Assembly (NCBI GenBank): GCA_016214695.1
Contig: JACRNY010000006.1
Span: 186,001 to 250,000 of the forward strand
DNA: 64,000 nt
Reading direction: 5' to 3'
Origin: Nitrosomonadales bacterium
Lineage (GTDB): Bacteria; Pseudomonadota; Gammaproteobacteria; Burkholderiales; Gallionellaceae
Position 1 is the first letter of the stretch, and each line of letters opens with the position of its first letter. Both the position numbers and the translations under genes were made by a program. The notes under the pieces were generated by a model, which was not told where the DNA came from, ran no database searches, and saw nothing but the letters and a program-made list of their open reading frames with translations. Shown here piece by piece: positions 1 through 64,000 of this stretch.

Positions 1-680
1 GTATGCACGTCACACAGTTGCACATCGAAACCCCGCACATAGATGCGATCCAGCCGGAACAGCGGCAAACGGGATGGGTAGCTGCGTGCGGGCTGGCCGT
101 TATGCACATCGAACACGTCGCGCACGCCCAGCTCGCGCATCAACACCGGACTCAACTGGTCGCGCCAGTCGTTGAAATCGCCCGCGATGATCAGCGGCTC
201 ATCGTCGGGGATGGCACTGCGCACATACTCGATCAGCGCGCGTTTCTGCATGCGCCGCCCCTTGGCGAACAGCCCGAAGTGCGCGCACAGACAATCCACC
301 TTCTGCCCCCCGACATCCACCTCGCAATGCAGCAGTCCGCGGCTTTCGAAGCGGTGCGCCGAGACGTCCTTGTTCGAAGACTGCAAGATGGGAAAGCGGC
401 TGAGGATGGCATTGCCGTGATGCCCCGCGTCGTACACCGCGTTCATGCCGTAGGCGTGGTGCGACCAGAATTCCTCGGCGAGGAACTCGTGCTGCGGCAC
501 GCAAGGATAGTCGGTGTGGCGCTGCGGATGCCGCAGATGCTCGCCCTGCACCTCCTGCAGGAACACGATGTCCGCATCCAGCTCGCGCAGCCGCTCGCGC
601 AACTCGTGCAGCACCACGCGGCGGTTGAATTGGGAGAAACCCTTGTGGATGTTGTAGGTGGCGATCTTGAGGGAGGTCAT
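1..680 (-). CDS. Endonuclease/exonuclease/phosphatase (EEP) family hydrolase, partial
   Basis: The gene is cut by the left window edge, so about 226 N-terminal residues are visible and the C-terminus is missing. The start is the ATG at 678-680, opening MTSLKIATYNIHKG. EEP-fold hallmarks are present: the N-terminal YNIHKG (metal/phosphate site), LQEV with the metal-binding Glu near residue 42, and GDFND near residue 167. The final SDH motif of the family would lie outside the window. Members cleave phosphodiesters in nucleic acids, lipids or other substrates; the substrate here cannot be told. No signal peptide is visible, so a cytoplasmic location is likely. The closest named relatives are probably the YbhP/EEP proteins often found beside cardiolipin synthase, which is outside this view. 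Confidence 0.85.
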   Translation of the reverse strand, partial: MTSLKIATYNIHKGFSQFNRRVVLHELRERLRELDADIVFLQEVQGEHLRHPQRHTDYPCVPQHEFLAEEFWSHHAYGMNAVYDAGHHGNAILSRFPILQSSNKDVSAHRFESRGLLHCEVDVGGQKVDCLCAHFGLFAKGRRMQKRALIEYVRSAIPDDEPLIIAGDFNDWRDQLSPVLMRELGVRDVFDVHNGQPARSYPSRLPLFRLDRIYVRGFDVQLCDVH

Positions 681-847
681 GGGCGGCATTCTACCCAATC
701 GGCGGAATATCTTGCTTAGGCTAATTGCCTGCGCATTATTTTGGATCAAACGGAACGACTGCTGTTAACCCATAAGAGAGGTGGCCGCTGTGAAGAAAAA
801 CGGACACTCAGATTCGCTACGTGAACTTGCTGCCTTGTGGCGAATTT

Positions 848-1396
848 TCATTCGGAGGCTAATCTCCGCTCAATATTGCCTACAGCATCTTGCATTGCAC
901 GAAGACTCTCATCATCTCCAGTCTCGCCGAACCCGACTAGTGTATTCAATGTAATGATTTCCTTGTCCAACTTGCCCGTAAAATCCAGATCCTTAAACCC
1001 ATCCCACTGAGCGCTTTGGGCGGCGCGATATAGTGCCCCACATGCAAAATAGTCATCGCGCAACTTTCCCATTCGTTTGCGCGCATCTTGAGAGAAATAT
1101 CTAGTCCAATCCTGGGTTGGTTGGCGAACTTGCAAGGTCGGACGAATGTCTTTGACCAGAAAGTCTTGGAGGGTTTTCCGCAGCGCATGGCAGTTTATTC
1201 CAAGACGCGTCTGCTCTGACGTAATGTATTGAACTGTATATTGCTGCCTAATCTTATTCAAATCGCTCTGGCTAGGCTGATGCCGGAACACAATCATCAC
1301 AACACCCAAGACACCAATTATCACACCAGCCAATACCAATACAGCGCCTTTCCCAACTCCCAGCAGCCGACTTTTTTTGAATTGATCAAAGCCCAT
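848..1396 (-). CDS. Hypothetical single-pass membrane protein (182 aa)
   Basis: I do not recognise the family. From the ATG at 1394-1396 the protein starts MGFDQFKKSRLLGVGKGAVL and has one strong hydrophobic segment at about residues 13-37, followed by a mostly polar, helix-rich domain that would face the periplasm or cytoplasm. An upstream in-frame ATG at 1418-1420 would add eight residues (MRRRRGIN), but the chosen ATG has a GAGGG Shine-Dalgarno about six bases before it. Two Cys residues occur in the soluble part. It stands alone between a divergent-looking 167-base gap and nadA, with which it shares strand; co-transcription with nadA is possible. Confidence 0.6.
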   Translation of the reverse strand: MGFDQFKKSRLLGVGKGAVLVLAGVIIGVLGVVMIVFRHQPSQSDLNKIRQQYTVQYITSEQTRLGINCHALRKTLQDFLVKDIRPTLQVRQPTQDWTRYFSQDARKRMGKLRDDYFACGALYRAAQSAQWDGFKDLDFTGKLDKEIITLNTLVGFGETGDDESLRAMQDAVGNIERRLASE

Positions 1397-1479
1397 ATTA
1401 ATCCCTCTACGTCGCCTCACTACTTTGAGTCAGAGATGGCAGCAACTGTCCGCTTGTGGCCGAGAACAGCCGCCAAGCA

Positions 1480-2577
1480 TCAAGCATTCCCAATCCCCTT
1501 CGTCGGCAGCTTGATCTGCTTCGCAAAATCCAGCATGCGTTTGATGGGCAGCACGGCGCGCGGGATGATGGTGGGGTCGACGTGGATCTCGTTGTTGCCC
1601 TTTTCCAGCACCTCAGCCAGATTCAACAATCCGTTCATTGCCATCCACGGGCAGTGGCTGCAGCTGGTGCAGTTGGCGCCGCGCCCGGCGGTGGGCGCCT
1701 CGAGGAAGAGTTTGTCCGGGCACAGGGTGCGCATCTTGTGCAGGATGCCGTTGTCGGTGGCGACGATGAATTCCTTGTTGGGGGCGCTCTGCGCGGCCTT
1801 GATGAGCTGGGTGGTGGAGCCGACCACGTCGGCCTGCTGCACCACGGCGCGCGGCGATTCGGGATGCACCAGCACCAGCGCGCCCGGATGCTGCGCTTTC
1901 AATTCCTGCAATTCCCTGGCCTTGTATTCGTCGTGCACGATGCAGGAGCCCTGCCACAGCAGCATGTCCGCGCCTGACTCTCGCTGCACATAATCACCGA
2001 GATGGCGGTCGGGTGCCCACAGTATCTTCTTGCCCTGTTCGTGCAGGTGCTTCACCAGCGGCAGCGCAATGGAGCTGGTCACCATCCAGTCGGCGCGCGC
2101 CTTCACCGCCGCGCTGGTGTTGGCGTACACCACCACGACGCGGTCAGGATGCGCGTCGCAGAAGGGTCCGAATTCTTCGATGGGGCATGCGAGGTCGAGC
2201 GAGCACTCCGCTTCGAGGTCGGGCATCAGCACGCGCTTTTCGGGGTTGAGTATCTTGGCCGTCTCGCCCATGAAACGCACGCCCGCAACCACGATGGTCT
2301 TGGCCGGATGCTGGTGGCCGAAGTTGGCCATGTCGAGCGAGTCGGAGACGATGCCGCCGGTCGCTTCGGCCAGGTCTTGCAGGTCGGGATGCACGTAGTA
2401 GTGCGCCACCAGTACGGCATCCTGTTCCTTCAGCAGGCGCTTGATGCGCGCGATGAGTTCGGCTTTTTCGACCGGTTCCGGCTCGCGCGGCTTCTTCGCC
2501 CAAGCGTGCGCAGTGCTGCAACTGGTTTGCGCCTGATCGGGGTGCTCGTAGGCGATTTCGATTCTGCTTTCTTGCAT
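1480..2577 (-). CDS. nadA: Quinolinate synthase NadA
   Basis: NadA condenses iminoaspartate with dihydroxyacetone phosphate to quinolinate, the second step of de novo NAD synthesis, in the cytoplasm. The 365-residue protein carries the [4Fe-4S] cysteines of the family, including the C-terminal cluster [16 protein letters not shown] at about residues 300-315, and the typical [11 protein letters not shown] and [10 protein letters not shown] motifs. I chose the ATG at 2575-2577 ([11 protein letters not shown]); an in-frame start 42 bases further up would place the first residues inside the upstream repeat element. nadB and nadC are not in the window. Downstream lies the membrane protein gene at 848-1396. 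Confidence 0.96.
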
Positions 2578-2604
2578 TGTGGTTCCTTGTTGTTTGAGAG
2601 GGGC

Positions 2605-2726
2605 AAATCCCCCGCTCACTTTGTTCGCCGCCCCCTTTTACTAAAGGGGGCTCAATTAATCGTTACAGGGCTGAGGTGCCCCGCCGACAGTTCCTCCCTT
2701 TAGAAAAGGGAGGCTAGGAGGGATTT
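2605..2726. repeat. MITE/REPIN-like palindromic repeat, copy 1
   Basis: This 122-bp unit begins AAATCCC and ends GGGATTT (terminal inverted repeats), and holds two internal hairpins: CCCCCTTT/AAAGGGGG near 2631-2650 and TCCCTTT/AAAGGGA near 2694-2712. It is closely matched by copy 2 at 3098-3220 in the same orientation. The unit contains the stop codon of the DUF559 gene (TAG, 2714-2716) and sits just upstream of nadA. Size, symmetry and duplication suggest a non-autonomous mobile repeat; the class is my inference. Confidence 0.75.
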
Positions 2727-3097
2727 GAGGTTGATGCATTCAGGCGCTCAGTCACAACCTGAAAGATAACATCCATCACCGCTTGCGTCTCCGCCAACAC
2801 CTGCCTGTCATCAAAGCGCAGCACCATGATGCCCAGCTTTGCCAAAGCTTCATCTCGTGCCACATCCTTGATCCGGTGTTCTGCCTCAAGATGTTGGCCG
2901 CCATCCAGTTCGATCACCAGTTTCGCTCGCGGACAGTAGAAGTCGGCGATGAACGATAACAGGGGTTTCCGGCGGTAGAACTGTACGCTGCAAACCTGTT
3001 TGCCCTTGATTCGCTGCCACAGGTATTGTTCGGCGTCGGTCATGTTGGAACGCAGTGACCGGGAAAACGGTTTCAGTGATTTGTTGTAGGGCTGCAC
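2714..3097 (-). CDS. DUF559 / Vsr-like endonuclease-fold protein
   Basis: The protein (about 127 aa) has the DUF559 layout: MTDAEQYLWQRIKGKQ, a basic FYRRKPLLSFIADFYCPRAK segment, then LVIELDGGQHLEAE with the E-x-D and downstream H/E residues of the Vsr-type PD-(D/E)XK fold. Members are suspected nucleases; no substrate is established here. I take the GTG at 3095-3097 (VQPYNKSLKPF) as start, since an ATG 24 bases upstream lies wholly inside repeat copy 2; a run of G in the repeat could act as its ribosome binding site. The last three residues (NPS) and the stop lie in repeat copy 1. The gene is therefore exactly framed by two repeat copies. Confidence 0.8.
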   Translation of the reverse strand: MQPYNKSLKPFSRSLRSNMTDAEQYLWQRIKGKQVCSVQFYRRKPLLSFIADFYCPRAKLVIELDGGQHLEAEHRIKDVARDEALAKLGIMVLRFDDRQVLAETQAVMDVIFQVVTERLNASTSNPS

Positions 3098-3220
3098 AAA
3101 TCCCCCGCTCACTTCGTTCACCGCCCCCTTTCAATAAAGGGGGCTCAATTAATCACTCCACACTTGGAGGAACCACCTCACCAGTCCATCCCTTTGAAAA
3201 AGGGAGGTTAGGAGGGATTT
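3098..3220. repeat. MITE/REPIN-like palindromic repeat, copy 2
   Basis: A 123-bp unit in direct orientation with copy 1 (2605-2726), again bounded by AAATCCC and GGGATTT and containing the same two hairpins; the central spacer differs most. Its right end supplies the stop codon of nudB (TAA, 3208-3210) and the NPS tail, just as copy 1 does for DUF559. Its left end abuts the likely GTG start of DUF559. Confidence 0.75.
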
Positions 3221-3699
3221 ACTTTTAACGCCTTCAACCGTTCCGGCAATTCCAATATCGCCGCCCGATTGCTCGGCGAGAACACTCTATCCGCCGCTTC
3301 ACGCCAGGGCAACCACTGATAACCCAGATGTTCGCGCGGCGAGAGTTGGACGGGGAGTGGCTGCGGAAGTTGCAGGCCGAAGACATGTTCGGTGTTGTGG
3401 GTGACGCCCGGCGCATAGCGGTGCCGCCAGGTCTCGTAGATCTCGTACACGTTCTGTTGCTGCCAGTCGCTGAGTGCGTAGCGCGCGGCATCCAGCCCGG
3501 TCTCTTCCATGACTTCGCGGATGGCGGTCTCGCGCAGCGTCTCGTCGCCGTCGCGGCTGCCGGTGACCGATTGCCAGTAGCCGGGATGGTCGGCGCGTTC
3601 CAGCAGCAGCACCTTCATGTCAAGCACCTGTCCTGAGCTTGTCGCAGGAGGGGTGTAGATGACGATGAGCGCGGAGACCGGCTGCTTGAAGGTTGGCAT
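3208..3699 (-). CDS. nudB: Dihydroneopterin triphosphate diphosphatase NudB (Nudix)
   Basis: A 163-residue Nudix hydrolase expected to remove pyrophosphate from dihydroneopterin triphosphate in folate synthesis. The Nudix box is complete: G, five residues, E, seven residues, REVMEETGL (residues about 45-67, from GSRDGDETLRE). Start is the ATG at 3697-3699, whose A overlaps the TGA of the barstar-like gene (TGATG), so translation is probably coupled. Position downstream of aspS is the usual one for nudB in Betaproteobacteria. The C-terminal NPS and stop come from repeat copy 2, so the native tail may have been altered. Confidence 0.88.
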   Translation of the reverse strand: MPTFKQPVSALIVIYTPPATSSGQVLDMKVLLLERADHPGYWQSVTGSRDGDETLRETAIREVMEETGLDAARYALSDWQQQNVYEIYETWRHRYAPGVTHNTEHVFGLQLPQPLPVQLSPREHLGYQWLPWREAADRVFSPSNRAAILELPERLKALKVNPS

Positions 3700-4073
3700 C
3701 AAATGTAGAAGATCCAGAACGGCTTGCCCTGCATCTTCCAGTACGTCACCACGGCCTCGAAGATATCGTTCAGTTCCTGCTCTTCCGGGGCGTCGCCGCG
3801 CAGCAGCAGGATGTATCCGGGTGCGGGACGCCAGGACAGGTCGCACAGTGAATCGACCAGGGCGTCCCAATTATGGCCGAACCAGTCCGGCGCCTTGATC
3901 ACTCGTGCCAGTTCCGCCAGCACCTCGCCCTTGCCGCGCGCATCGGCGAGGTTCGCGTCGAACACGGCGAAACCGTTCACATCGGCGCTATCCAGCAGGT
4001 CGTCCAGCGTGCAGTTGAGGCGGTAGATACCCGCTTCGCTGACCTTCATAAGCCGTGCACATAGTCCGCTCAT
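3699..4073 (-). CDS. Barstar-like ribonuclease inhibitor
   Basis: A 124-residue acidic protein of the barstar family, cytoplasmic inhibitors that cover the active site of barnase-type RNases. The family core is visible: the N-terminal strand with LDGKD-like spacing (TLDDLLDSADVNGFAVFDAN), KGEVLAELARVIKAPDWFGHNWDALVDSLCDL with the conserved WFG-NWDAL motif and acidic residues, and YILLLRG. The start ATG (4071-4073) directly follows the TGA of the RNase gene (TGAATG); an internal Met at 4047-4049 is an alternative. The partner RNase immediately upstream makes the assignment strong. Confidence 0.88.
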   Translation of the reverse strand: MSGLCARLMKVSEAGIYRLNCTLDDLLDSADVNGFAVFDANLADARGKGEVLAELARVIKAPDWFGHNWDALVDSLCDLSWRPAPGYILLLRGDAPEEQELNDIFEAVVTYWKMQGKPFWIFYI

Positions 4074-4457
4074 TCACCAGCCCTCCGCGATGCGTTGGAA
4101 ACTACGGTAGTGGTCGCCGGAATAATAGCATTCCGGCACTTTCCCGCAGACGATGCGCCGCGCGCCGCGATGGCGCACGCCGGGCGTCTTCACCGTGTAC
4201 TCATGGTAATAGCCGCGCGCTTGCTGCGGCAGGATGCGTTCATAGTTGCCGAACACCACGCCGTCGCGCGGATAAGGGAAAGGGCCGCCCTGCCGGATGA
4301 GCTGCAAGGTATCGCGGGCTTCAGCAGGGAGGCTGGAAACGGCGACGACCGCAAGTGAGGCATTGCTGCCGGAATGATCGTCACGCGCCTGTGCGAACGG
4401 CAGGCACAGCAGCAAGCCGACCAGCAGCCACCACTGTGCTTTCGCCGCGCGCCGCAT
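4074..4457 (-). CDS. Secreted barnase/RNase Sa-like ribonuclease
   Basis: A 127-residue exported RNase of the microbial N1/T1/barnase family. A signal peptide spans about residues 1-25 (MRRAAKAQWWLLVGLLLCLP, then AQA cleavage). Catalytic residues fit the family: Glu86 in YYHEYTV, Arg97/Arg101 in RHRGARRIV, and His116 in GDHYRSF. Two Cys (104 and 110) may form a disulfide. The gene lies one base past the aspS stop and directly before the barstar-like gene, so inhibitor and toxin are co-expressed. Whether it serves scavenging of RNA or competition is not shown by the sequence. Confidence 0.88.
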   Translation of the reverse strand: MRRAAKAQWWLLVGLLLCLPFAQARDDHSGSNASLAVVAVSSLPAEARDTLQLIRQGGPFPYPRDGVVFGNYERILPQQARGYYHEYTVKTPGVRHRGARRIVCGKVPECYYSGDHYRSFQRIAEGW

Positions 4458-4458
4458 C

Positions 4459-6255
4459 TTATTCCTTGGCAGCCTCGGTCGGTGCAGGCTGACGCAAGCG
4501 GATGTGCAACTCGCGCAACTGCTTCTCGTCCACCGGACTCGGGGCCTGGGTCAACAGACACTGCGCGCGCTGTGTCTTGGGGAAGGCGATCACATCGCGG
4601 ATGGATTCGGCACCGGTCATCATGGTGACGATGCGGTCCAGACCGAAGGCGAGGCCGCCGTGCGGGGGCGCGCCGTATTGCAGCGCATCGAGCAGGAAAC
4701 CGAACTTGAGCTGGGCCTCTTCCGCGTTGATGTTGAGCGCGCGGAAAACCTTGCTCTGCACTTCTTCCTTGTGGATACGCACCGAGCCGCCGCCGATCTC
4801 CCAGCCGTTGAGCGCGAGGTCGTAGGCCTTGGCCAGACATTTGCCGGGATCGGTCTCGAGGAACTCGAGGTGCTCGTCCTTGGGCGAAGTGAACGGATGG
4901 TGGCAGGCGTTCCAGCGCTTGGCTTCGTCGTCGTATTCGAACATCGGGAAGTCCACCACCCAGATCGGCTCCCATGCCTTGCCGTTGGTGTAGCCCTTCT
5001 CGTGGCCGATCTTGCTGCGCAACGCGCCCAGCGCGTCATTGACGATCTTGGCCTTGTCCGCGCCGAAGAAGATGATGTCGCCGTTCTGCGCACCGGTGCG
5101 GGCGATGATGGTCTTCAGCGCCGCTTCGTTCAGGTTCTTGACGATGGGGGATTGCAGGCCGCTCTCGTTCAGCTGGGTAATGTCGTTGACCTTGATGTAG
5201 GCCAGGCCCTTGGCGCCGTAGATGCCGACGAACTTGGTGTACTCGTCGATCTCGCCGCGCGAGAACGCGCCGCCGTTCGGCACGCGCAAGGCTGCCACGC
5301 GACCGTTCTCCGAGTTGGCCACACCGGCGAACACCTTGAATGCCACATCCTTCACCGCATCGGTGACTTCGGTGATCTCCAGCGTCACGCGCATGTCCGG
5401 CTTGTCGGAACCGAAACGGTTCATCGCCTCGGTATAGCTGATGCGCGGGAACGGGTTGGGCAGTGCCACGTTCAGCACTTCCTTGAACACGGTGCGGATC
5501 ATGTCTTCGGTGAGGTTCATGATCTGCTCTTCCGTCAGGAAGGAGGTCTCGATATCCACCTGGGTGAATTCGGGCTGGCGGTCGGCGCGCAGGTCTTCGT
5601 CGCGGAAACACTTGGTGATCTGGTAGTAACGGTCGAAGCCCGCCACCATCAGCATCTGCTTGAACAGCTGCGGCGATTGCGGCAATGCGAAGAACTCGCC
5701 CGCATGCACACGCGACGGCACCAGGTAGTCGCGCGCGCCTTCCGGCGTGGACTTGGTCAGCATCGGCGTCTCGATGTCGATGAAACCCTTGTCGTCGAGG
5801 AAGCGGCGGAAGGCGCGTGCGGTCTTGTAACGCAGCATCATGTTGTGCTGCATCTGCGGACGGCGCAGGTCGATCACACGGTGTGTCAGGCGCACGTTCT
5901 CGGACAGGTTCTCGTCGTCCAGCTGGAACGGCGGCGTGACCGAGACGTTGAGCACTTCGATCTCCTGGCACAGCAATTCGATCTCGCCGCTGGGGATGTT
6001 CTTGTTCTCGGTGCCCTCGGGACGGCGGCGCACGCGGCCGGTGATCTTCAGCACGAATTCATTGCGCACCGATTCGGCGATCTTGAACATATCGGCGCGG
6101 TCCGGGTCGCACACGACCTGTGCCAGACCTTCGCGGTCGCGCAGGTCGATGAAGATCACTCCGCCGTGGTCGCGGCGGCGATGCGCCCAGCCGCACAGAG
6201 TGACGGTCTGGCCGAGGTTGGTAACGTTGAGTTGCCCGCAATAATGTGTACGCAT
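4459..6255 (-). CDS. aspS: Aspartyl-tRNA synthetase AspS
   Basis: A 598-residue class II aminoacyl-tRNA synthetase charging tRNA-Asp (and, if non-discriminating, tRNA-Asn). The N-terminal OB-fold anticodon-binding domain ([20 protein letters not shown]), motif 2 ([18 protein letters not shown]), the bacterial GAD insertion and motif 3 ([13 protein letters not shown]) are all present. Length matches bacterial AspS. It starts at ATG 6253-6255 and is followed, after a one-base gap, by the RNase gene, so AspS appears to head the RNase-barstar-nudB part of the operon. Confidence 0.97.
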
Positions 6256-6296
6256 AAGTGTTTCAGTTCAGGTCGATCGGGAAATTACAAAGGGAT

Positions 6297-6914
6297 TTAC
6301 TTGTTGGCTCCGGCAAGCTGCGCAGCGTTCTCCGGCGTGGTCACCACGCCCATGGAGATGACAGCCTTGAAGGCCGCATCGACGCTGATGTCCAGTTCGA
6401 TGGTGTCGGATTTTTTCACATAGAAATAGAAGCCGTTCACCGGGCTGGGGGTGGTCGGGATGAACACGCCTACATACTCTCCATCCATTTTGCGCGTGAC
6501 CTCAGCCGGCACACTGGTCAGGAATGCCAGCGACCATGCATCGGGATGGGGATATCGCACCAGCAACACCTTGCGAAAGGCATGGCCACTGTCCGACAGC
6601 AGGGTATCGCTGACTTGCTTGACGCTGTTGTAGATGGCATTGACGAAGGGGATGCGGCGCAGCAGGCCGTCCCAGTAGGCGAGCAGACGCTGGCCGAACA
6701 CGTTGCGCACCAGCAGGCCGGTGGTCAGCACCACCACCACCGTCAGGATGACTCCCAGACCGGGGATATGCACGCCGAGCAGTTCATCCGGGTGCCAGTG
6801 GGAAGGCAACAGGCTCAGCGTCATGTCCAGCATGCCGATAATGAGGTTCAGCACCCACAGGGTGATACCCAGGGGAACCAGCACCAGCAGGCCGGTCAGC
6901 AGGTATTTCTTCAT
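6297..6914 (-). CDS. DUF502 membrane protein
   Basis: A 205-residue protein of the DUF502 family, function unknown. Two N-terminal membrane segments are clear (about residues 3-25, YLLTGLLVLVPLGITLWVL, and about 46-68, GVILTVVVVLTTGLLVRNVFG), followed by a soluble domain with IPFVNAIYNSVKQVSDTLL and the NPVNGFYFYV-like stretch typical of the family. The ATG at 6912-6914 overlaps the fmdB TGA by one base (TGATGA); this is why I prefer it over a start 48 bases upstream. The fmdB-DUF502-aspS order is a conserved betaproteobacterial arrangement. Confidence 0.9.
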   Translation of the reverse strand: MKKYLLTGLLVLVPLGITLWVLNLIIGMLDMTLSLLPSHWHPDELLGVHIPGLGVILTVVVVLTTGLLVRNVFGQRLLAYWDGLLRRIPFVNAIYNSVKQVSDTLLSDSGHAFRKVLLVRYPHPDAWSLAFLTSVPAEVTRKMDGEYVGVFIPTTPSPVNGFYFYVKKSDTIELDISVDAAFKAVISMGVVTTPENAAQLAGANK

Positions 6915-7153
6915 CAATGGGTACCAGCCGCGGGGCAGGACGCGCAGGTGGACGGCTCGCACTGGCTCGGCGGGTTCTTGAAGTCGGTCGCGTAGTAGCC
7001 GTTACCCTTGAGCTGGAAACCGGCCGCACTGAGTTGTTTGGCAAAGGTCTCCTTGCCGCATTCCGGGCAAGTGGTCAGCGGCGCATCGCTGAGCTTCTGC
7101 ATGACATCCTTCTGCGCGCCGCAACTGCTGCAACGATATTCGTAGATAGGCAT
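6914..7153 (-). CDS. FmdB-family zinc-ribbon protein
   Basis: A 79-residue putative regulatory protein of the FmdB family. The N-terminal zinc ribbon shows two CxxC pairs (CSSC at about 8-11 and CPEC at about 29-32) within MPIYEYRCSSCG. The C-terminal tail has three more Cys in a Ser/Ala-rich stretch. It is the first gene of the leftward fmdB-DUF502-aspS-RNase-barstar-nudB operon. Biochemical role unknown. Confidence 0.9.
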   Translation of the reverse strand: MPIYEYRCSSCGAQKDVMQKLSDAPLTTCPECGKETFAKQLSAAGFQLKGNGYYATDFKNPPSQCEPSTCASCPAAGTH

Positions 7154-7267
7154 GGATTGCTCCTGACATTTGAAAGGCGCGCATTATACCCTGCCCCCTC
7201 CCTGTGACAGAAGCGAATCAATGAGGCGCTGCGGAGCGGCTGCCGCTCACTGACGACTTACTGTGCA

Positions 7268-7414
7268 TCAGCCGAACCGACAGCAAGAACTGGAGTGGTA
7301 TCCACTCGCGGAATTTCCGGCATGTGTGGCCGCAGACAGCTCGACTGCATGCGTTCTGATGGAAAACACCCCGTACAAAATTATAAAAACCAACCACAGC
7401 CAAACCGGTTTCAT
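7268..7414 (-). CDS. Possible small exported peptide (48 aa)
   Basis: In the 458-base gap between fmdB and rluE, an ATG at 7412-7414 follows a GGAG ribosome binding site at a six-base distance and opens MKPVWLWLVFIILYGVFSIR, a signal-anchor-like hydrophobic start, then a short Ser/Cys-rich tail. No family is recognised. An overlapping frame continues past its stop, so it could also be a gene remnant. Apart from this, nothing else in the gap is supported. Confidence 0.3.
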   Translation of the reverse strand: MKPVWLWLVFIILYGVFSIRTHAVELSAATHAGNSASGYHSSSCCRFG

Positions 7415-7602
7415 GCGCTCTCCAGAATAGTTACCTGCCCCCGTATCTTCGGGATTCATCGAACCAAGTTCGCAACAACCATGCCATGATCACATCGCAC
7501 CACCACTGTTGATTGGAAAGGTTTTTTTATATTGCGCAGCCGAGGGGCGGCGATGAGCGGACAGCGCCTGACGACAGTCAGACATCCATTCGACCTTGTT
7601 GA

Positions 7603-10407
<2,805 letters not shown>

Positions 10408-10431
10408 TCCGGGCGCATCCCTGCAAATACG

Positions 10432-10462
10432 AAAGCCCGGTGTGAAAGCACCGGGCTTTTTT
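10432..10462 (+). terminator. Intrinsic terminator of icd
   Basis: The stem AAAGCCCGGTG / CACCGGGCTTT with a GAAAG-type loop is followed by a run of six T. It starts 24 bases past the icd stop. Confidence 0.9.
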
Positions 10463-10524
10463 ATATAGACCGAAATATATAGATAATGGTCTATATCTTT
10501 TTGGAGCGGGACTCGGGTACAAAC

Positions 10525-10557
10525 AAAAAGCCCGACGTTTTCACGTCGGGCTTTTTT
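10525..10557 (-). terminator. Terminator of the cold-shock gene, bidirectional
   Basis: The stem AAAAAGCCCGACG / CGTCGGGCTTTTT has T-runs in both directions and lies 22 bases past the cspA stop. Between it and the icd terminator is an AT-rich inverted repeat (TATAGACC/GGTCTATA, 10464-10471 and 10488-10495). Confidence 0.85.
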
Positions 10558-10579
10558 ACGGCAACAAAAAAACCGCTAA

Positions 10580-10783
10580 TTAGGCGGCTTGGATGTTGGA
10601 GGCTTGCTTACCCTTGGGGCCTTGTACCACTTCGAAGGAGACCTTTTGGCCTTCTTTGAGGGACTTGAATCCGCTCATGTTGATCGCGGAGAAATGCGCG
10701 AACAAGTCTTCGCTGCCATCATCGGGAGTAATGAAACCGAAACCCTTTGCGTCGTTGAACCACTTAACAGTACCGTTTGCCAT
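10580..10783 (-). CDS. Cold-shock protein (CspA family)
   Basis: A 67-residue single-domain cold-shock protein binding single-stranded RNA/DNA. RNP1 (KGFGFI) and RNP2 (LFAHFSAI) are intact in [20 protein letters not shown]. An AAGGAAG ribosome binding site precedes the ATG at 10781-10783. The 246 bases between it and clpS leave room for a long 5' leader, as is known for cold-regulated csp genes; a TTGACG box with a 17-base spacer and a weak -10 on the minus strand (about 10908-10936) would give a leader of roughly 120 bases. Confidence 0.95.
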
Positions 10784-10969
10784 GCTTTGCTTCCTTACAA
10801 AAAACGACGGGTGGAAATGCCGTCAAATTGTTTGAATTCCAAGATCGCAAATGGGACCGCACATGGCAAAACCAGCACTGCAGATACTTTGATTCAAACA
10901 CCCGAGCGCTTTTTACCCCAGTTGAACTTGTAACGTCAAGCGCTAATTACGATTTATTTTCGAATTGAC

Positions 10970-10998
10970 TTGAAAAACTCACGCTAATCATCAAATAT
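10970..10998 (+). promoter_or_regulatory. Candidate clpS-clpA promoter
   Basis: TTGAAA (10970-10975), a 17-base spacer and AAATAT (10993-10998) lie 31 bases before the clpS start codon, in the gap divergent from the cold-shock gene. This is a consensus-like sigma70 match, not an experimental site. Confidence 0.45.
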
Positions 10999-11029
10999 GC
11001 AGACGAGTACCGGGTGAGAATAGCGAACG

Positions 11030-11332
11030 ATGGCAACCAAGCAAGAAAACGTGAACCTGCTGGAGCGCAGCAAGACCAAGCCGCCCAAGCTGTATAAGGT
11101 GATACTGATAAATGACGATTTCACCACCATGGAGTTCGTGATCGAGGTGTTGCGATCGTTTTTTTCGATGAGCCAGGAACGCGCGACGCAAGTCATGCTC
11201 CAAATACATAATGAGGGATCGGCCGTATGCGGCCTGTACCCCAAAGACATCGCCGAGACCAAGGTGAATCAGGTATCGGCGTTTGCAACGCAGCACGGGC
11301 ATCCGTTACGATGCCACACGGAGGAAAATTAA
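11030..11332 (+). CDS. clpS: ATP-dependent Clp protease adaptor ClpS
   Basis: A 100-residue adaptor that hands N-degron substrates to ClpAP. The ClpS core is complete: [20 protein letters not shown] with the NDD substrate pocket, and the helical segment [18 protein letters not shown] with the conserved pattern contacting ClpA. Start is ATG 11030-11032. It abuts clpA (stop immediately followed by the clpA ATG), the standard operon. Confidence 0.96.
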
Positions 11333-13591
11333 ATGATCGCGCAAGAACTGGAAGTCAGCCTGCATCTGGCATTCGTCGAAGCCCGCCAGAAACGGCACGA
11401 GTTCATCACTGTCGAGCACCTGCTGCTCGCCATGCTGGACAATCCTTCCGCGGCCCATGTGTTGCGTGCCTGCGGTGCGGATATCGAGGAACTGCGCGCC
11501 GTGCTGGTACAGCATATCGAGACCCACACGCCGGTCGTTCCCGGCAGCAGCGAAGTCGACACACAACCCACCGTCGGCTTCCAGCGCGTGATCCAGCGCG
11601 CCATCCTGCATGTGCAGTCCACCAACAAGAAAGAAGTCACCGGCGCCAACATCCTCGTCGCACTGTTCGGCGAGAAGGAATCCCACGCGGTGTTCTTCCT
11701 CAACCAGCGCGCCATCACCCGCCTCGATGTGGTGAACTATATCGCGCACGGGATCAACAAATCGGCAGAGGCACAGCCTGCCACGCAAAAGACCTCGAAC
11801 GAGTCCGATGCCGAGCAGGAGCAGAACAGCGACAGCTCGCTCAAGAACTACACACTGGATCTCAATGCCCACGCCCTGGCCGGCAAGGTCGACCCGCTGA
11901 TCGGACGCGATCCGGAACTGGAACGCGTGATCCAGACGCTGTGCCGCCGCCGCAAGAACAATCCGCTGCTGGTCGGCGAGGCCGGTGTCGGCAAGACCGC
12001 CATCGCCGAGGGTCTGGCGCGCCGCATCGTCGAGGGTGACGTACCGGAGATCCTGAAAGAGGCGCATGTCTATGCTCTGGACATGGGTTCCCTGCTGGCG
12101 GGCACCAAATATCGCGGTGATTTCGAACAGCGCCTGAAAGGCGTGCTGAAAGAACTGAAGGATGCGCCCAATGCCGTACTGTTCATCGACGAGATACACA
12201 CCCTGATCGGTGCAGGCGCAGCCTCGGGCGGCACCATGGACGCATCCAACCTGCTCAAGCCCGCGCTCTCCAGCGGCCAGCTGAAATGCATAGGCGCGAC
12301 CACCTACCAGGAATACCGCGGCATCTTCGAAAAGGATTCCGCGCTGTCGCGCCGTTTCCAGAAGATCGACGTGTCCGAGCCTTCGGTCGAGCAGACCATC
12401 GAGATCCTGAAAGGCCTGAAGTCGCGCTTCGAAGACCACCACAGCATCAAGTACAGCGCCGCCGCCATCACCAGCGCCGCCGAACTGTCTTCGCGCTTCA
12501 TCAACGACCGCCACCTGCCGGACAAGGCCATCGATGTGCTGGACGAAGCCGGTGCGGCACAGCGCATCCTGCCCAAGTCCAAGCAGAAGAAGATCGTGGG
12601 CAAACACGAGATCGAGGAGATCATCGCCAAGATCGCGCGCATCCCGACGCGCACCGTGTCGCACGATGACCGCAACGCGTTGAAGAACCTCGACCGCGAC
12701 CTCAAGGCCACCGTGTTCGGCCAGGACAAGGCCATCGACGCGCTCGCCCGCGCCATCAAGATGTCGCGCAGCGGCCTCGGCAATCCGCAGAAACCCATCG
12801 GCAGCTTCCTGTTCTCCGGCCCCACCGGCGTCGGCAAGACCGAAGTGGCGCGCCAGCTCGCCTACAGCATGGGCATGCCGATACACCGCTTCGACATGTC
12901 CGAATACATGGAACGCCATGCCGTGTCGCGCCTGATCGGCGCGCCACCCGGCTATGTCGGTTTCGATCAGGGCGGCCTGCTCACCGAAGCCATCACCAAG
13001 CAGCCGCATTGCGTGCTGCTGCTGGACGAGATCGAGAAGGCGCACCCGGACATCTTCAATATCCTGCTGCAGGTGATGGACCACGGCACGCTCACTGACA
13101 ACAACGGGCGCAAGGCCGACTTCCGCAACGTCGTCATCATCATGACCACCAATGCGGGCGCAGAGACCTTGAACAAGAGCAGCATGGGCTTCACCAAGAC
13201 CTCCTCGGTGGGTGACGAGATGGCCGACATCAAGAAGATGTTCACACCGGAATTCCGCAACCGTCTGGATGCCATCGTCTCCTTTGCCCCGCTGTCGAAG
13301 GAAGTCATCCTGCGCGTGGTGGACAAGTTCCTCATGCAACTCGAAGAACAACTGCACGAGAAGAAAGTGGACGCCTTGTTCACCGAAGCGCTCAAGGACT
13401 ACCTTGCCGAAAACGGCTTCGATCCGCTGATGGGCGCCCGCCCCATGGCACGCCTGATCCAGGACACCATCCGCTCCGCACTCGCCGACGAACTGCTGTT
13501 CGGCAAGCTGGCCAGCGGCGGCAAGGTCACGGTGGACGTGAAGGACGGCAAGGTGGTGCTGGAGTTCGAGGAAGAAACTGTTCCAGCCTAA
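11333..13591 (+). CDS. clpA: ATP-dependent Clp protease ATP-binding subunit ClpA
   Basis: A 752-residue Hsp100 unfoldase that feeds ClpP. It has the N-terminal Clp repeat domain (residues about 1-140), AAA+ domain 1 with Walker A GEAGVGKT and Walker B VLFIDEIH, and domain 2 with GPTGVGKT and [12 protein letters not shown]. Length equals the family norm. The 3' end overlaps the deduced CTG start of gluQ by 14 bases. No clpP in the window. Confidence 0.97.
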
Positions 13592-14486
13592 AGCAAATTA
13601 CAGGGGGCGCTTCGCCCCCTCGCCCACCGGTCCTCTCCACTTCGGCTCGCTTGTCGCCGCCGTCGGCAGCTATCTCGACGCCAAGCATCATCACGGCACC
13701 TGGCTGGTACGCATGGAAGATCTCGATGCGCCGCGTTGCGTGCCGGGAGCGGCGGACGACATCCTGCGCACGCTCGCAGCTTTCGGGCTGCATAGCGACG
13801 AACCTGTCCTGTACCAAAGCCAGCGCACGACAAGCTATGAAGAATCGTTGCAACGATTGAGGGATACAGGCGCGGTGTATCCCTGCTGCTGCACGCGCAA
13901 GGAGATCGCCGATTCGGCGCTGCACGGCATCGAGGGGCCGGTCTATCCCGGCACTTGCCGCAATGGCATTCCGGCGGGACGCGATGGACGGGCGTGGCGG
14001 GTACGAACGAACAACGAAGCGACTGGATTCGACGATGCGCTGCAAGGACGCATCTCACAGCGACTGGAAAGCCAGGTCGGCGACTTCGTGGTGAAACGTG
14101 CGGACGGGCTATTCGCTTATCAACTGGCGGTCGTGGTGGACGATGCTTTCCAGAACATCACACATATCGTGCGCGGTGCCGACCTGCTGGCTTCGACACC
14201 ACGCCAGATATTCCTGCAACAGCAGCTCGGCCTTCCCGTCCCGCATTACATGCACTTGCCCATCGCCGTGAACGATGCCGGTGAGAAGTTGAGCAAGCAG
14301 ACACTGGCCGCGCCGGTGGCTACTTCGCAGCCGGTCGCGACTGTGCTGCATGTGCTGGATTTTCTGCGCCAGGAACCGCCGCGCGAACTGGCCGACGGTG
14401 ATGTTGCAACGGTATTCGATTGGGCGGTACAGAACTGGCGTGCCGAGAATCTCATCGGGATACAGACACTCCCGGCACGCGCATAA
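13578..14486 (+). CDS. gluQ: Glutamyl-Q tRNA(Asp) synthetase GluQ, CTG start
   Basis: GluQ attaches glutamate to queuosine-34 of tRNA-Asp. Class I signatures are the HIGH-like PTGPLHFGSLVAAVGSY, a zinc site of Cys pairs (CCCTRKEI and GTCR) and the KMSKS-like EKLSKQT. The usual N-terminus YRGRFAPSPTGPLHFGS is encoded at 13599 onward, but no ATG, GTG or TTG is in frame between the stop at 13539 and this core. The only plausible start is CTG 13578-13580, preceded by GAGGA at 13568-13572, inside the clpA end. The first in-frame ATG (13713) would delete the HIGH motif. About 302 residues result. queA and tgt, which make queuosine, are nearby. Confidence 0.88.
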   Translation: MFQPKANYRGRFAPSPTGPLHFGSLVAAVGSYLDAKHHHGTWLVRMEDLDAPRCVPGAADDILRTLAAFGLHSDEPVLYQSQRTTSYEESLQRLRDTGAVYPCCCTRKEIADSALHGIEGPVYPGTCRNGIPAGRDGRAWRVRTNNEATGFDDALQGRISQRLESQVGDFVVKRADGLFAYQLAVVVDDAFQNITHIVRGADLLASTPRQIFLQQQLGLPVPHYMHLPIAVNDAGEKLSKQTLAAPVATSQPVATVLHVLDFLRQEPPRELADGDVATVFDWAVQNWRAENLIGIQTLPARA

Positions 14487-14494
14487 GCAACGAG

Positions 14495-15154
14495 CTACTT
14501 GCCAGTCGCTTCGTTTTTCTTGTTCCTGAGATGCTTGAGGTACTCAAGGATCGCCGGAATGAAGGAGATGACGATGATGACCAGGATCATCAGGGTAAGG
14601 TTGTCCTTGATGATGGGGATGTTGCCGAAGAAGTAACCCGCCAGCGTCAGGCTGCCGATCCAGGACACACCGCCGATGATGCTGAACATCACATACTGGC
14701 GGTAGTTCATGGTGCCGATACCCGCCACGAACGGCGCAAAGGTGCGCAGGATGGGCAGGAAGCGCGCGAAGATCACGGTCTTGCCGCCGTGCTTCTCATA
14801 GAAAGCGTGGGTCTTTTCCAGATGCTCGTGCTTGATGAGCCGCGGACTGGCGCGGTTGAGCAACCTGAGTCCGAGCAGTCGTCCTATCCAGTAATTGGTG
14901 TTGTCGCCCATGAAAGCCGCCAGGATCAGCAGCGGCATCGCGATCTGCAGTTCCAGCGAACCCATACCGCACAGCGCGCCGATGACGAACAACAAGGAGT
15001 CGCCGGGCAGGAATGGCGCGATGACCAGTCCCGTCTCGGCGAAGATGATGGCGAACAGGATGGCATAGATCCATATGCCGTATTCCTGCACCAGTGCCAG
15101 CAGGTGTGCGTCCAGATGCAGGACGATGTCGATGAAGCCGGTGAGCAGTTCCAT
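14495..15154 (-). CDS. DedA-family inner-membrane protein
   Basis: A 219-residue polytopic membrane protein of the DedA/SNARE-associated family, implicated in envelope lipid carrier recycling and membrane homeostasis. Family marks are the EYGIWIYAILFAIIFAETG motif, FLPGDSLLF and the amphipathic G-[FY]-A-R-F segment FARFLPILRTFAPFVAG. Its ATG overlaps the secF stop by one base (TGATG), so it ends the yajC-secD-secF transcript. Confidence 0.93.
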   Translation of the reverse strand: MELLTGFIDIVLHLDAHLLALVQEYGIWIYAILFAIIFAETGLVIAPFLPGDSLLFVIGALCGMGSLELQIAMPLLILAAFMGDNTNYWIGRLLGLRLLNRASPRLIKHEHLEKTHAFYEKHGGKTVIFARFLPILRTFAPFVAGIGTMNYRQYVMFSIIGGVSWIGSLTLAGYFFGNIPIIKDNLTLMILVIIVISFIPAILEYLKHLRNKKNEATGK

Positions 15155-16086
15155 CAGGGCAGGACCTCTTCAGCTTCGGTCTTCTCCGGCTTGATGAAAT
15201 CCTCGCGCGACACGCCGAACATCATCAGCAAGGGGCTGGCGACCAGCACCGAGGAATAGATACTGAACAGGATGCCGATGGTCAGTGCGAGCGCGAAGTA
15301 ATGCAGCGTCTCGCCGCCGAGGAACAGCATGGCGGTGACCATCATCTGAGTGGACGCGTGGGTGATGATGGTGCGCGACATAGTGCGGGTGATGGCATTG
15401 TCGATGATCTCGGCCACCTCGGTCTTGCGCATCTTCTTGAAGTTCTCCCGTATCCGGTCGAACACCACCACCGATTCGTTCACCGAGTAGCCCAGCACCG
15501 CCAGCACCGCCGCCAGCACCGAGAGCGAGAACTCCCACTGGAAGAAGGCGAAGAAGCCGAGGATGATGACCACGTCGTGCAGGTTGGCGATGATGGCCGC
15601 CAGACCGAACTTCCATTCGAAACGGATCCACAGATAGCCGACGATGCCCAGGCTGACCAGCAACAGCGCCATCGCGCCGTTCTCGACCAGGTCCTTGCCC
15701 ACCTGCGGGCCGACGAACTCGACGCGGCGCAGTTCCACGCTGGCGTCCTGCTGGCGCAAGGCCTCGACCACATGTTCGCTGAGCTTGGCGCCCATGGTGT
15801 TCTGTTTCAGCGGCACCTGGATCAGCACATCATGGCTGCTGCCGAAGTTCTGCACCAGCGAGTCCTTCAGTCCGACGCCGGCAAGCTGTTCGCGCACCTT
15901 GTTGATGTCGGCCGGCTGGGCGTAATGCACTTCCATCACGGTACCGCCGGTGAAGTCGACGCCGAAGTTGAGACCTTTGGTGGCCAGGAAGAACACCGCG
16001 AGCAGGAAAGTCACCAGCGAGATGCTGGTGGTCACTTTCCCGTAGCTCATGAACGGGATGTCTTTTTTGATCTTGAAGAATTCCAT
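15154..16086 (-). CDS. secF: Protein-export membrane protein SecF
   Basis: A 310-residue subunit of the SecDF complex that uses the proton gradient to aid late translocation through SecYEG. The N-terminal membrane helix, the periplasmic P4-type domain starting after FGVDFTGGTVMEVHY, and five C-terminal helices including AVLGYSVNESVVVFDRIREN are present. It follows secD after 111 bases holding a hairpin and a REP-like repeat. Confidence 0.97.
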   Translation of the reverse strand: MEFFKIKKDIPFMSYGKVTTSISLVTFLLAVFFLATKGLNFGVDFTGGTVMEVHYAQPADINKVREQLAGVGLKDSLVQNFGSSHDVLIQVPLKQNTMGAKLSEHVVEALRQQDASVELRRVEFVGPQVGKDLVENGAMALLLVSLGIVGYLWIRFEWKFGLAAIIANLHDVVIILGFFAFFQWEFSLSVLAAVLAVLGYSVNESVVVFDRIRENFKKMRKTEVAEIIDNAITRTMSRTIITHASTQMMVTAMLFLGGETLHYFALALTIGILFSIYSSVLVASPLLMMFGVSREDFIKPEKTEAEEVLP

Positions 16087-16108
16087 TTTCGTTTTCCCTT
16101 AAGCCTAA

Positions 16109-16171
16109 CGGGCATGAGAAACCATGCCCGTTTCCCTCACCCTAACCCTCCCCCGCCAGCGGGCGAGGGAA
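16109..16171. repeat. Hairpin plus REP-like element between secD and secF
   Basis: A perfect 8-bp stem (CGGGCATG/CATGCCCG, 16109-16116 and 16123-16130) is followed by a REP-like palindrome (CCCTCACCCTAACCCTC then CCCCGCCAGCGGG, 16132-16171). Related elements lie at 21679-21712 and 46779-46821. In the transcript the structure separates the secD and secF reading frames. Confidence 0.7.
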
Positions 16172-16197
16172 CAAACGTATCGCTACGCGGATCATTT

Positions 16198-18012
16198 TTA
16201 ACCTATGGCGACTTTGCTCAGTCGCGCCTTGCGGCCGTAGATCAGATTCACCAGCATGCGCGACACCATCACCGCACTGAACATCGAAGTCAGGATGCCC
16301 AGACACAGCACCACGGCGAAACCCTTGATCGGTCCGGAGCCGAACATGAACAGCGCGATACCGGCGATGAGCGTGGTGATGTTGGAGTCGAGGATGGTGG
16401 CGAACGCATTCTCGTAACCCGCATGGATCGCGGCCTGTGGCGGCACGCCGTTGCGCAGCTCCTCGCGGATACGCTCATTGATCAGCACGTTGGCGTCGAT
16501 CGCCATACCCAGCGTCAGCGCGATGCCGGCCATGCCGGGCAGAGTGAGCGTGGCCTGCATCATCGACAGCAGTGCGACCAGCAACAGCAGGTTGGCGCCC
16601 AGCGCCAGCACCGACACGGTGCCGAACATCAGGTAATAGATGATCATGAAAATGGCGATGGCGATGAAACCGATCTTGGTGGAATCAAAGCCGCGCTTGA
16701 TGTTGTCCGCACCCAGGCTGGGGCCGACAGTGCGCTCTTCGATGATCTCCATCGGCGCCGCCAGCGCGCCGGCGCGCAGCAGCAGCGCGGTGTCGTTCGC
16801 TTCGGTAGTGTTCATCCTGCCGCTGATCTGCACGCGGCCGCCGCCGATCTCTTCGCGGATCACCGGCGCGGTGACCACTTCACCCCTGCCTTTTTCGAAC
16901 AGGATGATGGCCATGCGCTTGCCCACATTCTCGCGCGTCGCTTCCTTGAACTTGCGCGCGCCGACCGCATCCAGGTTGATGTGCACGGCCGGCTCGTTGT
17001 TGCGGCTGTCGAAGCCGGGCTGCGCATCGTCGATGCGCTCGCCGGTCAGGATCACGCTCTTCTTCACCAGCAGCAGCGAGCCGTCGCTATCCTTGAATAT
17101 CTCGGTGCCGAACGGCGCGACCGCGCCGGAGCCGATCTGGTGTTCGTCATCCACCAGGCGCACTTCCAGCGTGGCCGTGCGGCCGAGGATCTCCTTGGCG
17201 CGGGCCGTGTCCTGCACGCCGGGCAGTTGCACCACGATGCGGTCCGCCCCCTGCTGCTGGATCACCGGCTCGGCCACACCCAGTTCATTGACGCGGTTGC
17301 GCAGGGTGACGAGGTTCTGCTGAATCGCCGCTTCCTGGATGCGCAACTGTTCCTGCTGCTTGAGACGGGCCTGCAACAGGTAGTCGCCGCCCGCTTCGCT
17401 GCTGTTGAACTCCAGCCCGCCGAAACGCTGCTTCAATTCCGACTCGCCCTTGCTGCGCGCCTCGGCATCGCGGAACTTGGTGGTGATCACATTGCTGTCA
17501 CGGTTCACCCCGGAGTACGGGATGTTGGCCTCGCGCAGGGTGCTGCGGATGTCGCCGGAAGACGACTCCAGCGCCTTGTCCAGCGCGCCTTTCATGTCCA
17601 CCTGCATCAGGAAATGCACGCCACCGCGCAAGTCCAGGCCCAGATACATCGGCAGGGCATTGAAATAGTCGGGCAGCCACTGCGGCGAACGCGACAGCAG
17701 GTTGAGCGCCACCATGTAGTCCTCCCCCAGCTGCGCCTGCAACACATCCTTGGCCTTGATCTGGGTGTCGGTATCGGCGAAGCGCGCCTTGACGCTGGTC
17801 GCGTCCAGCGAAACAACGTCGGGCGTCAGTTGTGCCGTCTGCAACGTCTGCTCCACCCGCTCCATCAGCGCCGTATCCGCCTTCAGGCTGGAACGCAGCG
17901 GCAACACCTGCACCGCAGGCGCTTCGCCGTAAAAGTTGGGCAGGGTATAGACCAGACCCAGCAACAAGGCGATGAGGATCAGCAGGTATTTCCAGAGCGG
18001 ATATTGGTTCAT
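16198..18012 (-). CDS. secD: Protein-export membrane protein SecD
   Basis: A 604-residue partner of SecF. It has one N-terminal membrane helix (PLWKYLLILIALLLGLVY), a large periplasmic P1 domain beginning with the DLRGGVHF motif (YLGLDLRGGVHFLMQVDM), and five C-terminal helices with GMAIDANVLINERIREEL. Start is ATG 18010-18012, 38 bases from yajC. Length agrees with the family. Confidence 0.97.
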   Translation of the reverse strand: MNQYPLWKYLLILIALLLGLVYTLPNFYGEAPAVQVLPLRSSLKADTALMERVEQTLQTAQLTPDVVSLDATSVKARFADTDTQIKAKDVLQAQLGEDYMVALNLLSRSPQWLPDYFNALPMYLGLDLRGGVHFLMQVDMKGALDKALESSSGDIRSTLREANIPYSGVNRDSNVITTKFRDAEARSKGESELKQRFGGLEFNSSEAGGDYLLQARLKQQEQLRIQEAAIQQNLVTLRNRVNELGVAEPVIQQQGADRIVVQLPGVQDTARAKEILGRTATLEVRLVDDEHQIGSGAVAPFGTEIFKDSDGSLLLVKKSVILTGERIDDAQPGFDSRNNEPAVHINLDAVGARKFKEATRENVGKRMAIILFEKGRGEVVTAPVIREEIGGGRVQISGRMNTTEANDTALLLRAGALAAPMEIIEERTVGPSLGADNIKRGFDSTKIGFIAIAIFMIIYYLMFGTVSVLALGANLLLLVALLSMMQATLTLPGMAGIALTLGMAIDANVLINERIREELRNGVPPQAAIHAGYENAFATILDSNITTLIAGIALFMFGSGPIKGFAVVLCLGILTSMFSAVMVSRMLVNLIYGRKARLSKVAIG

Positions 18013-18050
18013 TTCGGCACCTAGGCTTGCGGCGTGGAGGGATTACCGGA

Positions 18051-18395
18051 TCAGATCGCTTTGATCGTACCTTTGGGCAGAACGTTCTGGATCGCCATCT
18101 TCTGCACCTGCACAACGATGTTGTCGGCGATCTCGACCGCCACGTTCTCGTCGGCAACCTTGGTCACTTTGCCCATGATGCCGCCGATGGTGACGACTTC
18201 ATCGCCCTTCTGCAGTGCGTCGATCAGTGCCTTGTGCTCTTTGGCGCGTTTCTGCTGCGGGCGCAGGATGAGGAAATAGAACACCGCCAGCAAGGCGATC
18301 AGGGGCAGGAACTCGAGGAAGCCGCCGCCTTGCGGGGCTGCGGCCGCACCTTCTGCATATGCGTTGCTGATGAACAATTCGCTGATGGAAACCAT
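18051..18395 (-). CDS. yajC: Preprotein translocase subunit YajC
   Basis: A 114-residue single-pass membrane protein of the SecDF-YajC complex. It shows an Ala/Gly-rich N-terminal stretch, one membrane helix (FLPLIALLAVFYFLILRPQQ) ending in the RPQQKRAKEH signature, and the cytoplasmic GDEVVTIGGIMGKV domain. Start is ATG 18393-18395 after a GGAGG-like site. It follows tgt after 101 bases. Confidence 0.95.
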   Translation of the reverse strand: MVSISELFISNAYAEGAAAAPQGGGFLEFLPLIALLAVFYFLILRPQQKRAKEHKALIDALQKGDEVVTIGGIMGKVTKVADENVAVEIADNIVVQVQKMAIQNVLPKGTIKAI

Positions 18396-18496
18396 GACTA
18401 CTCCTCCTTGAAGATCGGGTTGTTAAAAATCAAAGGCGCGCATTCTAACATGGATGACATGACAGTTCCGCTACGCGCTCCGCACCGGATGGAGCC

Positions 18497-20616
<2,120 letters not shown>

Positions 20617-20741
20617 GAAACGGATCGGATAACAGACGTGAAGGCGCGCATTGTAGTTGATGAAGGATGTCGTTTCATGGATAATTCGCGCCCTTCTCGT
20701 TGCGGATTGCTGATTCCGCCTCATATGGGAAGTACACCTTT

Positions 20742-20828
20742 GCCGGGGTGATGGAACTGGTAGACGTGCCGGACTCAAAATCCGGTGCCTGAAAGGGCGT
20801 GGGGGTTCGATTCCCCCCCCCGGCACCA
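20742..20828 (+). tRNA. tRNA-Leu (anticodon CAA)
   Basis: An 87-base class II tRNA with encoded CCA. The acceptor stem GCCGGGG/CCCCGGC, D-arm, anticodon stem CCGGA/TCCGG with loop CTCAAAA (anticodon CAA), a short variable arm (TGCCTGAAAGGGCGT) and T-arm GGGGGTTCGATTCCCCC all fold. It is not next to the accessory island. Confidence 0.95.
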
Positions 20829-20934
20829 AACAATCTTCGTTCTGACTGTCAACGCGGCACCTCGCCGCCACGTTAGTGGCTCTGACGACAACGTTGTGTC
20901 GTTCACGTTCATCAACTACCGAATGGAGCCTCAA

Positions 20935-21159
20935 ATGAAACTGCTGTCCACCCTGATCGCTGCTGTTTTCGCTGTCGTTTCCTTCTCCGCCATCGCTGCT
21001 GATGCAGCCGCTCCCGCTGCGACCCCGGCTGCCACTGCCGCCCCGGCCGCCGCCGCGCCGGCAAAGAAAGCCAAAAAAGCGAAGAAGACCAAGAAGTCGA
21101 AGAAAGCCAAGAAAGCCAAGGCAGTTGAGGCAGCACCCGCAGCCGCTCCAGCCAAGTAA
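20935..21159 (+). CDS. Small exported Ala/Lys-rich protein (74 aa)
   Basis: No named family is recognised. A clear signal peptide ([20 protein letters not shown], cleavage after AIA at about 22) leads into an Ala/Pro segment, a strongly basic core of repeated KKAK/KKTKK/KKSKK motifs at about residues 42-61 and another Ala/Pro tail. GGAG lies eight bases before the ATG at 20935. An intrinsic terminator follows, so it is an independent transcription unit. The composition recalls acid-shock-type (Asr) or histone H1-like tails; this is resemblance of composition only. Confidence 0.75.
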
Positions 21160-21174
21160 TTCCTCGCTGAGAAT

Positions 21175-21203
21175 AAAAAGGCAGGGGCGACCCTGCTTTT
21201 TTT
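21175..21203 (+). terminator. Intrinsic terminator after the Ala/Lys-rich gene
   Basis: AAAAAG leads into the stem GCAGGG/CCCTGC with a GCGA tetraloop, then seven T. Confidence 0.88.
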
Positions 21204-21223
21204 ATTTCGTTTAAAATCACGCC

Positions 21224-21670
21224 ATGATCTGGAAACCACATGCCACCGTCGCCGCCGTCCTTGAGAAGGACGGCAAGTTCTTGCTGGTGGAAGAACATAC
21301 CCCGCAAGGCCTGCTGTTCAATCAACCTGCCGGACACTGGGAGCCCAACGAGACCCTGCCTGCCGGCGCGATCCGCGAGGCGCTGGAGGAATCGGCCTAC
21401 GAGTTCGAGCCGGAGTTCCTGCTCGGCGTCTATCGCTGGCACTCGAATGCTTCCGACACCACTTATCTGCGCTTCGCCTTTGGCGGGCGCATCCTCGCCC
21501 ACCATCCGGAACGCGCCCTGGATAAAGGAATCGTGCGCGCCGTGTGGATGACGCTGGACGAGATCCGCGCCACCCAGGCGCGCCACCGCAGTCCGCTGAT
21601 CCTGCGCTGCGTGGAAGACTACCTCGCGGGCAAGCGCTACCCGCTCGATCTCATCACGCACTATGAATAA
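21224..21670 (+). CDS. nudJ: Nudix hydrolase, NudJ-like
   Basis: A 148-residue Nudix protein. The box is complete in GHWEPNETLPAGAIREALEES (the last residues SAYEF replace the usual TG). The opening MIWKPHATVAAVLEKDGKF and the place just before mnmA match NudJ (YmfB), a phosphatase acting on nucleoside tri- and diphosphates and on a thiamin precursor in E. coli. Start is ATG 21224-21226. Confidence 0.85.
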   Translation: MIWKPHATVAAVLEKDGKFLLVEEHTPQGLLFNQPAGHWEPNETLPAGAIREALEESAYEFEPEFLLGVYRWHSNASDTTYLRFAFGGRILAHHPERALDKGIVRAVWMTLDEIRATQARHRSPLILRCVEDYLAGKRYPLDLITHYE

Positions 21671-21678
21671 GAAGTATT

Positions 21679-21712
21679 CCCCCACCCGAACCCTCCCCCG
21701 GAGGGAGAGGGG
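21679..21712. repeat. REP-like palindrome covering the mnmA ribosome binding site
   Basis: CCCTCCCCCGGAGGGAGAGGGG forms an inverted repeat. The same unit with the following GGCAATCGTGAA occurs at 46779-46821. Here the GTGAA at its right border is the start codon region of mnmA. Confidence 0.7.
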
Positions 21713-21718
21713 CCAATC

Positions 21719-22804
21719 GTGAAGAGCAATCATAAAATCACTGTCGTCGTCGGCATGTCCGGCGGCGTGGACTCTTCCGTCACCGCGCTCCTGCTGAAAG
21801 AACAGGGCTACGAGGTCATCGGTCTGTTCATGAAGAACTGGGAGGACGATGACGACAGCGAATACTGCTCCTCGCGCCAGGACCTGATCGACGCGGTCTC
21901 CGTCGCCGACACCATCGGCATCCCCATCGAGGCGGTGAATTTCGCGAAGGAATACAAGGATCGCGTGTTCAGCTATTTCCTGCGCGAGTACGAAGCCGGG
22001 CGCACACCGAATCCGGACATCCTGTGCAATTCCGAGATCAAGTTCAAGGCCTTCCTCGACCACGCCATCCGCCTCGGCGCCGACAAGATCGCCACCGGCC
22101 ACTACGCCAAGGTGCGCGAGCAGGACGGCCTGTTCCAGTTGCTCAAGGCCGACGACGACAGCAAGGACCAGAGTTACTTCCTGCACCGCCTGAACCAGCA
22201 GCAGTTGTCGAAATCGATGTTCCCGCTGGGCGACATCCCCAAATCAAAAGTGCGCGAGATCGCACGCCAGCACGGACTCTCCAACGCTGCAAAGAAGGAC
22301 AGCACCGGCATCTGCTTCATCGGCGAGCGCCCGTTCCGCGAGTTCCTCAACCGCTATCTGCCAACCAAGCCGGGCGAGATGGTGACGCCGGAGGGCAAGG
22401 TCATGGGACAGCACATGGGACTGTCGTTCTACACCTACGGCCAGCGCCAGGGGCTGGGCATAGGCGGCGGCAAGGACAGCAACGGGGAACCGTGGTTCGT
22501 CGCGGGCAAGGATATGATGAACAATCGCCTGATCGTGGTGCAGGGTCACGACCACCCTCTGCTGCTCAACCCGCAACTGGATGCTCTGGAAATGCACTGG
22601 ATCAGCGGCCATGCGCCCGACACGAGCAGACCTTATGCTGCCAAAACGCGCTACCGCCAGCAGGATGCGGCCTGCAACATCTCCCTCGCCGGAGACGGTG
22701 GCGTACATTTCACGTTCGCCGAAGCGCAATGGGCGGTGACGCCGGGGCAGTCCGTAGTGGCTTACGACGGCGACATCTGCCTCGGCGGAGGCATCATCAA
22801 ATGA
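21719..22804 (+). CDS. mnmA: tRNA 2-thiouridylase MnmA
   Basis: A 361-residue enzyme that thiolates U34 of Glu, Gln and Lys tRNAs. The PP-loop [15 protein letters not shown], catalytic Cys in [13 protein letters not shown] and the other conserved Cys in [13 protein letters not shown] are present, with [10 protein letters not shown]. It starts with GTG 21719-21721; the ribosome binding site GGGAGAGGGG is part of the REP-like repeat. It is followed after 16 bases by the channel gene. Confidence 0.96.
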
Positions 22805-22820
22805 TTTCCAGGGAGTAACC

Positions 22821-23873
22821 ATGACCATCAACCTGAGTCCGGAGACCATCCGCCTGCTGACCGTGCTCGCCGCCACCATCGCGGCCCACTTTCTTGCGCG
22901 CCGCGCCCTGCAACAGGCGGAGAAAGTCGTCGCCCGCACCGAGAACATCTGGGACGACGCCCTCATCACGGCAGCGCGCAAACCGTTGCCGGTGCTGATA
23001 TGGCTGGGTGGCATATCCTTCGCCCTGCATCTGCTGCACAGGCAGACAGATGAGCAGCTGCTCGAATACGTCGCGCCGGTACGCAGCATCGGCATCGTGC
23101 TCTGCATCTCATGGTTCCTGCTCAAACTGATCCGCGAGGTGACCGACAACATCGTCGCGGCGCAGGGCAAGGCCGGGGAGACAGTGGACCGTACCACCGT
23201 GGACGGCCTGGGCAAGGTGGCGCGCATCACAGTCTTCGTCGTCGCCGCTCTGGCGGTGATGCAGACGCTGGGCTTCAGCATCTCCGGCGTGCTGGCTTTC
23301 GGCGGCATGGGCGGCATCGCCGTCGGTTTCGCCGCCAAGGACCTGCTGGCGAACTTCTTCGGCGCATTGATGATCCATCTGGATCGCCCGTTCAACGTGG
23401 GTGACACGGTACGTTCGCCGGACAAGGACATCGAAGGCAAAGTGGAACAGATCGGCTGGCGCCAGACCATCATCCGTTCGCCCGACATGACACCGCTGTA
23501 TGTTCCCAATGCCCTGTTTACCTCCATCGTGGTGGAGAACCCGGCGCGCATGTCGCACCGCCGCATCCGCGAAGTCATCGGCCTGCGCTACGACGATCTC
23601 GGCAAGATGAGCGCCATCGTCGAGGAAGTGCGGAGCATGCTGCAGAGTCATCCGGAAATCGATACCGAACAGGCCGTTGTGGTCGCCTTCGACCAGTTCG
23701 CCGACTCATCTGTGAATTTCATCATCCAGGCCTTCAGCAAAACCACCGAGCTGGGACAGTTCCACGCGATCAAGCAGGAGATACTGCTGAAGGTCGCCGA
23801 CATCATCGCCAGGCATGGCGCCGATTTCGCCTTCCCGACGCGGACTGTACTGTTGAACCAGCCGCCCGCCTGA
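22821..23873 (+). CDS. MscS-family mechanosensitive channel
   Basis: A 350-residue inner-membrane channel for osmotic release. Three to four hydrophobic segments precede the pore helix GGMGGIAVGFAAKDLLANFFG at about residues 156-176, which has the Ala/Gly packing pattern of MscS TM3, then the beta domain FNVGDTV and a C-terminal alpha/beta domain. Start is ATG 22821-22823 behind AGGGAG. The size suggests a YnaI/YbdG-type or small MscS member. Confidence 0.9.
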   Translation: MTINLSPETIRLLTVLAATIAAHFLARRALQQAEKVVARTENIWDDALITAARKPLPVLIWLGGISFALHLLHRQTDEQLLEYVAPVRSIGIVLCISWFLLKLIREVTDNIVAAQGKAGETVDRTTVDGLGKVARITVFVVAALAVMQTLGFSISGVLAFGGMGGIAVGFAAKDLLANFFGALMIHLDRPFNVGDTVRSPDKDIEGKVEQIGWRQTIIRSPDMTPLYVPNALFTSIVVENPARMSHRRIREVIGLRYDDLGKMSAIVEEVRSMLQSHPEIDTEQAVVVAFDQFADSSVNFIIQAFSKTTELGQFHAIKQEILLKVADIIARHGADFAFPTRTVLLNQPPA

Positions 23874-23930
23874 CCCTGCGCGAAGGCGCGCTTTCACGTA
23901 AAATGCGCGCTTGAAACTTTTCCAGCTTAA

Positions 23931-25307
<1,377 letters not shown>

Positions 25308-25331
25308 TCAGTTTTTTCCGGCAGCACAAAC

Positions 25332-25359
25332 AACAAGCCCCGCTTTTGCGGGGCTTGTT
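25332..25359 (+). terminator. Intrinsic terminator of purB
   Basis: A perfect 12-bp stem AACAAGCCCCGC/GCGGGGCTTGTT with a TTTT loop, 25 bases past the purB stop. The strand symmetry allows use in both directions. Confidence 0.85.
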
Positions 25360-25425
25360 CATTCAGGCCGCCCTTTTGCCTCATTTGCCCTTGAATGAGC
25401 ATCAAATTGAGGATGAAATACTGGT

Positions 25426-25926
25426 ATGTCAACCAGAATTCCATCCTCTCTCAAATGGCTCATAGTTACGCGAGCTCGACTTGATGCCGAAGTGCAAAAA
25501 ACGGAATCATCGCTGGCAAAAGCAGAGAACTTGATTGCTGAATTATCAAGTTTGAAAGAAAAACTAGCGGCAATAGATCAGGCGCTTGGATTGCATGAAA
25601 TCAAGGTTGATATAAATCTTATTCAACCGATTCAAAGCAGATATGTGCGCATTAATTTGCCTCACGGCGAACTTACTCGATCTATTCTCTTGTGTTTGCG
25701 GCTACACAAGGATGATCGCCCTCTTAGAATGTCTGAGATCGTAACTTTTATTGCGTCCCGGCATGCCGACTTATCGGTCGAACAAGGGAAACGCGTAAAG
25801 CTCAACCGTTCTGTACATGACCGTCTAAAGCTGATGGCAAGAGAGGGCGTTGTCCAAAGACATCATCCTCTAAACACCAGTTACGAAGGCCTTTGGAGCT
25901 TGGCTCCAGATGGAGATGATGAATAA
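25426..25926 (+). CDS. Hypothetical protein with coiled coil and winged-helix-like domain (166 aa)
   Basis: No family is recognised. Residues about 17-55 form a probable coiled coil (KTESSLAKAENLIAEL...), and the C-terminal half (about 85-160) reads like a winged helix: ILLCLRLHKDDRPLRMSEIV, then NRSVHDRLKLMAREGVVQRH with a wing before LWSL. It may therefore bind nucleic acid. It is the first gene past the purB terminator and has an AT-richer composition than purB, marking the left end of the accessory block. Start ATG 25426-25428; the GAGG site is slightly distant. Confidence 0.6.
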   Translation: MSTRIPSSLKWLIVTRARLDAEVQKTESSLAKAENLIAELSSLKEKLAAIDQALGLHEIKVDINLIQPIQSRYVRINLPHGELTRSILLCLRLHKDDRPLRMSEIVTFIASRHADLSVEQGKRVKLNRSVHDRLKLMAREGVVQRHHPLNTSYEGLWSLAPDGDDE

Positions 25927-25942
25927 CATCACCCCATCCAGA

Positions 25943-27022
25943 TTATCCTAAATATTCGAATCCAAGCCGGTGACCTTGTACATAACCGCGCCATGATTTT
26001 GATGGGCCGCTCTTGAATATCTTCTCCATGGCATCAGCATATTTCTCGCCAAGCGACTTCTTTTTCATGTCTGCGCGCCAGACATATTCATTTGCGTAGA
26101 AAGCAAAATATTGGTGGCGCATGCCATGATAGACCCCATATTCGGCACGCCGAAGCCTCGAAAAATACGACTCAGCTTGATTGTTGTTGACTCCCTTGTC
26201 ATTCGAATACTCCTTCGAGTGTGTAACAGAATCGTGTTCATACCACGTTGAAAGTCGGCTATATGCCTGACCATTATCTGTCCATACTGTAGAGCCTGGT
26301 ACAACGTATTTCTTGATTAACGGGATAACATCCTTGGCGCTCTCACTCATAGCCACACCGACAATGCTACGGGTTGCACCTTCTCCTTTTTCCCCAATCT
26401 GGGCCATCACAATCGCGATACGACGATTCAGCAATTTATCGCGATTCCAAGGCTCCAGGGTGGGAGTTTGCCCTCCGGGAATCATGCTGGCCTTACGGTT
26501 GCGTAATTTATTGTTCACTATTGCTGATGTGACTTGTTTACGTTGCCTTGGACGGCGCGGCTTGCCACAAAAGTGACCTCCATCTACGTGAACCAATCCG
26601 GACAGAGGTGTTTGGTCGCGCATTTCAAACAGCGCCTCTCGTATTTTGTGGAAATTCAGAAACGCGGCACGTAGCGTTACTCCGCGTTTCGCATGGTTTT
26701 CGTTAGCGGCACAGCCTTTGGGGGACGATGTGAAGTCGTAAATCAAATGTAAGATCTTTTTGAATGACAATTTCCGATGCAGAAACGGCGTTCCTGTTGT
26801 CACGCTGAAATCTGTGAAGCAATGTTTGCATCGCCATTGATTGCGGCTCCGACGAATGTAATGCTCGTCAATTTCGTTGCATGATGGGCAAGGCATTACG
26901 GTTGTGCTGCCCCAACGAAACAGTGTGAATTGTTCGCGAGCCTGCTGTTCCGTTAGATTTGTGATCGCATCTTCAGCAAGATTGCGATATGCCTTAGTTT
27001 GGCAAAAAGGTCGTTTCGACAT
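25943..27022 (-). CDS. IS1595-family (ISXO2-like) transposase
   Basis: A 359-residue transposase with an N-terminal zinc ribbon (CPSC at about 45-48 and CKHC at about 65-68) and the ISXO2-like DDE domain: first Asp in VHVDGGHFCGK, second in VWTDNGQAYSRL, and NNNQAESYFSRLRR with Asn/Glu for the third position. Length and layout suit IS1595 members. I could not find terminal inverted repeats or a target duplication around it, so it may be an immobile remnant with an intact gene. It points toward the 166-residue gene (17 bases between stops). Confidence 0.85.
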   Translation of the reverse strand: MSKRPFCQTKAYRNLAEDAITNLTEQQAREQFTLFRWGSTTVMPCPSCNEIDEHYIRRSRNQWRCKHCFTDFSVTTGTPFLHRKLSFKKILHLIYDFTSSPKGCAANENHAKRGVTLRAAFLNFHKIREALFEMRDQTPLSGLVHVDGGHFCGKPRRPRQRKQVTSAIVNNKLRNRKASMIPGGQTPTLEPWNRDKLLNRRIAIVMAQIGEKGEGATRSIVGVAMSESAKDVIPLIKKYVVPGSTVWTDNGQAYSRLSTWYEHDSVTHSKEYSNDKGVNNNQAESYFSRLRRAEYGVYHGMRHQYFAFYANEYVWRADMKKKSLGEKYADAMEKIFKSGPSKSWRGYVQGHRLGFEYLG

Positions 27023-27132
27023 GACTGATCAACTCCAAAATCGGAGCCAATCCAAAGGCAAAGCTTGGCCATCGGCAGCGGACGAGTAAGTCCGATGTCG
27101 CTGTTTTTAAGCGGCACGAATACTTGCATGCC

Positions 27133-27161
27133 TTGACAGTGCATAGGCATACGCATAGACT
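27133..27161 (+). promoter_or_regulatory. Consensus sigma70 promoter of a candidate small RNA
   Basis: TTGACA (27133-27138), exactly 17 bases, then TAGACT (27156-27161). Transcription would start near 27168 and meet the terminator at 27198-27229. No reading frame with a ribosome binding site follows. Confidence 0.55.
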
Positions 27162-27167
27162 GGAAGC

Positions 27168-27230
27168 AGTTCGGGGTCTAATCGAACAGATTCAAGAAAG
27201 AGTCACGGATTGCCGTCCGTGGCTCTTTTG
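27168..27230 (+). ncRNA. Candidate ~60-nt small RNA with intrinsic terminator
   Basis: The predicted transcript ends in a 12-bp stem AAGAGTCACGGA / TCCGTGGCTCTT (27198-27209 and 27216-27227, one G-U pair) with loop TTGCCG and four T. It lies in the 523-base gap between the transposase and the next gene. I know no RNA family that matches. The alternative is that the hairpin ends a longer leftover transcript. The rest of the gap holds only the promoter at 27443-27471. Confidence 0.45.
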
Positions 27231-27442
27231 CTTTCTACCTCGCTAATTCATTGGTTTGGTTTCTCCTGGTGCTATACGGCTTCTGCGAAGCCTCTTAATG
27301 CGTCTTCCAACATCAGTTGGTCGTCCGCTCCTTGCTCATTCCCTGAGCTGAATTTCCTTTTCAAACCGATTTGCGCTCTGATCAGGAATCCTGAGCAACA
27401 TATTCACATACAAAACAATAATGTCTTGTGGAGTTCAATATA

Positions 27443-27471
27443 TTGACATATTCATGTTTAATTGCAATTAT
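27443..27471 (+). promoter_or_regulatory. Candidate promoter of the 234-residue hypothetical gene
   Basis: TTGACA (27443-27448), a 17-base spacer and AATTAT (27466-27471), 74 bases before the TTG start at 27546. Confidence 0.5.
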
Positions 27472-27545
27472 TCGTATTACAACCAATGGTTTAATTTGAA
27501 AACCATCAGTTGAATCCGGTTTGACCGGCAATCACAGGGGATGAA

Positions 27546-28250
27546 TTGAAAAAACGAGTTGGAAGGCCGCGCCTTGATATCGCTTACAGATGTCGAACCA
27601 GAGCATGGTTCATGGCTGTATCGCAAGAAAGCGGCGGCATGACCGCTGGGCAGCTGGAATTGCTATTTGGAAATGAGGAGGACAAGCACAGGTACCGCCC
27701 TGGAAGCAGGCCTGGCCTTTGGGGGAAGTACGAAAAAGGGACGGTCTCCCCAAGGATTAAATCAATTGAAAAAGGGAAGCCGTCTCTTGTTGAAAGGGTG
27801 GAGGAGAAGTTTCCGGGAACAGCAAAATGGATGACGATGCCATTTTGGGATCTGCTCAGCGATAGACCTATGAGCATGGACGATCTACAGCGAATATACA
27901 GATCTCTGTCGAGTGATGTGAGAGACCTGATAGTGGATGATCCATCGGAAGAATACCTTCAGTTTTGGCATACGCAAGTTAGCACTGAGCAGCTATGCAG
28001 GCAGTTGCTGGATATTGGTAGTATCGATGCAATCAGCGCGATATTGGCTTTGGTAAGAGAGGGTGTGATTAAACAGTCGCTGAGTGATTTTGAATGCGCG
28101 TACAAATACTGGAATCAGTGCCTGGAGTTGATGAGCGAAGATCCCATTCTGAAAATGGAAATCCGCACGATTTACGCGCTGGTATACAAACAGATTGAAG
28201 ATGATGAAGCGGTTGTTGACGATTACGATGCTGAGGAAAACTTCTGGTAA
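27546..28250 (+). CDS. Hypothetical protein (234 aa), TTG start
   Basis: Not recognised. The start is TTG 27546-27548 behind AGGGGA. The N-terminus is basic (MKKRVGRPRLDIAYRCRTRA), GRPR resembling an AT-hook-like element, then a KYEKGTVSPR stretch that reads like the recognition part of a helix-turn-helix, and a helical acidic C-terminus ending DDYDAEENFW. DNA binding is possible but unproved. It is alone on its strand with its own promoter candidate. Confidence 0.6.
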   Translation: MKKRVGRPRLDIAYRCRTRAWFMAVSQESGGMTAGQLELLFGNEEDKHRYRPGSRPGLWGKYEKGTVSPRIKSIEKGKPSLVERVEEKFPGTAKWMTMPFWDLLSDRPMSMDDLQRIYRSLSSDVRDLIVDDPSEEYLQFWHTQVSTEQLCRQLLDIGSIDAISAILALVREGVIKQSLSDFECAYKYWNQCLELMSEDPILKMEIRTIYALVYKQIEDDEAVVDDYDAEENFW

Positions 28251-28498
28251 TGTTATGCAGTAGTCACGACTTGATTTTTGTAGTGTTAGCGTCCATAACA
28301 ACCAGTTGCCTCTTAATTCCAAAATAGTCCGCTAGGCGCCGCATTCCCCGCCTGAAGCCCCCTCCAAAATATTGCAAGTGTATAATCCAGCCGGCGCCTC
28401 TCTCATTTTTCATAACGTAATTATGAAGTCGGCACAGCAAACATTCGTCCGTACTGATGGACCTTGATATCTACGGTTAGAAACCACAGGATTTGCTC

Positions 28499-28843
28499 AT
28501 GGATAATGCTAAGACAGCCTATCGCATAAAGGTCACCACTACTAGCGGAAACGTCTATTTGATTTGTGTCAGCTACCCATTGGACTCAAGACCAAGCAAT
28601 TACGGGCTTGATTTTTACGAACTATCATGGCCGACTGGATTGGAAACGCATTCCATTCCAAGTCACAGGCAAGCAACGTTTGCGGAGGAGTTGCTTGCTT
28701 CGCATAGAGCCTCCTGCACGCGTCATACAAATGAAGGCGCGGAGGAGCAGTTCATCGTTAAGAAAGTGCGTTCCGTTTACGGAGATAACGCAGCTGTGTC
28801 GATGTCCGTAATTGATCAGTCGATGAGCACATATGATTTCTAA
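28499..28843 (+). CDS. Hypothetical protein (114 aa)
   Basis: No known family. From ATG 28499-28501 the protein begins MDNAKTAYRIKVTTTSGNVY, a beta-rich start, with no signal peptide or membrane segment. The C-terminal half is polar and ends QSMSTYDF. A TTG six bases earlier is an alternative start. Located between two unrelated hypotheticals, with 248 bases upstream that show no other gene. Confidence 0.5.
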   Translation: MDNAKTAYRIKVTTTSGNVYLICVSYPLDSRPSNYGLDFYELSWPTGLETHSIPSHRQATFAEELLASHRASCTRHTNEGAEEQFIVKKVRSVYGDNAAVSMSVIDQSMSTYDF

Positions 28844-28955
28844 CCATCGCATCCAGCCGACGTATTGCCTGCTCTGCTCTGAAGCAAACCCGTGGCTGAT
28901 GCAGGGGAAGGCATGAGCCTCCTAGCACGCTCCCCAACTACATGTTTGAGATCGC

Positions 28956-29615
28956 ATGAAGCCTGAAGAGATTGCACATCAAAAGGAGATTGAGTATTAC
29001 GCATCAAGCGTAAATGCCTGGTTCAACACGTCTCTCGAACATGACAAAAGTATTCTCACGTTAGCCGCAGGCGGCATCGGCTTGCTTATTACTCTGCTAA
29101 CAACCATCGGGCTCTCGTCCGCCGAGGCTCTAGTTCTGTATATCGGTGCAATTGCAAGTTTTCTCGTTGCCCTTGTTTCAGTCTTAATCGTGTTTCGTCA
29201 CAACCGAACATATATCGAGCAAGTATTGGCTGGAAAAGCTTCAGGAAACGATCCAGTACTCGCCAAGGCAGATTCAATTGCTTTGTTGGCTTTTGGGCTT
29301 GGCGTAGTTTTCACCGCAGTTATTGGCATTGCTACTGCCATTCATTCATACACCTCAAAGGAGAAATCCATGTCGAACGAGCCAACAAAAACAAATCAAT
29401 CTATTCCATTACGCGAAAGTTTCAACGGCGCGACCAATCTTCAGACTAGCATGGCTCAAGATAGCTTTAACGGCGCAGTCAGTCTTCAAAAAAGCTTTAA
29501 TGGTGCGTCAAATCTTCAACCTCAACCTGTTGCGAGTACTGCTGCACCTGTTGCCAGCACTCCCACAACCGCCGCATCTAGCACTTCCCAAAACCAAAGC
29601 AGCAAAGGCAAGTGA
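28956..29615 (+). CDS. Three-helix membrane protein with SFNGA repeats and internal start
   Basis: A 219-residue protein of unknown family. Membrane helices lie at about 33-53, 58-80 and 107-129, after an N-terminal helix that would be cytoplasmic. The polar tail carries three copies of S-F-N-G-A-x-x-L-Q (about 155-163, 170-178 and 180-188) and then an Ala/Pro/Thr/Ser-rich end. An in-frame ATG at residue 139 (29370-29372) has an excellent AAAGGAG site eight bases upstream, so an 81-residue soluble product with the repeats could also be made. The next gene, 78 bases on, encodes a HEPN-like protein. Confidence 0.65.
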   Translation: MKPEEIAHQKEIEYYASSVNAWFNTSLEHDKSILTLAAGGIGLLITLLTTIGLSSAEALVLYIGAIASFLVALVSVLIVFRHNRTYIEQVLAGKASGNDPVLAKADSIALLAFGLGVVFTAVIGIATAIHSYTSKEKSMSNEPTKTNQSIPLRESFNGATNLQTSMAQDSFNGAVSLQKSFNGASNLQPQPVASTAAPVASTPTTAASSTSQNQSSKGK

Positions 29616-29693
29616 TTTTTTTGCCCGGCAGTCGAGCGGGCCTGCGCGAAAAGCCGGGCGGGCCTCTCATCCCAGGTTAAAGCGCCGAGAACC

Positions 29694-30284
29694 ATGCCGA
29701 TAGAAAAGTGGATTGACTTCTACGAACAATCGTTCCCGAACCGCGAAGCCGCGACGTCATTCGTTGAGGAATTGGAGGGCATCACTGATCGTGCCATCCC
29801 GCGGCATCGGGCCAAGATCATGATGCATCAAGCTCAACGACTCATCTCGCTTTCAGATGACATCATCCGAGTCCGTGAAGGAAGAGAATCTCTACAACTC
29901 CTTTTTGTGCTGATCTGCGCTGAGAGTGTCGCCAAGCTATTTCATAACTTCGATGATGAAGGCCAATCAAGAGCATTCGTCCGTCGGTTCTTTTCAGAGT
30001 TTGTGGTGGGAGAGGACCGCACCATCTTGGAAAACCGATTTTTCACGCACGATGCTACTGCGCTGACCCTACAAGCCGTCGCTGATTGTCTTTACTCGGT
30101 GCGCTGTGACGTAGTGCATGAGGGCCAATATTGGGGCTTTCATTTTCATGATGGAGATACGCCTATGCTGAATACAGATCCAGATGTGACAGTTCACATT
30201 ACCTTTACCGAGTTCCGCGCCATAATAATACGTGGCTGCGTGCGTGCAATCCAAGCGTATGCAGCGCCCCGGCGCACCATCTGA
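29694..30284 (+). CDS. HEPN-like domain protein (196 aa)
   Basis: An all-helical protein whose C-terminal third contains SVRCDVVHEGQYW, an R-x4-H motif (Arg137, His142) of the HEPN ribonuclease superfamily in its usual context of a helix followed by HEG. The earlier segment LLFVLICAESVAKLF resembles the first HEPN helices of Apea-type members. HEPN proteins often act as RNA-cutting toxins in defence, but no cognate nucleotidyltransferase partner is adjacent. The start ATG 29694-29696 has only a weak site. Confidence 0.6.
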   Translation: MPIEKWIDFYEQSFPNREAATSFVEELEGITDRAIPRHRAKIMMHQAQRLISLSDDIIRVREGRESLQLLFVLICAESVAKLFHNFDDEGQSRAFVRRFFSEFVVGEDRTILENRFFTHDATALTLQAVADCLYSVRCDVVHEGQYWGFHFHDGDTPMLNTDPDVTVHITFTEFRAIIIRGCVRAIQAYAAPRRTI

Positions 30285-30512
30285 ACTTGCACATTGAACG
30301 TCCAGATTTGAGCTGCGGAAATGATTTACTTGTAACGGCAGAAAAGGCCGATCATAAGATCGCTGGCTGTTAAGTCAATCCATGCACATATTGGTAGCTT
30401 TGCTGAACAGAGCGACATTAACGTGAATTAACCGGCTCCGCGTTCTTGCGGAGTACATGTTGAAGGTCAAGTTGATAACTTGGTCAACTGTGTACGACTT
30501 CGGCATGCAACT

Positions 30513-30722
30513 TCAGCCCTGGCGCACCGCTGACTTTAAGGATGGTGCATCGCGCGCGACCTGTGACATACCCTTGGCGCGAGCAATATCACCAAGTGCT
30601 TTTGCAATAAACACAGCATCCCCATCAGCTTCTTCAAGGCACGCCTCAAGATAAATAACCATTTCCTCCTGGGTTCGGAGATGATCGGCTACGTCATAGT
30701 GAGTGGTAACGATTTTAGCCAT
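30513..30722 (-). pseudogene. Truncated HigA-type (addiction module) antitoxin
   Basis: The sequence from ATG 30720-30722 (MAKIVTTHYDVADHLRTQEE) matches the N-terminal half of the probable addiction module antidote family: YLEACLEEADGDAVFIAKAL and GDIARAKGMSQVARDA. The helix-turn-helix should continue GLSRESLYKAL, but here reads PSLKSAVRQG and stops, so the DNA-binding half is lost. No RelE/HigB-type toxin gene is next to it. It is best read as a remnant. Confidence 0.6.
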
Positions 30723-30844
30723 GGTAACTCTACTCCGATAGATTACATGCGAGGCGCTAAACTGGCTTGATGCAATGCCTGTCAGATCAATCTGAACTGC
30801 CACATATAAGGCCCATTGCTGCGGCCAACGATTCTTCCCTGCAC

Positions 30845-31426
30845 TTAACGCTTGAGTTCGGCAAATACGCTCGAAACGTCTTTCGACTGGCCAGTGCCGC
30901 CCTTCATCATAATTGTACTAATGCGTGTTGCCTTATCCTGGAATGATTGAAGTGCCGAGCCATCACCACCAACCTGCCTTTGAATGAAGTCAACAATCAC
31001 ACGCACTTTATCATTCGGCCGTCCTGTGACTGACGTAGTAGCATTGAGCGTATCTTTCCAGCCCGCATCCTGAACACTGAAAATGTGCACGCGGCTCATA
31101 ATCACCGTTGAATACAAAATCCCGTCCAGATTGTCGCAGGTACGAACATTCTGACCAGACCAAAAGATAGCCAGCTTTGAATTTGCCGGGTTGTACGCGA
31201 ACACATAAGTGTTACTGCCCACCACCCGCCCGTTCTTCATTTCCTTCCGGCTGGAAGTAATGAGAGTCAATCCATCGCTATTCGCAGGGAAGGCGGAATA
31301 GCAAGTATGACCATTGTCCCAGACATCGCCCGAAATCGGTTCAACGCTACCGCCACCAGTTGCACAACCCACCAAACCAACAGCCACGATAAGCGAGAAT
31401 AGTAATTTCAAAATAGATCCTTTCAA
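30845..31426 (-). CDS. Hypothetical lipoprotein (193 aa)
   Basis: The N-terminus MKGSILKLLFSLIVAVGLVG followed by CAT is a lipoprotein signal with lipobox LVGC (Cys21). The mature part is beta-rich with paired Cys (about 43 and 97) and no recognised domain. Together with the next two genes to the right it forms a leftward cluster of three exported proteins. Start ATG 31424-31426 behind AGGATC-like sequence. Confidence 0.65.
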   Translation of the reverse strand: MKGSILKLLFSLIVAVGLVGCATGGGSVEPISGDVWDNGHTCYSAFPANSDGLTLITSSRKEMKNGRVVGSNTYVFAYNPANSKLAIFWSGQNVRTCDNLDGILYSTVIMSRVHIFSVQDAGWKDTLNATTSVTGRPNDKVRVIVDFIQRQVGGDGSALQSFQDKATRISTIMMKGGTGQSKDVSSVFAELKR

Positions 31427-31489
31427 ACACGAAACATACTGGTAATGGTGTAAAACAAGGAATGCCTTGTCCCGAACTCAATCGACACT

Positions 31490-31945
31490 TCAATTTTTTA
31501 TGTTGTACTTGTCTCGCAGTTCCATGATGTTTTCGTACTGAAGCATACGTCGGTTGCCGCTATCGTCGAAGCTGGATTTGGCCGACTGGGCGACTGCCTC
31601 AGTACCGCCATGCCCCCACCATATGATTTGATTGTAGTCATCGTAGATGAATGCGGTTTGGTGCAGGTATGGGTCTCTAGCGCCCATCGAGATGCAGTTG
31701 GGGCCAGTTGTAATTACCCATAAATTCTCCCCCGTGATTTCTGTACGCATTGGGCCATTGATCTTTACCTGGCTTGCTTCGCTACAACCATTTTGATTGG
31801 CAACTTCAAGGATGAAAGCACGAACATCTGTTGGTACTTCATTGCTGAAGTGCAAAGCACCGGCATTGGCAGCCGTTGCCAGTCCTAGTGCTGCGAACAT
31901 TGCAACGCCACCAAGATACAAGACGAAGCGAATACTACGTTTCAT
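31490..31945 (-). CDS. Hypothetical secreted protein (151 aa)
   Basis: Signal peptide MKRSIRFVLYLGGVAMFAAL with cleavage after ANA near residue 28; the mature part has two Cys and many aromatic residues (IIWWGHGG). The start is ATG 31943-31945; the GTG 6 bases upstream is part of the GGGGG-rich binding site. No family recognised. Central gene of three exported proteins. Confidence 0.6.
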   Translation of the reverse strand: MKRSIRFVLYLGGVAMFAALGLATAANAGALHFSNEVPTDVRAFILEVANQNGCSEASQVKINGPMRTEITGENLWVITTGPNCISMGARDPYLHQTAFIYDDYNQIIWWGHGGTEAVAQSAKSSFDDSGNRRMLQYENIMELRDKYNIKN

Positions 31946-31993
31946 TGACACCCCCTATAATTTTCAAAAACAACGGGCACAAAACTAGAACTA

Positions 31994-32692
31994 CTACTTT
32001 TTCGCCGCCAACGTCTCGGTTGCTGAAGCCGCAGCCGGCGCAATATCGCTTACCACATAGAGCTTTATCCATTGATCGACCAGCATCTTTAACACCAGAT
32101 CTTCGGTCGCTTCATTGCCATTCTCCAGCTTGTACTTAACGGTCACGCCATTTGTGAACGTGCCGTCGTCAACCGTGCTTTTCCTGCTGTTAGGTTTCAA
32201 CAGCACCATCGCATTCAGGGTTGTCTTGCTGTCAGTCGGGAACAGTGCGCCGGAGGCAAAGGCGAGAACACCGGGAATACCTGCAACAACGCCTGCGGCG
32301 GCGGCACCGCCGACATTCACGGCATTGGGAACGCGCGAATGTGCTGCCTTGGCATCCGCATTGCTCATGTCCATAGAGCCTTGGGCGTCAAACAACAGTG
32401 CCAGGTCAGAGCCTTCCATCTTTTCGTTTACCTTGAATCCAAGCTCCGTGAACCGCTGCCGAATCAGCGTACTTGCATTAGACAGTTCCGAGCCAAAGAA
32501 ATACGGGGCCATCTTGATGTAGATGCCGTTTTGCAGATCCTTGGCGTTGAACTTGCGACCATCAGAACTCCCTGCAGCCGAAACGCCTGTCAGCGCGATG
32601 TTCTTTCCCTCATAGGTAACACCTTCTTCTGCCAGTACGGCAAACGACAGAAATGCTCCAATAGCCAGGACAATTCTTACTGCACGATTCAT
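31994..32692 (-). CDS. Hypothetical exported protein with glycine-zipper-like segment (232 aa)
   Basis: Signal peptide about 1-21 (MNRAVRIVLAIGAFLSFAVL). The middle holds a Gly/Ala-rich hydrophobic stretch (NVGGAAAAGVVAGIPGVLAF) like those in TraT-type and other outer-membrane proteins; IRQRFTELGFKV before it and a beta-rich end follow. TraT-like surface exclusion is one idea, but similarity is too weak to claim. ATG 32690-32692. First gene of the exported trio. Confidence 0.6.
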   Translation of the reverse strand: MNRAVRIVLAIGAFLSFAVLAEEGVTYEGKNIALTGVSAAGSSDGRKFNAKDLQNGIYIKMAPYFFGSELSNASTLIRQRFTELGFKVNEKMEGSDLALLFDAQGSMDMSNADAKAAHSRVPNAVNVGGAAAAGVVAGIPGVLAFASGALFPTDSKTTLNAMVLLKPNSRKSTVDDGTFTNGVTVKYKLENGNEATEDLVLKMLVDQWIKLYVVSDIAPAAASATETLAAKK

Positions 32693-32846
32693 ATTTAGGG
32701 CTCCTTTACGAGTCAAAAACGGCGAGATTTCAGCCACCACCACGCCCATTAAATAACCACTCTTGATGTGGCAATGCCACGCATTATGGCGTTCTATAAA
32801 TTTTGAGGCAAGTCCACCATTCCTGTGGCACAAACAGGGGGACAAT

Positions 32847-33197
32847 GTGACGCCAAAAGAAAAACGACTTGCTGTAAAGATGGGGCGAGCAATCGCAGTA
32901 CGCCGCCAGCAAAGAAACTTCACGCAGGCAGACCTTGCCGAAGCTATCGGAGTGGAACAAGAGACGATCTCTCGATTTGAACGGGGGGCAACTCTCCCGC
33001 CCCTCGGCCGATTAGCTGATATCGCAGACGCGCTATCTTGCCCGCTTGATGAGTTACTTCGTGGCGGTTCACCGCGCCTTGAAGATACGGCGCAAGGAAT
33101 TGCACGGGTCCTGGAGAAACTGACTGAGTCCGACCGACGATTGGTTGGCGATATCATTGACCAGCTTTGTGCGCGACTGCTAAAGAATAAAGCATAG
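32847..33197 (+). CDS. XRE-family transcriptional regulator (116 aa)
   Basis: A small helix-turn-helix protein. The HTH spans about residues 10-66: KMGRAIAVRRQQRNFTQADL, IGVEQETISRFERG, LGRLADIADALSC. The GTG start (32847-32849) has AGGGGG just upstream; earlier in-frame codons would reach into the promoter region. It is divergent from the exported trio, whose operon it may control. Confidence 0.85.
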   Translation: MTPKEKRLAVKMGRAIAVRRQQRNFTQADLAEAIGVEQETISRFERGATLPPLGRLADIADALSCPLDELLRGGSPRLEDTAQGIARVLEKLTESDRRLVGDIIDQLCARLLKNKA

Positions 33198-33656
33198 GTC
33201 ATTGGTTGGTACGCACACCAATGGAGCCATGTCTCCGCAAGGGTATTGGAACACGGCTCCAAAAATGGAATGCCTGCTCAACTCAAATCGAAGCAAGTGC
33301 TCATGAGCATCCGGAATATGTAAATGAGGAGCCCATACGTCACTTGACTTTAAATCCGAAGCAACTAGAATTCTTTGGGTCCGCGCCGCGTGGACGATAA
33401 AGGAACGCGGAATACCGAACTGCAGCACACCTGAACAGCCCGCCTCGGGCACTCTTCAATATTGAATCACTGAGCATTGTTCTGCCTGTCATTCCAAGAC
33501 AGGCACGACCATGTTCGGTCCCGTCTTTTCCGGCGTTCTGCTGGAAATCGCGCCGCACGAATGCGGCATTCAAACTGGACGCAGTCTCTTTCGCGTCATC
33601 CACAGAATCCAATCCAGAACAGCGGATAGCGATCTCTAGCCGAACATGGGGAAATT
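33198..33656. other. 459-base stretch without a supported gene
   Basis: I see no open frame with a ribosome binding site or a protein-like composition. It contains a hairpin GCCTGTC/GACAGGC (33484-33490 and 33498-33504). The last bases (GGGG at about 33646) serve as the binding site of the next gene. Confidence 0.5.
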
Positions 33657-33995
33657 ATGAATCTTCAAAATTTAAGCAAACGAGCGCGAGAAGTATGCAA
33701 GTTGTTATCTGATGGGCATTGCGTGCGGCATGGAATATTTGGCTTCGCACCAGGCAGTACCGTGCCGACGTATGGCTTTATATACTTCGCAGGAACTGTT
33801 CCAAGCTTGCTTGTTCCTTCCCGCACTATGAAGGCAATCCAAGCCGCTGGCGTGCCTCTTGATACTTTTAAGCACATCGATGAAGGCTGGAAAACCATCA
33901 TACCGACGAATCAACGCGAGTCTGTTTCTCTGGCATTGCGGGTGAACTTCGACAAAGTTGAATCCATTAGTCAAAGCGAAGCACTTGAACACTAA
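33657..33995 (+). CDS. Hypothetical protein (112 aa)
   Basis: No family recognised. MNLQNLSKRAREVCKLLSDG starts with an amphipathic helix; no signal or membrane segment. Its stop is followed after 18 bases by a terminator, which supports a real transcription unit. Confidence 0.5.
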   Translation: MNLQNLSKRAREVCKLLSDGHCVRHGIFGFAPGSTVPTYGFIYFAGTVPSLLVPSRTMKAIQAAGVPLDTFKHIDEGWKTIIPTNQRESVSLALRVNFDKVESISQSEALEH

Positions 33996-34013
33996 GTCAT
34001 CGCTGCTAAGACG

Positions 34014-34045
34014 AAGCCGCCATCCCTATGGGATTGGCGGCTTTT
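34014..34045 (+). terminator. Intrinsic terminator
   Basis: AAGCCGCCATCCC / GGGATTGGCGGCTT with a TAT loop, one bulged base, then TTTT, directly after the 112-residue gene. Confidence 0.8.
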
Positions 34046-34058
34046 CAATTTCGTAATG

Positions 34059-34439
34059 CTATGTAGCAGTCTGCACGACCATACGTAAGATCTCTCTGGC
34101 ATGCTGCCGTTGGTACTCTGGTCTCACTGGAAAGGTGAAGCAACGCCCGCGAGACAGAACTTGAAGCTCCCATGCGCAAAATTCATTTCTTCTCACACTC
34201 ACGTGGGAATCAAGCCCACGAATGACGGCAGAGTCATCGACGTCAACGGACTTGAGTGGATTTTCGTGAAAGTAGCCTTCATCAAGCCTCTGATTTTCAC
34301 TGACTGGTCGCAAGGAAAGTCTGAGCACCGCCTTTCCTCCGACAACTTCTGCTTCGAAATTCTCTGCGCCAACCGTGTTCCCAACCAGATCATGTTGGAG
34401 ATAGACACTAATGCGTCCTTTCCTAAGACTTCTAATCAT
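34059..34439 (-). CDS. Hypothetical protein (126 aa)
   Basis: No family recognised. The frame from ATG 34437-34439 has AAAGGAG upstream; the protein reads as a compact beta-rich domain (FEAEVVGGKAVLRLSLRPV). A shorter-coding frame on the opposite strand (34101-34466) overlaps it but has a less protein-like composition. The gene lies just downstream of the Mrr-like nuclease gene on the same strand and could be co-transcribed. Confidence 0.5.
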   Translation of the reverse strand: MIRSLRKGRISVYLQHDLVGNTVGAENFEAEVVGGKAVLRLSLRPVSENQRLDEGYFHENPLKSVDVDDSAVIRGLDSHVSVRRNEFCAWELQVLSRGRCFTFPVRPEYQRQHAREILRMVVQTAT

Positions 34440-34512
34440 CGTGCAGTCTCCTTTTACGATGGTTAACGTTTGAAATTACCGGCATGAACAATTTATGCTC
34501 AGAACTATGGTT

Positions 34513-35328
34513 TCATGGGCTGGCCGCAATACGTTCAGCGGCAATCATCCAGGGCCGCTTATTTTGATGATTTGTTAACCGCAACAAGTCTATGAAGCTA
34601 TTGAGGTCCACCAATTGAATTTTCTCTACTGCACCTACAAGCGCTGCTCGCTTTGCAGTAGATTGCGCACCTCGTGTAAATCGGCCTGCCGTTGTTACGA
34701 AGATTCCATTCCTCTGCTGCTCAACAACCATCGAGCCAATGAGTTCTCTAATCGGTTTAACACCTTCGGCAGCATTTAAGTTATGGCGACGTTTGACTTG
34801 TACAACCCATTGTTGGTCGCTCGTGACTAGTAGAAGATCAATTCCGCCATCGCCCGACCTTCCGAGATGGGTGACATCGCAGTCGAGATGATCCTTAAAT
34901 ACTGAACCCACAAGCTGCTCAAGTTTGGTGGGGTGTAAGTCGGCAAGGATGGTTGGCTTATCTTTCAGAACATGACGTAGAGAAGTGATTGGAACGTCGA
35001 GCCCCTGCGGGTCGAATTTCCTAAGGATGGAGAAACGATGCGTCGAACTAGAAAATATCTCGCCTTCGCCCATATAAGTGCCATGAAGGTCGTGTTCCCA
35101 CCACCAACCACAGTGCGGGCAATCGAATAATTGATGAACGCTATCGAAGGTGCCGCCGAGATCCTGCACGCTATTGATCGGCATGTCCATATTGCCCCGA
35201 CAAAACCTACATTGGCGCTTCAGGTTTCGGAAGAACCTCGTCTGAATTTGTTGAGCCGCAGGAGAAAAGAAGTTCTCGTGAATCTCCTCTGCGCTTTCTT
35301 CTACGAATTCTGTGTAGTCGAGGATCAT
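34513..35328 (-). CDS. Mrr-like restriction endonuclease with zinc ribbon
   Basis: A 271-residue nuclease. The C-terminal Mrr_cat-type PD-(D/E)XK domain starts at HPTKLEQLVGSVF (about 132) and has SGDGGIDLLL (Asp160, Asp164) and QVKR (Gln177, Lys179) as catalytic core, with GIFVTTAGRFT afterwards. The N-terminal part holds CRFC (40-43) and CPHC (70-73), a probable zinc ribbon. Mrr-like enzymes cut modified or foreign DNA. ATG 35326-35328 chosen; TTG nine bases upstream is possible. It diverges from the helicase-nuclease gene. Confidence 0.82.
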   Translation of the reverse strand: MILDYTEFVEESAEEIHENFFSPAAQQIQTRFFRNLKRQCRFCRGNMDMPINSVQDLGGTFDSVHQLFDCPHCGWWWEHDLHGTYMGEGEIFSSSTHRFSILRKFDPQGLDVPITSLRHVLKDKPTILADLHPTKLEQLVGSVFKDHLDCDVTHLGRSGDGGIDLLLVTSDQQWVVQVKRRHNLNAAEGVKPIRELIGSMVVEQQRNGIFVTTAGRFTRGAQSTAKRAALVGAVEKIQLVDLNSFIDLLRLTNHQNKRPWMIAAERIAASP

Positions 35329-35481
35329 GATAGCCAACAGTTGTTATACGGGCGCGCGCATAAGATTAAGAGGAGGTCCTTGGTGCCCACAATGTCTGCA
35401 ATTTCTGCTCGCGAAGCTTACAGTCTGGTTTAATATTGGAAGCATATCAGTAAACTTGCGATGCATCTTAAGGAGAATAGA

Positions 35482-37956
35482 ATGGCGTTAATCGATTTTT
35501 CGAAAATTAGCTTTTCCAGCGCTTCCGCAACCGACTTTTCTCCTAGTGCAGTATTCACGCGAGTTCGCAAACCCGAGTCAAAGTACCTGCGCCCAACTGA
35601 TGAGCAAGGGGTGATATTGAGCTCCTGGTATGAAAGACGAAATGAACAAGACTTAACGATTAAGTTGAATACGGGAGCTGGCAAGACACTGATAGGATTG
35701 CTTGCACTTCAATCTTCACTGGAAGAATCAATTTCCCCGGCAGTATATTTACTGCCCGACAAGGTGCTCCAGTCGCAAGTCATGTCGGAAGCTGCAGAGA
35801 TAGGAATCACAGTTACTGACGATCCAAACGACCTTAAATTTTTATCAGGGAAGTCTATTCTCGTTGCTGTTGCGCACAAATTATTCAACGGAAGGTCTGT
35901 CTTCGGGGTTGGTGTAGGTAATAAGCGTATTGATATCGGCTCGATCGTTATTGATGATGCTCACGCCTGCCTGCAAATTGCTAAACAACAATTCTCAATG
36001 GCTATTCCATCGACTGATGAGTCATACCATCAGTTGCAAACTCTTTTTTTGGGGGACCTTGAAAACATTTCCAAGCCATCCGCGCTCGCAATTGCAGATG
36101 GAGATCCATTTAAGTGGCTTGAGGTTCCGTTTTACAAGTGGAAAGAAAAAACATCTGAAGTCATATCCATTCTTGCCAGATCGAAATCTTCCGATGTTGA
36201 ATGGAAATACCCGCTTATTTCCGAATACCTTGACCTTTGCCAGTGCGTATTTTCCGGAAGTTGTGTTGAGATTGGTTTGCGACACTTGCCCGTAGAAATC
36301 TTGCCGGCGTTTCGTAATGCGAAACGCCGCATATACATGACGGCGACCCTTGCCGATGACGGACAGCTTGTAAGCCTCATTGGTGCGGATGCCGCGAGCG
36401 TTGCCAAGCCTATTTTGCCCGAAGGTGTGGGGAGTATTGGCGAACGGCTCATTATTGCCCCGATGGAAATTAATCCGAACATTAAGGAATCAGATATCGT
36501 CAACTGGGCTGTTGAGTATGCAAGTCGATTTAACGTTGTCGTTCTTTGTCCAAGTAGAGCACGCGCTGAATTGGTATGGTCGAACGTGGCGAGAATCTGT
36601 GTAGGCGACAGCGTGCAGCCTGTCGTAGAGGAACTGCGAAATAAACATGTTGGCCTTGTTGTTCTTGTGAATCGTTACGATGGAATTGACTTACCCGATA
36701 CCGCTTGTCGAGTACTCATCATTGATGAGCCACCTCAAGTTGTTGGCCTTATTGATCGAATTGAGATGGCGCAGATTGAAGGCACGCATCAAGCGGAAGT
36801 CCGTGAAATTCAAAAGGTCGAGCAAGGCATGGGGAGAGCCATTCGAAGGGTGGATGATTGGTGTCTTGTGATGCTGGTTGGCGGCAGGCTGTCTCGACTT
36901 ACTGGAATTCCCAAACTCCAGTCCTATTTTTCTCAAGCAACCCAGGCGCAGTTGGAGCTATCTCATCAAGTGACAAAACAAATTCTCGATGAACCATTAG
37001 ATAAGATAAAGGAAGCAGTAGAAATTATTCTCACGCGTGACAAAGGATGGATTTCTGCGAGTAGGGCTTGTATCGCAAGTCAGCGTCCAAAACAAAATCA
37101 GGCAATCGAACCCAGTGTAGGGAATTTGCGAACGGCTTTTGATTTGGCCTGCGTTAAGAAATTTCATGAGGCTGTCAGGGAGGTGGATGCAGCTATTGAG
37201 CATGCTAAAGAGGACAGAATGAAAGGGCTTCTCATGCAGCGTAAGGCTGAATATACATGGCACTTTGACAAGCTCAGCGCGCAGAAGCTTCTTAGCTCAG
37301 GTTTGAAATTTAATAGGGCAATAACCCCTCCAGAATCGGGAATCGACTATGGTCGAGTTAATGCGGCCAGAACAGAACAGGCTGTGGCAATTCGAGAGAA
37401 AATATGCAATTGGCCTGAGCCGCGTGAATTCTTGTTGGAACTAAGATCTACTTTGGACGATCTTGCGTGGGACGAAGAACGTACAAAGCGTTTTGAGAGC
37501 GCCATTGACTGGCTAGGACAGCATCTTGGCTTTAGCACGCAAAGACCTGATCACTTTTACCGTAATGGCCCTGATAACCTATGGGCCATGGGGGATGGAA
37601 AATTTCTCGTAATTGAATGTAAATCTGGCGCAACTGGTGAAAACATCAAGCGCTCTGATATTGAGCAACTTCTACATTCTGAAGCATGGTTTAAGGAAAT
37701 GTATGGGGAGCAAACGAAGTATTCTCCAATCATTATTCACCCCTCTCACAAATTAGCTACAGATGCAGTTGCCAGTTCGGAATCCAGGGTTATTGATAAT
37801 GAAAGGCTTGAGAAATTGCGCACCGCTGTAAATGATTTTTTTATCACGGTATGCGGCAAAGGCTCTGTGTTGGAAGCGGCCAAGATATCAGAAAATCTTA
37901 ATAAGTACTCGTTCACACCCGGTCAGTTTACAGGTTGTTATACGACCAATCTTTAA
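35482..37956 (+). CDS. SF2 DEAD/DEAH-type helicase with C-terminal nuclease-like domain
   Basis: A predicted 824-residue protein. Motif I LNTGAGKT (about 62-69), motif II IDDAH (157-161, a DDAH variant), motif III MTATL (about 285) and motif VI QGMGRAIRR mark an SF2 helicase. The C-terminal region has LVIECKSGATGE with E712-C-K714, the E-x-K of a PD-(D/E)XK nuclease, after an N-proximal DxLWA segment. The start ATG 35482-35484 has AAGGAG six bases before; an upstream in-frame ATG at 35461 is less likely. Helicase-nuclease fusions of this kind are typical of phage-defence loci. No partner is in an operon with it. Confidence 0.8.
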   Translation: MALIDFSKISFSSASATDFSPSAVFTRVRKPESKYLRPTDEQGVILSSWYERRNEQDLTIKLNTGAGKTLIGLLALQSSLEESISPAVYLLPDKVLQSQVMSEAAEIGITVTDDPNDLKFLSGKSILVAVAHKLFNGRSVFGVGVGNKRIDIGSIVIDDAHACLQIAKQQFSMAIPSTDESYHQLQTLFLGDLENISKPSALAIADGDPFKWLEVPFYKWKEKTSEVISILARSKSSDVEWKYPLISEYLDLCQCVFSGSCVEIGLRHLPVEILPAFRNAKRRIYMTATLADDGQLVSLIGADAASVAKPILPEGVGSIGERLIIAPMEINPNIKESDIVNWAVEYASRFNVVVLCPSRARAELVWSNVARICVGDSVQPVVEELRNKHVGLVVLVNRYDGIDLPDTACRVLIIDEPPQVVGLIDRIEMAQIEGTHQAEVREIQKVEQGMGRAIRRVDDWCLVMLVGGRLSRLTGIPKLQSYFSQATQAQLELSHQVTKQILDEPLDKIKEAVEIILTRDKGWISASRACIASQRPKQNQAIEPSVGNLRTAFDLACVKKFHEAVREVDAAIEHAKEDRMKGLLMQRKAEYTWHFDKLSAQKLLSSGLKFNRAITPPESGIDYGRVNAARTEQAVAIREKICNWPEPREFLLELRSTLDDLAWDEERTKRFESAIDWLGQHLGFSTQRPDHFYRNGPDNLWAMGDGKFLVIECKSGATGENIKRSDIEQLLHSEAWFKEMYGEQTKYSPIIIHPSHKLATDAVASSESRVIDNERLEKLRTAVNDFFITVCGKGSVLEAAKISENLNKYSFTPGQFTGCYTTNL

Positions 37957-38026
37957 CCAGTATCCCCATTTCCAAAAGCGAGGCTGTGACCGACAATATG
38001 GCTGATCATTTTGGCCTTTTGCTACC

Positions 38027-38095
38027 CTAGGCCTACACACAGGCCTAGCTGCCGCACCGCCCAGTTCGGCAGCATAGCGGCACCGTCGCTATGCT
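38027..38095. repeat. Three adjoining perfect hairpins
   Basis: Stem 1 CTAGGCCT/AGGCCTAG (38027-38034, 38041-38048), stem 2 GCTGCCG/CGGCAGC (38048-38054, 38067-38073) and stem 3 AGCATAGCG/CGCTATGCT (38071-38079, 38087-38095). The arms share border bases. They lie between the convergent ends of the helicase gene and a regulator gene and might end transcription, but no T-run follows. Confidence 0.6.
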
Positions 38096-38118
38096 GGCCA
38101 CATCGGCATTCTCTCAAG

Positions 38119-38448
38119 TCACGCTTTCTCTGGAGGCGGTAGGCTTTTATGAGCCTTACCCCGATTGGCTCTTAAGCGTATCTGCTTGCGCTTTGTTAAG
38201 CCCCCGGCACCCGGGAGTACATCCGGGAATGAAGCTTCCAGTACATCCAGCTTTCGAAGACCCCGCAGCAGCTTGATCAATGATGAAAAGCGCACATCCT
38301 TCCCGGCTTCCAGTTCGAGTATCGTTTTTCGATTCAACCCTGAGCGCTCGGCGAGATATTCGATCGGCAGGTTCTGAGTGAGCCGGATTTCCCGCACCCG
38401 GTCTCCAATCAGTTGCATGACTTCATCGTTTGTTAGGTGGTCCAGCAT
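38119..38448 (-). CDS. XRE-family regulator (109 aa)
   Basis: A helix-turn-helix protein of a family common near mobile and restriction loci: DEVMQLIGDRVREIRLTQNL, YLAERSGLNRKTILELEAGK, then VRFSSLIKLLRGLRKLDVL. The C-terminal tail (LTKRKQIRLRANRGK) is basic. I chose ATG 38446-38448; the open frame extends 32 residues upstream without homology. Related proteins often precede hipA-type or R-M genes; none is next to it here. Confidence 0.8.
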   Translation of the reverse strand: MLDHLTNDEVMQLIGDRVREIRLTQNLPIEYLAERSGLNRKTILELEAGKDVRFSSLIKLLRGLRKLDVLEASFPDVLPGAGGLTKRKQIRLRANRGKAHKSLPPPEKA

Positions 38449-38529
38449 GACGGACGATAACTGCAAAATTTGTTGAGTATGTCCATTAGGACGGACGTTG
38501 TGGGAAATATCAGCAAAGGTTTTTGGAAT

Positions 38530-38554
38530 AAAAAAGGCCGACATGGAGTCGGCC
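38530..38554 (-). terminator. Intrinsic terminator of the HU gene
   Basis: On the minus strand GGCCGAC, loop TCCAT, GTCGGCC, then six T. It is 27 bases past the HU stop. Confidence 0.85.
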
Positions 38555-38580
38555 CTTTATGGAAGCTCACGCTTCGCTGA

Positions 38581-38865
38581 TTATTTCTTGGTGCCATTCA
38601 CAGCGGCCTTGAGTCCTGCGCCGGCTTTGAAAGCGGGCTGCTTGGAAGCCTTGATCTTGATGGACTCACCGGTAGCCGGGTTGCGGCCGTTGCGTGCTGC
38701 GCGCTTGCGAACCTCAAACGTGCCGAAGCCCACCAGTTGAACGTTGTCGCCCTTCTTCAAGGAGGCGGTAACGATATCGAGCAACGCTGCGATGCTGCGG
38801 TCGGCATCAGCCTTGCTGCTGCCAGTCTTGTCTGCCAGTGCTGTGATCAATTCTTGGCGGTTCAT
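38581..38865 (-). CDS. HU-family DNA-binding protein
   Basis: A 94-residue nucleoid protein. MNRQELITALADKTGSSKAD and GFGTFEVRKRAARNGRNPATGES (cut here into two parts) are HU hallmarks, with the RNP arm ending in KIKASKQPAFKAG. AAAGGAG precedes the ATG at 38863-38865. HU here sits inside the accessory block, flanked by regulators; it may be island-borne rather than the housekeeping copy, which cannot be judged from the window. Confidence 0.92.
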   Translation of the reverse strand: MNRQELITALADKTGSSKADADRSIAALLDIVTASLKKGDNVQLVGFGTFEVRKRAARNGRNPATGESIKIKASKQPAFKAGAGLKAAVNGTKK

Positions 38866-38908
38866 GTGTGTCAGCTCCTTTTGTTGTAGTTTGAGTGCCG
38901 AGGATGGA

Positions 38909-38936
38909 TTGTTATGGATGCGAGGCTGGTTGGCAA
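38909..38936 (-). promoter_or_regulatory. Candidate promoter of the HU gene
   Basis: On the minus strand TTGCCA (38931-38936), a 16-base spacer and TAACAA (38909-38914), about 44 bases before the ATG. Confidence 0.5.
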
Positions 38937-38940
38937 GTGG

Positions 38941-39339
38941 TCAGCCAAAGTCAGATAGGAACTTAGCTAAGGATGCCTTCTTTCCGGCAGACATCCGTCT
39001 TATGCGCATGATAATAACATCATCTGACTTATCAATTATCTTGCGCTTACCGCGGCTGCTTGCAACCTGATTTGCCAAAGGCTGACCCTCGCCAGTAATG
39101 ACCCAGTGGAGATTTAAGGCTCTGCCGTGAGCGTCGCGAAGCTTGGAAATATGTTCTGAAATCCGCACAAAATCTGGGAGTGTAGCTCCCTTTCGTACCG
39201 CCTGTATGGTGCTTGGGTTTGCGTAACCCAAGAGCTTTGATAGCTCCGCTGGGCTTATACCAAGATACTCTTGCGCCGCTCGCACAAAACGCTCGGCAAT
39301 ATTTGCAACAGCTTGTTCGGATCTTTGTTGACGTGACAT
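38941..39339 (-). CDS. HTH regulator divergent from the methylase
   Basis: A 132-residue protein. The N-terminal half has a helix-turn-helix pattern (FVRAAQEYLGISPAELSKLL, NPSTIQAVRKGATLP, FVRISEHISKL), and the C-terminal half is basic, ending in MSAGKKASLAKFLSDFG. It starts at ATG 39337-39339, 48 bases from the methylase start on the other strand. Controller proteins of restriction-modification loci have this layout, so it likely represses the methylase through the operator at 39344-39356. Confidence 0.75.
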   Translation of the reverse strand: MSRQQRSEQAVANIAERFVRAAQEYLGISPAELSKLLGYANPSTIQAVRKGATLPDFVRISEHISKLRDAHGRALNLHWVITGEGQPLANQVASSRGKRKIIDKSDDVIIMRIRRMSAGKKASLAKFLSDFG

Positions 39340-39356
39340 AATAATGATATTATCAT
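39328..39356 (+). promoter_or_regulatory. Methylase promoter with overlapping palindromic operator
   Basis: TTGACG (39328-39333), a 17-base spacer and TATCAT (39351-39356). The -10 box is the right arm of the palindrome ATGATA-T-TATCAT (39344-39356). The start of the divergent regulator gene is inside the promoter. Confidence 0.5.
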
Positions 39357-39387
39357 GTTGTTAGCTTAAATTGTAAAGGGCGGCCGA

Positions 39388-40587
39388 ATGAACAAAAAAC
39401 TTGGTCAATTCATGACACCTTCTGGCATTGCCGGCTTAGTTGCACGTGAGCTTGGCTACTGTGATACGGTCATCGATTTTGCAGTAGGTGAAGGTGCCCT
39501 TCTGAATGCAGTCCAGCACATGCAAGGAAATGGAACTGGGGTAATAGGTTTCGATGTTGATCAAAAAATGATCAATAGAGCGCAAATGGTTTTGCGCAAT
39601 GCACAACTGATTTATGGAAATGGGCTGACCTCGCACATCAAAGGCGAGCCACGAGGAAAAATAGGAATTGTCGGCAACCCTCCGTTTGTGAGTGCAGCCC
39701 CAGTTGAATCGTCTTGGGTTACTAAAGCCTTTCCAGGATTGACAGGGAAACTGGGTACGCACCGAGCAGAAGTGCAGTTTCTGGCTCGTGCCCTTGTAAC
39801 CGCTCGGCCTGTTGGCGGGCGAGTGGTTTTCGTAATGCCTATCGGCTTTGCCGATGGAGATATATACAGTCGCATTCGCGCCCTTCTTACAAGCCAGTAC
39901 AGGCTACTTAAATGCATCGAGGTTCCGGCTGGGATATTCGCCGACACTGAGGCGCGCACCGTCGTGTTGGTAATTGATACAGCAGGTGAAGGCGGGATAG
40001 AAACAGAAGTGTGTGAGGTTCAAGCCTACAGCGCGCAACCATTGCGAGTGGTCTCCAAGGTGATCAAGCCTGGAGAAAGACTTGATGCTCGATATCATAA
40101 GGCCATGCAATCCAGCACTTCCAATGGGCCGCTTCTCAGAGACTTGGGGGTGACTATTGATCGTGGCATTTACTCCCGAAAGGAAGCGGAGGATATGCAC
40201 ATCACTGCAATTCACACGAGTGATCTAAATCGAGCTACCAATCACAAATTGGTGGGATCGCCAGGAAAGAATGAAACCCTCGGACACGCAGTAACAGCGA
40301 AAAAGGGAGATATATTATTACCGCGGACTGGTTCAAGGGTTCGTTGGGAGCCTGTGATTGTTCAATCAGGAGAGATGCCTATTACAGACCATGTATTTCG
40401 AATTCGAGCTCCGAAAAAGGTCCGGGAAATAGTATGCCAGTCGTTTTACCACCCACTATTTAGAGCGTGGCTTGAAGGGGCGAGCAAGGGAGTTTGCGCA
40501 ACAGTGCTTACCAAACGTGAGTTGCTGCAAATGCCTGCATTTGCATTTTCTTATAGTGCCGAAGAGCTGCTATCAACCACATCATAG
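39388..40587 (+). CDS. N6-adenine DNA methyltransferase
   Basis: A 399-residue methyltransferase. GQFMTPSGIAGLVARELGY opens as in TaqI/type I-like enzymes; motif I is DFAVGEGALL (30-39) and motif IV NPPF (97-100), so the target is adenine. The C-terminal half (about 250-390) resembles a specificity domain, with LLPRTGSRVRW. Start ATG 39388-39390 behind AAAGGGCGG. No nuclease is fused. Its last 37 bases overlap, tail to tail, with the 311-residue gene on the other strand. Confidence 0.85.
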   Translation: MNKKLGQFMTPSGIAGLVARELGYCDTVIDFAVGEGALLNAVQHMQGNGTGVIGFDVDQKMINRAQMVLRNAQLIYGNGLTSHIKGEPRGKIGIVGNPPFVSAAPVESSWVTKAFPGLTGKLGTHRAEVQFLARALVTARPVGGRVVFVMPIGFADGDIYSRIRALLTSQYRLLKCIEVPAGIFADTEARTVVLVIDTAGEGGIETEVCEVQAYSAQPLRVVSKVIKPGERLDARYHKAMQSSTSNGPLLRDLGVTIDRGIYSRKEAEDMHITAIHTSDLNRATNHKLVGSPGKNETLGHAVTAKKGDILLPRTGSRVRWEPVIVQSGEMPITDHVFRIRAPKKVREIVCQSFYHPLFRAWLEGASKGVCATVLTKRELLQMPAFAFSYSAEELLSTTS

Positions 40588-41486
40588 AAATGCCATCGAC
40601 GGACTTTGTCCGTTCTGCCTTGTGTACGATCTGGATGATCATAGAGAAAGACTGCTTGCTCCATTGCAGTAAATTCAAGCAGAAATAATATGGCTCCGAT
40701 CGCATGCGGTTTTGTTCCAAGAGGAGCCACAAGAATCGGTTTGTCCTCCTTATCCTGATGCCGAAGTGCGCAAAGCAGGTTATATGCGCCGGCGACACTT
40801 GATGCCGCAGTAAATTGAACCGAATCCTGCCCGTCAAAGTATTGGATATTGTTAGCGATAGTGTCTATTTCCCACCCGGGTTCGAATGCCGGCACCCCGA
40901 TAACCATATGCTTCTTCCAGCGCTGAAGAATTTCCTCTTGCTCTAGGGCTTGTCCAAGACGTGCGCCTTCATACCCAAGAAAGAAAACGGCTCGACCTGG
41001 ACTTGTCTCATTTAAATCCGTTCGAAACATTGGGATTGATCGATAAAGGCGATTATCGCTTAGATCAAAATCGCGATGTTCACACAGCCTTCCTTCAATA
41101 CGTCGGCGATACCCACGCGGTTCTACATAAACTAATCGTAGCTGAGAAACGGCTTCTTTGACTGCTGCGGCAATTACATAAAGTATTTCAGTAACACTAA
41201 GAGTCGTAGCTTCAATGAGTACGCTTTTCTGCCTTGAAAATTGCGCACGCAAGCCTCCAAATGTAGTTACCTTTCCGTTGATTAATGTTTCATTGGTTGG
41301 CAAATCAAATCGAACGGTGACTGTGCGTGAGGCATTCGCTGAAACGAAGTTACTTGCAGCAACGGACCGATCATCGATATCAACCTTTTCAGCTACAACT
41401 GCGACATCCCATTTGGACTTAGGAGAATCTTCCGGCGGGGTCTCGGATTCGTGCGTAGTTGTGGAAATAATGAATCGCTGGTGCAT
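40551..41486 (-). CDS. Unknown Rossmann-like protein of the three-gene operon (311 aa)
   Basis: I cannot name the family. An N-terminal beta/alpha domain (SVLIEATTLSVTEILYVIAA, then LVYVEPRGY) is followed by a second one with VFFLGYEGARLG (about 167-178), MVIGVPAFEPGWE, FTAASSVAGAYNLLCAL and VAPLGTKPHAIGAILFLLE (PLGTKP at 255-260). The GTKP turn between strand and helix recalls CARF-type Rossmann domains, but this is only a pattern likeness. The ATG directly follows the AAA gene's TGA (TGAATG), so the two are coupled. It is the third gene of the operon. Confidence 0.7.
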   Translation of the reverse strand: MHQRFIISTTTHESETPPEDSPKSKWDVAVVAEKVDIDDRSVAASNFVSANASRTVTVRFDLPTNETLINGKVTTFGGLRAQFSRQKSVLIEATTLSVTEILYVIAAAVKEAVSQLRLVYVEPRGYRRRIEGRLCEHRDFDLSDNRLYRSIPMFRTDLNETSPGRAVFFLGYEGARLGQALEQEEILQRWKKHMVIGVPAFEPGWEIDTIANNIQYFDGQDSVQFTAASSVAGAYNLLCALRHQDKEDKPILVAPLGTKPHAIGAILFLLEFTAMEQAVFLYDHPDRTQGRTDKVRRWHFYDVVDSSSSAL

Positions 41487-43454
41487 TCACTTCTCCAGGT
41501 CGAATGACAACTGATCGCCACTATCGGAGGACCATGACTTTTCATATTGACGAAGAAGCTGGGTAAACTCTTCAACACGGCCAGTTAGCATGGCTTCAGC
41601 TTCGCCCGATTGCAATTCAAGTTTTCGGCCTTTGTTGTAGGACAGACCGAAAAATGGTGCGTAAATGGGATTTAAAATATATTCACTTGATTCATACCGA
41701 TTAGCTTTGACCTTGGTTTCAGGGGTCTCAATAAGCACCGACCATTTAATTGCCTCCCTTAGCACTTCACGAGCGCGAGAGCTGAGCTCCTCATCTACAA
41801 TTGAAAAGTGTGTACGCTCAGATTCACTTTGCGAATACCGCCCTTGTGACAATCGAAAGAGTTTTCCAAGGAAATTAACAAGTGCAAGTAGGCGGCCCCC
41901 TTGATTACCACTACTGGCAACTTCCTCACGAAATTTTCTACTAGCTCGAAAGGCGGCATCGGCCTGCGTATCAATCGACACGAAAAATCCCTGCAACCCA
42001 CTTGTTGGCAGGATGCCACCAATTGAGAGGTGGCACAGTTCGAGGAAATATCTGACGTTGGTGCCAGACAATTTCGTAAATGCATCAAAACCCGCATATA
42101 TGGGACATGGGCGCTGGCGCAAAGGAAGGTAAATTAGCAGCAGCGTTCCGACGAGTAAGTGATGAACCCACTCTCCTTTGTTGAAACTGGATGGTTGAGA
42201 TTGTCTCAGCTTATTAAACTCTGCCAGAATGTCACTGGCAGATTTTGAGCGCTGATGAAGCAAAGCGGCACATACAACAGAAGCTTCAGGGTAATCTCTA
42301 TCAAGAAATTCTTTGGCCGTTAAAGCCGAACCTTGCAACTTCAGGCCCTCCTCAGTAATTCTTTGCCAGCGTCTAAGAAGAGGGGTGTTTTCCTGCAGTA
42401 CAAGTTGAGCCACCTCTCCATATCTTAACCCAGGAAGGATGCGCCCAATTTCACTAAGAACATGTTGTTGATATTGAGTGTCGCTTGCGCGTGAAGAAAG
42501 ATGCTCAATATTCCTAAGTCTATCAAGGGATACTGGAGTATGTGATTCAGGAAGTTTGGATTCACTGATCAAGCGGAAGAAAAACAATTCAGCCGCGAAC
42601 AATTGAAAAGTCGGTTGAAGCAAATCATCAAGGTTTAGAAGGCGAAAATCTGCAGTTTCTTGAATTGATTCTGTCCCGATTGTGCTGCGAGTTCGCATCC
42701 CATTGGGTTTCATTGCCACGTGAAAAATGAGTGGCGGCTCGCCGCTCTTAATCAGGGTATTCAGAAATCGTTGCTGATAATCCAGCAGGTTTTCATATTC
42801 ATCAATGTAGACAGCAAACACTGTGCTCGACATGTAATCGAGCTTAGATCTGAGTTCTGCAATCAGCGCACTAAGAAAATCACGCAGGGGAAGTAAGGTT
42901 GGTGGTTGGTCAAAATCATAGTTCTTAAACCAACGCGATAGTGTCTGTCTCTGGTGGCGAATCCACTTGTCAAAGCCCTCTAAATCAGCCGGGATAGGAA
43001 TACTAGTGAATCCCTGGACGGCATCTGTGAAATTCAGCTTGTCGATATGTCCAAAATTCGAACACCTTTCGGAATTGCAGTTTAGTGTTCTGACAGAACT
43101 AATGATCTGCTCAGAAAGGGCAAGGCAAAGAGCATGTTCAAAGATGTCTTGCCATCTACGTTCATCAAGGCTGCTGCCAGTGAAACCGCTGAAATACTGC
43201 GTGTCCGCCTTTAAATAAAGCCCAACAGTACGAAGGGCTTCGTTAGGAATACATACTCGCTCAGGCGAAAACTGGCTTTGAAAGGACAAATATCGAAGCA
43301 GGGCTGTTTTACCGCATCCCCGACCGCCAACGAGGACGTGTGATTTACGAGCTTCATCAAGACCTAGCTGCGGAAAATATAACGGGAGGACGTAGCTTGA
43401 CCAGACGTCGAGTCCAAATTCTTCAGTGCGGTTTCGGATAAAGGCGTTCAGCAT
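41487..43454 (-). CDS. ORC/CDC6-type AAA ATPase (655 aa)
   Basis: A large P-loop ATPase: Walker A GGRGCGKT (43-50) in VLVGGRGCGKTALLRYL and Walker B AVYIDEYENL (about 215-222). The spacing and the long helical C-terminus resemble bacterial ORC-CDC6-type AAA ATPases known from conflict systems. The C-terminal region (about 390-650) has a winged-helix-like flavour (SALTAKEFLDRDYPEASVV). It starts at ATG 43452-43454, five bases past the PRTase stop. Presumably the motor or sensor of the operon. Confidence 0.72.
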   Translation of the reverse strand: MLNAFIRNRTEEFGLDVWSSYVLPLYFPQLGLDEARKSHVLVGGRGCGKTALLRYLSFQSQFSPERVCIPNEALRTVGLYLKADTQYFSGFTGSSLDERRWQDIFEHALCLALSEQIISSVRTLNCNSERCSNFGHIDKLNFTDAVQGFTSIPIPADLEGFDKWIRHQRQTLSRWFKNYDFDQPPTLLPLRDFLSALIAELRSKLDYMSSTVFAVYIDEYENLLDYQQRFLNTLIKSGEPPLIFHVAMKPNGMRTRSTIGTESIQETADFRLLNLDDLLQPTFQLFAAELFFFRLISESKLPESHTPVSLDRLRNIEHLSSRASDTQYQQHVLSEIGRILPGLRYGEVAQLVLQENTPLLRRWQRITEEGLKLQGSALTAKEFLDRDYPEASVVCAALLHQRSKSASDILAEFNKLRQSQPSSFNKGEWVHHLLVGTLLLIYLPLRQRPCPIYAGFDAFTKLSGTNVRYFLELCHLSIGGILPTSGLQGFFVSIDTQADAAFRASRKFREEVASSGNQGGRLLALVNFLGKLFRLSQGRYSQSESERTHFSIVDEELSSRAREVLREAIKWSVLIETPETKVKANRYESSEYILNPIYAPFFGLSYNKGRKLELQSGEAEAMLTGRVEEFTQLLRQYEKSWSSDSGDQLSFDLEK

Positions 43455-43459
43455 AGAAT

Positions 43460-44359
43460 TTACCGATCCAGTAGCGGAGTAAAGGATGGGGTTTCATACC
43501 AAAACACAGGTAGGGAATTATTCGGTGTGGCGTGCGAAAAGGCGTACGCCAATCCCAACTCTCCATACCCTTCAGCAAGTCTCCCCTTTTGCGGAAGGCC
43601 GGCCTTAGATACTACCGTCCTGTATTGCTCGTGAATCATGTCTGCAAAGCCCTTTACCTGGTATCGACGCAAGCAGCTGTCTGACAATGGTGCATTGAGA
43701 TCACTGAGGAGCTCCGCCCACTTAACTTTAATATAGGGGAATAGCTTGGCTATGCGATCCAAACCCTTCGGATGAATTGTGGTGACGAGATAGGTTACCT
43801 GCAAATGTGGGTGCAGGCTAACGAATTCATTGAGACGAATTCCATTTACGAAATCCTCGAATTGCTCTCCTGTTCCACAAAAATCATCTAGAAAATATAA
43901 ATCAGTAACTGTGCCAGCATGCGCAAGCATATGGGGCCAAATCAACCAATCTGAATGGATTCTGAACCTCCTCTGTGCCAAGCGCAGGATATAAGGCCCG
44001 GATTTGGTTGGTGGTGCAAGATGTCCGATGACGGGGGCTATACGGACGCCGAAATTGGGGCTGGCTGATTTGCCGAGTCGCAACTGATCTAACAGTGGAA
44101 TTGTTGGTGTCTTGCTAGCAGAGGAAGATAGATCAACAAATAATGTATCCAACAAGGAAAAGAACTGGTCTCTTGATCGGAATGCTAGGTTGTCGAGCAA
44201 GTAGGCGCCGAGCAATTCAGCATCATAATTTCGAAGACAGCCCATCCAACTATCCAGTTGAACATCTTTCATGCCCTCCCACACGCGCGCATGAATTAAT
44301 TTGCGGGCGCGGTCAACGACCTGATCTATGTAGTCAGCGGTGTCGTCGGAATTCAGCAT
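43460..44359 (-). CDS. Phosphoribosyltransferase-like protein (299 aa)
   Basis: LYFLDDFCGTGEQFEDF (154-170) fits the PRPP-loop motif (two acidic residues, then T-G) of type I phosphoribosyltransferases, and the end FSHATPNNSLPVFWYE matches the conserved tail (PNN-LP-FW) of PRTase-CE-type proteins from prokaryotic conflict systems. It is not a salvage enzyme by layout. It is the first gene of the leftward operon; the ATG is 44357-44359. What it modifies is unknown. Confidence 0.72.
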   Translation of the reverse strand: MLNSDDTADYIDQVVDRARKLIHARVWEGMKDVQLDSWMGCLRNYDAELLGAYLLDNLAFRSRDQFFSLLDTLFVDLSSSASKTPTIPLLDQLRLGKSASPNFGVRIAPVIGHLAPPTKSGPYILRLAQRRFRIHSDWLIWPHMLAHAGTVTDLYFLDDFCGTGEQFEDFVNGIRLNEFVSLHPHLQVTYLVTTIHPKGLDRIAKLFPYIKVKWAELLSDLNAPLSDSCLRRYQVKGFADMIHEQYRTVVSKAGLPQKGRLAEGYGELGLAYAFSHATPNNSLPVFWYETPSFTPLLDR

Positions 44360-44542
44360 CTTGTAAACATTTGCATAGAGTGCTCGATTGTCGCATCTTG
44401 TTTGCGTGTGATTGTTTCAATGAAGGCCTATATACGGTCTAGTACGAATAGCATATTGCACACTGTCTATAATTGCGATAAGTGGCGTCAAGATGGGTGG
44501 GTGCGTGCGAAGGCTTTTGGCTCCCCCTTTTTCTTCATAAAT

Positions 44543-44570
44543 TGAAAAATGCCCTCCAATGGAGGGCATT
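44543..44570 (-). terminator. Intrinsic terminator of panD
   Basis: On the minus strand AATGCCCTCC/GGAGGGCATT with a three-base loop, then five T; it lies 59 bases past the panD stop and marks the right border of the accessory block. The 173 bases left of it, up to the PRTase start, show no gene. Confidence 0.85.
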
Positions 44571-44628
44571 AAATTATCTATAACAGATTGTATTTATTTA
44601 GTTTGGGCAACTGAGACAAAAGGGCGAT

Positions 44629-45012
44629 TCAGGCTGCGGCCTGGACGGGTATCCTGTCGCGCTTGTCGATGATGCGGTTGTGTTCGTCCACATACACGAG
44701 CGTGGGATGGTACTTCTGCAGTTCCAGCTCAGAATAGACGGAGAAGGCCGCGATGATGAGGATGTCGCCGGGGCTGGCCTTGTGTGCCGCCGCGCCATTG
44801 ACCGAGATGGTGCGGGAACCGCGTTCGGCGCGGATGGCATAGGTGCTGAAACGCTCGCCGTTGGTGACGTTGTAGATATCGATGGCCTGATATTCCCTGA
44901 TGCCGGAAGCATCCAGCAGGTCGTCGTCGATGGCGCACGAACCCTCGTAATGCAGCTCGGACTGCGTCACGCGCACGCGGTGCAATTTGGCCTGTAGCAT
45001 GGTTCGTTGCAT
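44629..45012 (-). CDS. panD: Aspartate 1-decarboxylase PanD
   Basis: A 127-residue proenzyme making beta-alanine for pantothenate. The self-cleavage site YEGSCAID (Gly24-Ser25) creates the pyruvoyl group; [17 protein letters not shown] and [12 protein letters not shown] are conserved. GAGGAGG precedes the ATG at 45010-45012; a GTG six bases earlier lies in the binding site. It is separated from panC by 86 bases. Confidence 0.97.
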
Positions 45013-45098
45013 GGTCACCTCCTCAGCCCTTCCGGGGCAGAAAACAGTTTCTTATCCACCCTCAACCTCAGGGCGCGCGCATTATAAACGTCTGGGCG

Positions 45099-45926
45099 CT
45101 AAAGACAAACTTCCAGATTATCGATCAAACGGGTCTTGCCCAGCCGCGCCGCCGCCACGATCACCAGCTTGCGTTCGCCCTTGGCTGGAGCGCCCAAGTC
45201 GGCCTGTTTGCGCACCGACACATACTCCACCTGCCAGCCGCGCTTGGCAAGCGCGGCGCCTGCTTCCCGCTCCAGAGCAAGGTAATCGCTCGCGCCGTTT
45301 TTCAATGCTTCCCCCATCCCTTGCAATGTTTGACTGAGGAAAGCCGCTTCGGTTCGCTCTTGCGGGGAAAGGTACTGGTTGCGCGAGGACAAGGCCAAGC
45401 CGTCCGCCGCACGGGAAGTCTCTGCCCCCACTATCGTGATGGGCAAATTGAACTGGGTGACCATCTGCCGGATGATGGCCAGTTGCTGGTAATCCTTCTT
45501 GCCGAAGATGGCGACCTGCGGTTGCACCAGGTTGAACAACTTGAGCACCACGGTCGCCATGCCGCGGAAATGGCCGGGGCGGAATTCGCCGCACAGTTCG
45601 CTGGCGATGGGCGGCGGCTCGACGAACAGAGTCTGCTGCTCCGGATACATGTCCGCCACGGCAGGTGCGAACACCACATCGGCCAACCCCTGCAACTTCG
45701 CGCAGTCTGCATCCAGCGTGCGCGGGTATTTGTCGAAATCCTCGTTGGGACCGAACTGCAGCGGATTGACGAAGATGCTCACCACCACGCAAGAACCCTG
45801 CTGGCGCGCGATGCGCACCAGTTCGATGTGTCCCTCGTGCAGGTTGCCCATGGTGGGCACGAAGGCGACGGCTTTTTCGTTGGCCAAACGGGCGCGCAGT
45901 TCGGGTACGGAATGGATCAGTTGCAT
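45099..45926 (-). CDS. panC: Pantothenate synthetase PanC
   Basis: A 275-residue ATP-dependent ligase joining pantoate and beta-alanine. [16 protein letters not shown] contains the HIGH-like motif, [19 protein letters not shown] the substrate site, and FGKKDYQQL the KMSKS-like site. Its start overlaps the panB stop by one base, giving panB-panC coupling. Confidence 0.97.
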
Positions 45927-46717
45927 CAGAAACTATGCTCCTGAGCCGGAAACTTGCCGGATTTCACCTCGGCCACATAGTTCGCTACGGCTTGCGCGAT
46001 GGAAGCAGCGCCCTGCATGAAGTCCTTCACGAAACGCGCTTTCTTGCCGGGATAGATGCCGAGCATGTCGTATACCACCAGCACCTGGCCGGAACAGTCG
46101 AATCCCGCGCCGATGCCGATGGTGGGGATGCGCAGGTGCTGGGTGACTTGCGCGCCCAGCGTGGCGGGAATGGCTTCGAGTACGATCATGCCGGCACCCG
46201 CGTCCTGCAAGGCCTTGGCGTCCTGCAGCAGTTTCTTCGCAGCGGCATCGGTCTTGCCCTGCACCTTGTAGCCGCCGAGCTGGTTGACCGATTGCGGGGT
46301 GAGGCCGATATGCGCGCAGACCGGGATGCCGCGCGAAGTGAGGAACGCGACGGTCTCGGCCATCTCGGCGCCGCCTTCGAGCTTGACCATCTCCGCGCCC
46401 GCCTGCATCAATTGCACGGCATGGGCGAAGGTCTCGCGCGCGCTGAACTGCGAGGTACCGAAAGGCATGTCGGCGATAACAAAAGCCTGCTGCGCACCGC
46501 TGGCGACGCAGGCGGTGTGGTAGGCCATCTGCTCGATGGTGACCGGCAAGGTGCTCTCGCGCCCCTGCACCACCATGCCGAGCGAATCGCCGACCAGCAG
46601 CACGTCCACGCCGTTGTTCTCCAGCAGGGTGGCGAAGCTGGCGTCATAGCAGGTCAGCACGGCGATCTTCTCGCCCTTGTCGCGCATGGATTGGAGTTTG
46701 CTCAGGGTTGTACGCAT
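45926..46717 (-). CDS. panB: Ketopantoate hydroxymethyltransferase PanB
   Basis: A 263-residue enzyme transferring a hydroxymethyl group from methylene-THF to 2-ketoisovalerate. Family motifs: [14 protein letters not shown] (metal-binding Asp), [25 protein letters not shown] and [14 protein letters not shown]. First gene of panB-panC; ATG 46715-46717. Confidence 0.97.
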
Positions 46718-46778
46718 GTTTCTTTCTCCGGCTAGTGGCCACCCTTGATTGGAGTGAGGGCTGGATTCAATAAGGGTT

Positions 46779-46821
46779 CCCTCACCTCAATCCTCTCCCG
46801 GAGGGAGAGGAGGCAATCGTG
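46779..46821. repeat. REP-like palindrome
   Basis: CCCTCACCTCAATCCTCTCCC followed by GGAGGGAGAGG and GGCAATCGTGAA, the same unit as upstream of mnmA. It lies in the gap between the kinase gene and panB. Confidence 0.7.
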
Positions 46822-46832
46822 AAAATCAATTT

Positions 46833-47477
46833 TCAATCCCGGCCCACGTTGAAATACTCCCTGCGCCCTTTCATCTTCGCGATGCGGTCGAGCAACAGGT
46901 TGAAATCGTCCTCATTATCCACGAAATTCAGGTGTTCGCTGTTCACCACCAGCACCGGCGCTTCCTCGTAGTGATGGAAGAACTCGCCATAGCTCTCCGA
47001 GAGCCGCTCCAGGTAATCATCCTGAAGGGTGCGTTCGTAGCGGTTGCCGCGGCGGCGCACGCGTTCGGACAGCGCGTATACCGGCGCCTGCAGATAGATC
47101 ACCAGATCGGGGGCGGGAGCCTGCGGTGACAGCCCCTGATAGATGGACTGGTAGAGCTTGTATTCGTCGTCGCTCAGCGTCAGGCGCGCGAACAGCGCGT
47201 CCTTCTCGAACAGATAGTCGGAAACGGTGCGGCTGCGGAACAGGTCCATCTGCGCCAGATCGCGCGCTTCGTTGATGCGCTGGAACAGGAAGAACAGCTG
47301 GGTCGGCAGCGCGTAGCGCGCCGGATCCTGATAGAAATTGGCAAGAAAGGGGTTGTCCTGCGGCTTCTCCAGCAGGGCATGCGCCTCGGCGCGGTCGGCC
47401 AGACGTTGCGCAAGGCTGGTCTTGCCCACGCCGATGGGGCCTTCGACGACGATGTAGCGATATTTGCTGAGCGGCAT
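46833..47477 (-). CDS. Deoxynucleoside kinase family protein
   Basis: A 214-residue P-loop kinase. GPIGVGKTSLAQRLA (13-27) is the P-loop, EKPQDNPFLANFYQDP holds the catalytic Glu, and RVRRRGNRYERTL the lid. Enzymes of this family phosphorylate deoxyadenosine/deoxyguanosine in salvage. The position between folK and panB is common in Betaproteobacteria. ATG 47475-47477. Confidence 0.88.
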   Translation of the reverse strand: MPLSKYRYIVVEGPIGVGKTSLAQRLADRAEAHALLEKPQDNPFLANFYQDPARYALPTQLFFLFQRINEARDLAQMDLFRSRTVSDYLFEKDALFARLTLSDDEYKLYQSIYQGLSPQAPAPDLVIYLQAPVYALSERVRRRGNRYERTLQDDYLERLSESYGEFFHHYEEAPVLVVNSEHLNFVDNEDDFNLLLDRIAKMKGRREYFNVGRD

Positions 47478-47496
47478 TCAAAATCCTTAAAACAAA

Positions 47497-47580
47497 TTAG
47501 CCACAGAGATCACAGAGAAGACCGCATAACGGAATATTTCTGCCTTACCTCTCTGTGTCCTCTGTGCTCTCTGTGGCTAA
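47497..47580. repeat. Inverted-repeat element
   Basis: An 84-bp palindrome with arms TTAGCCACAGAG-ATCACAGAG and CTCTGTG-CTCTCTGTGGCTAA around a unique core. Such elements are widespread in environmental Proteobacteria. Its right arm supplies the TAG stop codon of folK. Confidence 0.75.
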
Positions 47581-48065
47581 ATCAGCTTTTCAAGCTGTTG
47601 ATCTGCACAACTCTTTGCCGCATCCGCCGCTGCGCCCACGCCGGGAATCACGCACTGCGGCGCGATCTCCAGCAGCGGCTGCAGCACGAACGCGCGCAGG
47701 TGCATCTGCGGATGCGGGATGGTCAGGCCGTGTTCGTGATGCACCAGGCCGTCGTACAGCAACACATCCAGGTCCAGCGTGCGCGGCGCGTTGCGGAACT
47801 CGCGCGTGCGCCCGCAGTCATGCTCCAGCGCCAGCAGCGCATCGAGCAGGGCTCGCGGCGCCAGCCCGGTCTCCACCTGCGCTACCGCGTTGATGAAATC
47901 CGGCTGATCCAGATAGCCCACCGGCGCGCTGCGATACAGCGAGGAACGGCGCAGCAACCTCGTCTGCGGCAACCCGTCCAGCATGTCCAGCGCCTGAGTC
48001 ACCTGTGCGGCAGGATCGGACAGGTTGCTGCCCAACCCGATGAATGCAACGTGCGGTCGCGACAC
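47577..48065 (-). CDS. folK: HPPK FolK
   Basis: A pyrophosphokinase of folate synthesis, about 162 residues. HVAFIGLGSNLSDPAAQVT opens the family fold; VGYLDQPDFINAVAQVETGL, EHDCGRTREFRNAPRTLDLDVLLY and the IPHPQMHLRAFVL tail are conserved. I chose GTG 48063-48065 by family length; an ATG at 48156-48158 overlapping the pcnB stop (TGATG) would add 31 residues of unconserved sequence. Its stop lies in the inverted repeat. Confidence 0.9.
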   Translation of the reverse strand: MSRPHVAFIGLGSNLSDPAAQVTQALDMLDGLPQTRLLRRSSLYRSAPVGYLDQPDFINAVAQVETGLAPRALLDALLALEHDCGRTREFRNAPRTLDLDVLLYDGLVHHEHGLTIPHPQMHLRAFVLQPLLEIAPQCVIPGVGAAADAAKSCADQQLEKLI

Positions 48066-48157
48066 GGTGGGGCGGAGCCCTTCGGTGCGGGAGCGACCGC
48101 ATGGCACCTCCTCCCGCAAACGGCCGACTTCGTCGGTAACGTGTCGGAGGTGTTCCA

Positions 48158-49504
48158 TCAATCGATCGGCAATTCGGATTGCGTCGCGGAGCCGGGCTTC
48201 TTGCTGCGGCGGCGGCGTTTCTTGGGGCCGCCGGTGTCGGGCAACAACATCTCGGCGCGGCGCTCATCGCCAGCATGCTGGAATTCTTCCCACCATGTAC
48301 CCAGTTCGGCATCCACTTCACCGCTCTGGCAACGCAGCAACAGGAAATCATAGGCGGCACGGAAACGCGGCAAGGCCAGCAGGCGCAGGGGACGCTGGCC
48401 GCCGCGCTGCTCGAAGCGCGGTTGCAGCAGCCACAGCTCCTTCATCACGGTGTCGTAGCGGCGCGGGATGGCGAGCTGTTCGCGCTGACGGTCCAGCACT
48501 TCGTCCATCGCCGCGTGCATCGCGCCGATCGGCTTCTCGCCCGCTTCCTGCCGGGCTTTCCATGCCGCCAGCACCTCGTGCCACAACAGCGCGGCGAACA
48601 GGAATGCAGGTGATGTGGGCTTTTCTTCCGCGATGCGCTGGTCAGTGTTCTGCAACGCCAGCATGACGAACTTCTCGCCCATCGGTTGCTCCAGGATCAC
48701 GTCCAGCATCGGCAGCATGCCGTGGTGCAGGTCCATCGCGCGCAGCTTCTTGATGCAGGGCATGGCATGGCCGGACAGCAACAGCTTGAGCATCTCGTCG
48801 AACAGGCGCGCTTCCGGCACGTTGCGCAGCAGGTCCTTCATCTTGAAGATCGGCGCAGCGGTGGCCGGATCGAGTTTCATGCCCAGTTTGGCCGACAGGC
48901 GCACGGCGCGCAGCATGCGCACCGGATCTTCGCGGTAACGCACTTCCGGGTCGCCGATCATGCGCAGCACGTTGCCACGGATATCCTCGTAACCGCGGTG
49001 ATAGTCGTAGATCTCCTGCGTGGCCGGATCGTAGAACAGCGCATTGGCGGTGAAATCGCGCCGCGCCGCATCCTGCTCCTGGTCGCCGAACTCGTTGTCG
49101 CGCAGGATGCGCCCGTGCTCGTCGGTCTCGGCATCTTCGGCGTCGATGGCGCGGCGGAAGGTGGAGACCTCGACCGTTTCGTCGCCGAACATCACATGCA
49201 CCAGGCGGAAGCGCCGCCCGATGATGCGCGCGCGGCGGAACACGCGTTTCACCTCTTCCGGGGTGGCATCGGTGGCCACGTCGAAATCCTTGGGATGGCG
49301 GTCGAGCAGCAGGTCGCGCACCGCACCGCCCACCACGAAGGCCTGGTAACCGGCGGCCTGCAGGCCGTCCGTCACGCGCTGCGCGGCATGGCTGATGCCG
49401 TCGCGGCCGACACCGTGTTCTTCATAGGGGATCACGTGTGCCGCACCGACCGACCTTGAGCGGGCCTTCTTGCCGAATACACGTTTGAAAAGTCTTTTTA
49501 TCAT
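48158..49504 (-). CDS. pcnB: Poly(A) polymerase PcnB
   Basis: A 448-residue nucleotidyltransferase adding 3' poly(A) tails that mark RNA for decay. The head has GGAVRDLLLDRHPKDFDVAT with the catalytic DxD, then RRDFTANALFYDP and DPVRMLRAVRLSAKLGM. The basic C-terminal tail (KKRRRRSKKPGS) is typical of PcnB and separates it from CCA-adding enzymes. ATG 49502-49504 chosen over a TTG 27 bases up. Confidence 0.94.
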   Translation of the reverse strand: MIKRLFKRVFGKKARSRSVGAAHVIPYEEHGVGRDGISHAAQRVTDGLQAAGYQAFVVGGAVRDLLLDRHPKDFDVATDATPEEVKRVFRRARIIGRRFRLVHVMFGDETVEVSTFRRAIDAEDAETDEHGRILRDNEFGDQEQDAARRDFTANALFYDPATQEIYDYHRGYEDIRGNVLRMIGDPEVRYREDPVRMLRAVRLSAKLGMKLDPATAAPIFKMKDLLRNVPEARLFDEMLKLLLSGHAMPCIKKLRAMDLHHGMLPMLDVILEQPMGEKFVMLALQNTDQRIAEEKPTSPAFLFAALLWHEVLAAWKARQEAGEKPIGAMHAAMDEVLDRQREQLAIPRRYDTVMKELWLLQPRFEQRGGQRPLRLLALPRFRAAYDFLLLRCQSGEVDAELGTWWEEFQHAGDERRAEMLLPDTGGPKKRRRRSKKPGSATQSELPID

Positions 49505-49576
49505 CTTCAGAGGAAATTGAAATCGCCGCAAACGCGGCGACAGCGGAATTATACACCGCCACTCACACGCCCCGGC

Positions 49577-50239
49577 TCAGCGTAAGGAGATGATGACCCA
49601 GCCTTGATTTTGTGCGTGTTTTCGCAATGTATCGTCCGGATCGACGGCGACCGGGCGCTTCACTCTGGAAAGCAAAGGCAGGTCGTTCAGCGAATCGCTA
49701 TAGAAACAGGTGTCGCCGAAACTGTCCCAGTTCCAGCCGCGTTCGGCCAACCAGGCTTCCATGCGCACCACCTTGCCGTCGCGGAAGCTGGGGATGCCGG
49801 CGACACGACCGGTGAATTCGCCATTTTTCTGCTCCGGATCGGTGCCGATCAGATGCTCGATACCGAATTCGCGCGCGATGGGCGCGGTCACGAAACTGTT
49901 GGTGGCGGTGATGATCACGCACACATCGCCTGCCGCCTTGTGTTGCGCCACCAGCTGCCGCGCCTTGTCTCCCATCATCGGGCGCACCTTGCGGCGCATG
50001 AACTCCTCATGCCACTGGTCGAGCACCTTGCGCGCATGGCGCGACAGCGGCTTCAACTGGAAATCGAGGAATTCGTGGATGTCCAGCGTGCCCGCCTTGT
50101 ACTGCTCGTAGAACGCCAGGTTCTTCGCCTCGAACAGTTCGCGGTCGAGCACGCCCTGCTCGATCAGGAACTGCGACCACTCGAAGTCGCTGTCGCCGCT
50201 CAGCAGGGTATTGTCCAGATCGAATAAGGCCAGATTCAC
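49577..50239 (-). CDS. HAD-IB family phosphatase
   Basis: A 220-residue HAD hydrolase: LALFDLDNTLLSGDSD (nucleophile motif I), IITATNSFVT (motif II), and CFYSDSLNDLPLL (motif IV). The class IB cap and place beside pcnB and hda match the histidinol-phosphatase-like HAD-IB proteins of Betaproteobacteria, though the substrate is uncertain. The GTG start (50237-50239) has GGAG seven bases ahead; an ATG 18 bases earlier is the alternative. Confidence 0.88.
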   Translation of the reverse strand: MNLALFDLDNTLLSGDSDFEWSQFLIEQGVLDRELFEAKNLAFYEQYKAGTLDIHEFLDFQLKPLSRHARKVLDQWHEEFMRRKVRPMMGDKARQLVAQHKAAGDVCVIITATNSFVTAPIAREFGIEHLIGTDPEQKNGEFTGRVAGIPSFRDGKVVRMEAWLAERGWNWDSFGDTCFYSDSLNDLPLLSRVKRPVAVDPDDTLRKHAQNQGWVIISLR

Positions 50240-50260
50240 CGCACGCTCCACATACAAAAG

Positions 50261-50289
50261 AAAAGGGCCTGCATTCTACATGCAGGCCC
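50261..50289 (-). terminator. Intrinsic terminator of the outer-membrane protein gene
   Basis: Stem GGGCCTGCAT/ATGCAGGCCC with a five-base loop, and T-rich sequence on the minus strand after it. Confidence 0.8.
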
Positions 50290-50311
50290 GTCTTGCCTGA
50301 ACCTCGAAGAC

Positions 50312-50977
50312 TCAGAATCGATACGAAATGCCGATCGAGATGACCGGATAATACTTGTAGTTCTTCAGATCGGTCTCCAGTTGTGTCGCGCCTGCAGCGA
50401 CGTCACTCTGCAGTTGCGCGCACTGCGGGGCTGTCAGCGCTGCTCCGCAAGTCACGGTACTGGTGACCTTGGGCGCTCCCTGGAACAGCACGCCGATATC
50501 GCTGGTCAGGCCCCATGTCTTGTCCTTGCCGGCCGGATTGCCCCAGCCGATCCCCAGGTACGGAGCCGTGCTGTTGAACTTCACCTCGCCGGTATAGGAA
50601 CCGACATCTGTGGCCGTATAAGTCTGGCCGTTGAAGGTATAGGTACCGCTGATAGAGGTGGCATTCAACGTCGCCTTGTTGCCGTTGGCCACCAGTCCCA
50701 AAGTGGTACGGAACGCGCCTTCGAACGGATACCAGTCCAGCAGTGCCGACACGGTCTGCAGTTTCAGGTCGACCTGATAGTTGCCGTTGGAGTCGGTCTG
50801 GTCGAACTTGCGCTTCCAGGTGTCATAGACCAGACGCCCTCCCAAGCTGTTCGATCCACCCGCCAGGCCGAGACCGAAGCCGGTCGTACCGCCATTCACG
50901 TAGACCCCTACACCATCTGCCTGCGCAGCAGTGGCGAACGCGGTCATCAACGCCGCCAACAGAATCCTTTTCTTCAT
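50312..50977 (-). CDS. Outer-membrane beta-barrel protein
   Basis: A 221-residue protein with a signal peptide MKKRILLAALMTAFATAAQA (20 residues), alternating amphipathic strands and a C-terminal Phe (SIGISYRF), all expected of a small outer-membrane barrel of the OmpW/porin-like type. A conserved pattern is GVGVYVNGGTTGFGLGLAGG at the N-terminus. It contains an insertion with two Cys near residues 177-187. It has its own terminator and is likely monocistronic. Confidence 0.8.
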   Translation of the reverse strand: MKKRILLAALMTAFATAAQADGVGVYVNGGTTGFGLGLAGGSNSLGGRLVYDTWKRKFDQTDSNGNYQVDLKLQTVSALLDWYPFEGAFRTTLGLVANGNKATLNATSISGTYTFNGQTYTATDVGSYTGEVKFNSTAPYLGIGWGNPAGKDKTWGLTSDIGVLFQGAPKVTSTVTCGAALTAPQCAQLQSDVAAGATQLETDLKNYKYYPVISIGISYRF

Positions 50978-51077
50978 GCATGCTCCCCAGATTTAGTCAT
51001 TGATCAAGAACGGCCTGGAATTATTGTTTGGCCGGATATCCCCCGGGCGAGATTGTCGCAGATTCAGTCAATAGCGC

Positions 51078-51731
51078 CTACCCGCCCGCCATGACCTCTT
51101 TCAACAAGGGAACCGAGGCGGACCTCTTCAGGCGCAGGCAATGTTCGTCGAGCGCGTCCAGCGTGGCCAGCAGTGCGGGCAGGTCGCGACGTCCGTGGCG
51201 CAGCAGATACTTCGTCACCTCGCCTGGCAGTTCAAAACCGCGTGCGCGCGCGTGTTGCTGCAGAGCCTGTGTCTTCTCGTCGTCATCCAGCGCGTGGATC
51301 TGATACACCAATCCCCAACCCAGGCGCGTGCGCAGATCGTCGCGCAGCGACAGGAAGGCCGGCGCCTGTTCGCCGCTCACCAGCAGCATCCCGCCGTTCT
51401 CGCGCTGGCGGTTGTAGAGCGCGAACAATTCGACCTGTGCGCCGGCATCCAGTTTCTCCACATCATCCACTGCCACCACCTGCGCCACTTCCGGCACCAC
51501 GCCGCACGCATAGGCTACGGTCAGTCCGGACGACTGCGCCATTCCGACAGCAGCCTGCAACAGATGGCTTTTGCCCGCCCCCGCTTCGCCCCAAATATAA
51601 AGACCGCGTTCGCCCCGGCTGGCACCGAGCGCATGGCGCAATGCGGAAAGCAGTTCGATGTTGCGTCCGGCAACGAAGTTATCCAGCGTGGGGATCCACT
51701 CCGGTGCGATACCCAGCAACAGTTGAGTCAT
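51078..51731 (-). CDS. hda: DnaA regulatory inactivator Hda
   Basis: A 217-residue DnaA homologue lacking the DNA-binding domain. Walker A GEAGAGKSHLL and Walker B VVAVDDVEKLD are present, and the N-terminal MTQLLLGIAPEW contains the sliding-clamp-binding QL motif. With the beta clamp it promotes hydrolysis of DnaA-bound ATP. It starts one base after the permease gene stop. Confidence 0.93.
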   Translation of the reverse strand: MTQLLLGIAPEWIPTLDNFVAGRNIELLSALRHALGASRGERGLYIWGEAGAGKSHLLQAAVGMAQSSGLTVAYACGVVPEVAQVVAVDDVEKLDAGAQVELFALYNRQRENGGMLLVSGEQAPAFLSLRDDLRTRLGWGLVYQIHALDDDEKTQALQQHARARGFELPGEVTKYLLRHGRRDLPALLATLDALDEHCLRLKRSASVPLLKEVMAGG

Positions 51732-51732
51732 A

Positions 51733-52791
51733 TCAGTTTCGGTAAAAGGGGCTGGACAGATACCAGCCCTGGAGATGGCGCAGACCGACCAGCAGCATCG
51801 CGGAGATCGGCAGTGCCAGCAGCACGCCGAAAAAACCGAACAGCTGCCCGAACGCCAGCAGCGCGAAGATCACGCCCAGCGGGTGCAGGCCGATGCGGTC
51901 GCCGACCAGTTTGGGCGTCACCACCATGCCTTCCAGCATCTGCCCGGCAGCGAATATCCCCCACACCACCAGCACACCGGCGAAAGAGTCGAAATGGGTC
52001 AGCGCCACCAGCGTGGCCAGCACCAGGCCGAGGATCGCGCCGAGATAGGGGACGAACACCAGCATCCCGCTCACGATGCCGATGGGCAAAGCGAACTGCA
52101 TCCCGGTCAGCATCAGCGCAAGCGCATAGAACAGGCTCATCAATAGCATCACGGACAACTGGCCGCGCAGGAACTCGGCGAGGACGACATCGATCTCCCC
52201 GGTGATCTCCAGTGTCTTGGCATGCCAGCGGCGCGGGATCATCCCCTCGACGCGCGCCAGCAGTTGCGGCCAGTCGCGCAACAGGTAGAACATCACCAGG
52301 GGGATCAGCAGCAGATTCAACAGCAGGTTGATCAGGGTCAGACCGCTGTCGCTCAGCCACGGCAGCAAATTTGCCGAGACGCCGCCCGCATTCTGCCAAT
52401 GCTCGCTGAGCAACTCCTTGAAGGTGGCGGCATCCCACTGCATCGTCACGCCGGAATATTGCTCCAGCAAGGGCAACAGGCGCTGGCGCACGATATCCAG
52501 CAATTCCGGCAGCTTGGCCATCAGCAAGCCCGATTCGTAGCGCAGCAGCGGCAACAGGATCAGCAGCAGCGCCACCAGTGCGCCGAACAGCAGCGCCATC
52601 ACAAGAGCGGTGGCGGTGGTGCGCGACATGAAGCGCCATTGCGCCGACCGGGCGACCAGCGGCTGGCAGATATATGCCAGGATGCCCGCCGCCAGGAAAG
52701 GCGTCAGCACCGGATCGAGCAGGTACAGCAGCCAGGCCAGGGCTGCCGCTGCAGCCAGCCAATACAGCGCCGCGAAGCGTTCGGGAGTCAT
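51733..52791 (-). CDS. AI-2E (PerM-type) transporter family protein
   Basis: A 352-residue polytopic inner-membrane protein with about eight helices: paired N-terminal ones, a long soluble loop and a C-terminal core with LPIGIVSGMLVFVPYLGAIL and the VGDRIGLHPLGVIFALLAFG family motif. Substrate unknown; AI-2 export is only a family label. ATG 52789-52791. It diverges from purM and is coupled to hda, a neighbour pair also known elsewhere in this class. Confidence 0.9.
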   Translation of the reverse strand: MTPERFAALYWLAAAAALAWLLYLLDPVLTPFLAAGILAYICQPLVARSAQWRFMSRTTATALVMALLFGALVALLLILLPLLRYESGLLMAKLPELLDIVRQRLLPLLEQYSGVTMQWDAATFKELLSEHWQNAGGVSANLLPWLSDSGLTLINLLLNLLLIPLVMFYLLRDWPQLLARVEGMIPRRWHAKTLEITGEIDVVLAEFLRGQLSVMLLMSLFYALALMLTGMQFALPIGIVSGMLVFVPYLGAILGLVLATLVALTHFDSFAGVLVVWGIFAAGQMLEGMVVTPKLVGDRIGLHPLGVIFALLAFGQLFGFFGVLLALPISAMLLVGLRHLQGWYLSSPFYRN

Positions 52792-52855
52792 TTCAGGTAA
52801 AATCCGCAATTGAAGAATTTGCCGCACTTTACCTTCTGGAAAGCGAGAACTCAAC

Positions 52856-53899
<1,044 letters not shown>

Positions 53900-53904
53900 T
53901 CGCT

Positions 53905-54543
53905 GTGAAACGCATCGTCATCCTCATCTCCGGCCGCGGCAGCAACATGCAGGCGCTGCTGGAGGCGAAGCTGCCCTGCCAGATCGCGGCGGTGATCAGC
54001 AACCGCGCCGATGCGCAGGGGCTGGAGATCGCCAAGGCGCACGGCATCGCCACGGCCGTCATCCCGCACAAGGACTATGCCGACCGCATCTCTTTCGATG
54101 CCGCCCTGGCCGCGGAGATCGACCGCCATGCGCCGGACGTGGTCGTGCTGGCCGGATTCATGCGCATCCTCGGCGACGGCTTCGTCGAACGCTACCGCGG
54201 CAAGCTCATCAACATCCATCCCTCGCTGCTGCCGGCCTATCCGGGCATAGCCACGCACGAGCGCGCCTTGCAGGACGGCGTCAAGATCCACGGCTGCACG
54301 GTGCATTTCGTCACCCCCACGCTCGACCACGGCCCCATCATCATCCAGGCGGCCGTGCCGGTGATGCGCGAGGACACGCCGCAAACCCTTGCTGCCCGCG
54401 TATTGCGCGAAGAGCATCGCGTCTACCCGCAGGCGATACGCTGGTTATGCCTCAACCAGGTCTGGCTGGACGGGACATGCCGCGTCGCCAGCAACCGCCT
54501 GGAACAGCCCGGCTCCTCCCTCGTCTCTCCCGGACTGGAGTAG
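53905..54543 (+). CDS. purN: Phosphoribosylglycinamide formyltransferase PurN
   Basis: A 212-residue formyl-THF-dependent enzyme. The GRGSNMQALL phosphate loop, INIHPSLLPAYPG with catalytic His, and HGCTVHFVTPTLDHGPII with the catalytic Asp are intact. The start is GTG 53905-53907 (VKRIVILISGRGSN). Confidence 0.95.
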   Translation: MKRIVILISGRGSNMQALLEAKLPCQIAAVISNRADAQGLEIAKAHGIATAVIPHKDYADRISFDAALAAEIDRHAPDVVVLAGFMRILGDGFVERYRGKLINIHPSLLPAYPGIATHERALQDGVKIHGCTVHFVTPTLDHGPIIIQAAVPVMREDTPQTLAARVLREEHRVYPQAIRWLCLNQVWLDGTCRVASNRLEQPGSSLVSPGLE

Positions 54544-54546
54544 TCC

Positions 54547-55248
54547 ATGCGCGCCTTCGCTGCACTACTGCTGCTTTCCACGGCACCCGCGCTGTTCGCA
54601 GCCGCACCGGCCCGCATCGATGCCAGTTACGACGTGATCACAAAAGGCATCAAGATCGCCGAGATCAAGGAACGCTTCACCCGCACCGGCCACCAGTACC
54701 GCATCGAGAGCCTCACCAGGCCGGTCGGCCTGCTGGCCCTGTTCAAGCCGGATACGCTCCATGTCACCAGCGAAGGCGATATCACCGCGAAAGGTTTGCG
54801 CCCGCGCCACTTCCTCTACCGTCGTTCGCAGGAAACCCTCAAGAATACGGAAGCGGATTTCGACTGGCCGCAGTCCACCCTGATGCTCAACGACCGCTAC
54901 GGACAGCGCTTCGAGCAGCTCCCCGCCGACACGCAGGACCGCCTCAGTGCGCTCTACCAGTTCCGCTATGTCTCTTTCCTCGGCAATCGCAAGGAATTGA
55001 CCATGCACATCACCAACGGCAGCAAGATCGACAGACGCCAGTATCTGGTCCATTCCGCTCAGGTCGTAACGGTTCCGTTGGGTACCCTGGAGACGCTATA
55101 CCTGAGCACCGCACCGCAGGAGACCGCCTGGAAGACCGAGATCTGGCTGTCGACCGAGAATGGCAACTTCCCGTGCAGGATCGTATTGACCGAGGACAAC
55201 GGCGAAAGATTGACGCAAGTCCTCACCGCCCTGAGCATCACGCAGTGA
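54547..55248 (+). CDS. DUF3108 exported protein, copy 1
   Basis: A 233-residue protein with a signal peptide (MRAFAALLLLSTAPALFAAA) and a beta-rich DUF3108 domain: SYDVITKGIKIAEIKERFT to the C-terminus. Function unknown, periplasmic. It starts three bases after purN and overlaps the second DUF3108 gene by four bases (GTGA). Confidence 0.85.
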   Translation: MRAFAALLLLSTAPALFAAAPARIDASYDVITKGIKIAEIKERFTRTGHQYRIESLTRPVGLLALFKPDTLHVTSEGDITAKGLRPRHFLYRRSQETLKNTEADFDWPQSTLMLNDRYGQRFEQLPADTQDRLSALYQFRYVSFLGNRKELTMHITNGSKIDRRQYLVHSAQVVTVPLGTLETLYLSTAPQETAWKTEIWLSTENGNFPCRIVLTEDNGERLTQVLTALSITQ

Positions 55249-56276
55249 AGCCCGGGCTGGATACGTCAGCGCGCCGCATCGGCTTCGCCATCGGCGTCTC
55301 GCTGCTGCTACATGCGCTGGCGCTTTGGGGACCCGACATCCGGCTACCCAGTTCAGCTGCGTCGTTGCCGCCACTGGTCGCCAAACTGGAGAAATTGCCG
55401 GGAGCGCCGGCAAAACCCAAGGCCAAACGCAAGCCGGCCGCCGCGGAACCGCCCGCACAAACCGCGCCGCAGACCGCAGAGACACCTCCGCCCCAGGAGC
55501 CCGAGCTGCAAACCGAGCAGGCGGCCAGCGCCCCGGCCGCCGCCAGCGCTCCAGCCGAAACGGAGCCCCTCGCCGCGACCGCCGAAGAAAAGGTGGATCG
55601 CCCGCCCTTGCCCAGGCAGGCGCAACTCACTTTCGGCATCAACCAGGGGACAGGCGGACTGCGCATCGGCCAGGCGGTCCATACGCTGGAGATCGAGGAC
55701 GGGCATTATGTGCTGCATGCCGTGACGAAGACCGTCGGCCTGGCGCGCCTGTTCAAGAGTTACGAGCTCACCCAATTCAGCAGCGGCAGCTACGACAAAC
55801 AGGGGCTGCAGCCGGAACAATTCTTCGAGCAGCGCAAGGACAAGCTCACCACCCTGCGCTACACGGCGGAGTTCGACCATGCGGCACAGATCGCGCGTTT
55901 TTCGGATGGCCGGGAAATGACGCTGCCGCCCGACACGCTGGATATCCTGAGCGTCATGTACCAGTTCCCGCCGCTGGCAGGCGCGGAGACAGTCAGCGTC
56001 TCGGTCAGCAACGGCAGAAAGATCGAACGTTATGATTTCGAGATCAGCGCCAACGAGGAGATCGACACCCCGATCGGCAGATTGCTGACCGCGCGCCTGC
56101 ACAAGATGCACGCACCCAATGAAGAGGGGCTGGATATATGGCTGGCACAGGAATACCGGCTGTTCCCGGTCAAGATACGCTTCACCGAGAAGAACGGTGA
56201 AGTCTCCGGCGAGGCTGTCATCACCGACATCCGCGTGTCGGAAGAAGAAGGAGAGAGAGAAGATGCTGTTGACTGA
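55245..56276 (+). CDS. DUF3108 protein with TonB-like N-terminus, copy 2
   Basis: A 343-residue protein: an N-terminal membrane anchor (IGFAIGVSLLLHALALWG, with the SLLLHALALW pattern of TonB-like proteins), a Pro/Ala/Glu-rich linker of about 80 residues, and a C-terminal DUF3108 domain with TFGINQGTGGLRIGQAVHTL. The start is GTG 55245-55247, overlapping the TGA of copy 1. A neighbouring gene pair of DUF3108 proteins suggests they act together in the periplasm. Confidence 0.8.
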   Translation: MKPGLDTSARRIGFAIGVSLLLHALALWGPDIRLPSSAASLPPLVAKLEKLPGAPAKPKAKRKPAAAEPPAQTAPQTAETPPPQEPELQTEQAASAPAAASAPAETEPLAATAEEKVDRPPLPRQAQLTFGINQGTGGLRIGQAVHTLEIEDGHYVLHAVTKTVGLARLFKSYELTQFSSGSYDKQGLQPEQFFEQRKDKLTTLRYTAEFDHAAQIARFSDGREMTLPPDTLDILSVMYQFPPLAGAETVSVSVSNGRKIERYDFEISANEEIDTPIGRLLTARLHKMHAPNEEGLDIWLAQEYRLFPVKIRFTEKNGEVSGEAVITDIRVSEEEGEREDAVD

Positions 56277-57531
56277 ATACCGCCTCGACCTGGTCGTCCA
56301 GGCCCTGCGCACCGCACTGAAGATGGAGCATCCGGCGGATGCGGTACTGCGCCATTTCTTCCAGGCCGAACGCATCGGCTCCAACGAACGCGCCCTGGTC
56401 GCCGAGACCGTGTTCGGTGTGCTGCGCCACCGCCTGTTCCTCGAACATGCCTGCACCGCAGCCGACAAGGGCCAGGCCACCGCACGGCGCATGGCGCTGG
56501 CCTACTGGGTCAAATACGGCGGCTACAACCTGCGCGAACTGGAACCGCTGCTCAAGGCGAAAGAGTCCGAATGGCTGGGCAGCGTCAAGGGCATCCGCAT
56601 GGAAGACCTGCCGCTATCCATCCAGGCCGAACTGCCGGAGTGGGTCGTCGAAAAGCTGCACGCCCAGTCCAGCGCAGCCGAGATACTGGCGCTGGGCCGC
56701 TCCATGCAGCAGCCTGCCCCGCTCGACCTGCGCGTGAACACCCTGCTCGCCGGGCGCGACGAAGTGTTGCAGTCGCTGCAGGCAGAAGGATTCGACGCGA
56801 AAGCCACGCCCTTCTCGCCGATGGGCATACGCCTCAAGGACAAGCCGGCGTTGAACAAGCACGCGCTATTCCTGACCGGCAAGTTCGAGGTGCAGGATGA
56901 AGGCAGCCAGTTGCTCGGCCTGATGCTCGCGCCCAAGCGCAACGACATGGTGGTGGACTTCTGTGCCGGTGCCGGCGGCAAGACGCTGATGCTCGGCGCG
57001 CTGATGAACTCGCAGGGTCGCCTGTACGCCTGGGACATCTCCGAGAAGCGCCTGACCAACCTGAAACCGCGCCTGAAGCGTTCCGGATTGAGCAACGTGC
57101 AGCCGCAACTCATCGCCCACGAGAACGACAGCAAGGTGAAACGCCTGGCCGGCAAGATCGACCGCGTGCTGGTGGATGCGCCGTGCAGCGGCCTCGGCAC
57201 CCTGCGCCGCAACCCGGACCTGAAGTTCCGCCAATCGCCGCAGAGCGTGGCCGAGCTCAACCAGAAGCAGGCTGCCATCCTGGCATCGGCCGCACGCCTG
57301 CTGAAACAGGGCGGGCGTCTGGTCTATGCCACCTGCAGCGTGCTGCAGGAAGAGAACCAGGACATCGTGCAGGCCTTCCTCGCCGCCCATCCCGACTTCA
57401 GGCTGGTCCCGGCGGGCGAAGTGCTGGCCCAGCACAAGATCCAGCTGGAGATGGGCGATTACCTGCAGCTCACCCCGCAACTGCACAATACGGACGGCTT
57501 CTTTGCCGCGGTGCTGGAACGCCACGCATAA
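56263..57531 (+). CDS. RsmB/NOP-family RNA cytosine methyltransferase
   Basis: A 422-residue SAM-dependent enzyme with an N-terminal NusB-like RNA-binding part, motif I DFCAGAGGKTLML and the catalytic Cys regions DAPCSGLGTLRRNPDLKF and YATCSVLQEEN. It forms 5-methylcytosine in rRNA or tRNA. The ATG at 56263 has GGAGAG upstream and overlaps the DUF3108 end by 14 bases. Confidence 0.92.
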   Translation: MLLTEYRLDLVVQALRTALKMEHPADAVLRHFFQAERIGSNERALVAETVFGVLRHRLFLEHACTAADKGQATARRMALAYWVKYGGYNLRELEPLLKAKESEWLGSVKGIRMEDLPLSIQAELPEWVVEKLHAQSSAAEILALGRSMQQPAPLDLRVNTLLAGRDEVLQSLQAEGFDAKATPFSPMGIRLKDKPALNKHALFLTGKFEVQDEGSQLLGLMLAPKRNDMVVDFCAGAGGKTLMLGALMNSQGRLYAWDISEKRLTNLKPRLKRSGLSNVQPQLIAHENDSKVKRLAGKIDRVLVDAPCSGLGTLRRNPDLKFRQSPQSVAELNQKQAAILASAARLLKQGGRLVYATCSVLQEENQDIVQAFLAAHPDFRLVPAGEVLAQHKIQLEMGDYLQLTPQLHNTDGFFAAVLERHA

Positions 57532-57643
57532 GGGAGTGTTATCGATGGACTAAGGATATGGAATAATGCGCCGATAAGTTACGGCTGGCGAAACGCCACA
57601 CACACACATTTCAAAAATAAGACAAATGTATCCGGGGGGTAGT

Positions 57644-59782
57644 GTGAAAAAAGATTCTCTATATATCGCCATATTGGCCGGCATGCTGACTGCCACAGCC
57701 TATGCCAGCACGCCGGGCGTCGACGAAGAAACGTGGCCTGAACTCAGCCTGGGCGATCTGATGAAGGTCGGCGTCGAATCCGCCTCGCGCAAGAGCCAGG
57801 CCGTTTCCAATACCGCCGCAGCCGTTTTCGTCATCTCAGCCTCCGACATCAAACGATCCGGCGCGCTGACCATACCCGAAGTCCTGCACCTCGCCCCCGG
57901 CGTCGAAGTCGCCCGCCTCGGCAACAACAAATTCGCCGTATCGATACGCGGCTTCAATGGCCGCATGGCCAACAAGCTGCTGGTCCTGGTCGACGGCCGC
58001 TCGATCTACAGCTCGCTGTATGGCGGCGTGATCTGGGAAGCCGAGAACCTGCCGCTGGAAGAGATCAACCGCATCGAAGTCATCCGCGGTTCGGCCGGAC
58101 TGGCCTGGGGCTCGAACGCGGTCAACGGCGTCATCAACATCATCACCAAACGCGCGCAGGACACCGCCGGCTGGCTGGTCGACACCCACGCGGGCACGGA
58201 GACCGGCAAGGCCGGGCTGATGTTGCGCTACGGCATCAAGGACGAGGACGGCGCGGCTTTCCGCGTCACCGTGAACGAACAAAGGCGCGACGGCGGCAAG
58301 GAAGCCAATGGCAAAGAAGCGCAGGACTACTGGAACGACACCTCGCTGACCTTCCGCTACGACAGGCCGGACGGTGTGGACACACGCTGGTTCTTCAGCG
58401 GTCGCGTGTTCGACTCGCACTCCGACGAGACCTGGATGATCCCGACCTTCGATCCGGCGGCAATGTACGATGCCACCCAGTATGGCGCGACCCGGCGCGT
58501 TCCCTTCGTATCCCGCAGAAACGGCGGCGACCTGCTCGGCCGCTTCGAGCAGACCACCGATGGCGGCGGCGAAGTGCGTGTGCAGACCTACTTCGAGAAG
58601 TTCCAGGGCGACGTCCCCGGCGCCAGCGACAACCACACCACCTTCGATGTGGATGCGCAGCACCGCTTCCCGCTGGGCGAGTCGCACGACATCGTGTGGG
58701 GCGGCAACTGGCGCCAGACCGAGCACAAAAATCACATGCAACCCGGCGGTTTCCTCACCGCGTCGCGCCCCGACACCACCGTCAACCTCACCAGCCTGTT
58801 CGCACAGGACGAGTTGACACTGGTGCCGCGCACCTTCAGCGTGCAGGCCGGTGTCCGCGTCGAACGGCAGACCTTCGGCGGCACCTCGCCGCAGCCTTCC
58901 GTGCGCGCGTTGTGGACGCCGAGCGAACAGCATTCTTTCTGGCTGTCCTGGTCGAAGGCCGTGCGCTCGCCCAGCGTGGTACAGCGCACCATGGGCGCCT
59001 ATGCGGTAGCCATTCCCGGCGCTCCCGCGGTATTGGTCTACGCCGCTCCGCCCGAGCAATCGGGTTTCGGCAACGAGAAGGTGCGCACACTCGAACTCGG
59101 CCACCGTGCGCAATGGACGCCCACACTCTTCTCCGACCTGAGCGCCTATTCCAGCAAATATGAGGGCGTGTTCGGCATACTGTCGCAATCGACCGCTCTC
59201 AACACTGTCATTGCCCCCGTTGGATTTGGCGGCGACGCAGCCTGCACCGCCGCGCTCATCAACTTCGGCCTCAACCCCGCCGCGCCCGGCGTGTGTGTCA
59301 CCCATCTGTACGGCAATGCACTGCCGGTGCGCACCCGCGGTGTGGAGCTTTCCACCGAATGGAACCCGCTGCCCGTCTGGCGCCTGCAACTCAATGCCTC
59401 GCGCATGTGGGTGGATGCGGGGAACAACACGCGATACGAAGCCAATACCCTGCTGTACAGCAGCAGCCCGAAATACCAGGGATCGCTGCGCTCCTCCTAT
59501 AACCTGAGCACCGACAGCCAGTTCGATCTCTGGCTGCGCCGCATCGGCGGTCTGGCGCATGCCAGCGACTACGGCGGCCCCTCGGCGATGACACCCGTTG
59601 CTGCCCGCACCGAACTGGATCTGCGCTTCGCCGAACAGGTGAACGAATCGCTGGAACTGTCGCTCACTTTGCAGAACCTGCTGTCCAAGAGCGAGATCCA
59701 GTTCCACCCGGATTACATGCCCACCCAACCGGTGGTCCCGCAACGCACCATCTACCTGAAGGCGCTCTGGCATGACAGATAG
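57644..59782 (+). CDS. TonB-dependent outer-membrane receptor
   Basis: A 712-residue receptor with signal peptide (KKDSLYIAILAGMLTATAYA), plug domain (SASDIKRSGALTIPEVLHLA, SIRGFNGRMANKLLVLVDGR, IEVIRGSAGLAWGSNAVNGV) and a 22-strand type barrel ending in YLKALWHDR. The start is GTG 57644-57646 with GGGGGG before it; an ATG 18 bases earlier is possible. Ligand not recognisable. YfiR and a cyclic-di-GMP enzyme follow. Confidence 0.93.
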   Translation: MKKDSLYIAILAGMLTATAYASTPGVDEETWPELSLGDLMKVGVESASRKSQAVSNTAAAVFVISASDIKRSGALTIPEVLHLAPGVEVARLGNNKFAVSIRGFNGRMANKLLVLVDGRSIYSSLYGGVIWEAENLPLEEINRIEVIRGSAGLAWGSNAVNGVINIITKRAQDTAGWLVDTHAGTETGKAGLMLRYGIKDEDGAAFRVTVNEQRRDGGKEANGKEAQDYWNDTSLTFRYDRPDGVDTRWFFSGRVFDSHSDETWMIPTFDPAAMYDATQYGATRRVPFVSRRNGGDLLGRFEQTTDGGGEVRVQTYFEKFQGDVPGASDNHTTFDVDAQHRFPLGESHDIVWGGNWRQTEHKNHMQPGGFLTASRPDTTVNLTSLFAQDELTLVPRTFSVQAGVRVERQTFGGTSPQPSVRALWTPSEQHSFWLSWSKAVRSPSVVQRTMGAYAVAIPGAPAVLVYAAPPEQSGFGNEKVRTLELGHRAQWTPTLFSDLSAYSSKYEGVFGILSQSTALNTVIAPVGFGGDAACTAALINFGLNPAAPGVCVTHLYGNALPVRTRGVELSTEWNPLPVWRLQLNASRMWVDAGNNTRYEANTLLYSSSPKYQGSLRSSYNLSTDSQFDLWLRRIGGLAHASDYGGPSAMTPVAARTELDLRFAEQVNESLELSLTLQNLLSKSEIQFHPDYMPTQPVVPQRTIYLKALWHDR

Positions 59783-59829
59783 GCATCCGGCAGCGTCCCC
59801 GCAACAGGGACGATCAATCTGATCTGCGC

Positions 59830-60369
59830 ATGAAGAACACGCCGGGATTCCTCCTGTCGCTGGTGCTGGTGCTTGCCACAATGGCTGCATTGCCCTGCCG
59901 GGCGGAACTCTCGGAGTTGCAGGTCAAATCGGCCTATGTGTTCAACTTCATCAAGTTCGTGAAATGGCCCGCCAGTGCGGTCAAGCCGGAAGGGAGGATC
60001 AGGTTGTGCGTGATCGGCAGCAAGGACCTGCGCGCATCTCTGGCCACCCTTGACGAGCGCAGGGTCGGCGAATATGTGCTCCATGTCGCCCCCTACCCCG
60101 ACAGTACTGAGGAATTGAACGATTGCAACGTGCTGTACATCGGCGAGCATGAACAGCGCCGTCACCTCCAGATCATCAAATCGCTGGGCAATGCGCCAAC
60201 CCTGACCATCTCCGACATACAGGGATTCGCCGAACGCGGCGGCGGCATCGGCCTGCTGCACCGCGATGAGAAGCTGCTGTTCGAGGTCAACCTCGCCTCG
60301 ACCAGAAAAGCCGGCTTGCAGCTGTCCGGCCAGATGCTGAACCTCTCCGCCAACGTCTTCGGGAAATGA
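59830..60369 (+). CDS. YfiR-family periplasmic protein (DUF4154)
   Basis: A 179-residue exported protein: signal peptide MKNTPGFLLSLVLVLATMAA, then the YfiR core with LQVKSAYVFNFIKFVKWP and RIRLCVIGSKDL, ISDIQGFAERGGGIGLL and the C-terminal LASTRKAGLQLSGQMLNLS. In Pseudomonas YfiR restrains the diguanylate cyclase YfiN. The next gene encodes a YfiN-like protein, with a four-base ATGA overlap. Confidence 0.9.
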   Translation: MKNTPGFLLSLVLVLATMAALPCRAELSELQVKSAYVFNFIKFVKWPASAVKPEGRIRLCVIGSKDLRASLATLDERRVGEYVLHVAPYPDSTEELNDCNVLYIGEHEQRRHLQIIKSLGNAPTLTISDIQGFAERGGGIGLLHRDEKLLFEVNLASTRKAGLQLSGQMLNLSANVFGK

Positions 60370-62864
60370 CCATGGATCTCCTCCCGAACCTGACGGACTG
60401 GTCGCTGCGCAGGAAGCTGGTGTTCCTCATCATGCTGAGCAGCGCGATCTGCCTGCTGGTCAGCTTCTCCGTACTGTTCGCCAGCTCATTGCGCAGCAGC
60501 CACCAGCAATCGTTGCAACAGCTCTCCGGCATCTCCGACATCCTGGCCGAGAACGCACAGGCTGCGCTGATCTTCGAGGACCATGCCGAAGGCGCGCGCC
60601 TGCTCGAGGCGCTGCGGCAACACCATGAACTCGATTCGGCATGGCTGCTGCTGGCCGACGGCGGCACGCTCGCCTCCTGGAACCGGCAAGGCAGGGAGCT
60701 GACACTCCCGGTCGACTACAAGGTCGAATCGCGGCAGATGCATTCGGACTTCTGGGCCAGGCGGGCCGACCTGCACCGGCCCGTCATGCGCGGCGAGGAA
60801 AGGATAGGCTACATCCTGCTGCAGGCCGATCTGGGCGGGAACTGGGACAGGCACATGGCGTACATGCAGACCGGCACTGCTGTCGCCGCGCTGGCCCTGC
60901 TGGTGATCTACCTGCTGGCGAGCCGTCTGCAATGCATGATCTCGGAACCCATCCGCGATGTCGCCGCCGCGGCGCGCACCATCGCCGACGAGAAGACCTA
61001 CAACCTGCGCGTCCCGCAACACACGCACGACGAGATCGGCGAGCTGATCATCGCGTTCAATCACATGCTGAGCGAGATCCAGGAGCGCGACGAAAGCCTG
61101 CTGCGCCACCAGGACCGGCTGGAGAAAGTGGTGGAGGAACGCACGGCGGAACTGGCCAAAAGCAATGACGAGCTGGCGCTGGCCGCGAAGATATCCAACC
61201 TGGGCTACTGGGAATACGACGTCGATACGCGCACCTTCACCTTCAACGACCAGTACTGGTCGCTGCATTTCACCAATGCGCGGCAGGTCGGCGGTTACCA
61301 GATGAGCTACGGGGATTTCGCCGGCCGCTTCATCCATCCCGAGGACAAGCAGCGCCTCGCCGACCATATCCAGCTCGAACTCGATTCGCGCGAGGCGGAT
61401 TTCGTGGTGGAGACCGAAATCCGCATGCTCTGCATCGAGGGCGAGGTGCGCTGGATGCGCCTGCGTTTCAAATCGCAGAGCGACGAACACGGACGCAAAT
61501 ACAAGCTGACCGGCGTCAGCCAGGATATCACCGAGAAGAAACGCTCGGAGGAGACCATCTGGCAGCAGGCCAATTTCGACCCGCTCACCGGCCTGCCGAA
61601 CCGGCGCATGTTCCAGGACAGACTGGAACACGAGATCAAGAAATCGCACCGCGACGGTTTGCCGCTAGCGCTGATGTTCATCGACCTCGACAAGTTCAAG
61701 GAGGTCAACGACACGCTCGGACATGACAAGGGCGACATCCTGCTGGTCGAAGCGGCACAGCGCATCGCCGCATGCGTGCGCGAATCGGACACGGTCGCCC
61801 GCCTCGGCGGGGACGAATTCACCGTCATCCTCTCCGAACTCGACGATACCGGCAGTATCGACCGCATCGCGCACGCCATCATTGACACTCTGGTCGCGCC
61901 GTTCAAACTGGGCGAAGAGACCGCCTTCATCTCGGCCAGCATCGGCATCACGCTCTACCCCAACGACGCGGACAATCTGGAGATGCTGATGAGCAACGCC
62001 GACCAGGCCATGTATGCTTCCAAGAGTGCCGGGCGCAACCGCTTCAGCTACTTCACCCAGAACCTGCAGGAAGCCGCACTGAACCGCATGCACCTCATCA
62101 ACGACATGCGCAATGCCCTGCCGGGCGAGCAGTTCCACCTGCATTACCACCCCATCGTCGAGCTTGCCAGCGGCAACATCTGCAAGGCAGAGGCGCTGGT
62201 GCGCTGGCAGCATCCGACCCGCGGGCTGATCAACCCTGCCGAGTTCATCACGCTGGCGGAAGAATCCGGCATGATCGTCGAGATCGGCGACTGGGTTTTC
62301 AGGAAAGCCGCGCAGCAGGTGCAGAGCCTGCGCAAGACGCATCACCCGGAGTTCCAGATCAGCATCAACAAATCGCCGATCCAGTTCCGCAGCGACGACC
62401 GCCATTTCCAGACCTGGCTGCCCTACCTCAACCAGCTGGGTTTGCCCGGACATTGCATGACGATAGAGATCACGGAGGGCCTGTTGCTGGATGCCAGCGC
62501 CACCGTCAAGGCCAAGCTGCTCGACCTGCGCGATGCCGGCATCCAGGTGGCGCTGGATGATTTCGGCACGGGCTATTCGGCGCTGTCCTACCTGAAGAAA
62601 TTCGACATCGACTACATCAAGATCGACCGCAGTTTCGTGCGCAACCTGAGCGCCACATCCGACGACATGGCCCTGTGCGAAGCCATCATCGTGATGGCCC
62701 ACAAGCTCGGCCTGAAAGTGGTCGCGGAAGGCATCGAGACATCGACCCAGCGCCACCTGCTCGCCGCGGCCGGATGCGACTTCGGGCAGGGCCACTTCTT
62801 TTCCGCCCCGCTCCCTTTCGACGAATTCGAGGCCATGCTCGGCACCTCCTCATACAACGCCTGA
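60366..62864 (+). CDS. YfiN-like sensor GGDEF-EAL protein
   Basis: An 832-residue inner-membrane protein. Two membrane helices (about 18-40 and 172-194) flank a CHASE8-type periplasmic domain; then HAMP (about 194-246), a PAS domain (about 270-390), GGDEF (RLGGDEFTVIL) and EAL (EALVRW; also DDFGTGYS, KIDRSF, AEGIE, QGHFFSAP). All catalytic residues of both output domains appear present, so it may make or degrade cyclic-di-GMP. Control by the adjacent YfiR is inferred from family knowledge. Confidence 0.93.
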   Translation: MTMDLLPNLTDWSLRRKLVFLIMLSSAICLLVSFSVLFASSLRSSHQQSLQQLSGISDILAENAQAALIFEDHAEGARLLEALRQHHELDSAWLLLADGGTLASWNRQGRELTLPVDYKVESRQMHSDFWARRADLHRPVMRGEERIGYILLQADLGGNWDRHMAYMQTGTAVAALALLVIYLLASRLQCMISEPIRDVAAAARTIADEKTYNLRVPQHTHDEIGELIIAFNHMLSEIQERDESLLRHQDRLEKVVEERTAELAKSNDELALAAKISNLGYWEYDVDTRTFTFNDQYWSLHFTNARQVGGYQMSYGDFAGRFIHPEDKQRLADHIQLELDSREADFVVETEIRMLCIEGEVRWMRLRFKSQSDEHGRKYKLTGVSQDITEKKRSEETIWQQANFDPLTGLPNRRMFQDRLEHEIKKSHRDGLPLALMFIDLDKFKEVNDTLGHDKGDILLVEAAQRIAACVRESDTVARLGGDEFTVILSELDDTGSIDRIAHAIIDTLVAPFKLGEETAFISASIGITLYPNDADNLEMLMSNADQAMYASKSAGRNRFSYFTQNLQEAALNRMHLINDMRNALPGEQFHLHYHPIVELASGNICKAEALVRWQHPTRGLINPAEFITLAEESGMIVEIGDWVFRKAAQQVQSLRKTHHPEFQISINKSPIQFRSDDRHFQTWLPYLNQLGLPGHCMTIEITEGLLLDASATVKAKLLDLRDAGIQVALDDFGTGYSALSYLKKFDIDYIKIDRSFVRNLSATSDDMALCEAIIVMAHKLGLKVVAEGIETSTQRHLLAAAGCDFGQGHFFSAPLPFDEFEAMLGTSSYNA

Positions 62865-62910
62865 GCATGTATGATGGATACACGCAAGAAACGTGGAAAT
62901 CTGGTGCAGC

Positions 62911-64000
62911 ATGGATCACCCCGCACAAACGAGGCATAACGAGCATTTCCTGAAAGCCGTCACCGAACTCGGCGACACCCGGAACATCGTTGCCAACTGC
63001 GATATCCACGCGGAAAGCGGCATGAAACTGGTCGCAGCCGGGGTCCGCATCACCAGCAGCCTGTATGACAACCTGGTCAAGCACAAGCTGCTGCCGCAAC
63101 TGGAGCTGGCCGTTTCGATAGAGGATGCCCTGGACACAGAAACCATCCTGTCCGACATCCTCGAGATGGCGCGCAACAACGAAAAACTGCAGATGATCGT
63201 GGACCGGATAGACGAGACTTCATCCTGCGAGAAGATCGTGCGGCAGATCCCGCTCCCCGCACCGCTGGCATTCAAACTGACGGTGGCGCGCGAAAAATAC
63301 CGCCATATCTACGATCACAGCCTGCTGCTCACCGTGATGTGCATCTACCTTGCCGTCTGCGACAAGATGAGCCTGCAGGAGAAGCAGTGGGTCGCCGCAG
63401 CGGCCCTGTTCCACGATATCGGCCTGTTGCACATCGACCCGGCGATGCTCGATCCGTCGCACACGATGAGCATCGAGGAACGCCGCCATCTGTATGCACA
63501 CCCGCTGACGGCCTACCTGCTGCTGTGCGAATTTCCAGAGTTGAACGGACATGTCGCGGAGGCGGTACTCGAACACCACGAGCGCATGGATGGCCGCGGT
63601 TATCCGCGCGGCCTGCACGGGGACAAGATCAGCCGCTACGGCCAGGTTCTGGCCGTGGCCGAGTTGGCCGCCAAATCGTTCGACCCGCTCCTGCCTATCG
63701 GCCAATGGCGGAAACTCGAGGTGATGCTCAAGCTGAACTCGAAGCAATATGGCGCCGGATTGATCGGCCACCTGACCATCCTGCGCGCCCCCCCGGCGAA
63801 GAACACGGCAGACAGCGACTATGAAACCGAGGATCTGATCGCAAGGGTCAAGCTGATTTCCATACTGTTCGAGGATTTCGATGGCTATGCCGATGCGGCC
63901 GTCAGCGACGAGATCGTCCACTTTGCCACCAAGCGACTGGTCGCGCTCAGACATGACCTGCTGTCTGCGGGCTTCGATCCGCACGATCCCGATACACTGA
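62911..64000 (+). CDS. HD-GYP-type phosphodiesterase-like protein, partial
   Basis: The start is ATG 62911-62913, and the frame is open to the window edge (363 complete codons), so the C-terminus is missing. HDIGLLHID, HPLTAYLLL and EHHERMDGRGYPRGL form the HD-GYP motif set; the order and spacing fit cyclic-di-GMP phosphodiesterases. No membrane helix is visible in the N-terminal part (MDHPAQTRHNEHFLKAV), so it is soluble. It follows the GGDEF-EAL gene by 46 bases and probably belongs to the same unit. Confidence 0.85.
   Translation, partial: MDHPAQTRHNEHFLKAVTELGDTRNIVANCDIHAESGMKLVAAGVRITSSLYDNLVKHKLLPQLELAVSIEDALDTETILSDILEMARNNEKLQMIVDRIDETSSCEKIVRQIPLPAPLAFKLTVAREKYRHIYDHSLLLTVMCIYLAVCDKMSLQEKQWVAAAALFHDIGLLHIDPAMLDPSHTMSIEERRHLYAHPLTAYLLLCEFPELNGHVAEAVLEHHERMDGRGYPRGLHGDKISRYGQVLAVAELAAKSFDPLLPIGQWRKLEVMLKLNSKQYGAGLIGHLTILRAPPAKNTADSDYETEDLIARVKLISILFEDFDGYADAAVSDEIVHFATKRLVALRHDLLSAGFDPHDPDTL

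Follow-up and report, generated by a model that had tools for sequence, protein, structure and literature searches.

In the window (the whole 64,000-nucleotide stretch of contig JACRNY010000006.1 of a Nitrosomonadales bacterium that was analysed here), genes for a DNA methylase, a PRTase-CE phosphoribosyltransferase, an ORC/CDC6-like ATPase, and a CARF6-family protein form, as judged from sequence comparison, one mobile unit (Table 1). This four-gene unit very likely serves defence. As the best reading overall, we propose a mobile, methylation-linked, CRISPR-independent antivirus system with the PRTase as a swappable effector and an inferred mechanism, a reading to which we give about even chances.

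Table 1 Features of the system and its surroundings (positions in the window).
Feature	Position	Strand	Description
Genomic island carrying the system	25372..44626		Between purB and panD; low GC
DinG-like helicase	35461..37956	+	PADLOC PDC-S28, E 1.5e-273; optional neighbour
Xre-like HTH protein	38941..39339	-	Divergent from the methylase; Pfam Xre-like-HTH, E 6.7e-4, below the curated cut-off
N6-adenine-type DNA methyltransferase	39388..40587	+	399 aa; Pfam N6_Mtase, E 2e-9; core partner
CARF6-family protein	40551..41486	-	311 aa; proposed nucleotide-sensing or regulatory subunit
ORC/CDC6-like AAA+ ATPase	41487..43454	-	655 aa; proposed switch/scaffold
PRTase-CE phosphoribosyltransferase	43460..44359	-	299 aa; proposed effector

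An earlier note on this DNA had claimed a tightly coupled three-gene operon at 40551-44359, and all three minus-strand ORFs were found there, with a 5-base gap between the PRTase and ATPase ORFs and the ATPase stop directly abutting the CARF6 start. Promoter and terminator scans near the operon gave counts about equal to those in shuffled sequence. The product of the first gene, previously called PRTase-like, matched Pfam PRTase-CE (PF24390, E 2.3e-36) and PADLOC PRTase_III-A (E 2.2e-16), a label that we take to mean retron type III-A. In an alignment of 79 of 98 matches (length filter; three named near-copies or duplicates removed), D158, D159, and G164 of the acidic-pair PRPP-type motif were conserved in 79/79 relatives; the catalytic motif is intact, and PRPP-dependent phosphoribosyl transfer is predicted. 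The alignment gave weak matches to PDB sequences, with uracil PRTases first (best E 0.016). The structure was predicted from 63 of the 79 rows (close or redundant rows were among those dropped) with a pLDDT of 93.7. Among the 50 PDB matches listed for this model, 43 are titled phosphoribosyltransferase, seven carry structural-genomics titles or are Fur1p, and none is titled as another fold, so the matches agree uniformly with the assignment, although all of them score poorly, with a best E of 5.9e-4 and TM by query between 0.18 and 0.31. The PRTase is probably the effector.

The second protein matched Pfam ORC-CDC6-like (PF24389, E 1.2e-106) over its whole length (residues 4-614), and its assignment as an ORC/CDC6-type ATPase holds by sequence. 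Walker A (G43, G46, G48, K49, and T50) and Walker B (D218 and E219) residues were invariant in 55/55 aligned relatives, a statement that refers to these rows, hand-chosen from 89. Comparison of the alignment with PDB sequences was uninformative (best E 0.1), and its use against viral contigs returned nine loci. The earlier suggestion that PRTase-CE and ORC/CDC6-like proteins make up a predicted conflict system fits. The consecutive accessions PF24389-PF24391 (ORC-CDC6-like, PRTase-CE, and HD-CE) suggest one curated description of such a system, the first two genes are members by profile, and HD-CE stands in the place of the first gene in two related loci.

The third protein, which the earlier note could not name, does carry the noted PLGTKP motif (residues 255-260) and is a CARF6 protein by PADLOC profile (PDLC01920, E 3.6e-67), as were 69/69 relatives scanned. 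It had no match in the Pfam scan, its alignment (85 of 95 matches after a length filter and removal of three named near-copies or duplicates) matched no PDB sequence to E 10, and the single protein matched nothing in the viral contigs searched. A model predicted from 69 of the 85 rows (close or redundant rows being among those dropped) reached a pLDDT of 91.6. Its fold search returned weak matches including Csm6, Card1, Csa3, Cap5, and SAVED proteins (TM 0.26-0.39); two chloride transporters, which are chance matches, ranked first by E-value, and ordinary Rossmann enzymes scored alike. The CARF6 clade reportedly comes from the CARF classification of Makarova in 2020. CARF proteins are mainly known for reading the cyclic oligoadenylate made by type III CRISPR systems, and some degrade their own ligand. 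That a small nucleotide mediates the gating of the effector by CARF6 is a tentative idea, with somewhat less than even chances.

We surveyed the gene neighbourhood of the trio in 97 loci, of which 94 were used for gene order and methylase counts after dropping L034 (contig shared with L019), L063, and L088 (no complete ATPase ORF); near-copies, among them L003/L086, L026/L073, L036/L037, L041/L042, and L069/L070, were kept. The order was maintained: among the matches listed, CARF6 lay directly downstream of the ATPase in 94/94 loci (as a fragment at a contig end in L044) and PRTase directly upstream in 92/94. The two loci without an upstream PRTase call were L043, at a contig start, and L095, where an overlong ATPase ORF overlaps the adjacent PRTase; the PRTase was split into two ORFs in L027 and L045. 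Finding the three genes apart in most genomes would have refuted the claim of the earlier note. This was not the case for ATPase and CARF6, whereas PRTase-CE alone does turn up elsewhere, with a reverse transcriptase as its neighbour or within loci that resemble type I R-M. Because these contexts are quite different, kinship alone does not prove the role of the PRTase in the trio. For the 83 loci whose four proteins all fell into the set length range (L034, L042, L044, L063, and L088 were left out by name, while other near-copies stayed), distance correlations were 0.87 (PRTase-ATPase), 0.90 (ATPase-CARF6), and 0.83 (PRTase-CARF6). By this measure, the trio co-evolves tightly. Going by host names as labelled, the loci span at least seven phyla.

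The methylase gene is convergent with the trio and overlaps the CARF6 gene by 37 bp. Its NPP motif was conserved in 32/32 aligned relatives (rows hand-chosen from 83), and its C-terminal region (250-372) faintly resembles type I specificity subunits (PADLOC Specificity_I, E 0.05). The earlier note had listed it as a neighbour. It does adjoin the trio, but it is a constant partner and not a mere neighbour: among the matches listed, an N6-type methylase lay no more than 6 kb from the ATPase in 90/94 loci, a rate that is biased upward because ATPases with a methylase nearby served as seeds for the survey. In the remaining four loci, a PF01555 methylase lies directly upstream of PRTase in three, as it does in L018, and the fourth is at a contig edge; a DNA methylase of one of the two families was thus present in 93/94 loci among the matches listed, mostly within tens of bases. 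Across related loci, N6-type, PF01555, and C5 methylases fill this place. Distance correlations between methylase and trio (83 loci) were 0.61-0.67, and the methylase is evidently swapped, for example between L047 and L050, whose ATPases share 69% identity and methylases 26%, low in both methylase domains. These comparisons indicate that the methylase is kept but exchanged in the PRTase branch. Since it is exchangeable while the trio stays, the methylase is probably also the site-reading subunit. Methylation serves self-protection somewhat more probably than not.

In a less biased sample, 14/398 Pseudomonadota genomes had an ORC-CDC6-like protein over the cut-off, and CARF6 accompanied the ATPase in 10/14 (eight by PADLOC, two by the profile built here). 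The enzyme slot of these 10 loci held PRTase (five), HD-CE (two), a metallophosphatase (two, near-identical), or a kinase fusion (one). In the kinase case, ATPase and CARF6 are fused to the kinase, and a 414-aa gene without assignment, and not the kinase, precedes the ATPase. A methylase was present in the fetched stretch of only five of the 10 CARF6 loci; SIS/HAD-like genes stood in its stead in three, and none was seen in the fetched stretch of the remaining two, which are near-identical. As judged from these gene contexts, ATPase and CARF6 are the constant core, and the enzyme slot changes between variants. PRTase systems formed one side of a branch in 6% of bootstrap trees, and the well-supported branches of the same tree alone are compatible with a single origin of PRTase systems. 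Because of this, and because long branches make placement unsure, the main evidence for the effector swap is the gene contexts, with the tree carrying less weight.

The earlier description of a foreign-looking block agrees with its low GC (0.45-0.51 in 2-kb windows; mostly 0.55-0.65 in the flanks) and its insertion between purB and panD. In the panD loci of 11 relatives, purB adjoins panD within about 200 bp in five, the purB terminator directly follows panD before other DNA in two more, and neither purB nor its terminator lies within the 1.5 kb examined in four. An imperfect 11-bp repeat, ATTCAGGC(C/T)GC, is present at both island edges (25361-25371 and 44627-44637). Mobile settings of the system include plasmids, a record labelled phage, Tn7-like elements with TnsB/TnsC, and the genomic island described here. 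The Xre-like HTH protein is possibly a control protein; members of its cluster lie no further than 6 kb from the trio in eight loci, the window included, and another cluster, made up of small proteins judged by eye to be HTH-like, was found in 10 loci within the same distance (L034, L037, L042, L070, L073, and L086 were left out of neighbour clustering). We rejected the helicase as a core gene, with a homologue in only 5/97 loci among the matches listed (two near-copies and one fragment included). An Mrr-type gene at 34513-35337 is some 4 kb further out than the methylase; no Mrr-like gene was among the neighbour clusters of at least three loci.

The host genome had no RAMP (type III) and no Cas1 match, which rejects a type III CRISPR accessory for this genome. 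RAMP was found in 2/50 system-bearing genomes searched and SMODS in 11/50, while 38/50 had neither; cyclases may be missed in these counts because the SMODS model was used alone, and it scored the CD-NTase of the host below its cut-off. This CD-NTase cyclase (PADLOC Cyclase, E 1e-143) lies on another contig, so a cyclic-nucleotide input is possible. We nevertheless regard the system as CRISPR-independent with high confidence.

The component families are already known from Pfam and PADLOC, and a PADLOC profile for a CARF6-kinase-ATPase fusion puts a link between CARF6 and ATPase on record. Here, CARF6 is a stand-alone protein whose partners are a methylase and a PRTase, and neither Cas1 nor RAMP has a match in the genome. 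Excerpts of PMC4012209 describe a family combining a CARF-like domain, an NtrC-type AAA+, and an HTH (RtcR relatives), often found with R-M systems, and suggest that CARF ligands could regulate DNA restriction. RtcR relatives are sigma-54-type regulators in one chain, whereas the ORC/CDC6-like ATPase, CARF6, and enzyme here are separate genes. The pairing of an ORC/CDC6-type ATPase with a DNA methylase recalls BREX, in which, according to excerpts of PMC12839542, the ORC/Cdc6-clade ATPase BrxC (about 1200-1300 residues) works with the methylase BrxX for self-marking. The ATPase here is smaller, CARF6 and an enzyme slot are present instead, and PglZ had no match anywhere in the host genome, which rules out membership in BREX. 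The PRTase is of a type homologous to those of type III-A retrons, which carry a PRTase (excerpts of PMC12548924), and of the protective DprA-PRTase pair (excerpts of PMC9122126, where the PRTase is also a probable effector in retrons); no reverse transcriptase was found among the seven locus proteins scanned with Pfam, and no DprA in the four-gene unit. The methylase with small HTH genes close by, and an HsdM gene adjoining one related branch, resemble type I/II R-M systems, but none of the four proteins showed a nuclease domain in Pfam and PADLOC scans. Unlike CBASS, the operon has no CD-NTase, as the only SMODS match in the host lies on another contig. The literature searched contained no description of the methylase-linked four-gene unit or of a function for it, and mentioned neither PRTase-CE nor CARF6 and PRTase together; the available text of PMC12669027 had nothing on it, while conflict-system surveys mentioning PRTase (PMC5512222 and PMC7824862) may bear on the system.

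The earlier note took the layout to suggest a sensing function, an ATP-driven step, and perhaps nucleotide chemistry, and as a proposal this is still the best reading. The methylase would mark its own sites in the host DNA and probably also be the subunit that reads them. The ATPase would assemble an ATP-dependent complex engaging unmarked incoming DNA, as proposed for BrxC/BrxX in BREX, and CARF6, as a nucleotide-sensing or allosteric subunit, would couple DNA contact to the enzyme. The activated PRTase would deplete or alter nucleotides or bases via PRPP chemistry and thereby halt phage replication, which the cell itself would probably pay for. A point against this reading is that the trio shows no visible recognition domain. 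A more specific proposal, which we hold to be possible but doubtful, is restriction-like immunity without a nuclease: the swappable methylase provides self marking and site reading, the ATPase, on meeting unmarked DNA, enters a state that CARF6 reads, and CARF6 releases the slot enzyme (PRTase, HD phosphohydrolase, or metallophosphatase) or the fused kinase. On this proposal, CARF sensing would have a second role, free of CRISPR, in modification-based immunity.

Among the alternatives, the trio could be a toxin in a guard or addiction module, silenced by the mark or protein of the methylase and released when methylation is lost or inhibited by a phage anti-methylase factor or plasmid loss. The mobile settings, the constancy of an exchangeable methylase in the PRTase branch, and the small HTH-like genes near the trio, as with control proteins of R-M systems, are consistent with such a module, but no link between methylation and trio expression was found. 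Moreover, no methylase was seen in the stretches read around variants that carry SIS/HAD-like genes or a metallophosphatase, so the core does not in general depend on a methyl mark as its antidote. We consider the module unlikely. These SIS/HAD-like siblings and the lower methylase-trio correlations would also suit a methylase that is an unrelated defence-island neighbour of a trio forming the system alone. That a methylase nearly always accompanies the trio among the matches listed, and that different families occupy its place, makes this reading less likely still.

Two further alternatives concern the ligand of CARF6. It could bind cyclic oligonucleotides made by type III CRISPR or CBASS elsewhere in the cell, with the PRTase as an accessory, as the known role of CARF proteins as sensors of such signals and the cyclase on another host contig would allow; the lack of RAMP and Cas1 matches in the host, and of both RAMP and SMODS in most system-bearing genomes searched (missed cyclases aside), makes this highly improbable. 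We give equally little credence to CARF6 as a ring-nuclease-like or product-sensing off-switch that binds or destroys a PRTase-made nucleotide and so limits the PRTase. CARF and PRTase do occur together throughout the PRTase branch, and ligand degradation is known for CARF proteins, but CARF6 is retained where HD-CE, metallophosphatase, or a kinase fusion replaces PRTase, and its general ligand is therefore not a product specific to the PRTase.

The methylation-linked antivirus reading connects a CARF clade with DNA methylation and with a phosphoribosyltransferase, and most of the genomes concerned have no type III CRISPR match. If it is true, the system would offer a testable case of modification-based self/non-self recognition ending in nucleotide chemistry and not DNA cutting, with natural effector swaps ready for comparison.

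The three tightly coupled ORFs of the earlier note were present as drawn, with a five-base spacing followed by a stop codon abutting a start codon. The DNA methylase that it had placed beside them was found as gene 4, a DNA N6-methylase by Pfam, and the 3' ends of this gene and the CARF6 gene overlap by 37 bp. Its C-terminal region faintly resembles type I specificity subunits (PADLOC, E 0.05).

Features of the four-gene unit, its genomic island and other loci
Feature	Sequence	Coordinates	Strand
Gene 1, PRTase-CE	window	43460-44359	minus
Gene 2, ORC/CDC6-like ATPase	window	41487-43454	minus
Gene 3, CARF6	window	40551-41486	minus
Gene 4, DNA N6-methylase	window	39388-40587	plus
Island edge, direct repeat	window	25361-25371	
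Island edge, direct repeat	window	44627-44637	
IS1595 transposase	window	25943-27022	
Mrr-type restriction endonuclease	window	34513-35337	
DinG-like helicase	window	35461-37956	
Type I R-M-like, PRTase-CE	L016	5852-8038	
Type I R-M-like, PRTase-CE	L017	7980-10331	
Second ORC-like ATPase with gene of about 283 aa	L049	12034-14618	
Second ORC-like ATPase with gene of about 283 aa	L081	5173-7945	
ORC-like ATPase and N6 methylase	L154	843-3874	
dUTPase_2	L005	3288-3926	
SIR2-like	L072	12029-12982	
Tn7-like TnsB and/or TnsC	L080	2715-6175	
CD-NTase-type cyclase	L168	940-1908	

Both enzyme assignments of the earlier note held on sequence, with gene 1 matching Pfam PRTase-CE (E 2.3e-36) and gene 2 Pfam ORC-CDC6-like (E 1.2e-106). 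Walker A and Walker B of gene 2 were invariant in 55/55 aligned relatives, and the acidic pair D158-D159 and G164 of gene 1 were kept in 79/79. The predicted structure of gene 1 (pLDDT 93.7) matched PDB entries with low scores (best E 5.9e-4; TM by query 0.18-0.31). Among the 50 matches listed, 43 carried phosphoribosyltransferase titles, the remaining 7 had structural-genomics titles or named Fur1p, and none was titled as another fold. The third protein, which could not be named earlier, is now identified as CARF6 by PADLOC (E 3.6e-67), whose profile matched 69/69 relatives scanned; no match was found in Pfam or NCBIfam. When its predicted structure (pLDDT 91.6) was compared with the PDB, two chloride transporters took the first places by chance, and Csm6, Card1, Csa3, and the SAVED protein Cap5 recurred near the top with weak scores (TM 0.26-0.39) that ordinary Rossmann enzymes equalled. 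The lysine of its PLGTKP motif (residues 255-260) was kept in 84/85 relatives, and the motif resembles GT[KR], a motif of CARF proteins elsewhere.

Relatives of gene 3 found by tblastn included 147 plasmid records and 2 phage-labelled records. Four of these plasmid or phage-labelled regions were retrieved, from Diaphorobacter, Cupriavidus, Klebsiella, and an Acinetobacter phage-labelled record in which host-type genes are also present; in each, a PRTase, an ATPase, and a DNA methylase lay beside the gene 3 relative. An ATPase-alignment scan of the genomes of 84,980 species gave 80 loci, the best 80 of 110 relatives, from at least 7 phyla as read from record titles. The neighbourhood survey proposed in the earlier note found the genes together: among the 94 loci with an ATPase ORF, drawn from these best 80 of 110 and earlier loci, CARF6 directly followed the ATPase in 94 (L044 giving a fragment at a contig end), a PRTase preceded it in 92, an N6-type methylase lay within 6 kb in 90, and all of these features coincided in 88. 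The methylase of these 88 loci was downstream opposed (34), downstream co-directional (27), upstream co-directional (26), or upstream opposed (1). The N6-type match in L015 and L018 was an HsdM-like protein of 710-742 aa, and the methylase of L102 was in two pieces. Four loci lacked an N6-type methylase: L044 is truncated where its contig stops, and L030, L031, and L032 instead have a PF01555-family methylase directly before the PRTase; L018 likewise has one there, and L015 a relative of one. As judged from gene neighbourhoods, the methylase belongs to the unit with the trio.

Pairwise-distance correlations across 83 loci were 0.87 (PRTase-ATPase), 0.90 (ATPase-CARF6), and 0.83 (PRTase-CARF6), and 0.61-0.67 between the methylase and each of these three; permutation gave maxima of 0.07-0.11. 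The ATPases of loci L047 and L050 were 69% identical and their methylases 26%, with low identity in both catalytic and specificity parts. The weaker methylase correlations and such close trios with unlike methylases indicate that the trio keeps some methylase, and no particular one.

Other genes recurred near the system, mostly recognised by clustering. Seven loci (L049, L081, L065, L076, L079, L084, and L107) had another ORC-like ATPase, of about 575 aa and only weakly matched by Pfam, together with a gene of about 283 aa that had no Pfam or PADLOC match; in L049 and L081 this pair directly adjoins the methylase. In L154, a 646-aa ORC-like ATPase lies beside an N6 methylase without the trio. 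A dUTPase_2 gene was near the system in seven loci (L005, also by Pfam; L052, L053, L059, L068, L087, and L088, by clustering), and a SIR2-like gene in five Pseudomonas loci (L072, also by Pfam; L074, L078, L101, and L110); in L072 and L101 the SIR2-like gene separates CARF6 from the methylase. Genes for Tn7-like TnsB and/or TnsC formed clusters of 7 and 5 loci (L080, also by profile; L019, L033, L062, L071, L075, L082, and L108). To judge by these Tn7-like neighbours, several lineages probably carry the system as Tn7-type cargo.

As a less seed-dependent sample, 398 Pseudomonadota genomes were scanned for PF24389, which exceeded the cut-off in at least 14, a lower bound with three candidates scored per genome. 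Stretches were fetched around the 13 matches outside the genome under study (GCA_016214695.1). CARF6 partnered the ATPase in 10 of the 14 genomes, this one included (8 by PADLOC; L143 and L146 by a home-made profile), and was not found in the other 4. The place of gene 1 in these 10 loci was occupied by PRTase-CE in five (our own by Pfam, four by a home-made profile), HD-CE in two, and a calcineurin-like metallophosphatase in two near-identical loci of one genus, one of them scanned; in the last, a kinase-like domain was fused with the ATPase and CARF6, preceded by an uncharacterised 414-aa gene. The fetched stretches held an N6-type methylase in 2 of the 10 loci and a C5 methylase in 3. Three PRTase loci without a methylase had a SIS/HAD-like gene, identified by eye; that of the relative L022 was HAD by Pfam, with SIS below the cut-off. 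Beside the metallophosphatase form, searches run without the C5 profile turned up no methylase. When 30 ATPases were placed in a tree, those of the HD, metallophosphatase, and kinase systems fell among the PRTase forms, and only 6% of bootstrap trees kept the PRTase forms as one group. Their placement is unsure, with long branches, and the well-supported branches alone allow one origin.

PRTase-CE was present in 10 of 199 relatives' genomes: with the rest of the trio and a methylase in four, with a SIS/HAD-like gene and an ATPase in two (L022, where CARF6 was also shown, and L023), in type I R-M-like loci with a NADAR-specificity fusion in two, beside a reverse transcriptase in one, and near a contig end in one. 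Sibling systems of SIS/HAD-like gene, PRTase-CE, ORC-like ATPase, and CARF6 were seen in L022, L023 (CARF6 presumed), L148, L149, and L151, with a NADAR gene in L148 and a PfkB gene in L151 (Pfam); they look like a ribose/nucleoside pathway. The type I R-M-like loci L016 and L017, whose NADAR domain is fused to the specificity domain, are by their domain content another link of PRTase/NADAR with DNA modification.

The block proved as foreign-looking as the earlier note had claimed (GC 0.45-0.51 versus mostly 0.55-0.65 in the surrounding region). It is an island filling the space between purB (end 25307) and panD, and an imperfect 11-bp direct repeat is readable at its edges, at the 3' end of panD. 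Among 11 panD loci of relatives, purB adjoined panD (within about 200 bp) in five, panD was followed directly by purB's terminator and then other DNA in two (L158 and L159), and neither purB nor its terminator lay within the 1.5 kb compared in four. Since L158 and L159 show only purB's terminator after panD, then other DNA, the panD 3' end may act as a hotspot for insertions. Inspection of the ORF lists by eye revealed no tyrosine integrase. The island also carries an IS1595 transposase and two defence-like genes, the Mrr-type endonuclease and the DinG-like helicase (PADLOC PDC-S28, E 1.5e-273).

The source genome (2.66 Mb, 9 contigs, completeness 99.97%) had no RAMP, Cas1, or PglZ. It has one CD-NTase-type cyclase on another contig (C2, locus L168; PADLOC Cyclase, E 1e-143), adjoining a gene that by eye resembles an ImmA/IrrE peptidase. 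The SMODS model scored this cyclase below its cut-off and can thus underscore cyclases. In counts covering 50 of the 78 listed system-bearing genomes, RAMP occurred in 2 and SMODS in 11 (9 over cut-off); since one genome has both, 38 had neither.

The component families are already on record in Pfam and PADLOC, so the unit does not represent an entirely new kind; a description of the four-gene unit was not found in the literature searched and may already be in print. According to excerpts of the cited papers, a DprA-PRTase pair gives protection from T7 and lambda, with PRTases also named as probable retron effectors (PMC9122126), type III-A retrons carry a PRTase (PMC12548924), BrxC of BREX is an ORC/Cdc6-clade ATPase with self DNA recognised and modified by BrxX (PMC12839542), a CARF-AAA+-HTH family was tied to R-M systems in 2014 (PMC4012209), and DS-8 defence requires a metallophosphatase domain (PMC13092281). 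These kin systems serve as analogies for the four-gene unit. The parts, their order, the intact catalytic motifs, the mobile settings, and the swapping of methylase and enzyme are established at the level of sequence. In the mechanism that we propose, the methylase would mark self DNA and probably also act as the site reader, the ATPase would be the switch, and CARF6 the coupling subunit; BrxC and BrxX, of another system, offer a parallel for pairing the ATPase with a methylase. The PRTase would be the effector, as the DprA-PRTase pair and the retron PRTases suggest from other systems.
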